Assembly: GCA_009377525.1 (NCBI GenBank)
Contig: WHTW01000001.1
Coordinates: forward strand, 12,726-76,725
Direction of reading: 5' to 3'
Length of the DNA stretch: 64,000 nt
From: Rhodospirillales bacterium
GTDB taxonomy: Bacteria; Pseudomonadota; Alphaproteobacteria; Reyranellales; Reyranellaceae
Shown: piece after piece, positions 1 to 64,000 of the stretch
Position numbering within the stretch: the stretch's first letter is position 1
How the letters are laid out: every line of letters starts with the position of its first letter
Notes under the pieces: model-generated
What the model saw: the letters and a program-made list of their open reading frames with translations, nothing else
What the model was told of the DNA's origin: nothing
The model's database searches: none
Made by a program: the position numbers and the translations under genes

Positions 1-169
1 AGAACGCTCACGGCTTTTTGGCCAATTTCCGGCAGGCCGGCCGATGCCCGCCAAGCCATTGAATGCACACCGCTTTTGGATTTCCTGCATTTTCAGCATT
101 TCCCGCAGCCCCTCCCGGGGGACTGCCCCCCTTGGGACCGAAGGTGCAAGCATCGACTGCACTCCAGGC

Positions 170-273
170 GAGGTTTGCGCAGTTTCCGCAGTTTGCGACT
201 TGAGAACCAATGATGCGTTCGGTGCGCATTTCATGGGAGTTCTGAGGTTTGCGCAGTTCCCGCAGTTTACGCT
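170..273. repeat. Short direct repeat in a gene-free stretch
   Basis: A block of about 29 bases beginning GAGGTTTGCGCAGTT occurs at 170-198 and again, with three or four changes, at 244-273. Both copies carry a CCGCAGTTT core. The flanking bases 1-292 show no convincing gene on either strand. The open frames there lack ribosome binding sites and run through the repeat. It could be the relic of a coding repeat. Confidence 0.4.
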
Positions 274-292
274 GACCCACCTCCTCCTGGAG

Positions 293-430
293 CCCATCCC
301 GTCCGGCTGACCGCAGCCGGACGGGATGACCGGCTCCCGGGCGGGAGCGGTCCGGCACATGGTCGGATAAACGATGCATAGAGCGACAGACGCCGGACTC
401 TATCAAGAACCAGCGTGATTGTCAATAACT
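293..430 (-). repeat. Promoter-bearing dispersed repeat, copy 1 (candidate small RNA)
   Basis: Read on the minus strand, this block starts with a sigma70-like promoter: TTGACA at 425-420, a 17-base spacer, and TAGAGT at 402-397. About 30 bases follow that are almost identical to copy 2 at 31762-31905. Two strong hairpins come next: ACCGGCTCCCG with its partner (329-351), and CATCCCGTCCGGCT pairing across 295-328. Copy 2 lies in the opposite orientation and keeps promoter, conserved leader and last hairpin. No T-run follows the hairpin. It may be a small-RNA gene family or a non-autonomous element carrying a promoter. Confidence 0.55.
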
Positions 431-549
431 ACAGTCCATGCGGCGATCGCGGCGACAGTTATTCTATGAAGGTTCTGCAGGGTTCAAGAGAGGGGCTGCA
501 GGCTCTTTCTAAGCCATTGGAATATTGGCATTATTCTATTTGGGCGTTG

Positions 550-579
550 TTGGACAGAATTGATATCATTTGCTATCAT
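550..579 (+). promoter_or_regulatory. Possible promoter of the toxin-antitoxin pair
   Basis: TTGGAC at 550-555 and TATCAT at 574-579, with an 18-base spacer, lie directly before the antitoxin ATG at 586. Transcription would start at or next to the ATG, so the message may be leaderless; no Shine-Dalgarno sequence is visible. The box ATATCATT/CTATCATC occurs twice (563-580) and could be an operator for the RHH antitoxin. The stretch 431-549 is AT-rich and shows no gene. Confidence 0.35.
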
Positions 580-585
580 CGCGCT

Positions 586-819
586 ATGGCACAACTCCTC
601 GTCAGAAACATTCCTCGCGACATCGTCGAAGCGCTGAAAGCGCGTGCGGCTGCTCATGGCCGCAGCGCCGAGGCCGAACATCGGCTCATTCTCGAAGAGG
701 CGCTGCGAGTCGGACGGCGAAACTTTCGGGAACGAGCAGCTGGTCTCCGAATGGCCACGACAGGGAGGATCCAGGGCGATTCGGCTGACCTCATTCGCGC
801 CGATCGCGACACCCGATGA
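586..819 (+). CDS. FitA/VapB-type ribbon-helix-helix antitoxin
   Basis: The 77-residue protein begins MAQLLVRNIPRDIVEALK, the Arc/FitA-like ribbon-helix-helix pattern: a beta strand, then helices with SAEAEHRLILEEAL at about 25-38. Such antitoxins bind the partner PIN toxin and repress their own operon. The stop codon overlaps the toxin start by four bases (ATGA), as expected for a translationally coupled pair. The ATG at 586 was chosen because homology-like sequence starts there; upstream in-frame sequence is AT-rich and not coding-like. The exact subfamily (FitA or VapB) is inferred from the N-terminal pattern. Confidence 0.85.
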   Translation: MAQLLVRNIPRDIVEALKARAAAHGRSAEAEHRLILEEALRVGRRNFRERAAGLRMATTGRIQGDSADLIRADRDTR

Positions 820-1232
820 CAATCGTGGTCGATGCGTCGGTCGCCCTCAAATGGGTCCTGCACGAAGAGGGGAGCGAAGCCGCGGAAAAGCTTCTGGACG
901 AAGAACTCATTGCCCCGTCGCTCTGGCTTGTCGAGGCTGGCAATGCGTTGTGGCGGCGTTCCACGCGGGGCGAGATTTCAGCGGCTGAGGCCCAAGAGCG
1001 CCTGTCCGAGCTTTTCAATGCGCCCGTCACAACTGTGCCGCTCGAGGAGGATGTTATTGCGGCAGTGCGGCTCGCAGGCGAACTCGACCATCCAATTTAC
1101 GACTGCCTCCATGTGGCCCTCGCCATTCGGGAGGGGACTTACGTCGTGACGGCGGACCGCCGCTTCGCCAACGCTCTTTCCAAGCATCCCACTCTTTCTG
1201 GGGTCGTCCATCTCCTGGAGCAGGTGGCCTGA
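816..1232 (+). CDS. vapC: PIN-domain ribonuclease toxin (VapC/FitB family)
   Basis: This 138-residue protein is a complete PIN domain. The acidic metal-binding residues are D6 (VVDASV), E40 (WLVEAGNAL), D96 (IYDCLHVALA) and D114 (VTADRRF). Family members are magnesium-dependent endoribonucleases that cut tRNA or other RNA when not held by the cognate antitoxin. It overlaps the antitoxin gene by four bases, so the two form a type II toxin-antitoxin operon. All catalytic residues are present, so the toxin looks intact. Its RNA target cannot be read from sequence. Confidence 0.92.
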   Translation: MTIVVDASVALKWVLHEEGSEAAEKLLDEELIAPSLWLVEAGNALWRRSTRGEISAAEAQERLSELFNAPVTTVPLEEDVIAAVRLAGELDHPIYDCLHVALAIREGTYVVTADRRFANALSKHPTLSGVVHLLEQVA

Positions 1233-1276
1233 GGGAATGGCGACTGCCCTCGCGCCGAAATTACCGCGCATGCCAT

Positions 1277-1404
1277 CTAGAGCACAATCCGCTCGGCTGG
1301 AATCAGCCGAGCGGATTGTGCCCGTTGAAACAACGAGCATCCGGGCGCGCATTTCCGATCTGATTGAACCGCTGGCGGTTCAATCAGATCGGAAATCGCT
1401 CTAG
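1277..1404 (+). repeat. Double-hairpin CTAG element, copy R1
   Basis: The 128-bp element is bounded by CTAGAGC (1277-1283) and GCTCTAG (1398-1404). Hairpin A (1282-1321) is a perfect 18-bp stem with a GAAT loop. Hairpin B (1351-1396) is a perfect 22-bp stem around the CCGC/GCGG turn. A spacer with GGGCGCGCATTTCC joins them. Four more copies lie at 5733, 5924, 9730 and 25348. Stem sequences differ between copies, but pairing is kept. Confidence 0.85.
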
Positions 1405-1425
1405 TGGGTCGTGCCGCCGCAGTGC

Positions 1426-1761
1426 TCATCCGAGAATCTCGCCAATCGCCGCTCGTACCGCGCGTCGCTCGGACGGCGTGATGGTGCCGACGCGAGATGC
1501 CTGCCCGGCTTCGATCGTGGCGATCTTGGTCGGCCAGACGACTGACGGGATCGAAAGTCCCGCGCGCCGTGCATCGGCGAGACGGACATCGCCGGGCCAA
1601 GGTCGGTTCTCCGCTGCCGTGATCATGACGACCCAGACGAGGCCGGTCGCCCGCTCGTGTGCAGGCGACGACACGACCAGAGCCGGCCTTCGCTGGCGCA
1701 CCGGCCGGTCGGTGCAGGGAAACGGCACCGAGACGACGTCGAACCGGCTAAAGGTCGGCAT
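1426..1761 (-). CDS. Orphan PemK/MazF-like toxin
   Basis: The 111-residue protein opens with MPTFSRFDVVSVPFP and then RQRRPALVVS, typical of the PemK/MazF fold, in which the arginine-rich loop and a later threonine/serine serve RNA cleavage. The ATG at 1761 was preferred over one six codons upstream because GGAAGG sits a few bases before it. It starts just after holA ends and its reading frame stops 22 bases before repeat R1. No small antitoxin gene is visible next to it, so it appears orphaned or relies on an antitoxin elsewhere. MazF-type proteins cut mRNA at short motifs; activity here is inferred. Confidence 0.75.
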   Translation of the reverse strand: MPTFSRFDVVSVPFPCTDRPVRQRRPALVVSSPAHERATGLVWVVMITAAENRPWPGDVRLADARRAGLSIPSVVWPTKIATIEAGQASRVGTITPSERRAVRAAIGEILG

Positions 1762-1788
1762 AACCCTTCCGGTCGGCATCAGCGCTTG

Positions 1789-2847
1789 CTAACGCCGTTG
1801 CCGCGCCGATCGTGCCGATGACGCCAGCGCCAGGCACAGCCTGCGGGCAATCGCCTCGTCGGGGTAGCCGGTCGACTTGCAGTCCTGCTCCGCCCTCAGG
1901 ATCACCTGCAGCGCGGAGCTGAGGCGAGCGAGAGGCCAGGCGCGCAGATGGCGCTCGAAGCGCTGGCGCACCGGGCCGCCGCGCGGCAGGCCGCGCGCCT
2001 TGAACATCGCGCCTTCGAGGTTGCCGCCCCCCTTCCCGCCAAACCCGGCGGCGTGGCCCGCCACCAGGTGGAGCTGGTCGGCGTGGCGCTGCAGGACACG
2101 CACGAGCTGCACCGGGTTGCCGCCCTCGGCGAACACGCGATCGAGGGCACGATCGAGGGCGACGAGCTCGCCGTCGAAGGTGGCGGCGACGACGTTGTCG
2201 ATGCCGATCGCCGCGGTGTCCCCCAGCACGGCCAGCGCGTCGTCGAGCGAGACCGTCTTGCTGCCGTCGCCTTGCTTGTAGAGCAGCAGCTTGCCGATCT
2301 CGCTGCGGCTCTGGCCGCGGTCGCCGCCCAGCCGTTCGACGATCCATTCCAGCGCATCGGGATCGACGGAGAGGCCCTGCGCCCGGGTGGCACTTTCGAC
2401 CAGGCCTTCGAGGGCGGCCTCGTTGTCCATGTAGCAGGGCAGCGCCGCCAGGCAGGCCTCGGTCTCGGCCAGGGTGCGCAGGCCCGAGCGCGGCGTGAGG
2501 TTGCCGCCTTCGATCACGATCAATGCGTCGCCGGCGGTCGCCTCGACCAGGTTCTCCAGTGCCGCCGTCGTCTCCTCGCCCGCCGGCCGCACGCGGATCA
2601 CGCGCCGGCCGCCCATCAGCGACAGGGCGCCGAACTCGTCGGCCAGCCGCGCGGGATCGCCCTTCAGGACATCGCCCCCGATGTCGACCACGCGGAATGG
2701 GTCCTTGAGGTCCTCGCACACGGTCCTGGCCAGGACCAACGCGCGTTCGGCGATCAACCCGTCGTCATTGCCGTAGATGACGACGCCGCGGATCTTGGGA
2801 TCCGGCTTTTTAAGGAAGGCGTCGACCTGGCGCGGCTCGATCTTCAC
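1789..2847 (-). CDS. holA: DNA polymerase III subunit delta
   Basis: The 352-residue product matches HolA, the clamp-loader subunit that opens the beta sliding clamp. It begins MKIEPRQVDAFLKK and GVVIYGNDDGLIAERA, the modified AAA+ fold without a functional Walker A that is normal for delta. Domain III has the expected helical repeats near IDNVVAATFDGE. The length is normal for the family (about 340). It lies downstream of the small gene at 2872 and of leuS on the same strand, a linkage seen in many alphaproteobacteria where lptE usually sits between them. No lptE is present here. Confidence 0.93.
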   Translation of the reverse strand: MKIEPRQVDAFLKKPDPKIRGVVIYGNDDGLIAERALVLARTVCEDLKDPFRVVDIGGDVLKGDPARLADEFGALSLMGGRRVIRVRPAGEETTAALENLVEATAGDALIVIEGGNLTPRSGLRTLAETEACLAALPCYMDNEAALEGLVESATRAQGLSVDPDALEWIVERLGGDRGQSRSEIGKLLLYKQGDGSKTVSLDDALAVLGDTAAIGIDNVVAATFDGELVALDRALDRVFAEGGNPVQLVRVLQRHADQLHLVAGHAAGFGGKGGGNLEGAMFKARGLPRGGPVRQRFERHLRAWPLARLSSALQVILRAEQDCKSTGYPDEAIARRLCLALASSARSARQRR

Positions 2848-2871
2848 ACAGACGTCCTCGCACCGAGCAGG

Positions 2872-3042
2872 TCAGGTCTTCTCCGCATCGCCGGCGTCAT
2901 CAGCTTCGTCCGCCGCCCCGGCATTCTCCAGCCTGGCGCGTTCGCGCGCCTCCTTCTTGGCCTGGGCTTTCTCGGCGACCTTGATGGCCTTGAGCCGATC
3001 GCGCTCGCGGCGTTCGAATTCGTAGTTCGGTTTGCGCGCCAT
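2872..3042 (-). CDS. Small highly charged protein between leuS and holA
   Basis: A 56-residue product starts MARKPNYEFERRERDR and continues as an uninterrupted charged helix rich in K, R, E and A, ending in an acidic tail (ADEADDAGDAEKT). The start is ATG at 3042, and AAGAGGTTC upstream is a weak ribosome site. It is co-directional with leuS (27 bases downstream of it) and precedes holA. Small proteins with this N-terminus are, as far as I recall, common in alphaproteobacteria, but I know of no assigned function. The composition suggests an RNA- or ribosome-associated coiled helix; that is speculation. Confidence 0.75.
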   Translation of the reverse strand: MARKPNYEFERRERDRLKAIKVAEKAQAKKEARERARLENAGAADEADDAGDAEKT

Positions 3043-3069
3043 TGATGAACCTCTTGGACTTGGCGGGGG

Positions 3070-5709
<2,640 letters not shown>

Positions 5710-5732
5710 GGTCTGATCCCAAAAAAGCGAGT

Positions 5733-5861
5733 CTAGAGCACATTCCGTTCGGCTGGAATCAGCCGAACGGAATGTGCCCCTTTGAAGCCAGTACCCCCCG
5801 GGCGCGCATTTCCGGGTTGGTGGAACCGCTCGCGGTTCCACCAACCCGGAAATCGCTCTAG
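5733..5861 (+). repeat. Double-hairpin CTAG element, copy R2
   Basis: This 129-bp copy has ends CTAGAGC (5733-5739) and GCTCTAG (5855-5861). Hairpin A resembles R1 with TTCGGCTG in place of CTCGGCTG. Hairpin B has a stem sequence (TTTCCGGGTTGGTGGAACCGC) quite unlike R1 yet still perfectly paired. It lies directly upstream of leuS and may contribute to its 5' leader, where a stable structure could affect expression. Confidence 0.85.
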
Positions 5862-5870
5862 CCCAGAAAA

Positions 5871-5904
5871 GACTGGGGCCGCAGCGGATGCCCGCTGCGG
5901 CCCC
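5871..5904 (-). terminator. Stem-loop, possible terminator of the DUF3576 gene
   Basis: GGGGCCGCAGCGG (5875-5887) pairs perfectly with 5892-5904 around an ATGC loop. Read on the minus strand, the stem is followed by AGTCTTTTCT, a short and interrupted T-run. It lies between repeats R3 and R2, downstream of the DUF3576 gene and upstream of leuS, where it would separate the two transcripts. Confidence 0.55.
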
Positions 5905-5923
5905 GATCGTCAAGCGTTGCGAC

Positions 5924-6046
5924 AGAGCGGTTTCTGATCGAATGGAACCGCTTGCGGTTCCATTCGGTCGGAAACGCGCGCGCCGAACGACCTTGGTTCA
6001 CGGGGCACATTCTGCCCAGCTGTTTCCAGCCGGGCAGAATGTGCTT
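5924..6046 (-). repeat. Double-hairpin CTAG element, copy R3 (inverted, imperfect ends)
   Basis: Hairpin B comes first here, with stem TCGAATGGAACCGC and two mismatches. It is followed by the GCGCGCGCC linker and hairpin A (GCACATTCTGCCCAGCTG with its partner). The element therefore lies in the opposite orientation to R2, 62 bases away. Its CTAG ends have decayed to CAGAGC and GCTTTGG, so it looks like an older copy. Confidence 0.75.
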
Positions 6047-6052
6047 TGGACG

Positions 6053-6640
6053 TCAGGAACCGCCGGCGATGCGAAGCTGGCGCGCCCGCGTAAGGATGGC
6101 GTTTTCGATATCGATGTTGGTGCGCGGATCGACCTGGGCATCGACCCAGTTGCCGCCCCGGGGCGCCGTCGTCTGCTTGAACACCGAGACCCGCACGCCG
6201 TCGGCCCGCAATTCGCGGTCGAGGATGGTGACCTGCACCTTCATGCGCTCGTTGGGCGTCTCGGCCGGGGTGTACCAGTCGGTGATGATGACCCCGCCAA
6301 ACGGATCGGCCGAGACCAGCGGGATGAAATTGATGGTGTCGAGCGAGGCCCGCCACAGGTAGGCGTTGACGGCCACCCCGGTGCCGTAGTCGTCCTTCTT
6401 TTCGGCCTTGGAGCCGAACAGGCCGCCCGGACCGAACAGGCTGCCCTGTTCCTGGTTGCGGCCGCCCAGCCCCTGGTCGATCTGGCGCGCGATGTCGCCG
6501 CTGCTCCCGTGCCGCTGATCGCTCTCCTTGACCGCGTCAGGATTGCCGCAGGCCGCCAGGCCGAAAGCGAGTGCTCCGGTCAAAATCACAGCAATTGTGA
6601 CGGAAATAGGCGAACCCGGCATTCCTGGCGTCCCCTTCAT
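6053..6640 (-). CDS. DUF3576 family outer-membrane-type lipoprotein
   Basis: The protein of about 195 residues starts with a hydrophobic signal segment ending in the lipobox LAAC, so it should be lipidated on that cysteine. A glycine-rich linker (GLGGRNQEQGSLFGPGG) leads into the conserved DUF3576 domain, with GVAVNAYLWRASLDTINFIPL. Two starts are possible: ATG at 6640 (used; gives a lysine in the n-region) and ATG at 6622, which has AAGGGGA upstream. The family is alphaproteobacterial and often adjoins leuS, suggesting a conserved envelope role. Function is unknown. Confidence 0.85.
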   Translation of the reverse strand: MKGTPGMPGSPISVTIAVILTGALAFGLAACGNPDAVKESDQRHGSSGDIARQIDQGLGGRNQEQGSLFGPGGLFGSKAEKKDDYGTGVAVNAYLWRASLDTINFIPLVSADPFGGVIITDWYTPAETPNERMKVQVTILDRELRADGVRVSVFKQTTAPRGGNWVDAQVDPRTNIDIENAILTRARQLRIAGGS

Positions 6641-6896
6641 CGTTGACCAAGATATCATAAGCGATGGGCTGGACCTAAAGCGCAACGCAGCGGCAAATAC
6701 AAGGGGCGGGTTAACGCACTGCCGATGATCTTATGGCAGGACTGCAAAGCCAAAGTTAGTCTTATTAGAGGACTATAATACACTTGCTGAGGCTTAAATG
6801 CCGCGTTTGCGGGCTGCAACCCATCACGGTGATGACGTAAATTGTGACAAAGACGCCACAGGTGCGGGGAGAATCGTACGCTGGCGCGTCCATTTC

Positions 6897-6925
6897 TTGA
6901 CCCCCGTTTGGCCGGAGTGTTTTAT
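6897..6925 (+). promoter_or_regulatory. Likely porin promoter
   Basis: TTGACC at 6897-6902 and TTTTAT at 6920-6925 with a 17-base spacer fit a sigma70 promoter and give a leader of about 80 bases before the porin ATG. The rest of 6641-7011 shows no gene. A perfect TATAAT occurs at 6774-6779, but no -35 box lies at the right distance. Confidence 0.5.
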
Positions 6926-7011
6926 TAGTACGGCCGTATTGGCGGGTCGCGTTCCGCCGGTCGGACAGGCCTTTTGGTACGTACCAGTCTCTGATCAATG
7001 AGAGAGGGAGA

Positions 7012-8364
7012 ATGATGAAAAAGCTTCTACTCGGCTCGACCGCCTTGGTCGTCGGTGGAGTGATGGCCGCCCCGGCCATGGCGGCCGACCCGATCAAGAT
7101 CGGCGTGGGGGGCTACTACACCTTCTACGCCTTGGCGGGCAGCATCGACTCGACCTACGCCTTCAACGGGTCGTTCACCGCCTACAAGGGGCTCGCCTTC
7201 ACGCAGGAAGGTGAAATCCACTTCACCGGGCAGACCAAGCTCGACAACGGCACGTCGGTCGGTGTGAACGTCGAGTTGGAAGCCTGGAATCCGGGTGCCG
7301 GCGCGAGCGTACAGATCGACGAAGCCTTCATCTTCTCCTTCGGCGACTGGGGCCGCACCGAGCTGGGCTCGCGCGACGCCGCGTCCTACCGCATGTACTA
7401 TGGTACGCCGTCGGCCTTGATCGGTTGGGGTTCCTTCCAGCACAACCACAACTGGGGGAGCAACGCCGTCCTCTCGAACAACCTGGCCATCGCCGGCCGG
7501 ACGTTCGCGACGACCATCACGCCGCAATGGCAGGATGTGAACCGCATCAACTACTTCACGCCGCGCTTCCAGGGCCTGCAGCTCGGTGTCGGTTACGCTC
7601 CCAAGCTGCACAACACCGGTGCCCCGGGCGTGGGGACCGGACCGGTTGGTGGCGTCTGCGGCCTCAACTCGGCCGTCAACATCAACAACTGCCCGACCGC
7701 CGACTACGCCTGGCAGGACCTGTTCGACATCGGCGCCAACTACCTGAACAAGTTCGGCGACTTCACCGTCGCGCTGTACGGTGCGTTCGCCTACGCCTCG
7801 TTCGTGCCGGGCTACTCGCCGTTCGCTCCCTCGGCCAACCTGAACACCGGCGCCAACCTCGCCTCCTGGAAGCAGTGGGTGGTCGGTGCCCAGTTCGGCT
7901 ACGCCGGCTTCACGGTCGGTGGCGCCGCCGGCTACGACAACAACGGCCTCGGTGCGAACTACTTCACCGGCGTCGACAACGACACCCGCTTCTACACCGC
8001 CGGCATCATGTACGAGACCGGCCCCTGGCAGATGTCGTTCAGTTGGGCCGGCTACTACAACAACGCCGGCAACGGCGCGGCGAACGCCACGGCGATCGCC
8101 TCTGGCACCAACGCCATTACGCTCAGCACGGCGGGCTGCGGCGGCGTGCCGGGCGTCAACAGCACGTGCTTCAACGGTAATCCCGCGACGTCGCTGATGT
8201 TCGGCTCGCAGACGATGAACAAGTGGGAAGTCGGCGCCAACTACGCGCTCGGACCGGGCGTGAAGCTCACTGGCGGCGGCCTGCTGTTCAACGGCTCGGG
8301 CCCGACCAACATCACGGGCGGCACCTCCTGGGCGTTCCTGCTCGGCATGGACCTGCGCTTCTAG
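7012..8364 (+). CDS. Outer-membrane porin
   Basis: The 450-residue protein has a clear signal peptide (MMKKLLLGSTALVVGG, cleavage after AMA near residue 24) and a mature part made of alternating aromatic and polar strands rich in G, N, Y and T. It ends in FLLGMDLRF, with the C-terminal phenylalanine needed for BAM-dependent insertion. The pattern matches alphaproteobacterial general porins, which form trimeric beta-barrels for small solutes. The ribosome site GAGAGGGAGA precedes ATG at 7012. Codon use is strongly biased, suggesting high expression. It is monocistronic, with a terminator at 8389. Confidence 0.92.
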   Translation: MMKKLLLGSTALVVGGVMAAPAMAADPIKIGVGGYYTFYALAGSIDSTYAFNGSFTAYKGLAFTQEGEIHFTGQTKLDNGTSVGVNVELEAWNPGAGASVQIDEAFIFSFGDWGRTELGSRDAASYRMYYGTPSALIGWGSFQHNHNWGSNAVLSNNLAIAGRTFATTITPQWQDVNRINYFTPRFQGLQLGVGYAPKLHNTGAPGVGTGPVGGVCGLNSAVNINNCPTADYAWQDLFDIGANYLNKFGDFTVALYGAFAYASFVPGYSPFAPSANLNTGANLASWKQWVVGAQFGYAGFTVGGAAGYDNNGLGANYFTGVDNDTRFYTAGIMYETGPWQMSFSWAGYYNNAGNGAANATAIASGTNAITLSTAGCGGVPGVNSTCFNGNPATSLMFGSQTMNKWEVGANYALGPGVKLTGGGLLFNGSGPTNITGGTSWAFLLGMDLRF

Positions 8365-8388
8365 TCGCAAGTCTGACACGACAAGTGG

Positions 8389-8416
8389 AAAGAGCGGGCG
8401 AAGGCCCGCTCTTTCT
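8389..8416 (+). terminator. Rho-independent terminator of the porin
   Basis: AAAGAGCGGGC (8389-8399) pairs perfectly with GCCCGCTCTTT (8404-8414) around a GAAG loop, and CTGCTTG follows. The stem is strong; the T-run is formed partly by the stem itself. Confidence 0.85.
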
Positions 8417-8503
8417 GCTTGTGGTCTGGAGCATCGAGCCTGAAATACAGCCGGTTCGAGGGAAAGGTTGCCTGCCCAAGCTCCTTGTTCAAAGATTGCG
8501 TCC

Positions 8504-9733
8504 ATGGTCCGTTCGCTAGCCTCAGTGCCTGACGGCATCAAGCGCAGCATCGCCCGTGGCCGCTACAGCGAAGCGGCCGACGCCCTGCGAAAACTGGTGC
8601 GGCGGGAGCCTTCGGTGGCTGTTCTCGCGGCCTTGGCGGACATGAACTTCCAATTGGGCAACCTCACCGAGGCAAAAGAGAATACGCTCAGGGCCGTGGA
8701 GGCCGATCCTCGGGAACGCAGCGCGCGCGGGCTGCTGGGCCGCGTGCGGACAGCGCTGGATGAACGCGATGCGGCGCTGGCCGATTTCCGCGCAGCCCTC
8801 GAGCTTGCCCGAGCACGGATGGCGCCCGCCAACGGCGGGCCGATCGCCGTTCCCGCGCATCAGGCGCTGCACAACCTCGAACAGCTCATCTATCTGGAAC
8901 AGGTCGACAATCTTGCGCCCGGCACACTGCTGCCGGTAGCCGCTGGCTTGAGAGAAGTGGCGCAGCGCAAGCTCAACCAGATGCTCGATGAGGCCGGCAG
9001 CGAGATCCCCACGATTCCCCTGGGCGGCCAATACGGTCGGATGCTGGCCGATCCGCCGCTTGTGATGCACGACGAATCACCGCCCGCCCTCTGTCTCAAC
9101 CGGCGGGACGATTGGAGCGCCGTCGTGCAAGCCTTCACAGGCGAGGGCAAGGGGATCGCCTGCGTCGATCATCTGCTGACACCGGAAGCGCTCGCCCAGT
9201 TGCAGCGCTTCTGCCTGCGATCGACCATTTGGCGGCGGCCGTACCCGCCTGGCTACATCGGAGCAAATCCCGAATCCGGCTTTTTCAGCCCTCTGCTGCT
9301 GCAGATCGCGGTCGAGCTGCGGCAGGCCATGCCCGAGCTGCTGGGCGAACATCACCTGAATTACTGGTGGTCGTTCGTCTGCCAGCATCAGCGACCAGGC
9401 GTCGACATCCATGCCGACCAGTCGGATCTCAGCCTCAATCTCTGGATCACGCCAGACTCGGCCAACCTGCAGCCCGGTGGCGGTGGGCTGGACGTGTGGG
9501 ACGTCGCAGCTCCCGCCGACTGGACCTTTGACGATTACAATCGCGGCGAGAAGGACATTCGCGCCTTCCTCCAGCAGGAGGGAGCGCGGCAGACCTCGTT
9601 CGCCTATGCCGAGAACCGGGCATTGGTGTTCAGAGGCTCGATCTTCCACCAGACGGCAGCGACCCGGTTCGCCGACGGGTTCGAGAATCGCCGGCGCAAC
9701 GTGACCATGTTGTTCCGACGTACGCACAGCTAG
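8504..9733 (+). CDS. TPR protein fused to a 2-oxoglutarate/Fe(II) dioxygenase-like domain
   Basis: The N-terminal part (about 1-105) is a run of tetratricopeptide helices (GRYSEAADALRKLVRREP, then NLTEAKENTLRAVEADP). After a linker, the C-terminal part (about 195-409) has a jelly-roll signature: H303-A-D305 in GVDIHADQSDLSLNLW, and a distal H382 in FRGSIFHQTAATRF, the 2-His-1-carboxylate set of these oxygenases. The substrate could be a protein or small molecule. ATG at 8504 was chosen; no good ribosome site is visible. The stop codon TAG lies within the end of repeat R4, and a copy of the last 39 codons recurs at 11505. Confidence 0.8.
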   Translation: MVRSLASVPDGIKRSIARGRYSEAADALRKLVRREPSVAVLAALADMNFQLGNLTEAKENTLRAVEADPRERSARGLLGRVRTALDERDAALADFRAALELARARMAPANGGPIAVPAHQALHNLEQLIYLEQVDNLAPGTLLPVAAGLREVAQRKLNQMLDEAGSEIPTIPLGGQYGRMLADPPLVMHDESPPALCLNRRDDWSAVVQAFTGEGKGIACVDHLLTPEALAQLQRFCLRSTIWRRPYPPGYIGANPESGFFSPLLLQIAVELRQAMPELLGEHHLNYWWSFVCQHQRPGVDIHADQSDLSLNLWITPDSANLQPGGGGLDVWDVAAPADWTFDDYNRGEKDIRAFLQQEGARQTSFAYAENRALVFRGSIFHQTAATRFADGFENRRRNVTMLFRRTHS

Positions 9734-9857
9734 AGCGGATTTCGATCAGATGGAACCGCGAGCGGTTCCATCTGATCGAAATCGCGCGCACGGGAGATGC
9801 TGGTTTCACAGGGCACATTCCGTCCGGCTGATTCCAGCCGGACGGAATGTGCTCTAG
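9730..9857 (-). repeat. Double-hairpin CTAG element, copy R4
   Basis: The 128-bp copy runs CTAGAGC (9730-9736) to GCTCTAG (9851-9857) with hairpin B first, so it is inverted relative to R1. Both hairpins are perfect or nearly so. The first TAG of the element is the stop codon of the upstream oxygenase gene, so insertion probably defined or reshaped that protein's C-terminus. Confidence 0.88.
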
Positions 9858-9890
9858 TACTCGCTTTTATTGATTGATGGTTCACAGGAA

Positions 9891-9955
9891 ACCTCATCCT
9901 GGGGAGCCGTGCGAATACGCGCATTCGAGACGGCGCTTCGCGCCTTCTCAGGGTG
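9891..9955. repeat. Degenerate CCTCATCCTG-type palindromic repeat
   Basis: CCTCATCCTGGGGAGC and GGCGCTTCGCGCCTTCTCAGG are the two ends of a degraded intergenic palindrome of the kind widespread in alphaproteobacterial genomes. The rest of 9858-10071 shows no gene. Confidence 0.4.
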
Positions 9956-10071
9956 TTGCTTTCCAGGGCATCTAAGCCCTTGAAAAATCGGCATTCCCAA
10001 AATTCTGCAACGGCAACCTTGCAACAGTTGCAACAATGCCACGGCTCAAACGCCATGTTAGGATGCTTGGC

Positions 10072-10275
10072 ATGAGCACCCTGCAGCAGGAAGTCTATGA
10101 AGCGTTCCGGTCGATCAACGTGCCGGAGGAACAGGCCTTGAAGGCCGCCGCCTCGCTGGCCAAGCGCGACGTCGACGTGGTCGAGTTAAAGCGCGACGTG
10201 GCGCTGTTGAAGTGGGGCCAAGGTGTCACCATCGCCTTGTTGGTGGCGGCGGTGGTCAAGCTGTTTTTCCCATGA
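10072..10275 (+). CDS. Small membrane-anchored coiled-coil protein
   Basis: The 67-residue protein begins MSTLQQEVYEAFRSINVPEE, has a short heptad-like helix (VDVVELKRDVALLKW) and ends in one membrane segment (VTIALLVAAVVKLFF). This resembles short DUF1640-like proteins, but I cannot assign a family firmly. TAGGATGC upstream of ATG at 10072 may serve as ribosome site. It overlaps the GIY-YIG gene by four bases (ATGA), so the two are probably translated together. The module lies between the two copies of the oxygenase 3' end and may be imported. Confidence 0.7.
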   Translation: MSTLQQEVYEAFRSINVPEEQALKAAASLAKRDVDVVELKRDVALLKWGQGVTIALLVAAVVKLFFP

Positions 10276-10649
10276 GCGAGTCGTTCCTCGTCAATACCGG
10301 CTTCCTGCCGGTCGGTTCGTGGCGCGCGGCGGCGTGCAGGCCGCACAAGGCCGCATGGCTTCGATCCCAGCCGGGACTCTATGCGTTCGTCATAGAGCAC
10401 ACAGTCATGTATGTCGGCGAGACCGTCACGCTGCATCGTCGCCTTCGCAACTACGGCAACCGCGCGTTCAGAAACGGCAACAACGCCCAGCGAAAGGTTC
10501 ACGTCGGCATAGCCTCATCCACGGCGGAAAACATCGAAGTCGCCATTTTCGCGAGGGTAGTTCCCGGAGCCGATAAAGAGCTGCTTCTTCCGATGCAAAA
10601 CGCTCTTATCCAAGCCCTTCAGCCGCCTTGGAACGGCACCATCCGCTAG
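10272..10649 (+). CDS. GIY-YIG nuclease-family protein
   Basis: The 125-residue protein carries a recognisable GIY-YIG core: GLYAFVIEHTVMYVGET at about 36-52 gives the two motifs (GLY and YVG), followed by LHRRLRNYGNRA with the catalytic-type arginine. A C-terminal ENALIQ-like segment (MQNALIQALQPPWN) supplies the asparagine/glutamine end of the fold. Such small stand-alone proteins are common in phages and islands and cut or bind DNA. The start overlaps the stop of the preceding membrane-protein gene by four bases. A role in defence or mobility is possible but not shown. Confidence 0.8.
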   Translation: MSESFLVNTGFLPVGSWRAAACRPHKAAWLRSQPGLYAFVIEHTVMYVGETVTLHRRLRNYGNRAFRNGNNAQRKVHVGIASSTAENIEVAIFARVVPGADKELLLPMQNALIQALQPPWNGTIR

Positions 10650-10760
10650 CCCGCTGCCATCCCCCAATCGCGCCGGGCGGCGTGGCCGAGGCTGACGCTT
10701 CGGTGCGGCTCGACTGGCCGTTCCACCGCACGCTGGTATCGGCGGCGGCCTGGGCGAGCA

Positions 10761-10908
10761 GCCGGCAAATCACGGTTGCTCGGGGACGTGAACTTTGCCG
10801 CCGATCGCGAAGCCGACGTTCCGGACGCCGGCAAATCGCGGTTGCTCGGGGACAGCACCAGGCGCGTGCTGTCGGCGTGGCGTGTTCCGGGCACCGGCAA
10901 ATCGCGAG
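10761..10908. repeat. 66-bp tandem repeat, about 2.3 copies
   Basis: The head GCCGGCAAATCRCGGTTGCT recurs at 10761 and 10827 and partly at 10893, giving a period of 66 bases. Each unit ends in GTTCCGGRC while its middle 30 bases differ. The period is a multiple of three, and on the minus strand the units read as repeats of about 22 residues (RFAGVRN... VPEQP), so it may be a decayed coding repeat. The rest of 10650-11036 shows no gene. Confidence 0.65.
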
Positions 10909-11036
10909 GCGGAAACGCCGGGCCGGTTCCCGGCGTTTCCCGCCACAGAACCCTGCAAGGGGTCTGCCTTTGCTTCAATGAGGCCGCTATCACAAACACT
11001 CTGTTTGGAAAGGGCAGCCTTGGCTATAGTTGGGCC

Positions 11037-11243
11037 ATGACCGACCAGGAACCCATCAGCATCGTGCTCGAACTGCTGCGGGCGATCCGTGGCGACATGA
11101 CCGAAATGAAACTCATCATGCGCGAGCACGCCACGCGGCTGTCGGCGCTTGAGGCCACCGTGGCCGGCCTGCGGCTTTCGGTCGACCGGCTGGAGGATCG
11201 TATCGAGCGCATCGAACGCCGGCTGGGCTTGATCGAAGCCTGA
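11037..11243 (+). CDS. Small coiled-coil protein
   Basis: The 68-residue protein starts MTDQEPISIVLELLRAIR and is one amphipathic helix with leucine/isoleucine heptads (LRLSVDRLEDRIERIERRL). It has no membrane segment or signal. Small proteins like this often occur near integrated elements, but no function is known. The TATAGT at 11025-11030 could be a -10 box, though no good -35 is seen. The ATG at 11037 is the natural start. Confidence 0.6.
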   Translation: MTDQEPISIVLELLRAIRGDMTEMKLIMREHATRLSALEATVAGLRLSVDRLEDRIERIERRLGLIEA

Positions 11244-11504
11244 AAAAAATCGGGCCGCCGTTTGAGGGACGGCGGCGCCAAGTGGGCCCCGCGCGTCGGC
11301 AAAAGCACCGAAGAGGTGTTGGCCAAGGCGGCATGGCAGACTGCCTCGCTGTTGGTGTTCGCCTTCGGTGTTCTGGCGTTTCCAGGCGAGACATGAATGA
11401 CAGCCCGCCACCGATACCGCTACAGGCGCCGCGACGCGATGGGCAAATGCGGGTGCTGGCGGCAATCAAGTATCGCGGCGGTAGTTGGTCACTCACCGAT
11501 GGCT

Positions 11505-11620
11505 GGGCGTTGATGTTCAGAGGCTCGATCTTCCACCAGACGGCCGCGACCCGGTTCGCCGACGGGTTCGAGAATCGCCGGCGCAACGTGACCATGCTGT
11601 TCCGACGCACGCACGGCTAG
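11505..11620 (+). pseudogene. Duplicated 3' end of the TPR-oxygenase gene
   Basis: Bases 11513-11626 repeat 9621-9736 with only a few differences. They encode the oxygenase tail from MFRGSIFHQT to the final RRTHG, then TAG and AGC of the CTAGAGC repeat end. Nothing upstream matches the rest of the oxygenase. An open frame from 11282 enters it but is not coding-like. It is a fragment left by duplication or by insertion of the 9.7-11.5 kb patch. The stretch 11244-11504 holds no clear gene. Confidence 0.85.
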
Positions 11621-11636
11621 AGCAGGGCGAAATCCG

Positions 11637-11737
11637 TCATGCTCTTCCGGACCGCGCGCTGGGTCGCGTCTGACGCGACCTTCCCGCGCGCTCATGATCA
11701 TGAGCGCGCGGGACGCGCGCGGTCCGGAAGAGCATGA
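11637..11737. repeat. RAYT-type TCATGA palindrome, copy P1 (expanded)
   Basis: Outer arms TCATGCTCTTCCGGACCGCG and their complement bracket a TCATGATCATGA centre. Unlike other copies, the left arm carries an extra inner hairpin (GGTCGCGTCTGACGCGACC, 11661-11679). It follows the duplicated oxygenase fragment and precedes the methyltransferase on the minus strand, where it could act as a terminator-like structure. Confidence 0.85.
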
Positions 11738-11771
11738 TTCTATCCAATCGGAGCCAAGCCTGGCACAGGTC

Positions 11772-12533
11772 CTAGACCACGCGGCCGACGACGTTGACGA
11801 ACAGGGTCGGCAGGTAGGTGCGCGACACCGGCAGGCGCTCGGTGGCCTGGCGGGCCAGCACGGCCCGGTTGTCCTCGTGGTCGAGCACGAGCTGGAACAG
11901 GCCCTGCTCGACGGCGCCGGACCGGGGATCGAGCTCGGGCTTGCCGTCGCGCACGACGCGGTAGGCGACATCCAGGCCGACGTCGCCGCCGCTGTAGAAG
12001 GCCGACACGATCTCGAGCCGCCCGAACAGCTGCATCAGGCCGCGCACCGAGAAGCGCCACAGATCGTCCGGCGTGGCGTGGAAGGCCTGCGACCAGGCGG
12101 CCGAGACGAAGACCAGACCGCCTGGCCTCACCAGAGCCTCGATGTTGCGTGCCGCCCGCCAGGGATCGCGAGTGTGTTCCAGCACATGGCAGCACAGGAC
12201 GAGGTCGAACGCCTCCTCGCCCAGGCCTGCTTTCAGGCTGGCCAGAGGCCCGCAGATATCGAGCACGCGGTCGACATTGGTGCCTTCCTGCAGATCCAGG
12301 CCGACGAAGCGGACGCGACTGCCGAAGCGCTTGCCTAGCAGGCTGCGCCAATTACGAACGTTGCGATCCGCGACCAACGTGCGCGAGCCGACCTGAAGCA
12401 CGCGCGGCGTCCGCCGTCCCGGCGAGGCCGCCAGTCGATCGAGCAGCGCCTCGGTCTCGTGCGTGACGCTTGTGCCGACAACGCGCAGTTCCGCCTTGCT
12501 CTCCGAAGGCGAAGCGTCGCCGGCCCCACTCAT
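11772..12533 (-). CDS. Class I SAM-dependent methyltransferase
   Basis: The 253-residue protein contains a Rossmann-like methyltransferase fold: motif I in VLQVGSRTLVADRN (about 44-57, a divergent glycine motif), the acidic residue in FVGLDLQEGTNVDRV, and DLVLCCHVLEHTRDPW (about 109-124), the Methyltransf_11 post-motif. The substrate is unknown. It begins ten bases after lutC ends on the same strand and may be co-transcribed, though a role in lactate metabolism is not implied. The end lies near palindrome P1. Confidence 0.8.
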   Translation of the reverse strand: MSGAGDASPSESKAELRVVGTSVTHETEALLDRLAASPGRRTPRVLQVGSRTLVADRNVRNWRSLLGKRFGSRVRFVGLDLQEGTNVDRVLDICGPLASLKAGLGEEAFDLVLCCHVLEHTRDPWRAARNIEALVRPGGLVFVSAAWSQAFHATPDDLWRFSVRGLMQLFGRLEIVSAFYSGGDVGLDVAYRVVRDGKPELDPRSGAVEQGLFQLVLDHEDNRAVLARQATERLPVSRTYLPTLFVNVVGRVV

Positions 12534-12543
12534 CCCGCCCGCC

Positions 12544-13233
12544 TCATTCGCGCACCACCACGATGTGCATGCGCCGCGGCCCGTGGGCGCCGAGCTCGAT
12601 CGTCTGCTCGATGTCGCCGGTGCGCGACGGGCCGGTGATGGTGTTGACGGTGCGCGGCATGCGGTCCTTGCCGTAGCGCGCCCGCAGGCGCACCCACACG
12701 TCTTCGTAGCCGCCGACGATGTCGGCTTCGCGCAGCACGACGATATGCGTATCCGGCAGGAGGTTGAGCGTCACCGGATGCTCGGGGCCCGATGCCGTCA
12801 CGAGCGTCCCTGTTTCGGCGATGCCGGCGAAGGCGCCGGTGATCGAGACATGGTCGCTGCCCTCGCCGCGGCCGCGGCGCAGCGCCAGCATCTTCTGGCT
12901 CGCCCAGTCGAAGCCGTCGAGCGCCGGCCCTGGCGCCATCGCCGCCTCGGCCGGCAGGTTGTTGCGCGCCAGGTAGCTCGCGACCTCGCTCGCCACGTCG
13001 GTGGCGGCGACCCGCGCCACCGTGGCGTTGTTGGCCTCGGCCCACTGGCAGAACAGCGCCACCTTGTCGGGCTGCGGGAGGTTGGCGCGCGCCACCATCG
13101 GGCCGCGCGGCGGCTCGGCCAGCCGGGCTTCGACCACCTGGCGCTGGGCGCCGGAAAGCTCGCCGCGATGGAGCGAGCGGCGGATGCCGTTCAGGATGGT
13201 AGCCCTGTTTGCCTGATCAGGGGCGTCGCTCAT
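12544..13233 (-). CDS. lutC: Lactate utilisation protein LutC (LUD domain)
   Basis: The 229-residue protein is the third subunit of the LutABC L-lactate oxidase. The LUD fold is marked by DHVSITGAFAGIAETGTLV and PRTVNTITGPSRTGDIEQ (about 189-206), with the conserved family C-terminus. LutABC oxidises L-lactate to pyruvate in the cytoplasm, passing electrons through Fe-S clusters. Its start overlaps lutB's stop by four bases, so lutA-lutB-lutC form one operon transcribed leftward. Confidence 0.93.
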   Translation of the reverse strand: MSDAPDQANRATILNGIRRSLHRGELSGAQRQVVEARLAEPPRGPMVARANLPQPDKVALFCQWAEANNATVARVAATDVASEVASYLARNNLPAEAAMAPGPALDGFDWASQKMLALRRGRGEGSDHVSITGAFAGIAETGTLVTASGPEHPVTLNLLPDTHIVVLREADIVGGYEDVWVRLRARYGKDRMPRTVNTITGPSRTGDIEQTIELGAHGPRRMHIVVVRE

Positions 13234-14648
13234 GGCCTTCTACGCTTCCACTGGGCATGGAACGTGCCGCCGGGCTGCGGCGCGGGGAAGTCGCGAAAGC
13301 GCGTCCAGCCGCCGGCCAGGGGCAGGGTGGCATATCGGCCGTCGGCGCGGCCGAACAGCGCGAGCATGCGGTTGGCAAGTCCTGTCAGGCTCTTGTAGAG
13401 CCGCGGCCGGCGGGCGATGAAGCTCCAGAGCGCCAGGCCCTGGCGCACGGCCCTGGGCGTGAGATGGCGTTCGAACTCGCGCTCGCGCCAGTGGCGCATG
13501 AGGCCGGGCAGGGGAATGCGCACCGGGCAGACGCTCTCGCAACGACCGCAGAAGGTCGAGGCATTGGGCAGGTTGGATGCCTCCTCGACGCCCAGCAGTT
13601 GCGGTGTCAGCACCGCGCCGATCGGCCCCGGATAGACCCAGCCATAGGCATGTCCGCCGATCGCGCCATAGACCGGGCAATGGTTCATGCAGGCGCCGCA
13701 GCGGATGCAGCGCAGCATGTCCTGCATCTCGGTGCCCAGCACCGAGGAGCGGCCGTTGTCGAGGATCACGACATGGTAGTGCTCCGGCCCGTCGAGGTCG
13801 CCCGGCCGCTTGGGCCCGGTGTTGAGGGTCGTGTAGGCCGACGATTCCTGGCCGGTCGCCGAGCGCGCCAGCACGCGCAGCAGGACGGCCGCGTCCTCGA
13901 GCGTGGGGATCACCTTCTCGATGCTGGCCAGCACGATGTGCATCTTGGGCAGCGTGTTCGAAAGATCCGCATTGCCCTCGTTGGTGACCAGCATCGACGA
14001 GCCGGTCTCGGCCACCAGGAAGTTGGCGCCGGTCAGGCCGACATCGGCATCGATGAACTTCTGGCGCAGCACATGGCGCGCTTCGGCGACCAGGTCGTTG
14101 CGCTCGGTCAGGCGCCTGGTGAAGCCGAGCTTGGCGTGGTGCTCGAGAAACGTGTCGGCAACCTGGTCCTTGGTGAGATGCACCGCCGGCGCGATGATGT
14201 GGCTGGGCGGCTCGTGGCGCAGCTGGATGATGTATTCGCCGAGATCGGTCTCGATCGGCGCGATGCCCAGCGCCTCCAGGTGATCGTTGAGCGCGATCTC
14301 CTCGGAGACCATGGACTTGGACTTGGCGATGGTGCGGGCGCCGACGCTGCGGCACAGGTCGGCGATGATGCGGCGCGCATCCTCGGCGGTCGGCGCCCAG
14401 TGGACGTGGCCGCCCACGCCCGTGACCTTGCGCTCGAACTCCTCGAGGTAGAAGTCGAGATTGGCCAGCGCGTGATCCTTGATGTCGCGCGCCCGATCGC
14501 GCAGCGCCTCGAACTCGGGCAGGCGCTCGGCCGCCTGCCGGCGCCGCTCGGAGAAGCCGACCTTGAGCTTGGCCAGCGAATCCTGCAGGTTGGGATCGGC
14601 CAGTGCTGCGTGGGCGTTGTCCTTGAAGTCGTGGGCGGTCGATTGCAT
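13230..14648 (-). CDS. lutB: Lactate utilisation iron-sulfur protein LutB
   Basis: The 472-residue protein combines a LUD domain with a ferredoxin-like part. The first cluster motif is C314, C317, C320, C324 (RCIRCGACMNHCP) and the second is C367, C370, C374 (FCGRCESVCP). GANFLVAETGSS and AKSKSMVSEEI are family signatures. LutB is the central electron-transfer subunit of the LutABC complex. The length fits YkgF/LutB. The start overlaps lutA's stop (ATGA) and its end overlaps lutC, supporting translational coupling. Confidence 0.95.
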   Translation of the reverse strand: MQSTAHDFKDNAHAALADPNLQDSLAKLKVGFSERRRQAAERLPEFEALRDRARDIKDHALANLDFYLEEFERKVTGVGGHVHWAPTAEDARRIIADLCRSVGARTIAKSKSMVSEEIALNDHLEALGIAPIETDLGEYIIQLRHEPPSHIIAPAVHLTKDQVADTFLEHHAKLGFTRRLTERNDLVAEARHVLRQKFIDADVGLTGANFLVAETGSSMLVTNEGNADLSNTLPKMHIVLASIEKVIPTLEDAAVLLRVLARSATGQESSAYTTLNTGPKRPGDLDGPEHYHVVILDNGRSSVLGTEMQDMLRCIRCGACMNHCPVYGAIGGHAYGWVYPGPIGAVLTPQLLGVEEASNLPNASTFCGRCESVCPVRIPLPGLMRHWREREFERHLTPRAVRQGLALWSFIARRPRLYKSLTGLANRMLALFGRADGRYATLPLAGGWTRFRDFPAPQPGGTFHAQWKRRRP

Positions 14649-15442
14649 CAGCGGTCCGTTTCCGGCTCGCCGATGGCGGCCATGGTGCCCATGCCGGCCA
14701 GCACTTCGGCGACATGCCGCACCCGGACGGGGCTTCCGTCGCGCTGGAGCTTGCCCGCCATGTTGAGCAGGCAGCCGAGATCGCCCGCCAGCAGCGTATC
14801 GGCGCCGGTGGCGGCGATATCGGCAGATTTTTCGCCAACCATGGCATTCGATATTTCAGGATATTTCACGCAGAAGGTACCGCCGAAGCCGCAGCAGATC
14901 TCGGGCGATTTCATCTCGCGAAGGCTGAGCCCTCCGATCGATTGCAGCAGCCGGCGCGGCTGGTCCTTGACGCCGAGCTCGCGCAGCCCCGAGCACGAAT
15001 CGTGATAGGTGACGACGCCGTCATAACGCGCGGCGACCGTGGTGACGCCCAGGACATCGACCAGGAACGCCATCAGCTCGTAGCTGCGGCCGGCAAGGTT
15101 CTCGGCGCGCGCCTTCATCGCCGGATCGTCCTCGAACAGCCCCGGATAGTGATGGCTGAGCATGCCGCCACAAGAGCCCGACGGCGCGACCACCGCGTCG
15201 TAGCCGTCGAAGGCCTCGATCACCTGTGCGGCAATGGCGCGCGTCGTCGCGCGGTCACCGGTGTTGTAGGCGGGCTGGCCGCAACAGACTTGGAGCGGCG
15301 GCACCTCGACCGTGCAGCCGGCCCCTTCGAGGAGCTTTACCGCGGCGAAACCAACCGAAGGTCGGAGCAAGTCGACCAGGCAAGTGACGAAGAGCGCGAC
15401 GCGGCGCGGCGAACTTGGTCTTTCGGGGGGCAATCCTGACAC
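14648..15442 (-). CDS. lutA: Lactate utilisation protein LutA (CCG domains)
   Basis: LutA carries two cysteine-rich CCG domains: LQVCCGQPAYN with GSCGGM, then ICCGFGGTFCVKYPE. In the family these bind an unusual Fe-S cluster and pass electrons with LutB/C. The frame continues upstream through palindrome P2, which cannot be original coding sequence. GTG at 15442 is the assumed start, giving 264 residues; GTG at 15451 or TTG at 15433 are alternatives, and none has a strong ribosome site. The true promoter and start may have been altered by the palindrome insertion. Confidence 0.88.
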   Translation of the reverse strand: MSGLPPERPSSPRRVALFVTCLVDLLRPSVGFAAVKLLEGAGCTVEVPPLQVCCGQPAYNTGDRATTRAIAAQVIEAFDGYDAVVAPSGSCGGMLSHHYPGLFEDDPAMKARAENLAGRSYELMAFLVDVLGVTTVAARYDGVVTYHDSCSGLRELGVKDQPRRLLQSIGGLSLREMKSPEICCGFGGTFCVKYPEISNAMVGEKSADIAATGADTLLAGDLGCLLNMAGKLQRDGSPVRVRHVAEVLAGMGTMAAIGEPETDR

Positions 15443-15506
15443 GACGGCCACATTGGCAGCCGCAAAATTAGGGTGCAACGGGCCCTTGCTTAGAATAATT
15501 CTATGA

Positions 15507-15580
15507 TCATGATCTTCCGGACCGCGCGCATCTTGCGCGCTCATGATCATGAGCGCGCAAGATGCGCGCGGTCCGGAAGA
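15507..15580. repeat. RAYT-type TCATGA palindrome, copy P2
   Basis: A near-perfect 74-bp palindrome: TCATGATCTTCCGGACCGCG, then inner arms GCATCTTGCGCGC and complement, centred on TCATGATCATGA. It lies between the lutA start and the mltA stop, so it sits at the 3' end of mltA and in the lut upstream region. Confidence 0.9.
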
Positions 15581-15581
15581 C

Positions 15582-16688
15582 TCAGCCCTTGTTCGGCACC
15601 AGTACGATGGCCCGGCCGCCGTTGTTCATCCGGCCGGCCCAGTCGGCGGCTTGCCTGCCGCTGCCGAAGAAGATGTCGCCGCGCGCCGGTCCCTGGATCG
15701 CCGTGCCGGCATCCTGGGCGATGGTCAGCCGGCGATAGGACTCGGTGGCGCCGGGCTTGCGCGCCACCGGCCGCACGGTGTCGATCCAGATCGGCGTGCC
15801 GTAGGGCGTGAAGGCAGTGTCGACTGCCATGCTGCGCTGGGCCGTCAGGCTGACGCCTTCGGCGCCGACGGCGCCCTTGGTCTTGGTGTCCCTGAAGAAG
15901 ATGTAGCGCTCGTTCCTGCGCATCACCTCGCGCGCCTGCTGCGGATTGCGCTTCAGCCAGTCGCGGATGGCAGGCCAGGTTGCCTGCTCCTTGCTCTTGA
16001 ACACGCCCATCTCGAGCAGCACGTTGCCGATCGCCGTGTAGGGCCGGTTGTTGGAGCCGTCGAAGCCGAGATTGATGGTGCCGCCCTCGGCGAGCTGGAT
16101 GCGGCCGCTGCCCTGCACCTGGACTTCGAACAGCGCCACCGGATCCTGGACGTAGGCGATCTCCAGCCCGTTGCCCTTGAGCGCGCCCTGCTCGATCTCG
16201 GTGCGCGTGTAGAACGGCTTGTCGCTGAGGTCGGTCGGCCGGCGATAGACCGGCACCGTGAACAGCCGCGACGGCGCCCTGCTGCCGCGCATGTCGGGCT
16301 CGAAATAGCCGGTGAACTTGCCGGGCACCTTGACGACCAACGGCCGGAAATTGTCCTCGAAGAAGGCGCGCGCGGCGCGATCGTCGCCGGCCTTCACCAC
16401 GGCGGCCGAATCGCAGATCTGCTTCCACTCTGCCGGCGTGATCGTCTTGAAGCCGCCGTCGGTGGCGATCTTGGTGTCCGGGCCGGTCGTCAGCTTGGGG
16501 CAGGAGCGGCGGAACGAGGCCAGCGCCTCGGCATGCCTGTCGCTGGCCCAGCCGGCGATCTCGTTGAACGAGATCGGCGCCATCGCGACCCGCTGCTCGT
16601 TCGCCGGGCTCGTGCCGTCGGCACAAGCAGCCAGCAGACCGGCCGCGGCAAGCCAAGCCGCGACGCCGGACAGGACGGTCCAGCGCAT
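15582..16688 (-). CDS. mltA: Membrane-bound lytic murein transglycosylase A
   Basis: The 368-residue lipoprotein has a signal peptide with lipobox LAAC near residue 21 and the MltA double-psi-barrel, followed by the 3D domain. The three aspartates are visible in VDTAFTPYGTPIWIDT and QDAGTAIQGPARGDIFFG. The enzyme cleaves the glycan strand of peptidoglycan between MurNAc and GlcNAc, forming 1,6-anhydro ends, at the inner face of the outer membrane. It follows the Tim44-domain gene by 17 bases, an arrangement conserved in alphaproteobacteria. Confidence 0.95.
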   Translation of the reverse strand: MRWTVLSGVAAWLAAAGLLAACADGTSPANEQRVAMAPISFNEIAGWASDRHAEALASFRRSCPKLTTGPDTKIATDGGFKTITPAEWKQICDSAAVVKAGDDRAARAFFEDNFRPLVVKVPGKFTGYFEPDMRGSRAPSRLFTVPVYRRPTDLSDKPFYTRTEIEQGALKGNGLEIAYVQDPVALFEVQVQGSGRIQLAEGGTINLGFDGSNNRPYTAIGNVLLEMGVFKSKEQATWPAIRDWLKRNPQQAREVMRRNERYIFFRDTKTKGAVGAEGVSLTAQRSMAVDTAFTPYGTPIWIDTVRPVARKPGATESYRRLTIAQDAGTAIQGPARGDIFFGSGRQAADWAGRMNNGGRAIVLVPNKG

Positions 16689-16705
16689 GGTCGAAAGACC
16701 CTCCC

Positions 16706-17452
16706 TCAGCCTTCGCTTTCCGTCTTTATCAGCAGCCAGTTTGGATCGCTGGACTTGGCGTCGCGACGGAACGTCCAGAGATCGATCACCTTCTGCACCT
16801 CGTTGGGATTGCCATCGATGATCTGGCCTTCGGCATTGCGCAGCACGTTGATCTGCTCGCTGACGAAGCGGACGGTGACGATGGCGTTGGTGCCCTGCAG
16901 CTCGGCGGCGGAGACATCGGAGGCCCCGAAGCCGATCAGCGTCGTCTCGGCCTTCTCCTTGCGCTCGATGCGGCCGCGGATCGCCGCTTCGAAGCTCGCA
17001 AAGGTCGGCCCGTCGAGCAGCGGCCGCAGGGCCGCGGTGTCGCCCTTGGCGAAGGCCTCGACGATCGCGGTGAAGGCGGCGCGCGCACCGCCGGTGAAGC
17101 CGATCGGCTCGAAGCCGGGATCGGCGGCGCGAATGGCCGCGACGCCGGTGGTGGCGGTCGGCAGGACGGTGGCGCGGATGCCGCCCGGCCCGCTGGTCGC
17201 GGGCGACGGCCGCGGCGCCGGCGCCGGCGCATTGGCCGTCGGCAGCGGCACGACATTGTCGTTGCCTTGGTTGGCCGGCGCATCGCCACGGTCACCGACC
17301 CGTGGCGTGGCCGTCGGCGGAGCCGGCGGCGTGAATGGATCGCGCGCCGGCGGGCGCTCGTTGCCCGTGCGCTTGCCCAGCACGGAGCGCAGCCGCAGGA
17401 TCAAGAAGACTGCGACCAGCCCGATGAGGATGATGTCGTAGTTGTTGCCCAC
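16706..17452 (-). CDS. Tim44-domain membrane protein (TimA-like)
   Basis: The 248-residue protein starts with a membrane anchor (YDIILIGLVAVFLILRLRSV), then a long Pro/Ala-rich linker (about 35-95) and a C-terminal Tim44-like domain beginning at GARAAFTAIVEAFAKGD and containing VTVRFVSEQINVLRNAEG. Bacterial Tim44-domain proteins of alphaproteobacteria are related to the mitochondrial import motor subunit, and their role is thought to lie at the inner membrane. It lies directly upstream of mltA in the usual alphaproteobacterial pair. Confidence 0.88.
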   Translation of the reverse strand: MGNNYDIILIGLVAVFLILRLRSVLGKRTGNERPPARDPFTPPAPPTATPRVGDRGDAPANQGNDNVVPLPTANAPAPAPRPSPATSGPGGIRATVLPTATTGVAAIRAADPGFEPIGFTGGARAAFTAIVEAFAKGDTAALRPLLDGPTFASFEAAIRGRIERKEKAETTLIGFGASDVSAAELQGTNAIVTVRFVSEQINVLRNAEGQIIDGNPNEVQKVIDLWTFRRDAKSSDPNWLLIKTESEG

Positions 17453-17558
17453 GATGGCGCTCCGCCAACCCGTTCTTGAAGCGTTGCAAATTACATAGGC
17501 CCCGAATGGGGAAAGGGCAAGGCAACGCAGACCGACCCGCCATCACTTTGCCCCGCCA

Positions 17559-18911
17559 TCACTTTGCCAAGACCACGATATCGACCGGTTCGCTGACGCC
17601 ACCCACCGGCCGGCCGGCCCGGCGCTCTCGTGGCAATGGGGCGACATAGCCCTGCTGCTCGGCCAATTGGTAGGTCCGGGCGTCGGCCAAGGCCCGTGTT
17701 TTCTCGTCTTTATTGTGCTTTTCGAGCTTGGCGGCGAAATTCACGGCATCGCCGATCACCGTGAATTCCAGCCGCTCGCCATCGCCCACCGCCCCGAAAA
17801 CGACGCGACCGGACGCCACAGCCAGCCCGATCGAAAGCGGCGGCAGGCCGCCCGCCCGGCGCTCGGCGGCCCAGCGGTCGGCGGCGTCGAGCACGGCATC
17901 GGCCGCGCGCAGGGCGTCGGCCGCGGCGGTGGTCGAGGCCGCCACGGCGCCGAACGAGGCAAGGATGCCGTCGCCCAGGAACTTGTCGATGCTGCCGCCG
18001 TTGCCGACGATCAAGGGGCAGACCCGGCCCTGGTAGTCCTGCAGCAGCTTCATGACGTCGTCGGGCTGCAGGTCGACGGAGAGCCGGGTGAAGCCGCGCA
18101 GGTCGACGGTCAGGATGGCGACGTCGCGCAGCTCGCCTTCGCCCGCCTTGATGGTCACGGCGGCGCTGCGGATGCGGTCGGCCACGCCGGGATCGAAAAA
18201 CCGTGACAAATCGCGGGCTGCGGCCCCCTCGCTGACGGACCGTATCAGGAGATTGCGGGCGCGCGAGATGGCGAGCGCCAGCACCGCCGTTGCGAGCAGG
18301 ATGGCGATGATCTTGTCGATCTCGGCGCCAACCAGCAAAGCATTGGACGTCATGTAGTCGATGAAATTGTGCGTCCGGTTGGGCGGTCCGCCGCGGCCCG
18401 TCGCGACGTAGTAGGCGAGCAAGGCCCAGCCCACGGCAGCCGCAACGCCGGTGAAGATGATGAAGCGCGCCTCGAAGCGCAGCGCCCTGAGCGCAATGAA
18501 CAGGAACACGTAGAGCAGCGTCGGGACCTTCAGGTAGAAGGCCGCCGGCTGGGCGTACTTGAGGTGGACGGTCCAGATCAGACCCATCAGGAGCGCGATA
18601 TCGGCGATGACCGACAGATAGAGCATCCAGGGTCTGAGTAACCGCAAATAGGCGAGCACCAGCCGGACGATGCAGATCAAGCCGTAGATCAGGAGGACCT
18701 CGCGCTCGAGCGAGTAGTCGGCCTGCACCTCGCCTTCGGCCATTGTCGTGAATTCGAAGACGGAGCTCACCAGGATCACGATGCCGAGCTGGATCCAGCC
18801 GATCAGGATCTCGCTGTGTTCCTGCTGAGTGCGGATGGCATCGCGCACGCGCTCCGGCAGATTCTCCGGCCCACCCGCGTCGAACAGCCAGTTGCGCAGG
18901 CGGGCCAGCAT
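17559..18911 (-). CDS. Membrane class III adenylate/guanylate cyclase
   Basis: The 450-residue protein has a membrane part of about six helices (residues 35-230), then a HAMP-less linker and a class III cyclase domain. The metal-binding aspartates are in AILTVDLRGFTRL and SIDKFLGDGILASFG; the transition-state region is VIGDAVNFAAKLE. It should make cAMP or cGMP at the inner membrane. The ATG at 18911 overlaps the stop of the upstream methyltransferase by one base. The stop lies in the second copy of a 16-bp tandem duplication (CCCGCCATCACTTTGC) at 17536-17567. Confidence 0.88.
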   Translation of the reverse strand: MLARLRNWLFDAGGPENLPERVRDAIRTQQEHSEILIGWIQLGIVILVSSVFEFTTMAEGEVQADYSLEREVLLIYGLICIVRLVLAYLRLLRPWMLYLSVIADIALLMGLIWTVHLKYAQPAAFYLKVPTLLYVFLFIALRALRFEARFIIFTGVAAAVGWALLAYYVATGRGGPPNRTHNFIDYMTSNALLVGAEIDKIIAILLATAVLALAISRARNLLIRSVSEGAAARDLSRFFDPGVADRIRSAAVTIKAGEGELRDVAILTVDLRGFTRLSVDLQPDDVMKLLQDYQGRVCPLIVGNGGSIDKFLGDGILASFGAVAASTTAAADALRAADAVLDAADRWAAERRAGGLPPLSIGLAVASGRVVFGAVGDGERLEFTVIGDAVNFAAKLEKHNKDEKTRALADARTYQLAEQQGYVAPLPRERRAGRPVGGVSEPVDIVVLAK

Positions 18912-19744
18912 CAGCGCTTCTCGAGCCAGAGGCTGGCCGGCAGGGCGTCGTCCGGCCGTGGCAGGCGCGCGACCACGGAAGAAGCCAGCCGTTTGGTCAG
19001 CCGTCGCTCCGCCCAGGCGCTGGAGAACAGCGGCCGGTAGGCGCCGGTCGTCAGCAGCGGCACCACGCCCTGCTGCTCGTTGTAGGCGCGCCAGCCCCAG
19101 ATCGCCGGATAGTCGAACGGCAGGAAGATGTCGTGGATGTGCACCAGCGTGCCGGCCGGCGCCGACGGCAGGACGCGGTTCAGCAGGATGTCGGCGTCGC
19201 TGCCCGGCATCAGGATATGGCTGGAATCGATGAACAGCGCGTCGCCCGCCTTCAACACGTTGAACAGGTCGGCGGGTGCCGCCTGCAGGGTCGAGGGCAC
19301 GACGCGCACGCCGGGCAGGTCGACGATGTCGGCCCGTGGCGCGGGATCGACGGCGACGATCTCGCCCAGCCCGCCCAAGGCCTTCGACAGCACGCGCGTC
19401 GAATGGCCCGAGCCGACCTCGATGATGTGCTGCGGCTTGCGCTCGCGCACCAGGGCATAGGCCACCGAGGCGTCGAGCGAGGGGAACCACGACTGCTCGA
19501 ACAGGCTTTTGAGGTCCTCGAGCTGGCTGGCGTGCGCGTCGACGGCGTCGAGGATGCCGGTGAAGGTGGGCGTCGCCTCCTCGAACAGCCGCTCGATCGC
19601 GGGATAAGGCGGCTGCGCGCCGGGCGGCGGCAGCAGGGGCGCATAGCGGTGCGGGATGAACCAGCCGCGCGGCTTCAGGCCAAGCACGGTCGGCAATCCC
19701 AGCTTCAGCCGCCGCCAGCGGCCGCGCAGGCTGGGCGCACTCAC
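18911..19744 (-). CDS. Class I SAM-dependent methyltransferase (Methyltransf_24-like)
   Basis: The 277-residue protein has motif I at HIIEVGSGHSTRVLSKALGG (about 106-125), then EIVAVDPAPR, and VHIHDIFLPFDYP late in the domain. DALFIDSSHI is typical of sugar- or lipid-associated methyltransferases of the Methyltransf_24 group. The substrate is not known. It is flanked by the MBL hydrolase (four-base overlap) and the cyclase (one-base overlap), so all three are probably one operon transcribed leftward. Confidence 0.82.
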   Translation of the reverse strand: MSAPSLRGRWRRLKLGLPTVLGLKPRGWFIPHRYAPLLPPPGAQPPYPAIERLFEEATPTFTGILDAVDAHASQLEDLKSLFEQSWFPSLDASVAYALVRERKPQHIIEVGSGHSTRVLSKALGGLGEIVAVDPAPRADIVDLPGVRVVPSTLQAAPADLFNVLKAGDALFIDSSHILMPGSDADILLNRVLPSAPAGTLVHIHDIFLPFDYPAIWGWRAYNEQQGVVPLLTTGAYRPLFSSAWAERRLTKRLASSVVARLPRPDDALPASLWLEKR

Positions 19745-20589
19745 GGGCTGAGCGTCAGGCCTTCATGGGCGACGATCGCGCGCGGCAGGCCGTTGGCGGC
19801 GGTGCCGGGACGCGCCGCCGCCGCCTCGCGCGCCACGCCGTCCATGAAGGCGTCGTCGTGGCTGGGATCGTGATGGAAGATGGCAAGCGTGCCGACGCCG
19901 GCGGCGTCGGCCACCCGCATGCCTTCCTGCCAAGTCGAATGGCCCCAGCCCTTGTAGCGGGGATATTCGGCATCGGTGTAGCTCGAGTCGTAGATCATCA
20001 CGTCGGCGCCGCGGCACAGCTCGACGATGGCCTTGTCGAGACCGTCGCCGCGCTGCTCGGTGTCGGTGATGTAGCAGATCGACTTGCCGCCGTATTCGAC
20101 GCGATAGCCGGTGGCACCGTTGGGGTGGTTGAGCGGGACGGTGCGCATGGTCATGTCGCCGCACGCCAGCATGTCGCCGCCCTTGAATTCGTTGAACTCG
20201 ACGCGCGCCTGGAAGACCTCCAGGCTCACCGGATAGAGCGGCGCCTGCATCAGGTTGCTCACCACTTTCTTGAGGGCGTGGGGACCCTGCAGATGGCCGG
20301 CCCACAGGCGCACTGCATTGCGCTGCTCGAACAGCGGCGCGAAGAAGGTGAGGCCGGTGATATGGTCGAGATGGGTGTGGGTGAAATAGATGTCGATGTC
20401 GATCGGCGCCTGGCGCGCCAGCTCGAGCCCGAGCGGCCGGATGCCGGTGCCGGCGTCGAAGATCAGGCGGCGGCCGCCGGCGGTGACCTCCAGGCAAGAC
20501 GTATTGCCGCCATAGCGCGTGTACTCGGCGCCGGAGCAGGAAATCGAGCCACGCACTCCCCAAAAACGGACTTTTAGACCATGCGCCAA
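19741..20589 (-). CDS. MBL-fold metallo-hydrolase
   Basis: The 282-residue protein carries the binuclear metal motif FTHTHLDHITGL, giving H71, H73, D75 and H76, and a further H in NHPNGATGYR. The N-terminus (VRFWGVRGSISCSG, then RYGGNTSCLEV) marks a subgroup often annotated as cyclic-nucleotide phosphodiesterase-like or MBL hydrolase. Being in one operon with a cyclase, hydrolysis of a cyclic nucleotide is an attractive but untested idea. The promoter must lie in 20590-20801, which is otherwise gene-free and shared with divergent hspQ. Confidence 0.85.
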   Translation of the reverse strand: MAHGLKVRFWGVRGSISCSGAEYTRYGGNTSCLEVTAGGRRLIFDAGTGIRPLGLELARQAPIDIDIYFTHTHLDHITGLTFFAPLFEQRNAVRLWAGHLQGPHALKKVVSNLMQAPLYPVSLEVFQARVEFNEFKGGDMLACGDMTMRTVPLNHPNGATGYRVEYGGKSICYITDTEQRGDGLDKAIVELCRGADVMIYDSSYTDAEYPRYKGWGHSTWQEGMRVADAAGVGTLAIFHHDPSHDDAFMDGVAREAAAARPGTAANGLPRAIVAHEGLTLSP

Positions 20590-20801
20590 TGCGACCTTCC
20601 CTCGGCCCCAGAGTCCACGGGCCGGCTGCCGCCGTCAACCGAGGCCAAGGTCGCGCGCCGGCGCCGGAGGGGCCCCGCAAATTTAGCAGCATTCGTGCGT
20701 AGGCGGCAGGCCGCCAATTTATCACGCTTTCTTGCACGCAGCGGTCAATTGGCCGGTTCGCGCGCGTTGCTTGCCGGCCGGTTCGGAGCAATACTTTTGT
20801 C

Positions 20802-21170
20802 ATGGAAATCGACAATCAGGCTGCCCATGCGATCGTCCAACCGCCCGTGCGCAAGGCGAAGTTCGCCATTGGCCAGGTGGTGAAGCATCGCATCTACCCG
20901 TTCCGCGGCGTCATTTTCGATGTCGACCCGGTGTTCGCCAACACCGAGGAATGGCTGGCGTCGATTCCCGAGGAAGCGCGGCCGCGCCGCGACCAGCCCT
21001 TCTACCATTTGCTGGCCGAGAACGCGCAGACCACCTACGTGGCCTATGTCTCCGAGCAGAACCTGCTGCCCGACGAGACCGGCAAGCCGGTGTCGCACCC
21101 GCAGGTCCCGCAGTTTTTCAAGGAGCTGAAGCGCGGCCACTACGTGTCGCGCGAACGGGCGATGCACTGA
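20802..21170 (+). CDS. hspQ: Heat shock protein HspQ
   Basis: The 122-residue protein is a full-length HspQ/YccV. Its characteristic core is KFAIGQVVKHRIYPFRGV and IFDVDPVFANTEEW, followed by QPFYHLLAENAQTTYVAYVSEQNLLP. HspQ stimulates Lon proteolysis in enterobacteria and binds hemimethylated oriC DNA. The alphaproteobacterial form adds a short C-terminal tail (FFKELKRGHYVSRERAMH). The ATG at 20802 follows GTTCGGAGC. No obvious sigma32 promoter was seen. Confidence 0.92.
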   Translation: MEIDNQAAHAIVQPPVRKAKFAIGQVVKHRIYPFRGVIFDVDPVFANTEEWLASIPEEARPRRDQPFYHLLAENAQTTYVAYVSEQNLLPDETGKPVSHPQVPQFFKELKRGHYVSRERAMH

Positions 21171-21191
21171 CACACCACTCCGAGTCCAGGC

Positions 21192-21225
21192 GTCTTCCGG
21201 ACCGCGCGCGTCCCCGCGCGCTCAT
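21192..21225. repeat. Left half of RAYT palindrome P3
   Basis: TCTTCCGGACCGCGCGCGTC and then CCCGCGCGCTCAT form one arm of the TCATGA palindrome. The partner arm is at 21807-21845. The transposase gene lies between, so the palindrome is split open. The TCA at 21222-21224 is the stop codon of the transposase on the minus strand. Confidence 0.9.
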
Positions 21226-21767
21226 GCGCGTCGACGATTTGAACTCCAAAGCCATGCGCTCGGCGTCGATGCAAGGCCTGCCTTTACAGGATTGTTCTCG
21301 ACATAGTCGATCGTGCGAGCCAGGTGACCTTCATCGCGGATGAATCTATCGAAGTAGTCTTTGTGCCAAAACGGCCCGCCTCGACTGAGAACGCTGTTTG
21401 CCCGATGGGCGGTAAATGACTTCCACGCCTGGACGATGGCGCCCAGTCCGTTTCCCTCGGCGGGTTCGACAACCACGTGAACGTGGTTGGGCATGATGCA
21501 CCACGCAAGTAAGCGATAACGGTCGCCATCGAAGTGCAGCATGGCGTTCTCCACCAATGCCGCGATGGCCGGATCCTTTAGCCAGCATGCACCCAAGCCA
21601 CCGTCCAGGCTTTCGTCAGTCTTGGCGAGATTGTCGGATTGTCTGGCAAGCATCTCGGCCACCGCGCGCGGGAGGCTGTCGAAAAGCCGAAATGTCACGA
21701 ACTGGATCGCTTCGGCAGAGTCGAAGTGTGGGAGGTAGCCTCGCGAATGCCAGCCCTTGTGCGCCAT
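21222..21767 (-). CDS. REP-associated tyrosine transposase (RAYT, Y1/HUH)
   Basis: The 181-residue protein has the HUH motif H95-V-H97 in MPNHVHVVVEP and a C-terminal DYFDRFIRDEGHLART with TIDYVENNPVKAGL, where Y155 (or Y138) would be the nucleophile. RAYTs nick single-stranded DNA at REP palindromes and are held to spread or process them. The ribosome site AGGAACAGGGA is adjacent to ATG at 21767. The gene sits exactly inside one copy of the palindrome that occurs at six other loci in this window, one of them partial, which identifies its likely substrate. Confidence 0.93.
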   Translation of the reverse strand: MAHKGWHSRGYLPHFDSAEAIQFVTFRLFDSLPRAVAEMLARQSDNLAKTDESLDGGLGACWLKDPAIAALVENAMLHFDGDRYRLLAWCIMPNHVHVVVEPAEGNGLGAIVQAWKSFTAHRANSVLSRGGPFWHKDYFDRFIRDEGHLARTIDYVENNPVKAGLASTPSAWLWSSNRRRA

Positions 21768-21806
21768 TCCCTGTTCCTATTTGCCTTCCTTCCCATCCCT
21801 CGAGCC

Positions 21807-21845
21807 TCATGAGCGCGCGGGGACGCGCGCGGTCCGGAAGAGGAT
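21807..21845. repeat. Right half of RAYT palindrome P3
   Basis: TCATGAGCGCGCGGGGACGC followed by GCGCGGTCCGGAAGA is the complement of the left arm at 21192-21225. It ends nine bases before the stop codon of the binding-protein gene. With the left arm it would form a hairpin that presents the RAYT gene as the loop. Confidence 0.9.
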
Positions 21846-21853
21846 GACGACAG

Positions 21854-22702
21854 CTAATTCAGCGGGAACGGGAAGTACTTGTCGTTGATCTTCTTGTAGG
21901 TCCCGTCGGTCATCATCTCGCCGAACGCCTTGTTCAGCGCGTCGCGCAGTTTGGCGTCTTCCTTGCGCAGGCCGGCGGCGACGCCCAGCCCGAGCGTCTG
22001 GTTGTCCTTGATGTCCTGGCCCACGATCTCGCAGCACGTGCCTTCGGGCTTCTGGCTCCACAGCCAGAGCTGCGCCTTGTCGCCGAACACCGCATCGATC
22101 TCGTCCTTGGCCAGCGCATCGAGCGCCTCGGCGACGGTGTCGTAGCGTTTCAGCTGGGCGGAGCGGCGGAAGCTCTTGTCGGCCCAGTCGGCGTGCGTGG
22201 AATCGCGCTGGATGCCGATGCGCTTGTTGCGCAACAGCGACGGCGGCCCGTCGAACGGCGCGCCCTTGGCGGCGATGAAGGCGCCGGGCGAGAGATAGTA
22301 GCGGCGCGACAGCCCCATGCGCTTGCGCCGTTCGCTGGTCACTTCCATCGACGACATGATGACGTCGAACCTCTTGTCGATCAGGCCCGGGATCAGGTCG
22401 TCCCACTTGAAGGCGGCGAACTCGCACTCCGCCTTGATGCGCTGGCACGCCTCCTGCGCCAGCTCCATCTCGAAGCCGGCCGGCATGCCCTTGCGGTCGA
22501 GGTAGTTGAACGGCGGATAGGCGGCCTCCGTCGCCACCGTGATCTTGAAGGCGGGCGGCGCGAACTTCGAGGCGGGCTTGGCCGGCGCGGGCTTGGCCGC
22601 TGGTACCGCGGGCTTCGGCGGCGGCCTGGGCGGCGTCTTCTGCTGAGCCAGCGCCGTGCCGGCCGTCGCCGCGAGCGCCAGAAGGATGGCCAGAAGCCTC
22701 AT
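21854..22702 (-). CDS. Amino-acid-type transporter substrate-binding protein
   Basis: The 282-residue protein has a signal peptide (MRLLAILLALAATAGTALA), a Pro/Lys-rich linker (about 20-48) and an SBP_bac_3 domain from FKITVATEAAYPPFNYLD. Further family marks are FEMELAQEACQRI and RFDVIMSSMEVTSERRK. It should bind a polar amino acid in the periplasm for an ABC importer or a signalling system, but no transporter genes are adjacent. Its start overlaps the hemW stop by four bases, so it is the last gene of the rph-rdgB-hemW operon. Confidence 0.87.
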   Translation of the reverse strand: MRLLAILLALAATAGTALAQQKTPPRPPPKPAVPAAKPAPAKPASKFAPPAFKITVATEAAYPPFNYLDRKGMPAGFEMELAQEACQRIKAECEFAAFKWDDLIPGLIDKRFDVIMSSMEVTSERRKRMGLSRRYYLSPGAFIAAKGAPFDGPPSLLRNKRIGIQRDSTHADWADKSFRRSAQLKRYDTVAEALDALAKDEIDAVFGDKAQLWLWSQKPEGTCCEIVGQDIKDNQTLGLGVAAGLRKEDAKLRDALNKAFGEMMTDGTYKKINDKYFPFPLN

Positions 22703-23862
22703 GCGACCAGCCGCTCCAGCACCGCGTTCAGCCGCTGCCGGCCGGCGGGGGTGGCCTTGAGATGCGTGGCATCGACCTCGAGGTAGCCGGCCTTTACCAG
22801 GGGCGCCAGGCGCCTCTCGCCCAGCGCCGTCACGGGATCGGCGCCGGTCGTGGACGCGAACATGGCCCGGTCGATGCCCTCGGCCAGCCGCAGTCCCATC
22901 ATCAAGGCCTCCTCCACCAGATCCTGCCCGGCGATCAGGGTCGTCTCCGCCGTGCCATGGCCATTGCGCTCGACCGCCTCCAGCCAGGCTTCCGGCCCGC
23001 TCGCCCGCCGGGTGGCGCGCTTGCCCGCCCCCTCGGCGAACCGCCCATGCGCTCCCGGCCCGACGCCGACGTAATCCTGATACCGCCAATAGATCAAATT
23101 ATGGCGGCAGGCAGCCCCGGGCCGGGCGTGGTTGGAAATCTCGTAGGCCGGCAGCCCGGCTAGCGCGAGCCGCCGCTGCGTCAGCTCGAACATCGTTGCC
23201 GCCTCGTCCTCGGCGGGCAGGGTGAAGGCGCCGCGGGCGTGGTCGGTGAAGAAGCGCGTGCCGCGCTCGATGGTGAGCTGATAGAGCGACAGATGCTCGC
23301 CGGCCAGCGCCAGCGCCCGCTCGAGCTCGGCCGCCCAGGCCTCCTCGGTCTGGCCCGGCCGCGCATAGATCAGGTCGAAGGAATAGCGCGCGAAATGCCG
23401 GCACGCCGTGGCGATGGCCTCGGTCGCCTCGTCGGCGGAATGCTCCCGGCCGAGGAAGACGAGCGACGCTGCATCGAGCGCCTGCACGCCCAGCGAGACG
23501 CGATTGACGCCGGCGTGGCGTAGCGCGGCGAAGCGACCTGCCTCGACCGAGGTCGGGTTGGCCTCGAGCGTGATCTCGACGTCGGCGGCGCAGTCCCACA
23601 GCGTCTTCACGCGCGCGATCACCGCGCCCACGGTCGCGGGCTCCATCAAGGAGGGCGTGCCGCCGCCGAAGAACATCGTCTCGACGCGCCGGTCCGGCGA
23701 CTCGCGCGCGGCATGGTCGAGTTCCTTCAGCAGCGCGTCGCGCCAGCGCGACTGGTCGACACCGTCGCGGACATGGGAATTGAAATCGCAGTAGGGACAC
23801 TTCGATTTGCAGAACGGCCAATGAACGTAAACGCCCAACGGACCATTGGGGGGCGCCGTCAT
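22699..23862 (-). CDS. hemW: HemW-type radical SAM heme chaperone
   Basis: The 387-residue protein has the radical SAM motif C18-x3-C22-x2-C25 (FCKSKCPYCDF). The phenylalanine two residues after the last cysteine marks HemW rather than coproporphyrinogen dehydrogenase HemN. ETMFFGGGTPSLM and VNRVSLGVQALD follow, then the HemN C-terminal domain (HNLIYWRYQDYVGVGPGAHG). HemW delivers heme to respiratory proteins. It overlaps rdgB by four bases upstream. Confidence 0.93.
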   Translation of the reverse strand: MTAPPNGPLGVYVHWPFCKSKCPYCDFNSHVRDGVDQSRWRDALLKELDHAARESPDRRVETMFFGGGTPSLMEPATVGAVIARVKTLWDCAADVEITLEANPTSVEAGRFAALRHAGVNRVSLGVQALDAASLVFLGREHSADEATEAIATACRHFARYSFDLIYARPGQTEEAWAAELERALALAGEHLSLYQLTIERGTRFFTDHARGAFTLPAEDEAATMFELTQRRLALAGLPAYEISNHARPGAACRHNLIYWRYQDYVGVGPGAHGRFAEGAGKRATRRASGPEAWLEAVERNGHGTAETTLIAGQDLVEEALMMGLRLAEGIDRAMFASTTGADPVTALGERRLAPLVKAGYLEVDATHLKATPAGRQRLNAVLERLVA

Positions 23863-24485
23863 TTGAAGCACGCCTCCACGAGCATCCTGAAAGCGCGGCC
23901 GCGATGGCTGATGGCGTTCTTCTCCGCATCGGTCATCTCGGCGTTGGTGCGCGTGTCGCGCCCCTTCTGTCCAAAGGGCTGGAAGCAGGGATCGTAGCCG
24001 TGGCCACCGCTGCCGCGCGGCGGCCAGACGATGCGCCCGTCGAGCCTGCCGTGCACCAGCTCGACATGCTCGTCCGGCCAAGCCATCGCCAACACGCAAT
24101 GGAAGGTGGCGCCGCGCGCGATGTCGGTGTCCGGCACCTTGCGCTTGGCAAGCTCGTCCTGGATTCGCTTCATGCCGACCATGGCGTCGCGTGTCGGGCC
24201 TTCCCAGTCGGCGGTGTAGAGACCGGGCTGGCCGCCCAGCGCCTCTACGCTGAGGCCCGAATCGTCGGCCAGCGCCGGCAGGCCGCTGGCGCGCGTCGCC
24301 GCCAGCGCCTTCAGCGTGGCGTTCTCCTCGAAGGTCGTGCCGGTCTCCTCGGGCACCGGCAGTCCGAGCTCGCCGGCCGACACGATCTCGACGCCGAGCG
24401 GCGAGAGCATCGCGCGGATCTCGCCGGCCTTGCCACGATTGTGGGTGGCCACAACCAGCTTGGGACCGGCGAAGCGGCGGGCCAT
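23859..24485 (-). CDS. rdgB: dITP/XTP pyrophosphatase (RdgB/HAM1)
   Basis: The 208-residue enzyme hydrolyses non-canonical purine triphosphates (dITP, XTP) to monophosphates, protecting DNA. The signature residues are in VVATHNRGKAGEIR near the N-terminus, TFEENATLKALA and ALADDSGLSVEAL (substrate and Mg site), GYDPCFQP and the C-terminal SHRGRAFRML. Its ATG overlaps the rph stop (TAATG), and its end overlaps hemW. This rph-rdgB-hemW order is conserved in alphaproteobacteria. Confidence 0.95.
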   Translation of the reverse strand: MARRFAGPKLVVATHNRGKAGEIRAMLSPLGVEIVSAGELGLPVPEETGTTFEENATLKALAATRASGLPALADDSGLSVEALGGQPGLYTADWEGPTRDAMVGMKRIQDELAKRKVPDTDIARGATFHCVLAMAWPDEHVELVHGRLDGRIVWPPRGSGGHGYDPCFQPFGQKGRDTRTNAEMTDAEKNAISHRGRAFRMLVEACFK

Positions 24486-25219
24486 TACGGAGACTTTACG
24501 GAAGAGCGGCCGATCGCCAGGCGCTGCAGGCGCGTGAGCTCGCCGATGCCTTTCTTGGCGAGCTCGAGCAGGGCGATGAACTCCGGCTCGCTGAACGGCT
24601 TGTCCTCGGCCGTGCCCTGCACCTCGACAATGCCGCCCGAGCCGGTCAGCACGAAGTTGGCGTCGGCCTGCGCCTTGGAGTCTTCCGGGTAGTCGAGGTC
24701 GAGCACCGGCGTGCCCTCCCACAGGCCGCACGACACGGCAGCGACCTGGCCGGTGACAGGGCTGGCTGAAAGCTTGCCTTCCTTGAGCAGGCGCTCGAAG
24801 GCGAAGTGCAGCGCCACCCACGAGCCGGTGATGGCGGCCGTACGCGTGCCGCCGTCGGCCTGCAGGACGTCGCAGTCGATGTTGATCTGCCGCTCGCCCA
24901 TGGCGGTGAGGTCGACCACGGCACGCAGCGAGCGGCCGATCAGGCGCTGAATCTCCTGGGTGCGGCCCGACTGCTTGCCGCGGGCGGCCTCACGGTCGGT
25001 GCGGGTATGGGTCGAGCGCGGCAGCATGCCGTATTCGGCCGTCACCCAGCCCTTGCCGGTGTTGCGCATCCAGGGCGGCACGCGCTCGTCGATCGAGGCG
25101 GTGCACAGGACATGGGTGTCGCCGAACTTCACCAGGCACGACCCTTCGGCATGGCGCGAGAAGCCCGGTTCGAGGGACACCGGGCGAAGCTGGTCGGGGG
25201 CGCGGCCGGAAGGGCGCAT
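24485..25219 (-). CDS. rph: Ribonuclease PH
   Basis: The 244-residue phosphorolytic 3'-5' exoribonuclease trims tRNA 3' ends. The start is ATG at 25219 ([20 protein letters not shown]) with a very good ribosome site, AGGAGAA, five bases upstream. Family signatures are [25 protein letters not shown] and [19 protein letters not shown]. The C-terminus is complete. The leader contains a 10-bp tandem repeat (25241-25300) and repeat R5. It is divergent from hrcA. Confidence 0.95.
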
Positions 25220-25240
25220 GATTTCTCCTGAATTAAGGCA

Positions 25241-25300
25241 AGGGCAGCGAAGGGCAACGAAGGGCAACGAAGGGCAACGAAGGGCAACGAAGGGCAACGG
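25241..25300. repeat. 10-bp tandem repeat in the rph leader
   Basis: Six back-to-back units of AGGGCAACGA run from 25241 to 25300; the first reads AGGGCAGCGA and the last ends in G. They lie 22 bases upstream of the rph ATG and would be within its 5' leader. Such a simple repeat is likely to vary in copy number between strains. Confidence 0.92.
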
Positions 25301-25347
25301 GCTGACAGCGGCCGGCCGGTGTAGCGCCGCGGGCCGGCCAAATCCAG

Positions 25348-25473
25348 CTGGAGCATTATCCGTCCGGCTGGAAACAGCCGGACGGATAATGCCCTTTGGC
25401 ACCCCTATCGAAACTACGCGTTTTCGATCAGATGGAACCGCGAGCGGTTCCATCTGATCGAAAGCCGCTCTAT
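25348..25473 (+). repeat. Double-hairpin CTAG element, copy R5
   Basis: Ends are CTGGAGC (25348-25354) and GCTCTAT (25467-25473), so both CTAG ends carry one change. Hairpin A (GCATTATCCGTCCGGCTG and partner) and hairpin B (TTTCGATCAGATGGAACCGC and partner) are perfect. The hairpin B stem is the same sequence as in R4. It lies in the rph-hrcA divergent region. Confidence 0.85.
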
Positions 25474-25522
25474 CCCTTGGGCCTGCGTTGACCCGACCCC
25501 TTGCACTACCTACATTTTTTCC

Positions 25523-26626
25523 ATGGCCATTCATCGGATCGGACCGGTTCGAGGCGTCCTCAGCGACCTCCCGCCGGGCCCGCGACAGACGGCGACCGTC
25601 GCCGAGCTGAACGAGCGCGCCCGCGAGGTGCTAAGGCACGTCGTCGAGGGCTATGTCGAGACCGGCGAGCCGGTGGGATCGCGGGCGCTGACCCGCAAGC
25701 TCACCGAGACCCTGTCGCCCGCCACCATCCGCAACATCATGGCCGACCTGCAGGATCTCGGCCTGCTTTACGCCCCGCACACCTCGGCCGGCCGCCTGCC
25801 GACCGACGCGGGGCTGAAGCTGTTCGTCAACGGTTTGCTGGAAGTCGGCAATCTTTCCGAGGACGAGCGCGAGAGCATCGAAGCGCGCTGCCGCACCGTC
25901 GGCCGCAGCGTCACCGAGGCGCTCGAGCAGGCGACCACCTTGCTGTCCGGCCTGTCGCGCTGCGCCGGCGTGGTGATGGCGCCCAAGACCGAGCAGCCGC
26001 TGAAGCACATCGAGTTCGTCAATCTCGGCCCCGGCCGCGCGCTGGTGGTGACCGTCACCCAGTCGGGCCATGTCGAGAACCGCGTGATCGACACGCCGAT
26101 CGGCATGCCGCCGTCGGCCCTGGTCGAGGCCAGCAACTATCTCAACGCCCGCCTGATCGGCCGCACCATCGAGGAGGCGCGCCGGCAGATCCTGGAGGAT
26201 CTCGAGCTCAAGCGCGCCGAGCTCGACGAGCTCACCGCCAAGGTGATCGAATCGGGCATGGCGACGTGGGCCGGCGAGCCCGGCAGCGCGCTGATCGTGC
26301 GCGGCCAGGCGCGACTCCTCGAAGACATCACCGCCATCGAGGACCTCGAGCGCGTGCGCATTCTGTTCGATGCACTGGAGCGCGGCGAGAGCTTCGTGCG
26401 CCTGCTCGAGCTCGCCAACTCCGCTTCGGGCGTGCAGATCTTCATCGGCGCCGACAGTCCCTTGTTCGCCAACACCGGCTGCTCGATGGTGGTGGCGCCG
26501 TTCCGTGATTCGCAGGAGCGCATCCTGGGCGCCATCGGCGTCATCGGCCCGACGCGGCTCAATTACGCACGCATCATTCCTTTGGTGGACTACACCGCGC
26601 GCACGATCGGACGGGTCGTGGGCTGA
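25523..26626 (+). CDS. hrcA: Heat-inducible transcription repressor HrcA
   Basis: The 367-residue repressor binds CIRCE operators to shut off groESL/dnaK-type genes. The N-terminal winged helix is seen in [18 protein letters not shown] and [13 protein letters not shown], with [13 protein letters not shown] as recognition region. GAF-like and dimerisation parts follow, ending in [18 protein letters not shown]. The ATG at 25523 has no strong ribosome site. The usual downstream partner grpE is absent: an L,D-transpeptidase gene on the other strand follows. No CIRCE element was found nearby. Confidence 0.95.
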
Positions 26627-26637
26627 CTAAAGCCTTC

Positions 26638-26766
26638 CTCCCTGCGCGTAAGCGCGGGGAGGTGCCCGCGTAGCGGGCGGAGGGGTCATGAGCGACAATG
26701 ATGGTGCTCATGACCCCTCCGTCGCCGTATGACGGCGCCACCTCCCCAGCTTCGCTGGGGAGGAAC
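26638..26766. repeat. Large intergenic palindrome between hrcA and the L,D-transpeptidase
   Basis: Arms GGGGAGGTG...GGAGGGGTCATGAGC (left) and TCATGACCCCTCC...CACCTCCCC (right) pair across ACAATGATGGTGC. Each arm also has its own small hairpin (CCGCGTAGCGGG; CGCCGTATGACGGCG). This is a different family from the RAYT palindromes. It lies between two converging genes and could help end both transcripts. Confidence 0.75.
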
Positions 26767-26771
26767 GACCA

Positions 26772-27389
26772 TCACCAATCCTGTTCGTCGAAATCCTCGA
26801 ACTGCTTCATGTCATCGTCTTTCGCCGCCGGCGCCGTCTCGTTGGCGGGGATCGACAGCACGTTGATCTTGGTCTCCGGTCCGATCAGCGTCACGAGCTC
26901 CAAAAGATCCTCGCGCTTGAAGGCGACGCAGCCCTGGGTCGGCGAATAGTCGTGCCGCGCGATATGGAGAAAGATCGCGCTGCCCCATTCGCCCTCCGGC
27001 GGGTCGTCGTTGTAGCCGACCACGACGACGAGATCGTACAGCCCGTCGTCGCGCCACATCTTCTCGTGGCCCCAGTCGTTGGGGATGCGGACCAGCCGGT
27101 TGTAGGTCGGCGAGCGCGGGTCGTCGCACCAGCCGTCATGCTCGTTGATCGCCCGCGCCGGCAGCTGGACCTTGGGCAGCACCAGCCGGTCGTTGCGGAA
27201 ATAGATCCTGCGCAGCGGAAAGCTGCCGGCCGGTGTGGCGGCATCGCCCTCGACCTTGTCCTCCCGCACCCCGCCTGCACCCACCGTGCAGCGCCAGCGC
27301 CTGCCGCCCAGCGACGCCCAGCCGAGCGATGTCTCGCCGGAATCGGCCTGGACGATCAGCGTCTCTGGGAGGATTTGGGGGTCGGACAT
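26772..27389 (-). CDS. L,D-transpeptidase (YkuD-like) family protein
   Basis: The 205-residue protein has the YkuD-type catalytic stretch FLHIARHDYSPTQGCVAF (about 145-162), with the nucleophilic cysteine in TQGCVA and the preceding histidine. The length and lack of a signal peptide match the short cytoplasmic-looking alphaproteobacterial group (COG3786-like). Canonical members form 3-3 cross-links in peptidoglycan or attach lipoproteins; that activity is inferred. The acidic C-terminal tail (DDDMKQFEDFDEQDW) is notable. Confidence 0.83.
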   Translation of the reverse strand: MSDPQILPETLIVQADSGETSLGWASLGGRRWRCTVGAGGVREDKVEGDAATPAGSFPLRRIYFRNDRLVLPKVQLPARAINEHDGWCDDPRSPTYNRLVRIPNDWGHEKMWRDDGLYDLVVVVGYNDDPPEGEWGSAIFLHIARHDYSPTQGCVAFKREDLLELVTLIGPETKINVLSIPANETAPAAKDDDMKQFEDFDEQDW

Positions 27390-27441
27390 TGCCTAAAACT
27401 CCGCCTCTCTTCATAAAGGCTCGCTCTTTTGGGAGAAAGCG

Positions 27442-28143
27442 ATGGCTTATGTCGTGACGCCGCCCGCCACGGTCGGCGTGCCGGTCAACGGGACCGGCGA
27501 CCTGTTCCCGGTTCGCCGCATCTTCTGCGTTGGCCGCAACTATGCCGCCCACGCCCGCGAGATGGGCCATGACCCCGACCGCGAGCCGCCGTTCTTCTTC
27601 ACCAAGCCGGCCGACGCCATCGTCATCTGCGCTGACCCTGCGAACCCGACCAAGGTCGCCTATCCCTCGGCCACCAAGAACCTGCACCACGAGATGGAGT
27701 TGGTGGTGGCCCTGAAATCGGGCGGCACCGACATCCCGGTCGACAAGGCGCTCGACCATGTCTTCGGCTACGCCGTCGGTCTCGACATGACCCGCCGCGA
27801 CCTGCAGAACCAAGCCAAGGACATGGGCCGGCCGTGGGACATGGGCAAGGGCTTCGACCAGTCCGCGCCGATCGGCGAGATCTTCCCGGCGTCGAAGATC
27901 GGCCATCCCTCGAAGGGCACCATCCAGCTCGACGTCAACGGCAAGACCCGCCAGAAGTCAGACCTCAACGCGCTGATCTGGAGCGTGCCCGAGACGATCT
28001 CCTATCTCTCCGGCTTGGTGGCGCTGGCCGCCGGCGACCTGATCTACACCGGCACGCCCGACGGCGTCGCCGCGGTGGTCAAGGGCGACACGCTGGCGGG
28101 CTTCGTCGATGGTTGCGGCACGGTGACCTGCACGCTGGTGTAG
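27442..28143 (+). CDS. Fumarylacetoacetate hydrolase family protein
   Basis: The 233-residue protein carries the FAH fold: [17 protein letters not shown] at the start, [11 protein letters not shown], then the metal site E/E/D in [15 protein letters not shown] and DMTRRDLQ, and [11 protein letters not shown] near the end. This size and these motifs fit fumarylpyruvate or acylpyruvate hydrolases of aromatic-acid catabolism rather than the long mammalian-type enzyme. It lies 37 bases upstream of an enolase-superfamily gene, so a short catabolic operon is likely. The true substrate is unclear. Confidence 0.87.
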
Positions 28144-28180
28144 GTCGCCATCGAAACGAGCGTCAGGGGAGAGCGTCGCG

Positions 28181-29404
28181 ATGAAGGTCAATTCCAAGAT
28201 CCGTTCGATCGAGACGCTCGCCGCCGATGCGGGCTTTCGCAACTACTACTTCGTCAAGGTGACGACCGAGGACGGCATCGTCGGCTGGAGCGAGTACGAC
28301 GAAGGCTTCGGTGCGCCGGGTGTCGGCACCGCCATCGAAAAGCTTTCGGCCCGCGTCGTCGGCCAGCCGGTCGGCGATCACGAACGGATCTACTCGGAGC
28401 TCTATTCGATCACGCGGCCGGCCGCCGGCGGCGTCGTCGCCCTGGCGCTGGGCGCCATCGAGAACGCGCTTCTGGACGCCAAGGCCAAGGCGCTGGGCGT
28501 GCCCTGCTACGAGCTTTTGGGCGGCAAGATCCGCGACCGCATCCGGGTCTACTGGTCGCACTGCGCGACCTGGCGCATCAATCATCCGAGCTACTTCAAG
28601 CCCGCGATCACCGATCTCGAAGGCGTGAAGGCGATCGGCCGCGAGGTGCGCGAGAAGGGCTTTACGGCGATGAAGACCAACATCTTCATCTACGACAACG
28701 ACAAGAAGAACCCGCAGGGCTGGCGCCCCGGCTTCGGCGCACCGGCCTATCCCGAGCGCAACGTCGATCGCACCGTGCTGCGCAATCTCAGGATGCACCT
28801 CGAGGCGATCCGCGAAGGCGCTGGTCCCGACGTCGATCTGCTGCTGGACCTCAATTTCAACGCCAGCACCGAGGGCTACCTGAAGATCCTGCGCGCCATT
28901 GCCGATCTCGACATGTTCTGGGTCGAGATCGACAGTTACAGCCCCGAGGCGCTGGGGCTGATCCGGCGCCAGAGCCCGCATCCCATCTCCTCCTGCGAGA
29001 CCCTGCTCGGCATCCGCGATTTCCTGCCCTACTTCCGCGAGCAGTCGATGGACGTGGCGATCATCGACACGCCTTGGAACGGCGTCTGGCAGTCGATGAA
29101 GATCGCCAACCTGGCCGAGGCGCACGAGGTCAACGTCGCGCCGCACAATTTCTACGGCCATCTCTGCACCATGATGAACGCCCACTTCGCGGCCTCCGTG
29201 CCCAACCTGCGCATCATGGAGACCGACATCGACCGCCTGGAATGGGACCACGAGCTCTTCACCCATGTCCCGGAGTTCGAGGACGGCCATCTCATCATGC
29301 CGTCGCGCCCCGGCTGGGGCATCGAGCCGGTCGAGGAGGCGATCAAGGCGCATCCGCCCAAGCAGAGCACCGGCGGCCTGGCGGGCTATCAGCGGAAGTC
29401 ATGA
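28181..29404 (+). CDS. Mandelate racemase/muconate lactonizing-type enzyme
   Basis: The 407-residue enolase-superfamily protein has the metal ligands D, E, E in LLLDLNFNAST, MFWVEIDSYS and ISSCETLLGI. The usual general base is uncertain: GFTAMKTNIFIY shows the K of a KxK-like pair as a KTN variant, and a histidine near VAPHNFYGHLC is present. Such enzymes abstract an alpha-proton from sugar acids or lactones. The stop codon TGA (29402-29404) falls within palindrome P4. It is probably in one operon with the FAH-family gene. Confidence 0.85.
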   Translation: MKVNSKIRSIETLAADAGFRNYYFVKVTTEDGIVGWSEYDEGFGAPGVGTAIEKLSARVVGQPVGDHERIYSELYSITRPAAGGVVALALGAIENALLDAKAKALGVPCYELLGGKIRDRIRVYWSHCATWRINHPSYFKPAITDLEGVKAIGREVREKGFTAMKTNIFIYDNDKKNPQGWRPGFGAPAYPERNVDRTVLRNLRMHLEAIREGAGPDVDLLLDLNFNASTEGYLKILRAIADLDMFWVEIDSYSPEALGLIRRQSPHPISSCETLLGIRDFLPYFREQSMDVAIIDTPWNGVWQSMKIANLAEAHEVNVAPHNFYGHLCTMMNAHFAASVPNLRIMETDIDRLEWDHELFTHVPEFEDGHLIMPSRPGWGIEPVEEAIKAHPPKQSTGGLAGYQRKS

Positions 29405-29474
29405 TCTTCCGGACCGCGCGCGTCCCGCGCGCCTCATGGTCATGAGCGCGCGGGACGCGCGCGGTCCGGAAGAG
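29399..29474. repeat. RAYT-type TCATGA palindrome, copy P4
   Basis: A near-perfect palindrome: TCATGATCTTCCGGACCGCG, arms CGTCCCGCGCGC, centre TCATGGTCATGA. Its first TCATGA supplies the enolase-superfamily stop codon. It is closely related to the P3 arms that flank the RAYT gene. Confidence 0.92.
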
Positions 29475-29475
29475 T

Positions 29476-30405
29476 CTAAAGCTGCTTCGCGCTGAACGTG
29501 TCGCATTTCCGGGGATCGCCGGTTTCCAGCCCGATCCGGAACCAGCGCATGCGCTGGGCGCTGCTGCCATGGGTGAAGCTGTCCGGCACGATGCGCCCCT
29601 GCGACTGGCGCTGCAGGCGGTCGTCGCCGATCGCCGAGGCGGCGGCCAGCGCCTGCTCGACATCGCGGTCGTCGATCATCCTGCCGCCGCGCGCGGCGTC
29701 GGCGCGGTTGGCCCAGACGCCGGCGAAACAATCGGCCTGCAGCTCGACCCGCACCGACAGCGCATTGGCGTCGCGCTTGCTCATGCGCTCCTTCATCTGC
29801 TCGGTCTTGGCGCTGATGCCCAGAAGGTTCTGCACGTGATGACCGACCTCGTGGGCGATCACATAGGCCTGCGGGAACTGGCCGGGCGAGTGGAAGCGAC
29901 GTGCCAGGTCGTCGAAGAAGGCGAGGTCGAGATAGACCCGCTGATCGGCCGGGCAATAGAACGGCCCCATCGCCGATTGGCCGACGCCGCACTCGGTGCG
30001 CGTGGCGTCGCGGTAGAGCACCAGCCTGGGCTCGCGATACTGCCGGCCGAGGTCGCGGAAAATGCCGTTCCAGACATCCTCCGTGCTCTTGAGCACGCGC
30101 GAGACGAACTGGGTCTCGGCGTCACCGGCCGGCTGCTGGCGCGGCGCGGTCCGGGTGGTCTGCGTTGGCGCGGGCGCGTAGCTCGAGGTGCCGCCGCCGC
30201 CCAACAGGGCGAAGGGATCGGCGCCGAAGATCAGGGCAATGACGATGAAAGCCACGAAGCCCAGGCCGCCCTTGAAGATGCCGCCTCCACCGCCCGCCGG
30301 GATGGGCAGGCCACCCATTCCACCGTAGCCGCCGCCACCGCCGAAATAGCCGTCTTCTCCGCGGCGATCCTCGATGTTGCCGCTTTCGTCGCCGTCCATC
30401 TGCAT
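29476..30405 (-). CDS. YpfJ-type neutral zinc metallopeptidase
   Basis: The 309-residue protein has a Gly-rich N-terminus (FGGGGGYGGMGG), one membrane helix (about 46-64) and a zinc-peptidase domain with H185-E186-V-G-H189 (IAHEVGHH). The conserved VELQADCFAGVWA holds the third ligand glutamate/aspartate. The family (DUF397-like in older notation, now neutral_ZnP) is of unknown substrate. Its start is ATG at 30405 with AGGAGACC upstream. It is divergent from xthA, with a 50-bp gap. Confidence 0.9.
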   Translation of the reverse strand: MQMDGDESGNIEDRRGEDGYFGGGGGYGGMGGLPIPAGGGGGIFKGGLGFVAFIVIALIFGADPFALLGGGGTSSYAPAPTQTTRTAPRQQPAGDAETQFVSRVLKSTEDVWNGIFRDLGRQYREPRLVLYRDATRTECGVGQSAMGPFYCPADQRVYLDLAFFDDLARRFHSPGQFPQAYVIAHEVGHHVQNLLGISAKTEQMKERMSKRDANALSVRVELQADCFAGVWANRADAARGGRMIDDRDVEQALAAASAIGDDRLQRQSQGRIVPDSFTHGSSAQRMRWFRIGLETGDPRKCDTFSAKQL

Positions 30406-30455
30406 AAAAGGTCTCCTGGGTCGAGATCGTCCCGAGATCGACTATATTGGGGGCG

Positions 30456-31277
30456 ATGAGCCTTTCCGTCGCCACCTGGAACATCAATTCGGTCCGCCTC
30501 AGGATCAATAACGTCAAACGCTATCTCAGGCTGCGCAAGCCCGACGTGCTGTGCCTCCAGGAGACCAAGTGCCCGGACGAGTTCTTCCCGCACAAGGCCT
30601 TCGAGGCGCTGGGCTACACGCACCGGCTGGTCCAGGGCATGAAGTCCTACAACGGCGTGGCGATCCTCTCCAAGGTGCCGTTCACCGCCAGGAACATCCA
30701 TCATCGCTGCGGCAAGGAGGATTGCCGGCACATCGAGGTCGCGCTCGACAGCGGCGGCGACCCCATCCTGCTCGACAATCTCTACATCCCGGCCGGCGGC
30801 GACGTTCCCGATCCCGACCTCAACGACAAGTTCGCGCACAAGCTCGATTTCTACCGCGAGATGGCAGGGTGGTTCGCCGACCGCAAGCCCGGCCCGCACG
30901 CCGCCAAGGGCCAGCGCCGCATCGCCGTCGGCGATCTCAACGTGGCGCCGCTCGAGCACGACGTGTGGAGCCACAAGCAACTCCTCAAGATCGTGTCGCA
31001 CACGCCGGTCGAGGTCGAGCTGTTCGGGCGGCTAAAAGCGTCGCTCGACTGGATCGACGTGCCGCGCCGCTTCGTGCCCGACGACCAGAAGCTCTATTCG
31101 TGGTGGAGCTACCGCAACAACGACTGGCGCGCCTCCAACCGCGGCCGGCGGCTGGACCATATCCTCGCCTCGCCGGCCCTGTCGGGCGCCATCAGGAGCC
31201 ATCGCATCGATGTCGACGCGCGCGACTGGAAGCAGGCGTCCGACCACGTGCCGGTGATGGCGACGTTCGAGGTTTGA
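30456..31277 (+). CDS. xthA: Exodeoxyribonuclease III
   Basis: The 273-residue enzyme is an AP endonuclease/3'-5' exonuclease for base-excision repair. Signature residues: ATWNINSVR (start), LCLQETKC (metal glutamate), GDLNVAPLEHDVW (catalytic Asp/Asn) and QASDHVPVMATF (SDHxP at the end). The ATG at 30456 is preferred over TTG at 30447 because GGGGGC precedes it and family members begin there. It is divergent from the peptidase gene and followed by a small membrane gene 18 bases on. Confidence 0.95.
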   Translation: MSLSVATWNINSVRLRINNVKRYLRLRKPDVLCLQETKCPDEFFPHKAFEALGYTHRLVQGMKSYNGVAILSKVPFTARNIHHRCGKEDCRHIEVALDSGGDPILLDNLYIPAGGDVPDPDLNDKFAHKLDFYREMAGWFADRKPGPHAAKGQRRIAVGDLNVAPLEHDVWSHKQLLKIVSHTPVEVELFGRLKASLDWIDVPRRFVPDDQKLYSWWSYRNNDWRASNRGRRLDHILASPALSGAIRSHRIDVDARDWKQASDHVPVMATFEV

Positions 31278-31295
31278 AAGAAGGGGTAGAAGCGC

Positions 31296-31538
31296 ATGAC
31301 AATCATCGTAGTCCTGGTCATCGGCCTGATCGTCGGTTTGCTCGCGCGGTTCATCACGCCCGGCCCCAACCCGCGGGGCATCATCGTCACCATCGTGATC
31401 GGCATCGTCGGCGCGGTGATCGCGACCTACGGCGGCCAGGCGCTCGGCCTCTACGCTCCGGGTGAGCCCGCGGGCTTCATCGGCTCGGTGATCGGCGCGG
31501 TGGTGCTGCTGGTGCTGCTGCGACTATTCAGCCGCTAG
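31296..31538 (+). CDS. GlsB/YeaQ/YmgE family small membrane protein
   Basis: The 80-residue protein has three hydrophobic segments (IVVLVIGLIVGLLARF; IIVTIVIGIVGAVIATY; FIGSVIGAVVLLVLLRLF) separated by the family's PGPNPRG loop. Members are transglycosylase-associated or stress-linked membrane proteins of unknown function. It has GAAGGGGTAGAAGC just upstream and follows xthA closely, suggesting co-transcription. Confidence 0.88.
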   Translation: MTIIVVLVIGLIVGLLARFITPGPNPRGIIVTIVIGIVGAVIATYGGQALGLYAPGEPAGFIGSVIGAVVLLVLLRLFSR

Positions 31539-31761
31539 CCGGGCCGCTTCGCCTCCTCCTCCTAGTAGCTCGTCACAGAGGTTGTGACGGTTGGTATCGA
31601 CCTCGATCCGATACGGTGACAGCATTGCCTGCACGTCGGTCGAGCGACGCAAGCCATGGTATGACGGCGGCGGCGGCTCCCAGATATGGCCCCTCCTGGA
31701 GCGCCAAAAGTCGCAATAAAAGAACCCGGCATCGCGGGGGTGCTGCGATGCCGATATGAAC

Positions 31762-31905
31762 TAAAGTTATTGACAAGCACGGCGGTTTTCAGTAGCGTGC
31801 GAGCGTCTGTCGCTCTATGCATCGTTCATCCGACCCTAGGCCAGATCGCTCCCGCACTGGAGCCGGTCATCCCGTCCGGCTGCGCCCCGCCGGACGGGAT
31901 GGGCT
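31762..31905 (+). repeat. Promoter-bearing dispersed repeat, copy 2 (candidate small RNA)
   Basis: TTGACA (31770-31775), 17 bases, then TAGCGT (31793-31798) form a promoter-like start. CGTCTGTCGCTCTATGCATC (31804-31823) follows, identical to copy 1 on the minus strand at 293-430. After CGATCGCTCCCGC-like sequence, the hairpin CATCCCGTCCGGC (31868-31880) pairs with 31889-31901. The flanks 31539-31761 and 31906-32114 show no gene. The GCATCGCGGGGGTGCTGCGATGC hairpin (31730-31751) just upstream is a separate structure. Confidence 0.55.
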
Positions 31906-32114
31906 CTCCAGGGCAGAGGGCCCAACCGATGGGGCTGCGGCTTCCTCCGACCACAAGGCTCTCTCTCGGAAATCTCGAGCACCGCCGACTGCAGTGCATG
32001 CGCCGCCCAGCAAGGCCGAGAGGTGCTGCACGCGCCAGCTCAAGCGGAACCGGATCGGCAGAACCACTGTGTCGAGATACTAGCGGGGGAGAAGAGGAAG
32101 AGCAGAGAGCAGGG

Positions 32115-32603
32115 TCAGTCCACCTGGTACAGAAAATACCGATCCTTCGGCACGCCCGGTGGGTCGGGCTGGCGGCGCCAGCGCGCTACGGCGAGCGGTT
32201 GGTTGGCGAGCACGTAGCCGCCCGGCCCCGCCAGCGTGTCGAGCGCCGGGCCGAGCCACTTGCCCACCGCCATGTTGGCTTCGTGATCACCGGTGCCGAG
32301 ATCGGTATGGATCAGCGCCGCCGTCGCGCCCAGTCTTTGCGCGGCCTCGGCAATCGCCTCCCGCGCCTCGCCTAAAAACAGCCGGTCGTCCGGCGGGATG
32401 CAATCGGGATGGGCCGCCACCTTGCGCTCGAAGACGTAGATGTCGCGGCCGGGAAAGAGATCGCGCAGATGGTCGTAGGTGCGGCCGTTGCCCAGGCCTA
32501 CTTCGAGGATGGGGCCGGGCAGGGCGTCGATCTTGGGCTTCAGGAAATTCAGGCAGTCGCGCTGCGCCTGCATGCGTGCGATGAAACTGTCGAGGCGGCT
32601 CAT
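32115..32603 (-). CDS. Small class I SAM-dependent methyltransferase
   Basis: The 162-residue protein has motif I at GPILEVGLGNGRTYDHL (about 30-46) and the next acidic strand in DIYVFERKV; TAALIHTDLGTGDHEAN follows. The compact length fits the SAM_MT_6 family, found mostly in alphaproteobacteria and of unknown substrate. ATG at 32603 gives MSRLDSFIARMQAQ. The upstream side meets palindrome P5. Confidence 0.85.
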   Translation of the reverse strand: MSRLDSFIARMQAQRDCLNFLKPKIDALPGPILEVGLGNGRTYDHLRDLFPGRDIYVFERKVAAHPDCIPPDDRLFLGEAREAIAEAAQRLGATAALIHTDLGTGDHEANMAVGKWLGPALDTLAGPGGYVLANQPLAVARWRRQPDPPGVPKDRYFLYQVD

Positions 32604-32618
32604 CTATGGCATCGGGCT

Positions 32619-32698
32619 TCATGGTCTTCCGGACCGCGCGCCTCTGGCGCGCTCATGATCACGAGCGAGCTGGAAGCTCGCGGTCCGGAAGAGCATGA
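32619..32698. repeat. RAYT-type TCATGA palindrome, copy P5
   Basis: The outer arms (TCATGGTCTTCCGGACCGCG and complement) are well paired. The inner arms (CCTCTGGCGCGC and GCGAGCTGGAAGCTCG) have diverged, and the centre is TCATGATCACGA. It sits between the downstream end of the cNMP-binding gene and the upstream side of the methyltransferase gene. Confidence 0.85.
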
Positions 32699-32704
32699 CA
32701 TCCC

Positions 32705-33163
32705 TCAGGCCGCCTTGTTGTTCGCCGTCGCCTCGCGCAGCTTCTTGTTGGTGTCCTCCACCCGGTGCGCCAGTTCGCGCATGATCTCGATGGCCATCTG
32801 CGGGAACTCGCCGACCATGCGGTAGAACGTGTCCTTGGAAATCTTCAGCGTGTTCAGCGGCTCGCGCGCCTTGATGGTGGCGGTACGCGGCACGTCGCAC
32901 AGGATGGCGATCTCGCCAAAGAAGTCGTTCTTGTTCATCTCGGAGACTTGGATCTGCCCGGCCGGCGTGTCGATCAGCACGTCGGCCACGCCGCCCAGGA
33001 TGACATACATGGCATCGCCCGGATCGCCCTGATGGCAGATCTCCTGCCCCTCGACGAAGTTCATGCGCTCGCTGGTGAAAGCCAGCAGCTTCAGTTTGGC
33101 CGGCTCGATCTTGGCCAGGATCGGTACGCCCTTCAGCAGTTCGACTTCTTCGTTGAGGTTCAT
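32705..33163 (-). CDS. Cyclic-nucleotide-binding-domain protein
   Basis: The 152-residue protein is a single cNMP-binding (Crp-like) domain: a beta-roll beginning at VPILAKIEPAKLKLLAF and the phosphate-binding cassette region in FFGEIAILCDVPRTATIKA, with the R in PRTAT. There is no HTH. It ends in a short charged coiled-coil tail (VEDTNKKLREATANN). It lies 19 bases downstream of the ABC gene and shares its transcript, so it may sense cAMP/cGMP for that transporter. Such pairs of cNMP-domain and ABC genes recur, to my knowledge, in alphaproteobacteria. Confidence 0.85.
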   Translation of the reverse strand: MNLNEEVELLKGVPILAKIEPAKLKLLAFTSERMNFVEGQEICHQGDPGDAMYVILGGVADVLIDTPAGQIQVSEMNKNDFFGEIAILCDVPRTATIKAREPLNTLKISKDTFYRMVGEFPQMAIEIMRELAHRVEDTNKKLREATANNKAA

Positions 33164-33182
33164 CGTGTCCTCCTGAATTCCC

Positions 33183-35906
33183 TCAAGCCGACGCCATCAG
33201 CTCGGCGTAGAGCCCACCTTTTGCCGCCAGATCGGACGGCGCTCCGTGGGCGGCGATCCTGCCACCCTGCATAACGACGATCTGCTCGAACGGCTCCGCC
33301 TGGGCCGGCCGGCTGGCGATCCAGACGATGCCGCGATCGTCCTTCTTCGCCGTCGCCAGGATATTGTCGCGGATGCGGTCCTGCGTGCGGCCGTCGAACG
33401 AGGCCACCGCCTCGTTGACGATCATGAGTTGCGGCCGCTTGATCAGCGCACGGGCGATGCCGAGCTTCTGGCGCTGCGTGGCCGTGAGGCGCTTGCCGCC
33501 GACGCCGACATTGTACTCGAGCCCGACCTCGATCACCGAGTTGTGCAGGCCAAGCTTGTTCAGTACCTCGGAGGTCAGCGTGCCGATGCGCTGCTCGCCC
33601 TGCGCCTGGCCGTAGACCAGGCGGCCGAACAGGATGTTGTCCTGCAGCGTGGCCGCGCTGTTGTATCGCTCGAAATCGTAGAACTCGACGGCGCCGCGCA
33701 GTGACTCCGGCAGGCCGGAGGCGAAGGCGTGCCGCGCCGCCAGCAGGCGCTCCTCCATCGCCGCATCGATCAGGCCCAGGCGATGGCGCGCCTCGATGTA
33801 GCGGAAGGGCAAGGTCATCAGGCGCGGCCGGTCGGCTTCGGGCACGGCGTCGATGCCCTTGCCGCCCAGGCGTTGCAGCAGCAGGCGAACGTTGGGCAGT
33901 TCGTCGGCCGAGATGAAGCTGTACTGCTCGAACAGCGGATTGTCAGGCGACAGGCCGGAGAACAGCTCGACCATGGTCTCGGCGATGGTGAGCCCCACGC
34001 GCTGCAGGTCGAGGTCGATGCCGGTCGCCCTCAGCACCGATTGCATGTAGGGGTCGACGGCGATGTTGTCGCCGGCGAAGTCCTTGCCGAGCGGCGTGCC
34101 GAACAGGATGTTCTCGGCGACCGACAGGTTGCGGTTGTAGCGGTCGGCGGTGAAGGTCTCGACCAGGCCGGCGTAGCTCGGATCCTGCAGGCGGCCGTGC
34201 ATGGCGTGGCGCGCCTTCAGGATCCTCTCCGTGAGATCGGGCCGGGCGGCCTGATCGATCGTGCCGCGCAGGCCCAGCGCATAGATGTCCTCGTCGAGCT
34301 CGACCTGCTTCAGCACGTCAACCATGCACGGCAGCAGGTCGGCCGGTCCGGTGGCGCCGGCCAGCTCGTAGTCGATCCAGTCCGCGTTGGGGTCGAGCGC
34401 CGGATTGCCGGCGCGCACCGATTCCTTCCAGAAGGCTTCGCGTTCGTCCTTGAGGGCGTCGTCGTATGTGGCCGGCGCAACCGGACGGTTCTTGAGGCCG
34501 AACAGCAGGTTGTCGCGCACCGACAGCGGGAACAGGTAGGTCTCCTGGCCGATATAGGCGGTGCGCGAACCCAGCACGTATTCGGGCAGCTGGAAGAAGT
34601 CGTTGCCGTCGATCTTGATCGAGCCCGCACTCGGCATTGTCAGCCGCGCCAGCACCTGGCCCAGCACGTCCTTGCCCGAGCTGGAACCGCCGATCACCGC
34701 GAGCTTGCTGCAGGTCGGCAGGACCATCGACACGCTGTCGAGCTGCTTGACGCGGCCGTCCTCGGAGACCGTGATGCCGGCCAGCGCCAGCTCGCGGCCG
34801 AGCGGCGGCGGCGGACCGTCGGGAAGCGCCTGCAGCGTCTCCGGCATCATGCCCTCGGGCTGGAACTGGTCGATCACCTGCTCGTACTTGATCTGCACGT
34901 CCTGGCGCTGCTGATCCCAGTCGAGCAGCTCCTTGATCGGCGACGGCAGGTCCTTGTAGGCCAGCAGCACGCCGACCACGGCGCCGACGTCCATCTGGCC
35001 GGTGATGGCGAAATAGCCGCCCACCAGGTAGATGGCGAACGGCGTGGCCTGCGACAGGATGTTGTTCCAGAACTTGGCGACGAACTTCTTCTGGTAGAGG
35101 TCGAAACGGATCTTGAAGATGCGGCCCAGCCGTTCGGCGATGTCGGCGCGCTCGTAGTTGGCGGCGCCATGGATATGTATCTCGTGCACGCCGTCGGCGG
35201 TCTCGGCGATGCGGCCGGCGAGCTGGCGCGCCGTGATCTGGCGCTGGCGGCCGAGCACCAGCACCGGCCGGCGCAGCCGCGGGACGATCGCCATCTGCAC
35301 GCCCAGCAGGACGATGACGACGATGCCCAGCAACCAGTTCTGCAGCATGATGAAGAGGATCGCCGTCAGCGCCTGGCCGCCGAGGAACATCGGCTGCACG
35401 AAGGCGTCGCCGATGAAGCCGCCCAACGGCTCGACCTCGTCCTTGATCATGGTGGCGAGCTCAGCCTGCTTGACCTTGCGGAAATGCGCCGGCGGAAAAC
35501 GCAGGATGCGCTCGTAGAGCTCGTAGCGCAGGCGGCGCAGCATGCGCTCGCCCATGCGGCCTTTCTGCGTGTTGATGGTCTTCTTGAACAGGCCGTTCAC
35601 GATCACCGCGCCCAGGAAGACGAAGCTCATGGTCACCAGGTAGCCGAGCTGGTCGACCTGGAAGCCGTCGAAGATGCGGATGACCTTGCCGGGCAGGATG
35701 GCCGAGAGGTCGAACTCAAAGACCAGGAAGGGGATGGTCTTGCTGTCCTTGAAGGCGTTGCCCTGGATGCCGTCGTTGATGACCGCCTTGGGCACCGTCA
35801 ACGACAGGAAATAAAAGACCTGGGCCAGCACCACGAGGCCCAGGATGACGATCTGCTCGGGCCTGCTGTGTCGCCAGATGTAGGTGAACAGATTGCGTTG
35901 CATCAA
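33183..35906 (-). CDS. Atypical ABC exporter-like protein with a degenerate ATPase domain and a large insertion
   Basis: The 907-residue protein has an ABC exporter membrane half (about 1-330, five or six helices). Its nucleotide-binding half is unusual: Walker A is GGSSSGKD (406-413) with D for S/T; the signature is RLTATQRQ (806-813) instead of LSGGQ; Walker B is LMIVNE (827-832) with N for D; and the switch H is S865. A Q-loop (YIGQETYLFP) is kept. Between the Q-loop helix and the signature there is about 330 residues where normal proteins have about 70, including VRDNLLFG (463-470), VAENILFG (596-603) and LQDNILFG (754-761): the same motif three times. ATP hydrolysis is probably impaired. 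The cNMP-binding protein follows. Confidence 0.9.
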   Translation of the reverse strand: MMQRNLFTYIWRHSRPEQIVILGLVVLAQVFYFLSLTVPKAVINDGIQGNAFKDSKTIPFLVFEFDLSAILPGKVIRIFDGFQVDQLGYLVTMSFVFLGAVIVNGLFKKTINTQKGRMGERMLRRLRYELYERILRFPPAHFRKVKQAELATMIKDEVEPLGGFIGDAFVQPMFLGGQALTAILFIMLQNWLLGIVVIVLLGVQMAIVPRLRRPVLVLGRQRQITARQLAGRIAETADGVHEIHIHGAANYERADIAERLGRIFKIRFDLYQKKFVAKFWNNILSQATPFAIYLVGGYFAITGQMDVGAVVGVLLAYKDLPSPIKELLDWDQQRQDVQIKYEQVIDQFQPEGMMPETLQALPDGPPPPLGRELALAGITVSEDGRVKQLDSVSMVLPTCSKLAVIGGSSSGKDVLGQVLARLTMPSAGSIKIDGNDFFQLPEYVLGSRTAYIGQETYLFPLSVRDNLLFGLKNRPVAPATYDDALKDEREAFWKESVRAGNPALDPNADWIDYELAGATGPADLLPCMVDVLKQVELDEDIYALGLRGTIDQAARPDLTERILKARHAMHGRLQDPSYAGLVETFTADRYNRNLSVAENILFGTPLGKDFAGDNIAVDPYMQSVLRATGIDLDLQRVGLTIAETMVELFSGLSPDNPLFEQYSFISADELPNVRLLLQRLGGKGIDAVPEADRPRLMTLPFRYIEARHRLGLIDAAMEERLLAARHAFASGLPESLRGAVEFYDFERYNSAATLQDNILFGRLVYGQAQGEQRIGTLTSEVLNKLGLHNSVIEVGLEYNVGVGGKRLTATQRQKLGIARALIKRPQLMIVNEAVASFDGRTQDRIRDNILATAKKDDRGIVWIASRPAQAEPFEQIVVMQGGRIAAHGAPSDLAAKGGLYAELMASA

Positions 35907-36084
35907 TATCCGCAGTCGAAGCCCCAGGTGCGGCGCCCCTCTCTCCTATATTAGATCAGTGCCTTGATTACATTCGGTATTTTGCATCGCGGGAGGGGTT
36001 CGCGTGCCCGCCCCAGTATGGCATAGTCCGGCCGAAATCACCGGTCGGGGCAGGACGCGCTTCGGCAAGGAGAAAGACGCCCGT

Positions 36085-37362
36085 ATGCCTCACAGCCGGT
36101 CCAAGCGTGCGCTGATCTACAGCCACGACTCCTTCGGCCTCGGCCATGTGAGCCGCTGCCGGACCATCGCCAACGCCCTGGTGGCGGCCGACCCCAATGT
36201 CTCGGTCCTGATCGTGTCGGGCTCGCCCGTCATCGGCTCCTACGAGTTCCGCTCCGGCATCGATTTCGTGCGCATTCCCGGCATCGTCAAGCAGATCGAG
36301 ACCGGCGAGTACGATTCGGCCAACCTCAGGGTCGGCGTCGAGCATACGATGGCGATGCGGACCCGGATCATCCGCGACACCGCCGACATCTACCGGCCCG
36401 ACCTGTTCATCGTCGACAAGGAGCCGACCGGCCTGCGCGGCGAGGTCGTGCCGGCGCTGAAGCTGCTGAAGGAGCGCGGCACGCCGCTGGTGCTGGGCCT
36501 GCGCGACGTCATGGACGATCCGGCGGCGCTCGCCGCCGAATGGGAGCGCAAGCACGTCGTGCCGGCGTTGCGCGATCTCTACGACGAGATCTGGATCTAC
36601 GGCCTGCCGCAGATCAACAAGCCGTTGACCGGCATCGAGGTGCCGCCGTCGGTGCGCCACAAGATGGTCTATACCGGCTATCTGCGCCGCGACCTGCCAT
36701 TGCACAGTGACGTGCCGCACGAGATGGAGGAGATCGGCGGGCCCTTCATCCTGGTCACCGCGGGCGGCGGCGGCGACGGCGCCGACCTGATCGACTGGGT
36801 GCTGGCGGCCTATGAGAGCGATCCGCACATCCCTTACGGTGCGTTGATCGTGTTCGGCCCCTTCATGTCGGCTGCCGAGCGCGAGGCCTTCAAGGAACGG
36901 TCGGCCAAGTTCAGAAACATCCGCACGCTCACCTTCACCAACAATCTCGGCGCTCTGATGCAGCGCGCGGCGGGCGTGGTGGCGATGGGCGGCTACAACA
37001 CCTTCTGCGAGATCCTGTCCTTCGACAAGAAGGCGATCGTCGTGCCGCGCACCAGGCCGCGCCTGGAACAGTTCATCCGCGCCCGCGCCGCGCGCAATGT
37101 CGGCTTGATCGAGATGCTCGATGCCGACCGCGGCCGCGATCCGCATGCCATGGCGACCGCACTGCGCCAGTTGCCGCAACAGGGCCTGCCGAGCGACGTC
37201 GTCGTGCCGGGCCTGCTCGATGGTCTTCCCAATGTCTGGCGTCTGGTCGCCAAGCAGCTTGCCCATCCTCACCGCGGCCCCGCGTCGCTCGAGGCGATCT
37301 GGAGCGACGTGCCAGACCCCGCCGCGCCGCCGGCCGTGCCTCCGGCGCGCGCCAGGACCTGA
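36085..37362 (+). CDS. GT-B glycosyltransferase (COG4671-like)
   Basis: The 425-residue protein opens with RALIYSHDSFGLGHVSRC and IANALVAADPNVSVLIV, the nucleotide-sugar transferase pattern of MurG/UGT-like GT-B proteins. A second Rossmann half has ILVTAGGGGDGADL and GVVAMGGYNTFCEILSF (about 313-329), where the donor phosphate binds. It resembles predicted glycosyltransferase COG4671, and the gene at 40342 shares the same start motif. ATG at 36085 was preferred over an upstream GTG. It begins the rightward cluster, 178 bp from the divergent ABC gene. Confidence 0.87.
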   Translation: MPHSRSKRALIYSHDSFGLGHVSRCRTIANALVAADPNVSVLIVSGSPVIGSYEFRSGIDFVRIPGIVKQIETGEYDSANLRVGVEHTMAMRTRIIRDTADIYRPDLFIVDKEPTGLRGEVVPALKLLKERGTPLVLGLRDVMDDPAALAAEWERKHVVPALRDLYDEIWIYGLPQINKPLTGIEVPPSVRHKMVYTGYLRRDLPLHSDVPHEMEEIGGPFILVTAGGGGDGADLIDWVLAAYESDPHIPYGALIVFGPFMSAAEREAFKERSAKFRNIRTLTFTNNLGALMQRAAGVVAMGGYNTFCEILSFDKKAIVVPRTRPRLEQFIRARAARNVGLIEMLDADRGRDPHAMATALRQLPQQGLPSDVVVPGLLDGLPNVWRLVAKQLAHPHRGPASLEAIWSDVPDPAAPPAVPPARART

Positions 37363-37376
37363 TCGCCGGAATCTTC

Positions 37377-38657
37377 ATGTCTTCGCCAATCGACGCGCGT
37401 GTCGCGGTCGTGCTCAAGGGCTGGCCGCGCCTGTCCGAGACCTTCATTGCCCAGGAGATCGCCGGCCTCGAGGCGCGCGGCGTCGCACTCGAAATCTGGT
37501 CGCTGCGCCGGCCGACCGACAAGCATCGCCATCCCGTGCATGACCGCGTGCAGGGCCGCGTCGTCTATCTGCCGGAGTACCTGAAGAACGATCCGCGCCG
37601 CGTCTGGGCCGGCTGGCTGAAGGCGCGGCGCCTGTCGGGCTATGCGACGGCGCGCGCGCGATTCCTGGCCGATCTGCGGCGCGATCCCTCGGCCAACCGG
37701 CTGCGCCGCTGGGGCCAGGCGCTGGTGCTGGCGGCCGAATTGCCGACTGGCGTCGAGCGGCTCTATGCCCATTTCCTGCATACGCCCACGGCGGTGACGC
37801 GCTATGCCGCCCTGATGCGCGGCTTGGCGTGGAGCGTGTCGGCACACGCCAAGGACATCTGGACCAGCCAGCCCTGGGAGACGGCGGAAAAGCTCGCCGA
37901 CTGCAGTTGGGCCGTGACCTGCACCAACATGGGCGCCGAGCGCCTGCGCGCCTTGGCGCCGCGGCAGGACAAGGTGAGGCTCATCTATCACGGCCTCGAC
38001 TTCGCGCATTTGCCGGCGCCGGTGCACTTGCGGGCGCGGCGCGATGGCAGCGATGCCGCCGATCCCGTCGTCATCCTGTCGATCGGCCGCAAGGTCGAGA
38101 AGAAGGGTTTTGGCGATCTTTTAGACGCACTCGCCCTGCTGCCAAAGACGCTGCACTGGCGCTTCGAGCATATCGGCGCCGGCGAGCTCGGCGACATGCT
38201 GAAGGCGCAGGCCGAGCGGCTCGGCATCGCCGATCGCTGCACCTGGCTCGGCGCCCAGCCGCAGAAGCAGGTGTTCGCCGCCCTCGCACGCGCCGACCTG
38301 TTCGTGCTGGCGAGCAAGAAGTCGGCCGACGGCGACCAGGACGGCCTGCCCAACGTGCTGATGGAAGCGGCTCACCAGGGCCTCGCCATCGTCTCGACCC
38401 GCGCCGCCGCGATCGGTGAGTTCATCGAGGACGGCGACAACGGCCTGCTGGTGCCGCCCGGCGCGCCCGAGGCGCTGGCCGCCGCCCTGGCGCGCATGAT
38501 CGTCCATCCCGATCTGCGCCAGCAGTTTGCGCACCGCGCCGCCGAGACCGTGCGCACCCGCTTCTCCTTCGACGCCGGCGTCGACTGGATCGCCTCGGCG
38601 CTGGGCCAGGATGTCCGCCGAGAGGCCATTCTGTCGGAGGCAAGGGCGGCGGAGTAG
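37377..38657 (+). CDS. Glycosyltransferase family 4 protein
   Basis: The 426-residue GT-B protein starts VAVVLKGWPRLSETFIAQEI, the family opening of colanic-acid-type transferases. VIYHGLDF-like sequence (IYHGLDFAHL) and VVILSIGRKVEKKGF begin the donor half, followed by GDQDGLPNVLMEAAHQGLAI, carrying the conserved EX7E motif. It likely adds a hexose to a lipid-linked or nascent polysaccharide in the cytoplasm. It lies 14 bases after the previous gene. Confidence 0.92.
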   Translation: MSSPIDARVAVVLKGWPRLSETFIAQEIAGLEARGVALEIWSLRRPTDKHRHPVHDRVQGRVVYLPEYLKNDPRRVWAGWLKARRLSGYATARARFLADLRRDPSANRLRRWGQALVLAAELPTGVERLYAHFLHTPTAVTRYAALMRGLAWSVSAHAKDIWTSQPWETAEKLADCSWAVTCTNMGAERLRALAPRQDKVRLIYHGLDFAHLPAPVHLRARRDGSDAADPVVILSIGRKVEKKGFGDLLDALALLPKTLHWRFEHIGAGELGDMLKAQAERLGIADRCTWLGAQPQKQVFAALARADLFVLASKKSADGDQDGLPNVLMEAAHQGLAIVSTRAAAIGEFIEDGDNGLLVPPGAPEALAAALARMIVHPDLRQQFAHRAAETVRTRFSFDAGVDWIASALGQDVRREAILSEARAAE

Positions 38658-38660
38658 ACC

Positions 38661-39761
38661 ATGCGCGTGCTGTTGCACACGCCGCTCAAGTCACCGGACA
38701 GTCCCATTCCCTCGGGCGATCGCGAGATGGCGCGTGGCCTGCGGCGATTGCTGCGCCGGCTCGGCCACACGGTGGTGATGCCGGCGCTGAACCGCGTCGC
38801 GCCGGGCGTGCCCGCGCCGCACGACCATCTCGCGCTCGAGCGGCGGGCGCGGGCGCAGGCGCAACGGCTGATCGCGCGCTGGCGCGCCCTGCCGGCGCGC
38901 CATCCCGAGCGCTTCGGTCTCTGGCTCACCTACCACTGCTACTACCGCAAACCTGACTGGCTGGGCCCGATCGTGACCCGGGCGCTGGGCCTGCCCTACG
39001 CGCTCGTCGAAACCTCGCACGCGCCGCGCCGCGCCCAGGGGCCGACGCGGCTCGGCCATCGCGCCGTCGAGCGCGCCCTCGCCGCCGCCGACCTGGTGTT
39101 GACGGTCAATCCGCGCGACGTCGCCGGTGTGAAGGCGCGGCTGCGGCCGGGTGCGCATCAGGTCTGGCTGCCGCCCTTCATCGACACGCGGCCGTTCGAT
39201 CTGGCGCCGCGCGCGGCCAACGATCCGCCGCTGCTGCTGAGCGTCGGCATGATGCGCACGCGCGACAAGCTCGAATCCTATCGTGTGCTCGCAAACGCGC
39301 TCAGTCAGCTGAAGCACAAGCCCTGGCGGGCGCTGCTGGTCGGCGACGGGCCGGCGCGCAGCGAGGTCGAGGCGATGATGGTGCCGCTTGGCGAGCGCGT
39401 GCGCTTTGCCGGCGCCGTGGCGCACACCGATTTGCCGGCCATCTATGCGTCGGCCGACCTTTACCTTTGGCCCGCGATCAACGAAGCCTACGGAATGGCC
39501 TTCCTCGAAGCCCAGGCGGCGGGCCTGCCCGTCGTTGCCGGCCGCACCGGCGGCGTGCCTGCAGTCGTCGCCGACGGGATCACTGGCGTCCTGACGCCGA
39601 TCGGCGATGCTGCGGCGTTCGCCGCCGCGACAGCCCGGTTGCTCGACGATGCGGGCGAGCGTGCACGATTTGCCAAGGCAGCCCGCACGCGGGTCAACGC
39701 CCGTCATGACGAGCGCGCCGCGGCGCATGCCCTGGCGGCTGCCTTGCGGACGCTGCGATGA
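38661..39761 (+). CDS. Glycosyltransferase
   Basis: The 366-residue GT-B protein begins MRVLLHTPLKSPDSPIPSGD, with the second half at PLLLSVGMMRTRDKLESY and the donor site in LWPAINEAYGMAFLEAQA (EX7E). GLPVVAGRTGGVPAVVADG follows. It is a GT4-type enzyme, a third transferase of the cluster. The start lies three bases after the previous stop and the end overlaps the histidine phosphatase by four bases, showing tight coupling. Confidence 0.9.
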   Translation: MRVLLHTPLKSPDSPIPSGDREMARGLRRLLRRLGHTVVMPALNRVAPGVPAPHDHLALERRARAQAQRLIARWRALPARHPERFGLWLTYHCYYRKPDWLGPIVTRALGLPYALVETSHAPRRAQGPTRLGHRAVERALAAADLVLTVNPRDVAGVKARLRPGAHQVWLPPFIDTRPFDLAPRAANDPPLLLSVGMMRTRDKLESYRVLANALSQLKHKPWRALLVGDGPARSEVEAMMVPLGERVRFAGAVAHTDLPAIYASADLYLWPAINEAYGMAFLEAQAAGLPVVAGRTGGVPAVVADGITGVLTPIGDAAAFAAATARLLDDAGERARFAKAARTRVNARHDERAAAHALAAALRTLR

Positions 39762-40345
39762 GCGTGCCGTTCGCCGTCTTGCGCCACGCCGCGACCGATT
39801 GGAACGTCGAGCGCCGCCTGCAAGGCCTGACGGACACGCCGCTCAACACCGCCGGCGAGGCCGATGCCCGCGCCTGGCGCCTGCCATCGCCGGCCGACGG
39901 CTGGCAGCGGCTCAGCAGCCCATTGCAGCGTGCGCGCCGAACCGCCGAGCTGCTGCAGCCATCGGCGCCGGTCATCGTCGATGCGGCGCTGCGCGAGATG
40001 AGCTTCGGCACCTGGGAAGGCCATACCATCGCCCAACTGCGTGAGAGCGTCGGTGCGGCCTTCATCGCCGCCGAGAACAAGGGATTGGACTTCCAGCCGC
40101 CCGGCGGGGAATCGCCGCGTGCGGCGATGGCCCGCATCGGCGGCTGGACGGTGTCGATTGCCGCCGCCGGCCAGCCGGTCGTCGCGGTGTCGCACAAGGC
40201 CACGATGCGCGCCCTGCTGGCGCTGGCCACGGGCTGGGACATGATGGGCCGGCCGCCGCACAAGCTCGACTGGCGCTGCCTGCATTTCTTCTCGGCACAT
40301 GGCGACGGCCGCGTCTCGGTCGATCGCCTCAACGTGCCGCTATGA
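39758..40345 (+). CDS. Histidine phosphatase family protein
   Basis: The 195-residue protein is a phosphoglycerate-mutase-like phosphatase with the catalytic histidine H10 in VLRHAATDWN (RHA variant of RHG), the acid/base glutamate in REMSFGTWEGH and a second histidine in VVAVSHKATMRALL. It could remove phosphate from a sugar phosphate made or used by the neighbouring transferases. It overlaps both neighbours by four bases (ATGA). Confidence 0.9.
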   Translation: MSVPFAVLRHAATDWNVERRLQGLTDTPLNTAGEADARAWRLPSPADGWQRLSSPLQRARRTAELLQPSAPVIVDAALREMSFGTWEGHTIAQLRESVGAAFIAAENKGLDFQPPGGESPRAAMARIGGWTVSIAAAGQPVVAVSHKATMRALLALATGWDMMGRPPHKLDWRCLHFFSAHGDGRVSVDRLNVPL

Positions 40346-41481
40346 GCCGCGTCTTCTTCTATGTGCAGCATCTGCTGGGCATCGGTCATCTGCGCCGCGC
40401 CGCCGTGCTGGCGCGGGCGCTCGTGGCCGGCGGCTTCGACGTGCTGCTGGTCTCGGGCGGTGCGCCGGTCGAGGGCCTGGTGCTGGGTGGCGCGCGCTTT
40501 CACCAGCTGCCGCCGTTGCGCGCGGCCGACGAGAGCCTGCGTGATCTCGCCCGGCTCGACGGCACGCCCGTCGACGACGCATTCCAGCGCCAGCGAACCG
40601 GAGCCCTGCTCGGCCTGCTCAGCGCCGAGGCGCCGGACATCGTGATCACCGAGCAGTTCCCCTTCGGCCGCGCGCGGCTGCGCTTTGAATTGCTGCCGCT
40701 CCTGGAGGCGGCGCGAGGCTTGCCGAAGCGGCCGTTGATCGCCTGCTCGGTGCGCGACGTGGTGCGCCGCGCCGGCCCCGAAAGGATCGCCGAAACCGAG
40801 CAGATCCTGGAGCGCTTGTTCGATGCCGTGCTGATCCACGGCGACCCTCGCCTCGTACCTTTCGAGAGAAGCTTCGCCGGCTGGGCGCGCATCAAAGAGT
40901 GCGCCTTCCATACCGGCTATGTCTCGGAGCACGAGTCGGCGCAGGGGATGCAGAGCGCCGAAGGCAAAGATGAGGTCGTCGTCTCGGTGGGCGGCGGCGC
41001 CGTCGGTGCACCTTTGCTCAAGGCTGCCATCGCCGCGCGGCCGAGGACGGCGCTGGCCGACCGCACTTGGCGATTGCTGCTGGGCGAGAACCTGCCGGCG
41101 CATGACCGGGCCGCGCTCGCCCGCGAGGACGGCATCGTCATCGAGCCGGCGCGGTCCGACTTCACGACGCTGCTTGGCAACGCCACCCTCTCGATTTCCC
41201 AGGCCGGCTACAACACCACGATCGAAACCCTGTGCTGCGCCGACCGTGCCGTGCTGGTGCCCTTTGCCACCGAGCGCGAGACCGAGCAGGCGGACCGTGC
41301 CCAGGCGCTTGCCGAGCGTGGCATGGTTGCGGTTGTGCCACCGGGCATGCTGTCGGCACAAAGCCTGGCTGATGCCGTCGGTCGTGCGCTTGCCGGTCCG
41401 TCGCTGAAAAGCTTCCCGGCGTGCGACGTCGATGGCTGCCCGAAGACGGCGGCGCTATTGCATCGCCTGTTGGTCAGATGA
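40342..41481 (+). CDS. GT-B glycosyltransferase (MurG/UGT-like)
   Basis: The 379-residue protein begins MSRVFFYVQHLLGIGHLRRA and AARALVAGGFDVLLVSGG, resembling the 36085 protein in its HDSFGLGHVSR-type opening. The donor half has VVVSVGGGAVGAPLLKAA and ATLSISQAGYNTTIETLCC, equivalent to the GGYNTFCEIL site of the first protein. The two are likely paralogues with different acceptors. It overlaps the histidine phosphatase and the deacetylase-like gene by four bases each. Confidence 0.87.
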   Translation: MSRVFFYVQHLLGIGHLRRAAVLARALVAGGFDVLLVSGGAPVEGLVLGGARFHQLPPLRAADESLRDLARLDGTPVDDAFQRQRTGALLGLLSAEAPDIVITEQFPFGRARLRFELLPLLEAARGLPKRPLIACSVRDVVRRAGPERIAETEQILERLFDAVLIHGDPRLVPFERSFAGWARIKECAFHTGYVSEHESAQGMQSAEGKDEVVVSVGGGAVGAPLLKAAIAARPRTALADRTWRLLLGENLPAHDRAALAREDGIVIEPARSDFTTLLGNATLSISQAGYNTTIETLCCADRAVLVPFATERETEQADRAQALAERGMVAVVPPGMLSAQSLADAVGRALAGPSLKSFPACDVDGCPKTAALLHRLLVR

Positions 41482-42248
41482 GCACCTGGGCAGATCTTTT
41501 GGACGAGGCGGCGCGCTGGTCGCAGGCCGGCCGCACGGCCGAGCTGTGGTGGCGCGACGACGATGCCGCCGATGTCGGGCCCGCGCTCGAGCGATTGCTG
41601 ACGATCCATCGCGATACCGGCGTGCCGCTGGCGCTTGCCGTCGTGCCGGCGACGGCGACGCAGGCTCTTGCCGACCGGTTGGCGGGCGAGCCGGGTGTCG
41701 ATCTGCTTCAGCATGGTTACGCGCACGTCAATCACGCTGCGCCCGGCGACAACAAGAAGATCGAGCTCGGCACCGAGCGGCCGGCGATGCTGGTGCTGGG
41801 CGAGTTGGGCACCGGCCGCATGGCGCTCGAACGGCTGTTCGGCACGCGTCCCTTGCCGGTGCTGGTGCCGCCCTGGAACCGCATCGCGCCGGCCTTGGTG
41901 CCAACCTTGCCGGAGATCGGCTTCGCCGGCCTCTCGACTTTCGGTGCACGGCGGCGCATGCATCCGGTGAGGGGGCTTCTCGAGGTCAACACACACGTCG
42001 ACCTGATCGACTGGAAGGGCGGCCGCGGCTTTGTCGGCGAGGCGGCTGCACTGGACGCGCTTGTTTCCGCTTTGGCCCGTGCGCGCGCGCCCGGCGAGCC
42101 CGTGGGCGTCCTCAGTCACCATCTTGCGATGGACGGCGGGGCGTGGGATTTCCTAAGGTCGATGTGGCAAAAATCGCTGAAATTGCCCGGACTTCGCGTC
42201 CGACCAGCACATGAATTGTTCGCAACGGGAGGGGAGGATCGCGGTTGA
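41478..42248 (+). CDS. Polysaccharide deacetylase-like protein
   Basis: The 256-residue protein shows the NodB-type metal site: ELWWRDDDAADVG (D27-D29) and LLQHGYAHVNHAAPGDNKK with the two histidines. LPVLVPPWNRIAPALVP supplies the usual arginine/tryptophan region, and VGVLSHHLAMD the C-terminal histidine. There is no signal peptide, so it acts in the cytoplasm or on a lipid-linked intermediate. It should deacetylate an N-acetylated sugar of the product of this cluster; that is inference. It overlaps both neighbours by four bases. Confidence 0.85.
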   Translation: MSTWADLLDEAARWSQAGRTAELWWRDDDAADVGPALERLLTIHRDTGVPLALAVVPATATQALADRLAGEPGVDLLQHGYAHVNHAAPGDNKKIELGTERPAMLVLGELGTGRMALERLFGTRPLPVLVPPWNRIAPALVPTLPEIGFAGLSTFGARRRMHPVRGLLEVNTHVDLIDWKGGRGFVGEAAALDALVSALARARAPGEPVGVLSHHLAMDGGAWDFLRSMWQKSLKLPGLRVRPAHELFATGGEDRG

Positions 42249-42751
42249 GTTCAGCCGATCTGCGTTATCCGCGTCAGACCCTGTTGGCCGACTATGGGCG
42301 CGCCACGGCGGGCGTGCTGCTGTGCGGCGCACCTCTGCTGCTGCTCGACGTCAATCGCTGGCTGGCGGCGATCCTGCTGCTGGGCTTCCTGCTGTTCGCC
42401 GCATTTCTCGTGCGCACCGCCTTGCGCCACCACACGCGCTACGTGCTGGGACCCGACACGCTCTGCGCCGACGGCCCGGCCGGCACCCTGGTGGAGTGGA
42501 ACCGGCTCGACCGGCTGAAGCTCAGCTATTTCTCGACCAAGCGCGATCGCACCGACGGCTGGATGCAGCTCAGCGTCGGGTCGGCCGGCGGCCGCACGGT
42601 CAAGCTCGATTCCTCGCTCGACGGCTTCCATGATGTGGTTGAACGCGCGGCGCGCGCGGCCGAGACGACAGGCCTGCCGTTGAGCGAGACGACGCGGGCC
42701 AATCTCAAGGCGATGGGCATCTCGGTTGCGGGGCAGGAAGAGAAAGTATGA
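42245..42751 (+). CDS. Membrane protein with PH-like cytoplasmic domain
   Basis: The 168-residue protein has two close membrane helices (about 21-38 and 40-60; LAAILLLGFLLFAAFLV) followed by a beta-rich segment (RYVLGPDTLCADGPAGTLVEW) like bacterial PH/bPH domains. The start is TTG at 42245, supported by GGGAGGGGAGG upstream and a four-base overlap with the previous stop (TTGA). Its end overlaps the dual ABC ATPase by four bases. I do not recognise a named family. Confidence 0.75.
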   Translation: MSSADLRYPRQTLLADYGRATAGVLLCGAPLLLLDVNRWLAAILLLGFLLFAAFLVRTALRHHTRYVLGPDTLCADGPAGTLVEWNRLDRLKLSYFSTKRDRTDGWMQLSVGSAGGRTVKLDSSLDGFHDVVERAARAAETTGLPLSETTRANLKAMGISVAGQEEKV

Positions 42752-44724
42752 AAGAGCTGCTGCGCGTCGAGGACCTGACCGTCGACTTCGGAGTCCACGA
42801 AGGCACGTTGCGCGCCGTCGACCACGTCTCGTTCAGCCTGCCGCCCGGCGGCACGCTGGCGCTGGTGGGCGAATCGGGCTCGGGCAAGTCGGTGTGCAGC
42901 CAGGCCATCATGGGCCTGCTGCCGCGCACCGCGACCATCTCCTCGGGCTCCATCCTGTTCGCCGATGCGCGCGGCAGCGCCCCTCCCATCGACATCGCCA
43001 AGCTCGATCGCGTCGGGCCGCCGATGCGCGCGATCCGCGGCGGCGCCATCTCCATCATCTTCCAGGAGCCGATGACCTCGCTGTCGGCGCTGCACACGGT
43101 GGGCGACCAGATCGGCGAGGCGGTCGAGCTGCATGGTGGCGGCGGCCATTTCAGCAACATCCATTCGCTCGGCGACCAGATCACCGAAGCCGCGCAATTG
43201 TCCGGCCGCAAGCTCGGCCGCGCCGAGATCGAGGCGCTGACCGTCGACATGCTGCGCATGGTGGGCTTCCCCGATCCGAAGCGGGCATTGCGCACCTATC
43301 CCTTCGAACTGTCGGGCGGCCTGCGCCAGCGCGCCATGATCGCGATGGCCCTGGTCTGCCGGCCGGCGCTGCTGATCGCCGACGAGCCCACCACCGCGCT
43401 CGACGTCACCATCCAGGCACAGATCCTGCGTCTCATCAAGGACCTGCAGGCCGAGCTCGGCATGGCGCTCCTGATGATCACCCACGATCTCGGCGTGGTC
43501 GCCAACGTCGCCGACGACGTCGTGGTGATGTACCGCGGCAAGGTCGTCGAATCGGGCGACCTGCACGACATCTTCCGCGATCCGCAGCATGCCTATCTCA
43601 AGGCACTGCTGCATGCCGTGCCGCGCTTCGACATGGCGCCCGGCGAGCGGCTGCAGCCGATCCGCGAGATCACCGCGGCGACGGGCCACCTGTTGAAGGA
43701 AAAGGCGGTCTCCAAGCCGACCGAGACCTTCAATCCCAATGCGCCGGTCCTGAAGGTCCGCCACCTCTCCAAGACCTTCCAGATCCGCAAGGCCGACACC
43801 CTGTTCGAGCAGCTCACCGGCGGCGGGACGACCCGAACCGTGCGCGCCGTCAACGACGTGAGCTTCGACGTCGAGCGCAACGAGTGCCTGGGCCTGGTCG
43901 GCGAATCGGGCTGCGGCAAGACCACGCTCAGCAAGATTCTCATGCGCGGCATCTCGGCTAACCCGAACGAAGGCGCTGGCCGCGTCGTATTCGACGACTG
44001 GGGCCGCAAGATCGACGTGCTGTCGTTGGAAGGCGCCGACCTCGACCGCTTCCGCACCAAGCTGCAGTTCATCTTCCAGGACCCGTTCGGCTCGCTCAAT
44101 CCGCGCATGACGGTCTACGACATCCTGGTCGAGCCGCTGGTCATCCATAAGATCGGTGACGACGCCTATCGTCGCGAGATGGTGAGCGAGCTGATGGAGA
44201 TGGTCGGGCTCGACCGCCGCCATCTCAGCCGCTACCCGCACTCCTTCTCAGGCGGCCAGCGCCAGAGGATCGGCATCGCCCGCGCCTTGGCGCTCAGGCC
44301 GGACATGGTGATCTGCGACGAGCCGGTGTCGGCGCTCGACGTGTCGATCCAGGCGCAGATCCTCAATCTCCTGAAGGACCTGCAGAAGCAGCTCGGCCTC
44401 ACCTACATGTTCATCTCGCACAATCTCGCGGTGGTCGATTACATCGCCGACCGCATCGCCGTGATGTGCGCCGGCCGCCTGGTCGAGATGGCGCCGGCGG
44501 GCGAGCTGTTCCGCAATCCGCTGCATCCCTACACCAAGGCACTGCTCTCGGCGGTGCCCATGCCCGATCCCGACGCCCGCCTCGATCTCGGCGCGCTGAT
44601 GGAAGGCAAGGCCTCCGATCCGACGGCCTGGCCCGAGCCTTTCCGCGACGATCCCACCAACCAGGTGTTCTGGACGGAGGCCTCGCCCGGCCACTACGTG
44701 CGCGTCGCACGGGGAGGGATCTAG
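42748..44724 (+). CDS. Oligopeptide-type ABC transporter, fused dual ATPase
   Basis: The 658-residue protein joins two complete ABC ATPase domains of the DppD/DppF type. Domain 1: Walker A GESGSGKS (41-48), signature LSGGLRQR, Walker B LLIADEPT. Domain 2: [24 protein letters not shown]. The helical region of domain 1 has a 23-residue tandem duplication, [13 protein letters not shown] (116-128) then [13 protein letters not shown] (139-151). It should drive a peptide or opine importer together with the two permeases downstream. Confidence 0.93.
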
Positions 44725-44726
44725 CC

Positions 44727-45725
44727 ATGCTGCGCTTCATCGTCCGCCGCGTGCTGCTGATGATCCCGACGTTGTTCATCATCAGTGCGCTGGTCTACTT
44801 CATCATCGACCTGCCGCCGGGCGACTGCGTCACCGCGCAGGTCGACGAGCTGCTGTCGCGCGGCGATCCCGACGCGCTGCGTCGCGCCGAAGAGCTGCGC
44901 CACATGTACGGCCTCAACGATCCGCTGTGGCAGCGCTACCTCGAATGGGTAGCCGGCATCTTCCGCTGGGATTTCGGGCTTTCCTGCCAGGACACCGTGC
45001 CGGTGGCCGACCTGATCGGCGAGCGGATGGCGCTCACCCTCGTGATGGAGAGCGCCACCATCGCCTTCATCTGGATCGTGTCGTTCGTGATCGGCGTCTA
45101 TGCCGCGACCCACCAGTACAAGCTCGGCGACTACCTCGCCTCGTTCATCGGCTTCATCGGCCTCTCGATCCCGAACTTCCTGCTCGCACTGGTGCTGCTC
45201 TATGTCGGCAAGGTCTATTTCGGCCTGTCGATCGGCGGCCTGATGGATCCCGAGTACATCGACCAGTCGATGAGCTGGGGCAAGGTCGGCTCGATCCTGC
45301 AGCATCTCGTCATCCCGGTGATCGTCATCGGCATGTCGGGCACCGCCGGCATGATCCGACGGCTGCGCGCCAACCTGCTCGACGAATTGCAGAAGCAGTA
45401 CGTCGTCACCGGCCGTGCCAAGGGCCTGCCGCCGCTGAGACTCCTCATCAAGTACCCGCTGCGTCACGCCATCAACCCGTTCGTCGCCGATATCGGCGGG
45501 CTGCTGCCGGACGTGATCTCGGGCTCGGTCATCGTCTCGGTCGTGCTGTCGCTGCCGACCACCGGCCCCATGCTGCTGGGCGCGCTGAAGACCCAGGACG
45601 TCAATCTCGCCGCCACCTTCCTGCTGTTCGTCGCGGCGCTGACCGTGGTCGGCATGCTGATCTCGGACCTGGCGCTGGCTGCGCTGGATCCGCGCATCCG
45701 CTTCGGCGCCACCTCAGAGAAATAG
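44727..45725 (+). CDS. ABC transporter permease (DppB type)
   Basis: The 332-residue inner-membrane protein begins MLRFIVRRVLLMIPTLFIIS, the DppB/OppB signature, and has a periplasmic loop (PPGDCVTAQVDELLSRGD) followed by five more helices. The EAA loop that docks on the ATPase is in RANLLDELQKQYVVTGRAKG. The extended loop with a GDPDALRRAEELRHMYGL segment is a feature of this clade. It starts two bases after the ATPase stop. Confidence 0.93.
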   Translation: MLRFIVRRVLLMIPTLFIISALVYFIIDLPPGDCVTAQVDELLSRGDPDALRRAEELRHMYGLNDPLWQRYLEWVAGIFRWDFGLSCQDTVPVADLIGERMALTLVMESATIAFIWIVSFVIGVYAATHQYKLGDYLASFIGFIGLSIPNFLLALVLLYVGKVYFGLSIGGLMDPEYIDQSMSWGKVGSILQHLVIPVIVIGMSGTAGMIRRLRANLLDELQKQYVVTGRAKGLPPLRLLIKYPLRHAINPFVADIGGLLPDVISGSVIVSVVLSLPTTGPMLLGALKTQDVNLAATFLLFVAALTVVGMLISDLALAALDPRIRFGATSEK

Positions 45726-45741
45726 GGTCGGAGAAGTAGCC

Positions 45742-46920
45742 ATGACCGACCAGACCACTCCCTCGTCGCGGCGGCGCTCCGACCACTTCGTCAACAAGGA
45801 GCCGTGGGATCCCTACGTCGCCGAGCGCCTGACGGCCGATCAGGAAAAGTACTACATGGCCGGCCAGTGGAAGCTGATGTGGTGGCGTTTCCGCCGCCAT
45901 CGGCCGGCCGTGGTCTCGGCGATCTTCCTGGCGCTGATCTACTTCTCGACGGTGATCAGCGAGTTCATCGCGCCCTACGACCTGCACACGCGGCATTCGG
46001 CCTACATCTTCGCGCCGCCACAGGAGGTCCACTTCGTCCACGAGGGCCAGTTCATCGGGCCGTTCGTCTATGCGCTCAAGACCACGCGCGACATGGAGAC
46101 CCTGCAGCGCGTCTATTCGCCCGACACGACCAAGCCGCAGCAGCTGCGCTTCTTCTGCCTGGGCGATTCCTACGAGTTCTGGGGTCTGATCGAGGGCCGT
46201 TTCCACTTCGTCTGCCCGCCGGAGGGTGGGCAATTCTTCTGGCTGGGCACCGACCGGCTGGGCCGCGACATGTTCAGTCGCATCGTCTATGCCGCGCGCA
46301 TCTCGCTCACCATCGGCATCATCGGCATTGCGCTCTCTTTCACGCTGGCCTTGGTCCTGGGCGGGCTGGCCGGCTACTACGGCGGCTGGGTCGACAGCGT
46401 TGTCCAGCGCATCACCGAGATCATCAAGAGCTTCCCGCACCTGCCGTTGTGGCTGGCGCTGTCGGCGGCGCTGCCGGTCACCTGGTCGCCGCTGTTGGTC
46501 TACTTCGGCATCACGATCATCCTGGCGCTGCTCGACTGGCCGGGGCTGGGGCGCGCTGTGCGTTCCAAGCTCTTGTCGCTGCGCGAGGAGGACTATGCCG
46601 CCGCCGCCCAGATGATGGGCGCCAAGCCCGGGCGCATCATCGGTCGCCATCTGCTGCCGGGCTTCATGAGCCATCTCATCGCCTCGGCCACGCTTTCCAT
46701 CCCGTCGATGATCCTGGCCGAGACAGCCTTGAGCTTCTTGGGGTTGGGCCTGCGGCCGCCCATCACCTCCTGGGGCGTGCTGCTCAACGAGGCGACCGAC
46801 ATCAACGTGGTGGCGGTGAACTGGTGGCTGATGCTGCCCGTGATCCCGGTGATCCTGGTCATTCTGGCTTATCAGTTCATGGGCGACGGCATGCGCGACG
46901 CGGCTGATCCCTACAGCTGA
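45742..46920 (+). CDS. ABC transporter permease (DppC type)
   Basis: The 392-residue protein is longer than usual DppC because of about 75 residues between the first helix (VVSAIFLALIYFSTVISEF) and the DppC core, which starts at FFWLGTDRLGRDMFSRIVY. The EAA loop is EEDYAAAAQMMGAKPGRIIG. It forms the importer with the gene before. No periplasmic binding protein is encoded next to the operon, so the importer must borrow one from elsewhere. Confidence 0.92.
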   Translation: MTDQTTPSSRRRSDHFVNKEPWDPYVAERLTADQEKYYMAGQWKLMWWRFRRHRPAVVSAIFLALIYFSTVISEFIAPYDLHTRHSAYIFAPPQEVHFVHEGQFIGPFVYALKTTRDMETLQRVYSPDTTKPQQLRFFCLGDSYEFWGLIEGRFHFVCPPEGGQFFWLGTDRLGRDMFSRIVYAARISLTIGIIGIALSFTLALVLGGLAGYYGGWVDSVVQRITEIIKSFPHLPLWLALSAALPVTWSPLLVYFGITIILALLDWPGLGRAVRSKLLSLREEDYAAAAQMMGAKPGRIIGRHLLPGFMSHLIASATLSIPSMILAETALSFLGLGLRPPITSWGVLLNEATDINVVAVNWWLMLPVIPVILVILAYQFMGDGMRDAADPYS

Positions 46921-46990
46921 CACGCGCCCGATCGCGGTCGGCAACATGTTGATTCGACGCCGACTTTTCTAATTACCACCATCATTGTGC

Positions 46991-47006
46991 GTGATTGAAA
47001 AATCAC
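46991..47006. promoter_or_regulatory. Perfect palindrome, possible operator
   Basis: GTGATTGAAAAATCAC is a 6-bp inverted repeat around GAAA in the gap between the permease gene and the ccm operon. It could be a site for a dimeric regulator. A weak promoter (TTGAAA, 16 bases, TATTTG) overlaps it. Confidence 0.4.
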
Positions 47007-47059
47007 ACTTTGGCCCTATTTGGGTCTAGCGACGGCCATCGGGGGTTTCCATCTTCGCT

Positions 47060-47164
47060 TTGTATCTCCCCCGAACGTGGTCCCCCCAAAGCCACGTTCT
47101 AGCCTCTTCGGAGGCGCTTAGGCCGTCTTCTCACTCTCCCCCGAGAAGACGGCCTTTTTCTTTT
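47060..47164 (+). ncRNA. Candidate C-rich-loop small RNA ending in a terminator
   Basis: Three hairpins follow each other: GAACGTGG/CCACGTTC (47073-47080 with 47092-47099) around a TCCCCCCAAAG loop, the small AGCCTCTTCGGAGGCGCT stem (47101-47118), and a strong Rho-independent terminator, GGCCGTCTTCTC/GAGAAGACGGCC (47121-47132, 47143-47154), around ACTCTCCCCC, followed by TTTTTCTTTT. C-rich, anti-Shine-Dalgarno-like loops are typical of alphaproteobacterial trans-acting sRNAs. It may instead be only the importer's terminator. Confidence 0.6.
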
Positions 47165-47186
47165 CAGCATGCTACGACGGCGCCGC

Positions 47187-47825
47187 ATGGCGCCCGCTCT
47201 CCTCGACGTGCCCCTCTTGGATGTGGCGGATCTTGCCTGCCGCCGCGGCGGCAGGCCGGTCTTCGACCGCCTGTCCTTCGCTCTGGGCGCCGGCGAGCTT
47301 CTGGCCCTGACCGGCCGCAACGGCAGCGGCAAGACCACGCTGCTGCGCGCGTTGGCCCTGCTGGTGCGGCCCGAGGCCGGCACGATCCTTTGGCGGGGCA
47401 CCGACGTGCAGGACGATCCCGAGACCTGGCGCGGTCGCTTGGCCTGGCTTGGCCATCTCGATGGCCTCAAAGGCGACCTGACGGTGCGCGAGAACCTTTT
47501 GGGCGCCGAGCGACTGCGCGGCCGGCCTGCTGCCGATGACCGCCTGGACCTCGCCCTGGTCGCCTTCGATCTCAACGCTCTGGCGCATCGTCCGGTGCGC
47601 ACGCTGTCTGCCGGCCAGCGCCGCCGCACCGCCCTCGCTCGCGTGCTACTGACCCAGGCGCCGCTGTGGCTGCTCGACGAGCCGCTGAATGCCCTCGATG
47701 CCCCGGCACAGCAGGCCTTTCGCACCGTCCTGCAGCAGCACCTCACCCATGGCGGCCTGGCCATCGCCGCGACCCATGCCGATCTCGGCGTGCCGGGCGC
47801 ACGCACGCTTGAGCTCTCGGCATGA
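47187..47825 (+). CDS. ccmA: Heme exporter ATP-binding protein CcmA
   Basis: The 212-residue ABC ATPase works with CcmB, C and D to release heme-loaded CcmE for cytochrome c maturation. Walker A is GRNGSGKTT, the signature is LSAGQRRRTALAR and Walker B is LWLLDEPLNAL; the switch histidine follows in IAATHADLG. ATG at 47187 is used; an ATG six codons upstream lies at the edge of the terminator. The end overlaps ccmB by four bases. Confidence 0.95.
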   Translation: MAPALLDVPLLDVADLACRRGGRPVFDRLSFALGAGELLALTGRNGSGKTTLLRALALLVRPEAGTILWRGTDVQDDPETWRGRLAWLGHLDGLKGDLTVRENLLGAERLRGRPAADDRLDLALVAFDLNALAHRPVRTLSAGQRRRTALARVLLTQAPLWLLDEPLNALDAPAQQAFRTVLQQHLTHGGLAIAATHADLGVPGARTLELSA

Positions 47826-48487
47826 CAGGCTTCCTCGCCCTCCTGTCCCGCGACCTGCGGCTGGTCTGGCGGCGACCCGGCGACGTCGCCGTCGTGCTCG
47901 CCTTCTTCGTCGTGGCGACCGTGCTGTTCCCGCTGGGCATCGGCCCGCAGGCCAACATCCTGGCGCGCATCGCCGCGGGCGTGCTGTGGTGCACGGCGCT
48001 GTTCGCCTCGATGCTGTCGCTCGACCGGCTGTTCGCCGCCGATCACGAGGACGGCTCGCTCGACCTGCTGCTGCTGGCGCCCTGGCCGCTGGAGCTGGCC
48101 GCCCTCGCCAAATGCGCGGCTCACTGGATTGTGACCGGCCTGCCGCTGGTCGTCCTGGCGCCGCTGCTGGGCGTCAGCTTCGGGCTGCCGCCTGAAGCGC
48201 TGATCGCCCTGGCCGCGGCCCTGCTGGTCGGCACGCCGACCCTGTCCCTGATCGGCGGACTCGCCGCCGCCCTGACGCTGGGCGCCCGCCGTGGCGGCGC
48301 TTTGCTGGCCCTGCTTGCCCTGCCGCTCTGCGTGCCGACCCTGATCTTCGGCGCCGCCGCCATAGATACCCTGATGACGGGCGAGGACCTTTTGGCCCAT
48401 ATCGCCATTCTCGCAGCCCTCGCGCTGGTGGCGCTGGCCACCACCCCGTGGGCCATGGCCGCCGCCTTGCGGCAGGCTGGCGAATAG
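47822..48487 (+). CDS. ccmB: Heme exporter membrane protein CcmB
   Basis: The 221-residue protein has six membrane helices typical of CcmB: VAVVLAFFVVATVLFPLGIG, then LLLLAPWPLELAALAKCAAHW and DTLMTGEDLLAH. The conserved FAADHEDGSLDLL between helices is a family signature. It forms the channel part of the CcmAB complex. It overlaps ccmA by four bases. Confidence 0.95.
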   Translation: MTGFLALLSRDLRLVWRRPGDVAVVLAFFVVATVLFPLGIGPQANILARIAAGVLWCTALFASMLSLDRLFAADHEDGSLDLLLLAPWPLELAALAKCAAHWIVTGLPLVVLAPLLGVSFGLPPEALIALAAALLVGTPTLSLIGGLAAALTLGARRGGALLALLALPLCVPTLIFGAAAIDTLMTGEDLLAHIAILAALALVALATTPWAMAAALRQAGE

Positions 48488-48521
48488 ACAAGAACGAGCC
48501 AGGGACCGACACAGGGCAGAA

Positions 48522-49241
48522 ATGGCCGACCTGCATTTCCTCGCCAACCCGGCGCGCTTCCGCCGCTTCAGCCAGCGCGTGCTGCCGGGCCTGACGTTCG
48601 CCACCGTGCTGGGCTTCGCGGTCGGGCTGTATCTCGCGCTGCTGCAGTCACCACCCGACTACCAGCAGGGCGAGACAGTGCGCATCATGTTCGTGCACGT
48701 GCCGTCGGCCTGGCTGTCCATGGGGGGCTATGCGCTGCTCGCCGCACTGGGCGCCTCGCTGCTGGTCTGGCGCCATCCGCTGGCGGCCCTGATGGCGCGC
48801 GCCGCCGCGCCGGTCGGCGCCTGCTTCGCGCTGGTTTGCCTGCTCACCGGCTCGCTGTGGGGCCGGCCGATGTGGGGCACCTACTGGGTGTGGGATGCCA
48901 GGCTCACCTCGATGCTGCTGCTGTTCTTCCTCTATCTCGGCCACATCGCCCTGAGTCGCGCCTACGACGATCCCGACCGCGGCGATCGCGCCGCCGCCAT
49001 CCTGGCGCTGATCGGCGTCATCAACCTGCCGATCATCAAATTCTCGGTCGATTGGTGGAATACGCTGCATCAGCCGGCGTCGATCATGCGGCTCGACGCG
49101 CCGGCCATCCATCCGGCAATCCTGATACCGCTGCTCTGGATGGCGGCCTCGTTCCTGCTGCTGTTCATCCTGCTGGTGCTGGTGCGCACCGGGACCGAGA
49201 TCGATCGCCGCCGGCTCGAAATGGCCGATCACCTGTCATAG
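48522..49241 (+). CDS. ccmC: Heme exporter protein CcmC
   Basis: The 239-residue protein has six membrane helices and the WWD heme-handling motif WGTYWVWDARLTS (about 127-139), with histidines in FVHVPSAW and the later YWNTLHQPA loop. CcmC loads heme onto CcmE. It is 34 bases downstream of ccmB and is followed, on the opposite strand, by a toxin-antitoxin pair, after which ccmD resumes. Confidence 0.95.
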   Translation: MADLHFLANPARFRRFSQRVLPGLTFATVLGFAVGLYLALLQSPPDYQQGETVRIMFVHVPSAWLSMGGYALLAALGASLLVWRHPLAALMARAAAPVGACFALVCLLTGSLWGRPMWGTYWVWDARLTSMLLLFFLYLGHIALSRAYDDPDRGDRAAAILALIGVINLPIIKFSVDWWNTLHQPASIMRLDAPAIHPAILIPLLWMAASFLLLFILLVLVRTGTEIDRRRLEMADHLS

Positions 49242-49245
49242 TTCA

Positions 49246-49557
49246 TCATGGCCAGCGCCCCGGTGGCCAGTCGCGGGAGGTATGGACGATGCGCATGATG
49301 ACCAGATCGTCTTCTCCGCCATCGTCGCTCGGTAGCAACGAGTAGACGATGAGGTAAGGCTGCCCAATGACGAGCTTCTCGTACGTGCCGGAAACACGGC
49401 CCGGACGACCTATCGGGCGCTGCGAAAGTACTTCGATGGCGCGCTCGATATCGCCCCTCACGCGCCGCAGCGCCGGCTCTCCCTGTTTTTCGAGATAGTC
49501 TAGGACCTCACGTCGATACATCGCGGCGGCCCGCGGCGACCATATTACCCGCCTCAA
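49246..49557 (-). CDS. parE: ParE/RelE-type toxin
   Basis: The 103-residue protein has the ParE/RelE fold: VIWSPRAAAMYRREVLDYLE, then VRGDIERAIEVLSQRPIGRPG and YEKLVIGQPYLIVYSLLP, with the C-terminal VHTSRDWPPGRWP. ParE toxins poison gyrase; RelE cleaves mRNA on ribosomes. Which applies is not decidable, but the long tail fits ParE. The stop lies only five bases from the ccmC stop, on the opposite strand. Its start is nine bases after the antitoxin stop. Confidence 0.88.
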   Translation of the reverse strand: MRRVIWSPRAAAMYRREVLDYLEKQGEPALRRVRGDIERAIEVLSQRPIGRPGRVSGTYEKLVIGQPYLIVYSLLPSDDGGEDDLVIMRIVHTSRDWPPGRWP

Positions 49558-49566
49558 GCGGCGGTC

Positions 49567-49848
49567 CTACTTACGACTCGTTTTGCGGCGGCCAGTGCGC
49601 TTGACGGCTCGCTGCACCGCGAGATCGATGTCTCGCATGACGCGCTCGTGGGGAATGCCCTTGCCTGAGCGTATCTCTTCGAAGCCCACGCGCAGGTCCT
49701 CGATGATCTCGATCTCTCGATCGATCCAGGCTTCCAATGCTTCGTTGGCGATGAAGGATCGGGTGCGCCGCGTCGCCGCCGCTACCGCGTCGAGCTTGCG
49801 CAGCGTCTCGGGCGCGAGGCGCACATTGAGGATGGGCTTGGCCGGCAT
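49567..49848 (-). CDS. Ribbon-helix-helix antitoxin partner of ParE
   Basis: The 93-residue protein begins MPAKPILNVRLAPETLRKLD, with a ribbon strand and helices TRSFIANEALEAWIDREI, the CopG/RHH DNA-binding pattern, then a charged tail for toxin binding ending KRTGRRKTSRK. It is upstream of the toxin on the minus strand. The pair occupies the ccmC-ccmD gap, antisense to the operon. Its promoter would lie in 49849-49944. Confidence 0.87.
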   Translation of the reverse strand: MPAKPILNVRLAPETLRKLDAVAAATRRTRSFIANEALEAWIDREIEIIEDLRVGFEEIRSGKGIPHERVMRDIDLAVQRAVKRTGRRKTSRK

Positions 49849-49944
49849 GCCCGTAAGCTAATGTATGACAGCCGCCTACACAAGGCGGTGAGGAAGCGCA
49901 TTTGCCGCCTTCTCCCGGCCTTTGGCATAGGCTAAGCCACCGTC

Positions 49945-50082
49945 ATGAGCCATACGGTCTTCATCTGGTCGGCCTACGCCGTGGCGCTGGTCTGCCTGGG
50001 CGGGCTGGTGATCGCAAGCGTTGCCGCGCGCCGGCGGGCGCGCCGCGAGCTGGCCGCCCGCGGCCTCGACAGGAAGCGATGA
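49945..50082 (+). CDS. ccmD: Heme exporter protein CcmD
   Basis: The 45-residue protein has one membrane helix ([20 protein letters not shown]) followed by a basic tail ([15 protein letters not shown]), the standard CcmD layout. It holds CcmC and CcmE together in the CcmABCD complex. It is separated from ccmC by the antisense toxin-antitoxin pair but overlaps ccmE by four bases (ATGA), so the operon continues. Confidence 0.9.
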
Positions 50083-50507
50083 CTCCCAAGCGCAAACGGC
50101 TGTGGCTGCTGGCGGGCTCGCTCGTCGTGCTGGGCGTTGCGGTGACGTTGGTGCTGACGGCGCTGAACGACAACCTCGTCTTCTTCTATTCGCCGAGCCA
50201 GGTCGCCGAGAAGAGCATCCCGTCCGAACGCCGCTTCCGGCTGGGCGGCCTGGTCGAGATGGGCAGCGTGAAGAAGAACGGGCAGGAGATCCGTTTCACC
50301 GTCAGCGACACGCACAAGACGATCAGCGTCGTCTATCGCGGGCTCCTTCCCGACCTCTTCCGCGAGGGCCAAGGCGTCATCGCTGAAGGCTCGCTCGGGC
50401 CCGATGGCGCCTTTGTTGCTCGTGAAGTCCTGGCCAAGCACGACGAGAACTACATGCCGCCCGAGGTCGCCAAGGCGATCAAGGAGGCGGGGCAATGGCG
50501 CAAATGA
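50079..50507 (+). CDS. ccmE: Cytochrome c-type biogenesis protein CcmE
   Basis: The 142-residue heme chaperone has a membrane anchor ([20 protein letters not shown]) and a beta-barrel domain carrying the covalent heme site H121 in [10 protein letters not shown], with Y125. It takes heme from CcmC and passes it to CcmF. A copy of its last 32 codons survives at 56094. It is followed by a long inverted repeat rather than by ccmF directly. Confidence 0.95.
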
Positions 50508-50530
50508 TGCGGAGCATCATTTACGCCGGT

Positions 50531-50670
50531 GGGCGGCAGCCGCTGCAGCGAAGCGAAGCGGCGAGAGCCCGCGCGGTTCAGAACAGACAAGGTTTGTGCT
50601 GCGACGCCGCCTGTAAGGCTCCACACAGCGGGCTCTCGCGCCTTCGCTGCGCTCCAGGCGCTGCCGCCCG
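50531..50670. repeat. Inverted-repeat insert between ccmE and ccmF
   Basis: The arms GGGCGGCAGCCGCTGCAGCG... (50531-50572) and their imperfect complement ending ...GGCGCTGCCGCCC (50629-50670) can pair over about 40 bases, with a 56-base centre. It fills most of the 202-bp gap in an operon whose other genes overlap or lie close together. It is unlike the RAYT and CTAG families. Confidence 0.75.
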
Positions 50671-50709
50671 CCGGCGACCCTCGCTCACTTCGTTCGCTGC
50701 GGGCGCCCA

Positions 50710-52683
50710 ATGATCCCCGAACTCGGCCACTTCGCGCTCATCCTGGCGCTGGCCGTCGCGCTGGTGCAGGGCACACTGCCGCTGGTCGGCGCCGCGCGCG
50801 GCGATGCGCGGCTGATGGCGTTGGGCAGCGCGGCGGCGCTCACACAGGCGCTGTTGGTCGTCGTTGCCTTCGCCGCCCTCACCCAGGCCTATGTGACGTC
50901 GGACTTCTCCGTTGCCAACGTCGTCGCCAACTCGCATTCGGCCAAGCCGCTGGTCTACAAGATCTCCGGCGTGTGGGGGAATCACGAGGGCAGCATGCTC
51001 CTGTGGGCGCTGATCCTCTCCGTGTTCGGTGCCGCCGTCGCGCTGTTCGGTGCCAATCTGCCCGACACGCTGCGCGCGCGCGTGCTCGCCATCCAGGCGC
51101 TGATCGGCGTAGGCTTTTTGGCCTTCCTGCTGTTCACATCGAATCCCTTCGAGCGCCTGTCGCCTGCGTCCGCCGACGGCAACGGCCTCAATCCGCTGCT
51201 GCAGGATCCGGGCTTGGCCTTCCATCCGCCGCTGCTCTATCTCGGCTATGTCGGCTTGTCGGTGACCTACGCCTTCGCCATTGCCGCCCTGCTCGAAGGT
51301 CGCGTCGATCCGGCCTGGGCGCGCTGGGTACGGCCGTGGACGCTCGCCGCCTGGTGCTTCCTGACGCTCGGCATCGCGCTGGGCTCATGGTGGGCCTACT
51401 ACATCCTCGGTTGGGGCGGCTTCTGGTTCTGGGATCCCGTCGAGAACGCCTCGCTGATGCCGTGGCTCGCCGGCACCGCACTGCTGCATTCGGCCATCGT
51501 CGTCGAGAAGCGTGATGCGCTGAAGAGCTGGACCGTCCTTCTCGCCATCCTCGCCTTCTCGCTAAGCCTGCTCGGCACTTTCCTGGTGCGTTCGGGCGTG
51601 CTCACCTCGGTGCACGCCTTCGCCCAGGATCCGGCGCGCGGCCTCTACATCCTGGCCTTCCTGCTGACCGTCACCGGCGGCGGCCTGGCGCTCTACGCCT
51701 GGCGCGCGCCGAAGCTGACCTCGAGCGGACTGTTCCAGCCGATCAGCCGCGAGGGCGCACTGATCCTGAACAACCTGCTGCTCTGCACGCTCGCCGCCAC
51801 GGTGCTTCTGGGCACGCTCTACCCGCTGTTCCTCGATCTTTTGACCGGCAACAAGGTCTCGGTCGGTCCGCCCTTCTTCAACGCGACCTTCGTGCCGATC
51901 TGCGCGCCCTTGTTCGCCGCGCTCTGCGTCGGCCCCTTCCTGGGCTGGAAGCGCGCCGAGCTGTGGCCCGCCCTGCAGCAGCTGCGCATCGCCTTCTTCG
52001 TGGCGGTGGTCGCCGCCATCGTCGCTGCCGTCGCCATCGACAGCCGCTCGACCCTGGCCGCCGTCGCCTTCGGCTTCGGCGTCTGGCTGATCGTGGGCAG
52101 CCTGGTCGAGTTCGCCGGACGCCTGCGGCTCGGCCGCGCGCCGTGGGCCGACTCGTTGCGCCGGCTCCGCGCCACGCCGCGCGCCGCCATCGGCATGACC
52201 ATCTCGCATGCCGCCCTTGGCTTCGTCGTGCTGGGCGCGGTGGCGACCGGCGCCTGGCATCTCGAAGTGATCCAGACCCTGAAGCCCGGCGAGAAGACGC
52301 GCATCGCGGGCTATGACGTCGCGCTGGTGCGCGTCGACAACGTGCAGGGCCCCAACTATCTCGCCGAGCGCGCCACGCTCGCCGTCACCACGGATGGCCG
52401 GCCCTTCACCATCCTGCAGCCCGAGCGCCGGCTTTTCACCGTGCAGCGCCGTCAGGTCGCCGAGACCGCCATCCACACGAACGGGCTGCGCGACCTCTAC
52501 GCCACCCTGGGCGAGGGCGATCGCAACACCGGCTGGGTGATCAGGCTTTATCTCAACCCGCTGGCGCCGTGGATCTGGCTGGGCGCCGCGCTCTGCGCCT
52601 TCGGCGGGTTCGTGTCGTTGAGTGACCGTCGCCTCAGGATCGGCGCGCCCTCTCGCCGGCCGGCGGTACAGGTGGCAGAATGA
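50710..52683 (+). CDS. ccmF: Cytochrome c heme lyase subunit CcmF
   Basis: The 657-residue membrane protein has the expected 14 or so helices, the WWD motif WGGFWFWDPVENASLMPW and conserved histidines (HEGSMLLWAL, HSAIVVEKRD). With CcmH it attaches heme to apocytochrome c in the periplasm. It starts MIPELGHFALILALAVALVQ; the first 25 or so codons are repeated in the remnant at 56277. Length is normal. It overlaps ccmG by four bases. Confidence 0.95.
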   Translation: MIPELGHFALILALAVALVQGTLPLVGAARGDARLMALGSAAALTQALLVVVAFAALTQAYVTSDFSVANVVANSHSAKPLVYKISGVWGNHEGSMLLWALILSVFGAAVALFGANLPDTLRARVLAIQALIGVGFLAFLLFTSNPFERLSPASADGNGLNPLLQDPGLAFHPPLLYLGYVGLSVTYAFAIAALLEGRVDPAWARWVRPWTLAAWCFLTLGIALGSWWAYYILGWGGFWFWDPVENASLMPWLAGTALLHSAIVVEKRDALKSWTVLLAILAFSLSLLGTFLVRSGVLTSVHAFAQDPARGLYILAFLLTVTGGGLALYAWRAPKLTSSGLFQPISREGALILNNLLLCTLAATVLLGTLYPLFLDLLTGNKVSVGPPFFNATFVPICAPLFAALCVGPFLGWKRAELWPALQQLRIAFFVAVVAAIVAAVAIDSRSTLAAVAFGFGVWLIVGSLVEFAGRLRLGRAPWADSLRRLRATPRAAIGMTISHAALGFVVLGAVATGAWHLEVIQTLKPGEKTRIAGYDVALVRVDNVQGPNYLAERATLAVTTDGRPFTILQPERRLFTVQRRQVAETAIHTNGLRDLYATLGEGDRNTGWVIRLYLNPLAPWIWLGAALCAFGGFVSLSDRRLRIGAPSRRPAVQVAE

Positions 52684-53222
52684 GTCGCCGGCTTCTCTTC
52701 CTCCTGCCGCTCGCCACCCTGGCACTGATGGCGGGCTTCTTCGCCTGGTCGCTGATGGCGGGCCGCGATCCCGCGTCGATCGGCTCGGTGATGGTCGGCC
52801 GCCCTGCGCCACGCCTCGACCTGCGCGCGCTGCGCGACGGCGACAAGCCGCTCACCGACGCACTCCTGCGCACCGGCAAGCCCACGATCGTCAACTTCTT
52901 CGCAAGCTGGTGCACGCCCTGCCTTGCCGAGCATCCCCTGTTCACGCGGCTCGCCCAGCGCGACGGCGCGGTTATCGTCGGCATCGCCTGGAAGAACAAG
53001 CCCGAGGAGGCGCGCGCCTGGCTCGCCAAGCTCGGCGATCCGTTCCTCTATGCCGGCCAGGATTTCGACGGCAGGACGGGACTCGACTGGGGCCTGAGCG
53101 GCGTGCCCGAGACCTACCTGATCGACGGCAACGGCATCGTGCGCTTCCACTTCCGCGGGCCGATCACCGAGAAGGATGTCCGCAACACCATTCTGCCGTT
53201 CCTCAAGGGCGGCAAGCCGTGA
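52680..53222 (+). CDS. ccmG: Thiol:disulfide interchange protein CcmG/DsbE
   Basis: The 180-residue periplasmic thioredoxin-like protein is anchored by one N-terminal helix (LLFLLPLATLALMAGFFAW) and has the active site WCTPC in VNFFASWCTPCLAEHP. The cis-proline region is GVPETYLIDGNG. It reduces the CXXCH cysteines of apocytochrome c before heme ligation. It overlaps ccmF upstream and ccmH downstream by four bases each. Confidence 0.95.
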   Translation: MSRRLLFLLPLATLALMAGFFAWSLMAGRDPASIGSVMVGRPAPRLDLRALRDGDKPLTDALLRTGKPTIVNFFASWCTPCLAEHPLFTRLAQRDGAVIVGIAWKNKPEEARAWLAKLGDPFLYAGQDFDGRTGLDWGLSGVPETYLIDGNGIVRFHFRGPITEKDVRNTILPFLKGGKP

Positions 53223-53671
53223 GGCGCGCGCTCGTCCTGCTGCTGGTGTCGTTGCTCGCCCTGCCGGCGCTCGCGGTCGAGCCGACCGAGATGCTGAAGG
53301 ATCCCGCGCTCGAAGCCCGCGCACGAGAGATCGGCCAGGCGCTGCGCTGCGTCGTCTGCCAGAACCAATCGATCGACGATTCGGCCGCCGAGGTGGCGCG
53401 CGACATGCGCCGCGCCGTGCGCGAGCGGTTGAGCGCCGGCGACAGCGACGCCCAGGTGTTCGATTTCATGGTCGCGCGCTATGGCGACTACGTTCTGCTG
53501 AAGCCGCCCTTCAAGCTCGGCACGCTGCTGTTGTGGCTGGGCGCGCCGCTGGTCCTGCTGGTCGCGGCGACCGCCATCATGCTGACGGCCTTGCGCCGCC
53601 GCGCCACCGCGCCACTGCCGCCGCTCAGCGACGAGGAGCGCGAGCGGCTCCGGTCGTTGTTGGGGCGGTGA
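53219..53671 (+). CDS. ccmH: Cytochrome c-type biogenesis protein CcmH
   Basis: The 150-residue protein has a signal peptide (RALVLLLVSLLALPALAVEP), the redox motif RCVVCQNQ, a three-helix domain and a C-terminal membrane helix (LLLWLGAPLVLLVAATAIM). The start is GTG at 53219, overlapping the ccmG stop (GTGA). CcmH holds apocytochrome c for heme attachment. A decayed copy of most of this gene lies at 56352-56650. Confidence 0.93.
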   Translation: MRRALVLLLVSLLALPALAVEPTEMLKDPALEARAREIGQALRCVVCQNQSIDDSAAEVARDMRRAVRERLSAGDSDAQVFDFMVARYGDYVLLKPPFKLGTLLLWLGAPLVLLVAATAIMLTALRRRATAPLPPLSDEERERLRSLLGR

Positions 53672-54921
53672 TGCTGGAATTCCTGCTCGCGCTTCTCACC
53701 ACGGCGACGGTCGGCGCGCTGCTGATCCCGTTGCTGCGCTCGCGCGTGACATCGACGCATCGCTCATCAGGCCGGTTCGAGGGCGAGCTCGCGATCTATC
53801 GCGACCAGCTCGCCGAGATCGAGCGCGAGCGCGTCCGCGGTGCGTTGAGCGAAAGCGAAGCCGCGGCCGCGCGGCTGGAGATCGAACGCCGCATCCTCGC
53901 CGCCGACTCCAGCGCAAAGACGGCCACTCCTTCGGTGACCTTGCATCGCCTGCTGCCGCCCGCGTTCGCGCTGGCGATACCGTTGTTGGCGCTTGGCCTC
54001 TACCTGAAGATCGGCCATCCCGGCCTGCCCGCCGCGCCCTTCGTCGCCGACGCAAAGCCACCGACCGAACAGCCGATGGACATTGTGCAACTGGTCGCCC
54101 AGGCGCGCGCGCGCGTCGCCGCCGAACCGAACGACGCCGACGCACTGTCGGCGCTGGGGGAGGCGCTGACTCTCGACGCCGACGGCACGGTCACTCCCGC
54201 CGCCGCCGAGGCGTTCAGCAAGGCATTCGCCTTGCAGCCCGACGATGCGCGCTCTCTCTACTATCTCGGTCTGCACGACGCGCAGGCCGGTGACAGCGCG
54301 GCCGCGCTCAAGCGCTGGCAGGAGCTCGAAGCCAAGAGCCCGCCCAACGCGCCTTTCCTGCCGATGCTGCGAGCCGAGATGGCGCGCGTTGCCCAGGCAG
54401 CGGGACTTGCGGCTAGCACGACCATGCCGCAGCCCTCGCGAGAGCAGCGGGAGGCGATGGCGGCACTGACGCCCGAGCAGCGCCAGCAGGCGATCCGCGG
54501 CATGGTTGAGGGCCTTGCCGCGCGCATGAAGGAGAACCCGCAGGATCGCGGCGGCTGGCTGCGCCTGGCCAACGCCTGGAAAGTGTTGGGCGAGCATGCG
54601 AGCGCCATCGACGCCTACGCCAAGGCCGATGCGCTGGGTCCCGTCGATGCCCGCCTGCTGGCCGACTGGGCGGAGGCGCATGTGCGCGGCCTGAAGCCCG
54701 GCGAGCCACCGTCGCCTGCCGCCGTCGCGGTGCTCGAGCGCCTGGAGAAGGCCGAGCCGCGCAACGGCCTCGCGCTGTTCTATCTCGGCGCGGCGTCGTT
54801 CGCAGCCGGCGACAAGCCCGCCGCCGCTCGCCGCTGGAAGACGCTGCTCGCTCTCCTGCCGGCCGATGCGCCGATCCGCGCCATGCTGGAAGAACGTATC
54901 AAGGCTGCAGACTCTCCATAG
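53671..54921 (+). CDS. ccmI: Cytochrome c maturation protein CcmI
   Basis: The 416-residue protein has two membrane helices (about 2-22 and 95-113) with a leucine-zipper-like cytoplasmic loop, then periplasmic TPRs (ADALSALGEALTLDADG, ARSLYYLGLHDAQAGD, GGWLRLANAWKVLGEHASA). CcmI binds the C-terminus of apocytochrome c and passes it to CcmFH. Its ATG overlaps the ccmH stop by one base (TGATG). It is the last gene of the operon. Confidence 0.93.
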   Translation: MLEFLLALLTTATVGALLIPLLRSRVTSTHRSSGRFEGELAIYRDQLAEIERERVRGALSESEAAAARLEIERRILAADSSAKTATPSVTLHRLLPPAFALAIPLLALGLYLKIGHPGLPAAPFVADAKPPTEQPMDIVQLVAQARARVAAEPNDADALSALGEALTLDADGTVTPAAAEAFSKAFALQPDDARSLYYLGLHDAQAGDSAAALKRWQELEAKSPPNAPFLPMLRAEMARVAQAAGLAASTTMPQPSREQREAMAALTPEQRQQAIRGMVEGLAARMKENPQDRGGWLRLANAWKVLGEHASAIDAYAKADALGPVDARLLADWAEAHVRGLKPGEPPSPAAVAVLERLEKAEPRNGLALFYLGAASFAAGDKPAAARRWKTLLALLPADAPIRAMLEERIKAADSP

Positions 54922-55106
54922 TGCCACTGCGCACATTTTGCTTCCTGTGGGCGCTTAGCGGAACTCTTCGCACTTGGCCGTGCTGGATGTGCGCGAAGTC
55001 ACTTTCGCCAGGTGTGCGCATTGTCACTTTCTGACCCTGCCGCGTTTGCCATGGTCGATGAGAAGGGCCGTTTGGCGCGGGGCGCACGCGGTTCGATGGG
55101 GTCCCA

Positions 55107-56093
55107 ATGGCAGAGCTCGATCTGTCCGAGTTTCGGTCAGAACATCATGTCGCGTGGGCCAAGCGCGCGGTCCTGCTCGTCGACATCGTCGGCGCGGTAC
55201 GACTCATCGAACAGGATGAAGTGGGCGTCATCAGCCACTGGCTGGATTTCGTCGACCATGTGAAGCGGCGCATCGTCCCCGGCCACAACGGCCGCTTCGT
55301 CAAGAGCCTGGGTGACGGCATGCTGCTCGACTTCGCCGACGTGCGCTCCGGCGTGTCGGCCGCACTCGCCATCCAGCAGGAGCGCCATCGCACCAACTCC
55401 GCCCGTGCCGCCGACCGCCAGATCATGCTGCGTACTGGCATGGAGGTGAGCGACGTCATCATCGGTGCCAACGACGTGCTGGGGTCGCGGCGTCAACCTC
55501 GCTGCCCGTTTGATGAGCCTGGCCGGTCCGGGCGAGATCGTGGTGTCGCAACACGTGCGCGACGGCCTCACCGCCAACCTCGATGCCGACATCGAGGATC
55601 TGGGCGACTGTTACGCAACGCGACACCTATCTCGCGTCGGAATGCACCAAGCGCGCGCTCGACATGGATCCCGACAATTCGCTGGCGCTCGCCATCAACG
55701 GCTTCGTGCACGTGAACCTCCTGAGGAAGTTCGACGTCGCCCAGGATTCCTACGAGCGCGCGCTCGCCGCCAATCCCAGCAACGCTTTCGCCTGGCTGCT
55801 CAAGGGCACGCTGCACGCTTTCAAGAGCGAAGGCGAACAGGCCGTCGAGCACACCGAGCGAGCGCTGTCGCTGTCGCCCCTCGACCCGCACCGCTATTTC
55901 TACGATTCGCTCGCCGCCACCGCCGCCATCTCCGGCGGCCGCTACCGGCGTGCGCTCGAGCTGGCCCAGCGCTCGCTGCGCGCCAACCGCAAGCACACCC
56001 CGACTTGGCGCTCCATGACGGTGGCGCAGTGGCAGCTCGGCCGCTTCGACGACGCGCGCCAGTCGGCGCAGGAGCTCTTGAAGCTGCAGCCCT
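55107..56093 (+). pseudogene. Decayed cyclase-TPR gene
   Basis: The start looks like a class III cyclase (RAVLLVDIVGAVRLIEQDE, FVKSLGDGMLLDFADV). At GGGG (55481-55484) one extra base shifts the frame: DVIIGANDVLG continues as RGVNLAARLMSLAGPGEIVV in the +1 frame. After DLGDCY (about 55610) a second shift leads straight into TPR units (ALDMDPDNSLALAINGFVHV, FAWLLKGTLHAF), so the middle of the protein is missing. The C-terminus ends in KLQPF and is then replaced by a ccmE fragment. It can no longer make an intact cyclase. Confidence 0.87.
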
Positions 56094-56191
56094 TTGTGGC
56101 TCGCGAGGTGCTCGCCGAGCACGACGGGAACTACATGCCGCCCGAAGTCGCCAAGGCGATCAAGAAGGCGGGTCAGTGGAAGGAAAAGAAG
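56094..56191 (+). pseudogene. Copy of the ccmE 3' end
   Basis: The 98 bases encode [19 protein letters not shown] and the following AKAIKKAGQW, matching CcmE from FVAREVL to AGQW with the heme histidine retained. They are joined in frame to the cyclase-TPR pseudogene and end in TGA. Without the membrane anchor or barrel start it cannot work as CcmE. Confidence 0.9.
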
Positions 56192-56197
56192 TGAGCG

Positions 56198-56275
56198 TCA
56201 TGCTCATGCGGACCGCGGGCCTCCAGATCCGCCTCATGACTCATGAGCGGGCCTGGAGGCCCACGGTCCGGAAGA
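56198..56275. repeat. RAYT-type TCATGA palindrome, copy P6 (divergent)
   Basis: TCATGCTCATGCGGACCGCG and its partner CCACGGTCCGGAAGA form the outer arms; the inner arms GGGCCTCCAG / CTGGAGGCCC are unlike other copies. It sits between the ccmE and ccmF remnants, the same junction that carries a different insert in the intact operon. Confidence 0.8.
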
Positions 56276-56276
56276 C

Positions 56277-56650
56277 ACGATTCCCGAGTAGGGCCACTTC
56301 GCGCTCATCCTGGCGCTGGCCGTCGCGTTGGTGCAGGGCACGCTGCCGCTCGGAGATCGGCCAGGCGCTGCGCTGCGTCGTCTGCCAGAACCAGTCGATT
56401 GACGATTCGGCCGCCGAGGTGGCGCGACATGCGCGAGCGGCTGAGTGCCGGCGACACCGATGCCCAGGTCTTCGACTTCATTGTCGCGCGCTACGGCGAC
56501 TACGTGCTGCTGAAGCCGCCCTTCAAGCTCGGCACGCTGGTGCTGTGGCTGGGTGCGCCGCTGCTGCGCCCGATTGCGGCAAATGCCATCATGCTGACGG
56601 TCGCTGCGTCGCCGCGCGACAGCGCCGCTGCCGCGGCTCAGCGTAGCGCC
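56277..56650 (+). pseudogene. Decayed ccmF-ccmH remnant
   Basis: Bases 56277-56351 match the first 25 codons of ccmF, but the start is ACG for ATG and the fifth codon is TAG. At 56352 the sequence jumps to ccmH, matching EIGQALRCVVCQNQSIDD. A 14-base deletion after EVAR breaks the frame, then MRERLSAGDTDAQVFDF and YGDYVLLKPPFKLGTL continue the ccmH match to about 56650. The ccmF body and ccmG are missing. Confidence 0.9.
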
Positions 56651-56729
56651 GAAGTCGGTGCTTCGCCGGCTTCCGCTCGCCCGGCTTGACGGCTTCATTA
56701 TGGTCTCATCGCTCCCCGGCTTCTCGCTC

Positions 56730-57236
56730 CCTGGCGATCGTGTTCCTGTTGCTCGTCGGGCCGTCGGGCTTGCTGGCCTACGCCATTCAGCGCGCTACCG
56801 ACCGCGGCATCGTCACGATGCCGCCTGGGCTTTGGCCGGCATGAAGGTTGTCGCGGGTCTTTCCCTGCTGTCGCTCGCCAGAAAGGGCCTGCAGAACAGG
56901 CAGCATCCGCGCTTTGCCGAGCTCGGCGTGTTGCTTGCTGTCAGCAGCCTGGTGATTGCCACGACGACGAGCCTGCCGGCGTTCTTCCTGGGGCTGCTCG
57001 CCCACGAGATCGCCTTCAATCTGCTTTCGGCACGATTACAGGCCAGGGTGTCGGACATGGCGCCGACTTTTGCCGGCCAATGGCTCGTGGCGACGATGCT
57101 GTTGGGCGCGGCGGTCGGACCGGCGGTGCATGGTGCCGCGCTCGCGATGGATGCCGACGCCGCCTTCATGCTCTTTGCGATGGTGTCGGCTCTTCTTCCG
57201 ATTGGCCTGCTCGCCGCGCGTAAAGCGCAAGCGTGA
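56730..57236 (+). pseudogene. Remnant of a membrane transporter (MFS-like)
   Basis: Membrane-like segments continue over two frames: AIVFLLLVGPSGLLAYAIQR (56735 onwards) ends at TGA near 56834, while GMKVVAGLSLLSLARKGLQN to LLPIGLLAARKAQA (56841-57236) is in another frame. TAL-like LVATMLLGAAVGPAVHGAAL and MFSAxxPIG-like ends suggest the C-terminal helices of an MFS transporter. ATG at 56841 could start a 131-residue protein, but without its N-terminal half it is unlikely to function. Confidence 0.55.
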
Positions 57237-57246
57237 GCGCCGGGCT

Positions 57247-57366
57247 ATTCCGGCAGGCCCGCCTTGATCAGATGATCGCCGAACTGGCGGCGCATCGCGG
57301 GATCTGGCGGCGTCACGAATGCTCCTCGCTCGGCAACAGCCTCGGGATGACAAATAGACGTCACCG
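57247..57366 (-). other. Possible 3' coding remnant
   Basis: On the minus strand an open segment reads EAVAERGAFVTPPDPAMRRQ and ends GDHLIKAGLPE before TAG at about 57247. It has no ATG of its own and abuts the next gene's stop at 57361. It looks like the tail of a lost gene; I do not recognise it. Confidence 0.3.
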
Positions 57367-57687
57367 TCGCCAGTGCTTGGCGGCCGGCAGATCGCCCGTG
57401 ATGTCGGCGTGAGCCGCGTTCTCCGAAGCGTTGTGGCGCTTGCCGGAGAAGCGCACGGCGAGCACGCGGCCGTCGTCGGTGGTGAGGGTGAGATTGGTGC
57501 GGCCGAAGGCGCGGTCGAGCTCGGCGGGAATCATGCGGATCTCGCCCGAGCCTACGACCTCGCCGGTCCGCGTGCGAAAGCCGTCGATCTCGAAGGTGGC
57601 ACGCCCCATCGCCTCGCCGTCGCAGGCAAGCTCGCCGGCGCCGCTCAGCCGGCCGAGAAACTGGATCGAGCCGCGGGTGGCCTGCAT
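57361..57687 (-). CDS. Small protein of unknown function
   Basis: The 108-residue protein starts MQATRGSIQFLGRLSGAGEL and is predicted to be all-beta, with alternating strands (GRATFEIDGFRTRTGEVVG, NLTLTTDDGRVLAVRFSG). It has no signal peptide or membrane segment. It could be a small beta-barrel or lipocalin-like domain. No neighbour hints at its role. Codon use looks like that of its neighbours. Confidence 0.6.
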   Translation of the reverse strand: MQATRGSIQFLGRLSGAGELACDGEAMGRATFEIDGFRTRTGEVVGSGEIRMIPAELDRAFGRTNLTLTTDDGRVLAVRFSGKRHNASENAAHADITGDLPAAKHWRR

Positions 57688-57798
57688 GTCAAAAGCGGTA
57701 GGGAAGGGCGTTGATCACGATGGCTCCTGCTCTGTGGCGGGAGCACACGCCTCTCTCAGCCATCGCAGGCCGACGCTTGAGGCGATGGTGCCCCATTC

Positions 57799-58848
57799 TT
57801 ACACCTCGCCGCCGGCCGGGGAAAGCCGCGAAGCGTCGCGGGCATCGCGAAACCGCACCAGCCGGCCGCGCCGCTCGTCCCACAGCGTCAGGAATGAAGC
57901 GGTGAGGCCGCGGCCGAGGCTGAGCGGCACCACCGGACGCAGCGCCTGCACGGCGCGATGGGCCTTGGCCAGCCGATAGTTGGGCACGCGCGGATTGAGA
58001 TGATGGACGTGATGGAAGCCGATGTTGCCGGTCAGCCAGTGCAATGGCCGCGGCAGGTTGAACCACGACGAGCCGCGCAGGGCTGCGTCGACGAAGCTCC
58101 ATTCGCCGCGCACCGTCCAGTGCGCCGTCTCGAAGCGGTGCTGCAGCGAGAACAGCCACACGCCCAGGATCGACGCCACCACCATGATCGGCAGATGGAC
58201 CAGCAGCACCTCCTGCCAGCCCAGCAGCAGGGCGAGCGTGCCGAACAGGCAGACGAGTGCGGCGTTGGTGAGATGCACCGACCAGCGCTCACGCACCCAG
58301 GCGCGCGGCGTGTCGAAGGGCAGGCGATAGAGCAGCACGAACACCAGCGGCGGGAACAGGATGTTGGCGATCAGCGGATGGCGCGGCAGGCGATAGAGGA
58401 ATCGCCGCCAGCGCGACAGCGCGAGATACTCGTCGACCGTGAGGCAGGCCGAATAGATGTCGCTGCCGCCGGTGCGGTCGAGATTGTTCCAGTCCGCGTG
58501 GTGCAGCCCGTGCTGGCGGCTCCAGTTGGCGAAGGGCGTCATCGTGATAAGGCTGCACATCCGCCCGACCAGCGCGTTGGCGCGGCGCGAGGCGAAGAAC
58601 GAGCCGTGGCCGCAATCGTGCTGCACGATGAACACCCGCACCAGGAGCGCGCCAGTCGGCACGGCGAGCGCCAGTGCCAACGGCCACGAGACCTGCGCCG
58701 CCAGATGCATCGCCACGCAGCCGGCGAGAAAAGGGCCGAACGAGGTCACGAGCTGCAGGGCGCTCTGCCTGCCGTCGGCGTGCGCAAACGGCGCCGCAGC
58801 TTGCCGGACCTCAGCGTCGGAGCCGGCGCTGCAGCGTGCGAGGGACAT
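57799..58848 (-). CDS. Fatty acid desaturase
   Basis: The 349-residue membrane protein has the three histidine boxes of the desaturase family: HDCGH (77-81), HGLHH (113-117) and HHVHH (279-283), which hold a di-iron centre. Four membrane helices lie around them. It should introduce a cis double bond into acyl chains at the inner membrane; related DesA-type enzymes act on lipids. AAGGATT before ATG at 58848 is a good ribosome site. No redox partner is adjacent. Confidence 0.92.
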   Translation of the reverse strand: MSLARCSAGSDAEVRQAAAPFAHADGRQSALQLVTSFGPFLAGCVAMHLAAQVSWPLALALAVPTGALLVRVFIVQHDCGHGSFFASRRANALVGRMCSLITMTPFANWSRQHGLHHADWNNLDRTGGSDIYSACLTVDEYLALSRWRRFLYRLPRHPLIANILFPPLVFVLLYRLPFDTPRAWVRERWSVHLTNAALVCLFGTLALLLGWQEVLLVHLPIMVVASILGVWLFSLQHRFETAHWTVRGEWSFVDAALRGSSWFNLPRPLHWLTGNIGFHHVHHLNPRVPNYRLAKAHRAVQALRPVVPLSLGRGLTASFLTLWDERRGRLVRFRDARDASRLSPAGGEV

Positions 58849-59076
58849 GGCAATCCTTGGTTGAGGGGGAACCCTTCTTAGATGGCCCTTGCAAAGCGAT
58901 TGGCAAGCGCCCATATGCAAGAGGTCGATGGACGGACGACGATTGGTGCTGCGCGTAAAAGATGTCCGCAGTGCCAGGACCTTGCTCCCGAAATAAGTGC
59001 GAAATTCGACGGCCTGCCCGCCTCCCCGCAAGGGTTGCGCGTGGGCAGCATGTTACGTGAAGTGAAAGGGTCTCCC

Positions 59077-59289
59077 ATGACGACGGGAACCGTGAAGTGG
59101 TTCAACGCCCAGAAGGGCTTCGGATTCATCCAGCCGGACAATGGCGGCAAGGATGCCTTCGTGCATATCAGCGCCGTCGAGCGCGCCGGCATGAGCTCGC
59201 TGAGCGAAGGTCAGAAGCTCGAGTTCGAGCTCGTGACCGACCGCCGGAGCGGCAAGATGTCGGCCGACAACCTGAAGGCCGTCGGCTAG
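59077..59289 (+). CDS. Cold-shock domain protein
   Basis: The 70-residue protein is a single cold-shock domain: [20 protein letters not shown] (RNP1 KGFGFI) and [14 protein letters not shown] (RNP2 FVHI). It binds single-stranded RNA or DNA and melts mRNA structure. GAAAGGG is spaced 6-7 bases from ATG at 59077. The leader (about 58990-59076) is gene-free and could regulate it by cold. A terminator follows at 59355. Confidence 0.95.
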
Positions 59290-59354
59290 CGCCAATCCAA
59301 ACAAGTCTCCCAGGTCGACCACGGATGTACTGGCGGCTCGGTGGGGTGGCAGAG

Positions 59355-59390
59355 CCCGCACCTTCGTAAGAGGGAGCGGGTTTTTGTTTG
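59355..59390 (+). terminator. Terminator of the cold-shock gene
   Basis: CCCGCACCTTC (59355-59365) pairs with GAGGGAGCGGG (59370-59380) around GTAA, with one A-A mismatch, and TTTTTGTTTG follows. A good Rho-independent terminator 66 bases past the stop codon. Confidence 0.88.
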
Positions 59391-59416
59391 TTTCATGTGG
59401 AGCGCAGGCAGGTTCG

Positions 59417-59453
59417 CTCATGACCGGACCCGAGGTCCGCGGTCCGAATAAGA
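59417..59453. repeat. Partial RAYT-type palindrome, copy P7
   Basis: TCATGACCGGACCCGAGGTC and CGCGGTCCGAATAAGA are a shortened, eroded version of the TCATGA palindrome. It lies directly against the stop codon (TAG, 59454-59456 complement) of the next gene on the minus strand. Confidence 0.55.
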
Positions 59454-59735
59454 CTAGCGCTGCGCCTTGCGCGCCATCAGGCGGCCGAGGGTCGCCATCA
59501 GCTCGTTCTGCGCGTTGAATTCCGTCACAGCGGCGGGCTTGGCGAGCCGGTCGAAGCGCGCCTTGCCTGCGGCCGTGAGCACCGGCGCGCGCGTGGTGCC
59601 GGTGACCAGCACCAGCGAGCGCAGCCGTACCAGATCCTCGACGCGCAGACGGGTGACGTCGGACTGGCCATGGGCCACACGCCGCAGCGTGATCTCCTCG
59701 TTGGCGCTGAGCGGCGTGTCCTCGCTGCGGCTCAT
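59454..59735 (-). CDS. Small protein of unknown function
   Basis: The 93-residue protein starts MSRSEDTPLSANEEITLRRV and has a helix-turn-helix-like middle (VEDLVRLRSLVLVTGTTRAP, then VLTAAGKARFDRLAK), similar in pattern to winged-helix ends seen in small regulators. I cannot name the family. Palindrome P7 touches its stop codon. A frame lacking an ATG upstream on the same strand (59736-59890) may code for a partner, but this is uncertain. Confidence 0.55.
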   Translation of the reverse strand: MSRSEDTPLSANEEITLRRVAHGQSDVTRLRVEDLVRLRSLVLVTGTTRAPVLTAAGKARFDRLAKPAAVTEFNAQNELMATLGRLMARKAQR

Positions 59736-60005
59736 CGCGCGTCCTTTCGCTTGGTCGTCGGCGGCGCTGCCGGACCGGTGCGGACCAGCGCCGGCAGGCG
59801 CGTGGAGGCGAGACGGCGGTCGCTTGCCAGCCGGCGCAACGCCGCAAGCTCGATGCGGATGAGCCGAGGCCGTGCGTTCAGTGGATCCTGACGCAGGGGG
59901 TCACCTTGTGGTCAGAGCAAAGGGCACGCGCCGAATCGTTCGCCGCATCGTCCCATGGACATGGGCCCTGGCTGGCCGCTTCACAAGCTCTTTTTCGACA
60001 CCTGT

Positions 60006-60764
60006 TCAGGCGCGGCTGCGGCGTGACGACGAGGCCGACCGCGCCGGCTTGGCACGGATGCGCAGGAAGCGGCCGCCCGACTGGTCGATCTCGAAGGCGC
60101 CGGTGTTGCGCACGAGGTCTGAAAGCTTGCGATAGCCGTAGGTGCGCGGATCGAAATCCGAGGCGATGGCCGCGAGCCGCTGGCCGACGGCGCCCAAACC
60201 GACCCAGCCGTCCTCCGTCTCCATCTGCTCGATCGCGCGTACCAGCAACGGCACCGCTGCACTGGGTGGCTGCAGCGCGCGGCGTCCGCCGTCCTGCTCG
60301 GCTGCGGCCGTGGCTGACTCGGGCAGAAGGTTCTCCGTGTAGATGAAGCGCCGGCAGGCTTGGCGGAAGCTCTCGGGCGTCTTCTGTGCGCCGAAGCCGT
60401 AGACGTCGGCGCCCTCCTCGCGCAGGCGCGAGGCCAGCCGCGTGAAGTCGCTGTCGGACGAGACCAGGCAGAAGCCGTCCAAGCGGCCGCTGTGCAGCAG
60501 GTCCATGGCGTCGATCACCAGCGCGATGTCCGAGGCGTTCTTGCCCGAGGTGTAGGCAAACTGCTGGTAGGGATCGATGGCGTGCTTCTGCAGCACCTCG
60601 GTCCAGGATTTCAGCCGCGGGCTGGAGAAATCGCCGTAGATGCGCCGCACGCTCGCCTCGCCGAAGCGCGCCACCTCCTCGAACAGGCCGTCGACGATGC
60701 GCGGCGAGGTGTTGTCGGCGTCGATCAGCACGGCGAAGCGTTGCGGACGGGTGTCTTCGGCCAT
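60006..60764 (-). CDS. NYN-domain (LabA/PIN-like) protein with C-terminal OST-HTH-like domain
   Basis: The 252-residue protein begins with an NYN nuclease domain: RFAVLIDADNTSP (catalytic D), ASDIALVIDAMDLLHSG and FCLVSSDSDFTRLASRL. The C-terminal part, GWVGLGAVGQRLAAIASDFD and YGYRKLSDLVRNTGAFEID, matches the OST-HTH/LOTUS fold. Such proteins are presumed RNA-binding nucleases. ATG at 60764 follows GAGGAGACTCTCCC, a clear ribosome site. The tail is basic (RSASSSRRSRA). Confidence 0.88.
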   Translation of the reverse strand: MAEDTRPQRFAVLIDADNTSPRIVDGLFEEVARFGEASVRRIYGDFSSPRLKSWTEVLQKHAIDPYQQFAYTSGKNASDIALVIDAMDLLHSGRLDGFCLVSSDSDFTRLASRLREEGADVYGFGAQKTPESFRQACRRFIYTENLLPESATAAAEQDGGRRALQPPSAAVPLLVRAIEQMETEDGWVGLGAVGQRLAAIASDFDPRTYGYRKLSDLVRNTGAFEIDQSGGRFLRIRAKPARSASSSRRSRA

Positions 60765-60803
60765 GGGAGAGTCTCCTCGGGGAGTCATCGTATCGTCTTG
60801 GAG

Positions 60804-60822
60804 CGCGGGCGTCCCGCCCGCG
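60804..60822. repeat. Short palindrome in the NYN-hemolysin gap
   Basis: CGCGGGCGTCCCGCCCGCG forms an 8-bp stem with a short loop, followed by ATCCGG. The same GAGCGCGG start occurs in the palindrome at 62419. It lies between divergent genes. Confidence 0.5.
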
Positions 60823-60868
60823 ATCCGGATTTGAAAATCGCCCCCGGCGGCGCCATTTTCTGTCCCAG

Positions 60869-61483
60869 ATGACCATCGAACGCCGCGAGCTGCTGGCCGA
60901 CATTGCCGTGCATGCGCTGGGGCTCGCCCTGGGCGTCGCCGGCGGGATCGCCATGCTCCTGGCGACAGAGCGCGCCGAGCTCCTGCCCGTCACCGTCTAT
61001 CTCGCCGGTCTTCTCGCCATGCTGGGCTGCTCGGCCGTCTACAATATCTGGCGCTCGTGCCGATGGCGCGACTGGCTGCGTCGGCTCGATCATGCGGCGA
61101 TCTTCGTCATGATCGCCGGCACCTACACGCCGCTGGCGCTGCGCCTGCCCGCGGGCTGGGCGGTGGGCCTCACGGCCGGCGTCTGGACGACCGCCCTGGT
61201 CGGCGTCGCCGCCAAGCTCTTCCAGCCGCACCGCGTCGAAGCCCTCTCCGTCGTCCTCTATCTCGCGCTGGGCTGGATCGGCGTTTTGGCCGCCGGGCCG
61301 CTGCTCGCCTCGCTCGACCGCGCGACGCTGATCCTGCTGCTGTTGGGCGGCGTGGTCTATTCCGCCGGTGTGGTCTTTCATCTCGCCGTCCATTGGCGCT
61401 ACGCCCGCGCGCTGTGGCACGGCTCGGTGGTGATCGCGGCCGCCATCCACTACGCCGCCATCATGACCCTGTTACAGGCGTGA
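60869..61483 (+). CDS. Hemolysin III / PAQR family membrane protein
   Basis: The 204-residue protein has seven membrane helices and the family's conserved HALGLALG near the N-terminus, HAAIFVMIAGTYTP with the second motif, and HWRYARALWHGSVV at the end. The first H, the middle HAAIF and the last H are the putative zinc-binding set. Despite the name, bacterial members are now linked to membrane lipid homeostasis. The start is ATG at 60869; TGTCCCAG precedes it with no clear ribosome site. Confidence 0.9.
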   Translation: MTIERRELLADIAVHALGLALGVAGGIAMLLATERAELLPVTVYLAGLLAMLGCSAVYNIWRSCRWRDWLRRLDHAAIFVMIAGTYTPLALRLPAGWAVGLTAGVWTTALVGVAAKLFQPHRVEALSVVLYLALGWIGVLAAGPLLASLDRATLILLLLGGVVYSAGVVFHLAVHWRYARALWHGSVVIAAAIHYAAIMTLLQA

Positions 61484-61592
61484 GACGCCTCACACCTATT
61501 TGTTGGTCGACGTATACCTTGGTTGAAATTGCGCGAGGCATGCCCGAGGCCGTATGCCTATCGTCCATCGAATGACGGCAACGGAGAGAGCA

Positions 61593-62417
61593 ATGCCTTT
61601 CATCAAAACCATTGATGGCGTCGAGATCTTCTACAAGGACTGGGGCAAGGGACAGCCCATCGTCTTCAGCCACGGCTGGCCACTCTCGGCCGACGACTGG
61701 GACGCCCAGATGCTGTTCTTCCTCAATCATGGTTTCCGCGTCATCGCCCATGACCGGCGCGGCCATGGCCGCTCGGCCCAGGTCGCCGACGGTCATGACA
61801 TGGATCACTACGCCGACGATCTCGCGGCAGTCGTCGCCCATCTCGACCTCAAGGGTGCCGTGCATGTCGGCCATTCGACCGGCGGCGGCGAGGTGGTGCA
61901 TTTCATTGCCCGCCATGGCGAAAGCCGCGTGGCCAAGGCGGCGATCATTAGCGCCGTGCCGCCCTTGATGGTGAAGACGGCAGCCAATCCCGGTGGCTTG
62001 CCGAAGGACGTGTTCGATGGCTTGCAAGCCCAGCTCGCGGCCAACCGCGCGCAGTTCTATCGCGACCTCCCGGCCGGGCCGTTCTACGGCTTCAACCGGC
62101 CGGGAGCGAAGCCGTCGGAAGCGACCATCCAGAACTGGTGGCGGCAGGGCATGATGGGCGGCGCCAAGGCGCACTACGACGGCATCGCCGCCTTCTCGCA
62201 GACCGACTTCACCGAGGACCTGAAAAAAATCACGATCCCGGTGCTGGTGATGCACAGCGAGGACGATCAGATCGTGCCCTATGCCGACGCCGGACCGCTG
62301 TCGGCCAAGCTGCTCAAGAACGGCACGCTCAAGACCTACAAGGGCTTCCCGCATGGCATGCCGACCACGCACGCCGACACGATTAACGCCGACCTGCTGG
62401 CCTTCATCAAGGGTTGA
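61593..62417 (+). CDS. Alpha/beta hydrolase (non-heme chloroperoxidase-like)
   Basis: The 274-residue protein has the nucleophile elbow GHSTGGGE with S95 and an oxyanion site in [13 protein letters not shown]; the acid is in HSEDDQIVP and the histidine in GFPHGMP. This layout with [20 protein letters not shown] fits perhydrolase/chloroperoxidase-type esterases, which can also hydrolyse esters or lactones. ACGGAGAGAG is the ribosome site before ATG at 61593. The substrate is unknown. Confidence 0.92.
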
Positions 62418-62418
62418 C

Positions 62419-62444
62419 GGAGCGCGGACCTTCAGGTCCGCTCC
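62419..62444. repeat. Short palindrome after the hydrolase gene
   Basis: GGAGCGCGGACC and GGTCCGCTCC pair around TTCA with one bulged base, directly after the hydrolase stop codon. It could help end that transcript, though no T-run follows. It resembles the hairpin at 60804. Confidence 0.55.
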
Positions 62445-62453
62445 CCGATCCCG

Positions 62454-62759
62454 TCATGTCGCCTGATCCTCCGCCGCGAGGCGCTCGAAATCGGCGAGCA
62501 CGGCGGCGACCAGCGTGTGGCGCTGGGTGTCGCCGCTGCCGAGGCTCGCGGCATAGAGCCCGATGACATACCGCGCCTTCTCCGCCGCTTCCGCCCAGTT
62601 GGCGGCGGGGGCGGCGATCAGGTGGGATTCGAGCTCCCCGCGCCGCTCCCGGAGCGCGCGTTCGTTGGCTTCAACCTGGGCCATCAGGCGGCGCGAGCCG
62701 GTCGCCTTCTGGGCGGCGAGGCCGCGACGCTGGTCGAGTTCGATCGGTTCGTCGGTCAT
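62454..62759 (-). CDS. Small helical protein of unknown function
   Basis: The 101-residue protein starts MTDEPIELDQRRGLAAQKAT and is almost entirely helical with coiled-coil potential (RRLMAQVEANERALRERRGE). It has no membrane segment. Its start overlaps the stop of the next gene upstream (ATGA), so they are coupled. I do not recognise the family. Confidence 0.6.
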   Translation of the reverse strand: MTDEPIELDQRRGLAAQKATGSRRLMAQVEANERALRERRGELESHLIAAPAANWAEAAEKARYVIGLYAASLGSGDTQRHTLVAAVLADFERLAAEDQAT

Positions 62760-63205
62760 GGTTCACCCTCCCGGGCGTCAAACCTGTCCAGAAGCTCGTT
62801 GAGCCGGCGCGCCATCGCATCGTCGCAGGCATGGGCCTGCCAGCCATCGCGGGCGCCGAGCTCGGGATGCTGCTCGCCATCATCGAGCAGGCCGGCCTCG
62901 ATGTCGGAATCTTCCTCGGACCAGTGCGAGTGCCCGGCGCGGCCATCGACATGAACGCGCCGTCCGTCCTTCAGCCGCGCGACGAAGCCGCCCGACCAGG
63001 GCTCACCCGCCGTGCCCATCCACGCGGCCTCGACAGCGAGCAGGTCGTTTGCGCCGAAGCCGTGCCGGTCGGCATCGAGGCGGCACAGCACCTGCACGAA
63101 ATGGTCGAGATCGTTGCCGTCCCATTCCGTGCCGCGCAGCGCCCGGCGTGCGGCCAGAAGCTTGCCGGCCACGATCTCGTCGGAAGCGGCCTTGCTCACG
63201 CGCAC
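62756..63205 (-). CDS. Protein of unknown function
   Basis: The 149-residue protein starts MRVSKAASDEIVAGKLLAAR. A central part with LLAVEAAWMGTAGEPWSGGF and VHVDGRAGHSHWSEEDSD has conserved-looking Trp and His residues but matches no family I know. The ATG at 63205 lies three bases before the stop of the upstream gene. The three genes 63209-62454 probably form one operon. Confidence 0.6.
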   Translation of the reverse strand: MRVSKAASDEIVAGKLLAARRALRGTEWDGNDLDHFVQVLCRLDADRHGFGANDLLAVEAAWMGTAGEPWSGGFVARLKDGRRVHVDGRAGHSHWSEEDSDIEAGLLDDGEQHPELGARDGWQAHACDDAMARRLNELLDRFDAREGEP

Positions 63206-63208
63206 TCC

Positions 63209-63565
63209 TCAGTTCGCGATCAGCGTCGTGAGCACGACGCCCAGCGCGCGGAATTCCGTGTCGTCGCGGATGGCACTCGCAACGGCGGCATCGTCGTGGC
63301 TCGAGGCGGTGATCAGCCGGTCGGTGTACGACGAGCAGATGAGCGCCAGCGCCTGGGCGCGCGCATGGACCGAGGCGCCGGCCAGTGCGCGTTCGGTGGC
63401 GCTGCGCGCCAGGCAGGCATCGTGCTCGGCGTAGGCCTGGTCGATGCCGCGCGCCGTGGCGACCGGCGCGCCGCCGGCACTGACGTAGCCGGCGCGGAAG
63501 CCGTCGCAGGCCGTCACCAGCGTCAAGGCGGCGGCGCGGCACGGGACAGAAATGACCATGGGCAT
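63209..63565 (-). CDS. Protein of unknown function
   Basis: The 118-residue protein begins MPMVISVPCRAAALTLVTAC with a possible signal or lipobox-like cysteine, then a helical part (AYAEHDACLARSATERALAG). AGAGGAGAAGG is a strong ribosome site before ATG at 63565. A frame extends further upstream but lacks coding features. It may be a secreted or envelope protein; function unknown. Confidence 0.6.
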   Translation of the reverse strand: MPMVISVPCRAAALTLVTACDGFRAGYVSAGGAPVATARGIDQAYAEHDACLARSATERALAGASVHARAQALALICSSYTDRLITASSHDDAAVASAIRDDTEFRALGVVLTTLIAN

Positions 63566-63647
63566 GGTGACCTTCTCCTCTGCCGGGGGAAGGCGTTCGG
63601 CCCGGGGCAATGCCTGCCGGCCCAGGTCACTGCCCGGTCGCGGTCGC

Positions 63648-63983
63648 TCAGCTCTTGGGTGTTGCCGGCGCCAGCAGGAGCTCGACGCAGGCGCGGGCGA
63701 TGTCGGAATCGTTGGACTTGGTGCCCGGCATGACGGCAAAGCCGCTCTTCTCGACGACAGTGGTGCGCTCCCAGGTGCTGGCCTTGGCGAGCTCGGCCAT
63801 CTTGGCCGGGGCGTCGCCCTGGGCGCGGAAGCGTTCGGCGCAGAACGGCGCCAGCGCCACCACGGTGGCGTTGTGCGCGGCGACGCCGGCATCCTTGCGG
63901 GCGGTCGCACCGGTCACCCAGCCGCCCCAGGTGAAGCCCAGGATGGCGCAGGCGGCGGCACCGATCACGGCACCCCAGATCAT
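63648..63983 (-). CDS. Small membrane-anchored protein of unknown function
   Basis: The 111-residue protein has one N-terminal membrane helix (MIWGAVIGAAACAILGFTWG) with GGWVTGATARKD after it, and a helical periplasmic or cytoplasmic part with two cysteines (FCAERF, ACVELLL). It could be a YiaA-like or general stress membrane protein but does not match a family I recognise. Its start is close to the window end, so its upstream context is not seen. Confidence 0.65.
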   Translation of the reverse strand: MIWGAVIGAAACAILGFTWGGWVTGATARKDAGVAAHNATVVALAPFCAERFRAQGDAPAKMAELAKASTWERTTVVEKSGFAVMPGTKSNDSDIARACVELLLAPATPKS

Positions 63984-64000
63984 CGGTTTGGTGTCTTTGG

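Follow-up and report, generated by a model that had tools for sequence, protein, structure and literature searches.

The exporter gene and its neighbours

The window, a 64,000-nucleotide stretch of a Reyranella-like genome of 7.35 Mb, contains a gene for an ABCB-type ABC exporter homologue on the minus strand (33183-35906). The open reading frame encodes 907 residues if its TTG is the start, or 906 from the ATG at codon 2 (35901-35903), which is probably the true start and is the one shared with relatives. Residues are numbered here with the TTG as 1, and numbers in the AlphaFold2 (AF2) model are one lower. The closest relatives, 92% identical, are labelled Reyranella or Rhodospirillales.

The exporter has a transmembrane domain (TMD; PF00664, residues 2-345, 34872-35903), which is its best conserved part and matches with an E value of 2.1e-16 and 60.9 bits against a cutoff of 28. 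Pfam recognises only the first part of the nucleotide-binding domain (NBD; PF00005, residues 389-485), and the middle region has no Pfam match. The AF2 model, built from 54 sequences, has an overall pLDDT of 86, with most of the NBD and the insert above 90. In this model the NBD fold is whole, with 239 of 239 residues aligned to the NBD of ComA (3vx4) at 2.0 Å and a Z score of 28.6, the insert being skipped. By fold (TMD plus NBD) the protein is an ABCB-type ABC exporter, and it fails on the catalytic features tested.

Directly downstream on the same strand lies a gene for a 152-residue cyclic nucleotide (cNMP)-binding protein (32705-33163; PF00027, E 5.3e-19). A cNMP gene is found on the same strand, at most 150 nt downstream, in 55 of 70 non-redundant loci, and in 8 more of the 70 the cNMP protein matches the exporter ORF itself; in addition, six of seven long exporter members tested with Pfam carry PF00027 fused at their C-terminus. 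The adjacent or fused domain lends support to the suggestion, made from the sequence alone, that the exporter is regulated. The phosphate-binding cassette of the cNMP domain (GEIAILCDVPRTA, 32879-32917, minus strand) is intact by comparison with PKG, in which G182, E183, A185 and R192 contact the cyclic phosphate and ribose (PMC3080414). Among 56 partners, the corresponding Gly is kept in 56, Glu in 54, Ala in 47 and Arg in 55. Furthermore, a Thr follows the cassette Arg in 50 of the 56, like PKG Thr193, which hints at a preference for cGMP. The hint falls short of proof, because cAMP-preferring HCN channels also have Thr at this position.

A class III nucleotide cyclase is also encoded in the window (17559-19490, minus strand), and the adjoining gene encodes an MBL-fold hydrolase (19741-20589, minus strand) with a homologue (48%) within the Mesorhizobium exporter cluster. 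Because 37 domains of this kind are encoded in the genome, the cyclase by itself means little and does not count as evidence of a dedicated partner. PADLOC matches the cNMP domain to Pycsar effectors, presumably through the shared domain alone; it gives no match for the exporter, and a defence role was set aside.

Beyond the cNMP gene, and often next to it in the same direction, is a SAM methyltransferase gene of the Methyltransf_17 family (32115-32603, minus strand). On the other side of the exporter, a divergent plus-strand series encodes a glycosyltransferase with a GT28 C-domain that resembles MJ1255/VC2487 (36004-37362), two GT4-type glycosyltransferases (37377-38657 and 38661-39761), a histidine phosphatase family protein (39758-40345), a GT28/MurG-like glycosyltransferase (40342-41481), and a polysaccharide deacetylase family homologue with 42% identity to a Mesorhizobium cluster protein (41421-42245). 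With neighbours counted by homology to the window genes, at least 23 of 40 diverse loci have three or more of the four glycosyltransferases no further than about 5 kb away, divergent and nearly always in the same order, and a deacetylase homologue is present in 49 loci, close relatives included. Members fused to the cNMP domain mostly do not have the glycosyltransferase operon within 5 kb, a point against the glycan-pathway role proposed below. A related cluster that includes a gene for a nucleotide sugar dehydrogenase is found on plasmids of Mesorhizobium and Sinorhizobium meliloti. Adjoining the glycan operon are genes of a dipeptide-type ABC importer (a fused ATPase and two permeases; 42748-46920, plus strand); ORFs matching the importer ATPase lie close to family members in 25 loci, and importers of this type are also present in the Mesorhizobium and S. 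meliloti clusters.

Eroded ATPase motifs and a tripled helical segment

The ATPase motifs of the exporter each depart from the canonical GxxxxGK[ST], DE, LSGGQ and switch His. Specifically, Walker A is GGSSSGKD (residues 406-413, 34668-34691), the signature is LTATQ (807-811, 33474-33488), Walker B is LMIVNE (827-832, 33411-33428), and the switch position is Ser865 (33312-33314); the Q-loop glutamine is Q454. The sequence-only reading had identified each of these four departures correctly. Among 70 non-redundant members (below 80% identity), the Walker A Ser/Thr position is Glu or Asp in 54 and Ser/Thr in 4, and the Walker A lysine position is Lys in 41 and Arg in 21. The Walker B Asp position is Asn in 40, Ser in 11 and Asp in 10, while 37 members have the catalytic Glu, 20 the switch His and 57 the signature Gln. 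A tree of the members traces the acid in Walker A to deep branches, with the other motif positions eroding in separate lineages. In a further set of 131 full-length relatives, drawn from all fetched loci and including many close Reyranella relatives, no protein has more than two of the five canonical motifs, and LSGGQ is absent from all of them.

Q454 and L807 are 353 residues apart, compared with roughly 57 between Q-loop and signature in MsbA, and these residues hold three repeat units, with about 295 residues more than usual. The unusually long spacing was apparent from the sequence-only reading, although its estimate of about 330 residues was slightly too low. Its octamers ending in NLLFG or NILFG do start at 463, 596 and 754, and the RYN lead-in that it saw in copies 2 and 3 is indeed shared; the exact form F-x-RYN, however, occurs in copy 3 only (VEFYDFERYN, as against VETFTADRYN in copy 2), and the common pattern is VEx[FY]xxxRYN. 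Unit 1 (residues 449-573, 34188-34562) comprises the Q-loop strand, the DNLLFG helix, an NADWIDYE segment and an ILKAR helix. Unit 2 (582-730, 33717-34163) comprises a VETF strand, RYN, ENILFG, about 70 extra residues and an LLAAR helix, and unit 3 (740-822, 33441-33689) a VEFY strand, RYN, DNILFG and the remnant signature helix.

We aligned the three segments with HHalign, using sub-profiles from the 70 non-redundant members. Copies 2 and 3 match with P = 5e-19, copies 1 and 2 with P = 5e-7, and copies 1 and 3 with P = 4e-7, far beyond unrelated control segments (P > 0.07). The match between copies 1 and 3 begins upstream, where the Q-loop strand LPEYVLGSRTAYIGQETYLFPLSVRDNLLFG aligns with LPESLRGAVEFYDFERYNSAATLQDNILFG, indicating that the repeated unit starts at the Q-loop strand. 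The ILxAR helix and the LSGGQRQR helix look alike by eye, but a repeat of the signature helix at the sequence level is not significant (P 0.05-0.12) and was dropped.

The insert modelled alone (residues 474-797, 33516-34487) has a pLDDT of 93 and no sequence match in Pfam or the PDB, and a Foldseek search with it returned nothing below E 0.001 and no confident PDB relative. A second structural comparison placed ABC exporters in 49 of the best 50 matches, nearly all of which align residues 589-730 onto the region from the Q-loop to the signature helix. In particular, the insert aligns with MsbA 425-497 over 73 residues at 2.6 Å (Z 3.8; best Z overall 4.6), and the LLAAR helix of unit 2 falls at the position of the signature helix. 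Z scores of at most 4.6 are low, below what is normally convincing alone, and are supportive rather than proof. Together, the profile repeats and this second comparison favour the proposal of the sequence-only reading that the insertion consists of two extra copies of the helical subdomain. Judged from the sequence profiles, the insertion is a genuine tandem triplication. The most economical origin for it would be a tandem duplication running from the Q-loop strand to the signature helix, with the true signature surviving as a remnant in copy 3. That the NBD is degenerate, conserved and tripled is, in our assessment, almost certain.

Conservation and relatives of the family

An initial search for related loci gave 76 loci. 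A profile search gave strong and almost always full-length matches in 131 of 386 alphaproteobacterial genomes (a set distinct from the 131 relatives used for the motifs). Of 397 genomes taken from the phylum, 31 had such a match, and every one of these belongs to the Alphaproteobacteria. Plasmid records add members in rhizobia, Azospirillum, Ruegeria and Sulfitobacter, and one contig labelled Muproteobacteria bears a member; the family may extend beyond the Alphaproteobacteria. Our searches turned up no model specific to the family in Pfam, NCBIfam or PADLOC and no paper on it in the literature.

The motif changes and the tripled segment are conserved among these homologues. If this copy were simply a decayed gene, its homologues should have intact motifs and a helical region of ordinary length; we looked for such homologues among the 131 full-length members and found none. 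Against close relatives, dN/dS is 0.1-0.4 in each region compared (TMD, the two halves of the NBD, insert), values that indicate purifying selection on every region. The broken motifs are what decay in one strain would leave, but full-length relatives throughout the Alphaproteobacteria, purifying selection and the lack of stop codons make this explanation vanishingly improbable, and we reject it.

Mean pairwise identity within the family is 54% in the TMD, 38% in the NBD and 41% in the insert, whereas 27 MsbA-like exporters of the same class, picked for intact motifs and so slightly favouring their NBD identity, average 45% in the TMD and 64% in the NBD. On these sequence comparisons, the balance of conservation between TMD and NBD is inverted relative to MsbA-like exporters. 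Conserved TMD stretches in the main family include GERMLRRLRYEL and EVEPLGGFIGDA.

A sister subfamily (L202:3579-6131, L203:3171-6125, L204:4986-7586) has Walker A GERGSGAR, a Walker B without acid, no signature and no switch His. Its TMD is barely recognisable, and its tripled module is highly conserved, retaining VEPFDPARYNHQATVGENILFGEAVGP and VEFYDP...ENLLFGRI. In addition, there are homologues of about 400 residues that consist of the TMD without any NBD (L199:4920-6161, minus strand; L200:4788-5987, plus; L201:4785-5984, plus). The TMD and the tripled module can thus each outlast the ATPase chemistry. The TMD-only gene in L200 adjoins genes for a multicopper oxidase, CopB, a YHS-domain protein and a cytochrome c.

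The best NCBIfam match of the exporter is TIGR02203, the MsbA lipid A exporter (E 7.6e-52), with 176.6 bits against a cutoff of 602. The exporter shares the TMD and NBD fold and the order of elements with MsbA-type (ABCB) proteins, but differs from them in its degenerate motifs, its approximately 295 extra residues, its inverted TMD/NBD conservation and its cNMP partner. NHLM bacteriocin exporters and the cyclic-nucleotide-type transport-associated proteins (TIGR03796, TIGR03896) likewise link an ABC exporter to a cNMP-type domain. The exporter scores 146.9 bits with TIGR03796 (cutoff 853), and the TIGR03896 score is 35 (cutoff 161); unlike in NHLM exporters, no peptidase domain was matched in the protein, and we know of no helical triplication among them.

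S. meliloti MsbA2 (SMb21191; Beck et al. 2008, cited in PMC12239276) is likewise an alphaproteobacterial MsbA-like protein, encoded beside glycosyltransferase genes on pSymB, and is believed to export a polysaccharide of unknown structure. A relative 45% identical to the exporter lies on pSymB of strain 2011 (NC_020560.1, 841727-844435; locus L155), an interval at which PLSDB lists no gene. The MsbA2 operon maps at about 938 kb on pSymB (PMC3687685) and the relative at 841.7-844.4 kb, so that the latter is evidently a different gene, as judged by map position and assuming that the maps of the two strains agree. It may be a good genetic model.

Possible roles of the exporter

We propose, at a probability of roughly 45% for the whole chain of reasoning, that the exporter is a cNMP-controlled component of a glycan exporter or flippase with a pseudo-ATPase NBD. 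The protein would be the homodimeric, ABCB-fold membrane component of a surface-glycan pathway in which control has shifted from ATP to a cyclic nucleotide. Its TMD, which retains the exporter fold and bears most of the constraint, would handle, gate or anchor a glycan (or lipid-linked glycan) produced by the adjacent glycosyltransferases. The NBD, whose ABC fold is intact in the model, would be a pseudo-ATPase that does not run the canonical ATP sandwich cycle, and the tripled helical subdomain would be an enlarged platform, probably docking the cNMP-binding subunit, the biosynthetic enzymes or both, a role that is our guess. cAMP or cGMP bound to the partner or fused domain would then switch the assembly. 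In a more specific and rather tentative form, the protein would be a cyclic-nucleotide-gated ABC protein in which cGMP or cAMP replaces ATP as the controlling ligand and is read out through the triplicated subdomain, the TMD working without ATP turnover, either as a gated flippase or channel or as an anchor in glycan synthesis.

A related possibility is that nothing is pumped, and that the TMD merely anchors a cNMP-responsive complex controlling the glycosyltransferases, in the manner of SUR. The throughgoing erosion of the ATPase motifs, the sister subfamily with its conserved insert and hardly recognisable TMD, and the conserved linkage to glycosyltransferases and a sensor domain would all suit such a scaffold or regulator. 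We nonetheless consider it unlikely, although well worth keeping in view, since the TMD is the most conserved part of the main family, which argues that its function matters. SUR1/SUR2 and CFTR do use the ABC exporter fold in regulated, non-pump roles, but the likeness is at most functional: they bind ATP and are related by the exporter fold alone, whereas here a separate or fused cNMP domain has the intact ligand site.

Residual or altered nucleotide binding or hydrolysis by the NBD is possible, judging from its sequence, because the Walker A Lys is mostly kept and the catalytic Glu and signature Gln persist in many members. An active exporter might accordingly have relocated its Mg-binding acid, pairing a Walker A acid with a Walker B Asn, and hydrolyse ATP, perhaps only with the cNMP domain occupied. 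The Walker A acid is consistent and deep-branching rather than scattered as in random decay, and the P-loop Lys/Arg and often the Walker B Glu remain. However, members differ freely in the signature, the second acid of Walker B, the Q-loop and the switch His, the residue counts do not clearly bear out co-variation between positions 413 and 831, and the sister subfamily does without all such residues, which together make this reading quite doubtful. Also improbable is a heterodimer of the TM287/288, TmrAB or TAP type, in which this protein would be the degenerate half and a gene elsewhere would supply the canonical partner. Those exporters share the NBD fold and the loss of canonical catalytic residues at one degenerate site, and the genome does have other exporters, but degenerate halves usually keep Walker A, and here the Walker and signature sides are both lost. 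Nearly all motifs are gone, the helical subdomain is tripled, no canonical half-transporter lies beside the gene, and a neighbouring exporter gene, found in only one of the loci examined, is not a conserved feature of the family.

As far as our literature search shows, the family is unnamed and uncharacterised. Dependence on ATP is taken as part of what defines an ABC exporter, and here the whole ATPase toolkit is eroded in a conserved homologue, present in about a third of the sampled alphaproteobacterial genomes, rhizobia included, that retains the TMD, the tripled subdomain and the cyclic-nucleotide site. If the proposal is true, it would show how the ABC exporter fold can give up its role as a motor and become a component under ligand control, and alphaproteobacterial cAMP/cGMP signalling would be linked directly to the export of surface glycans.
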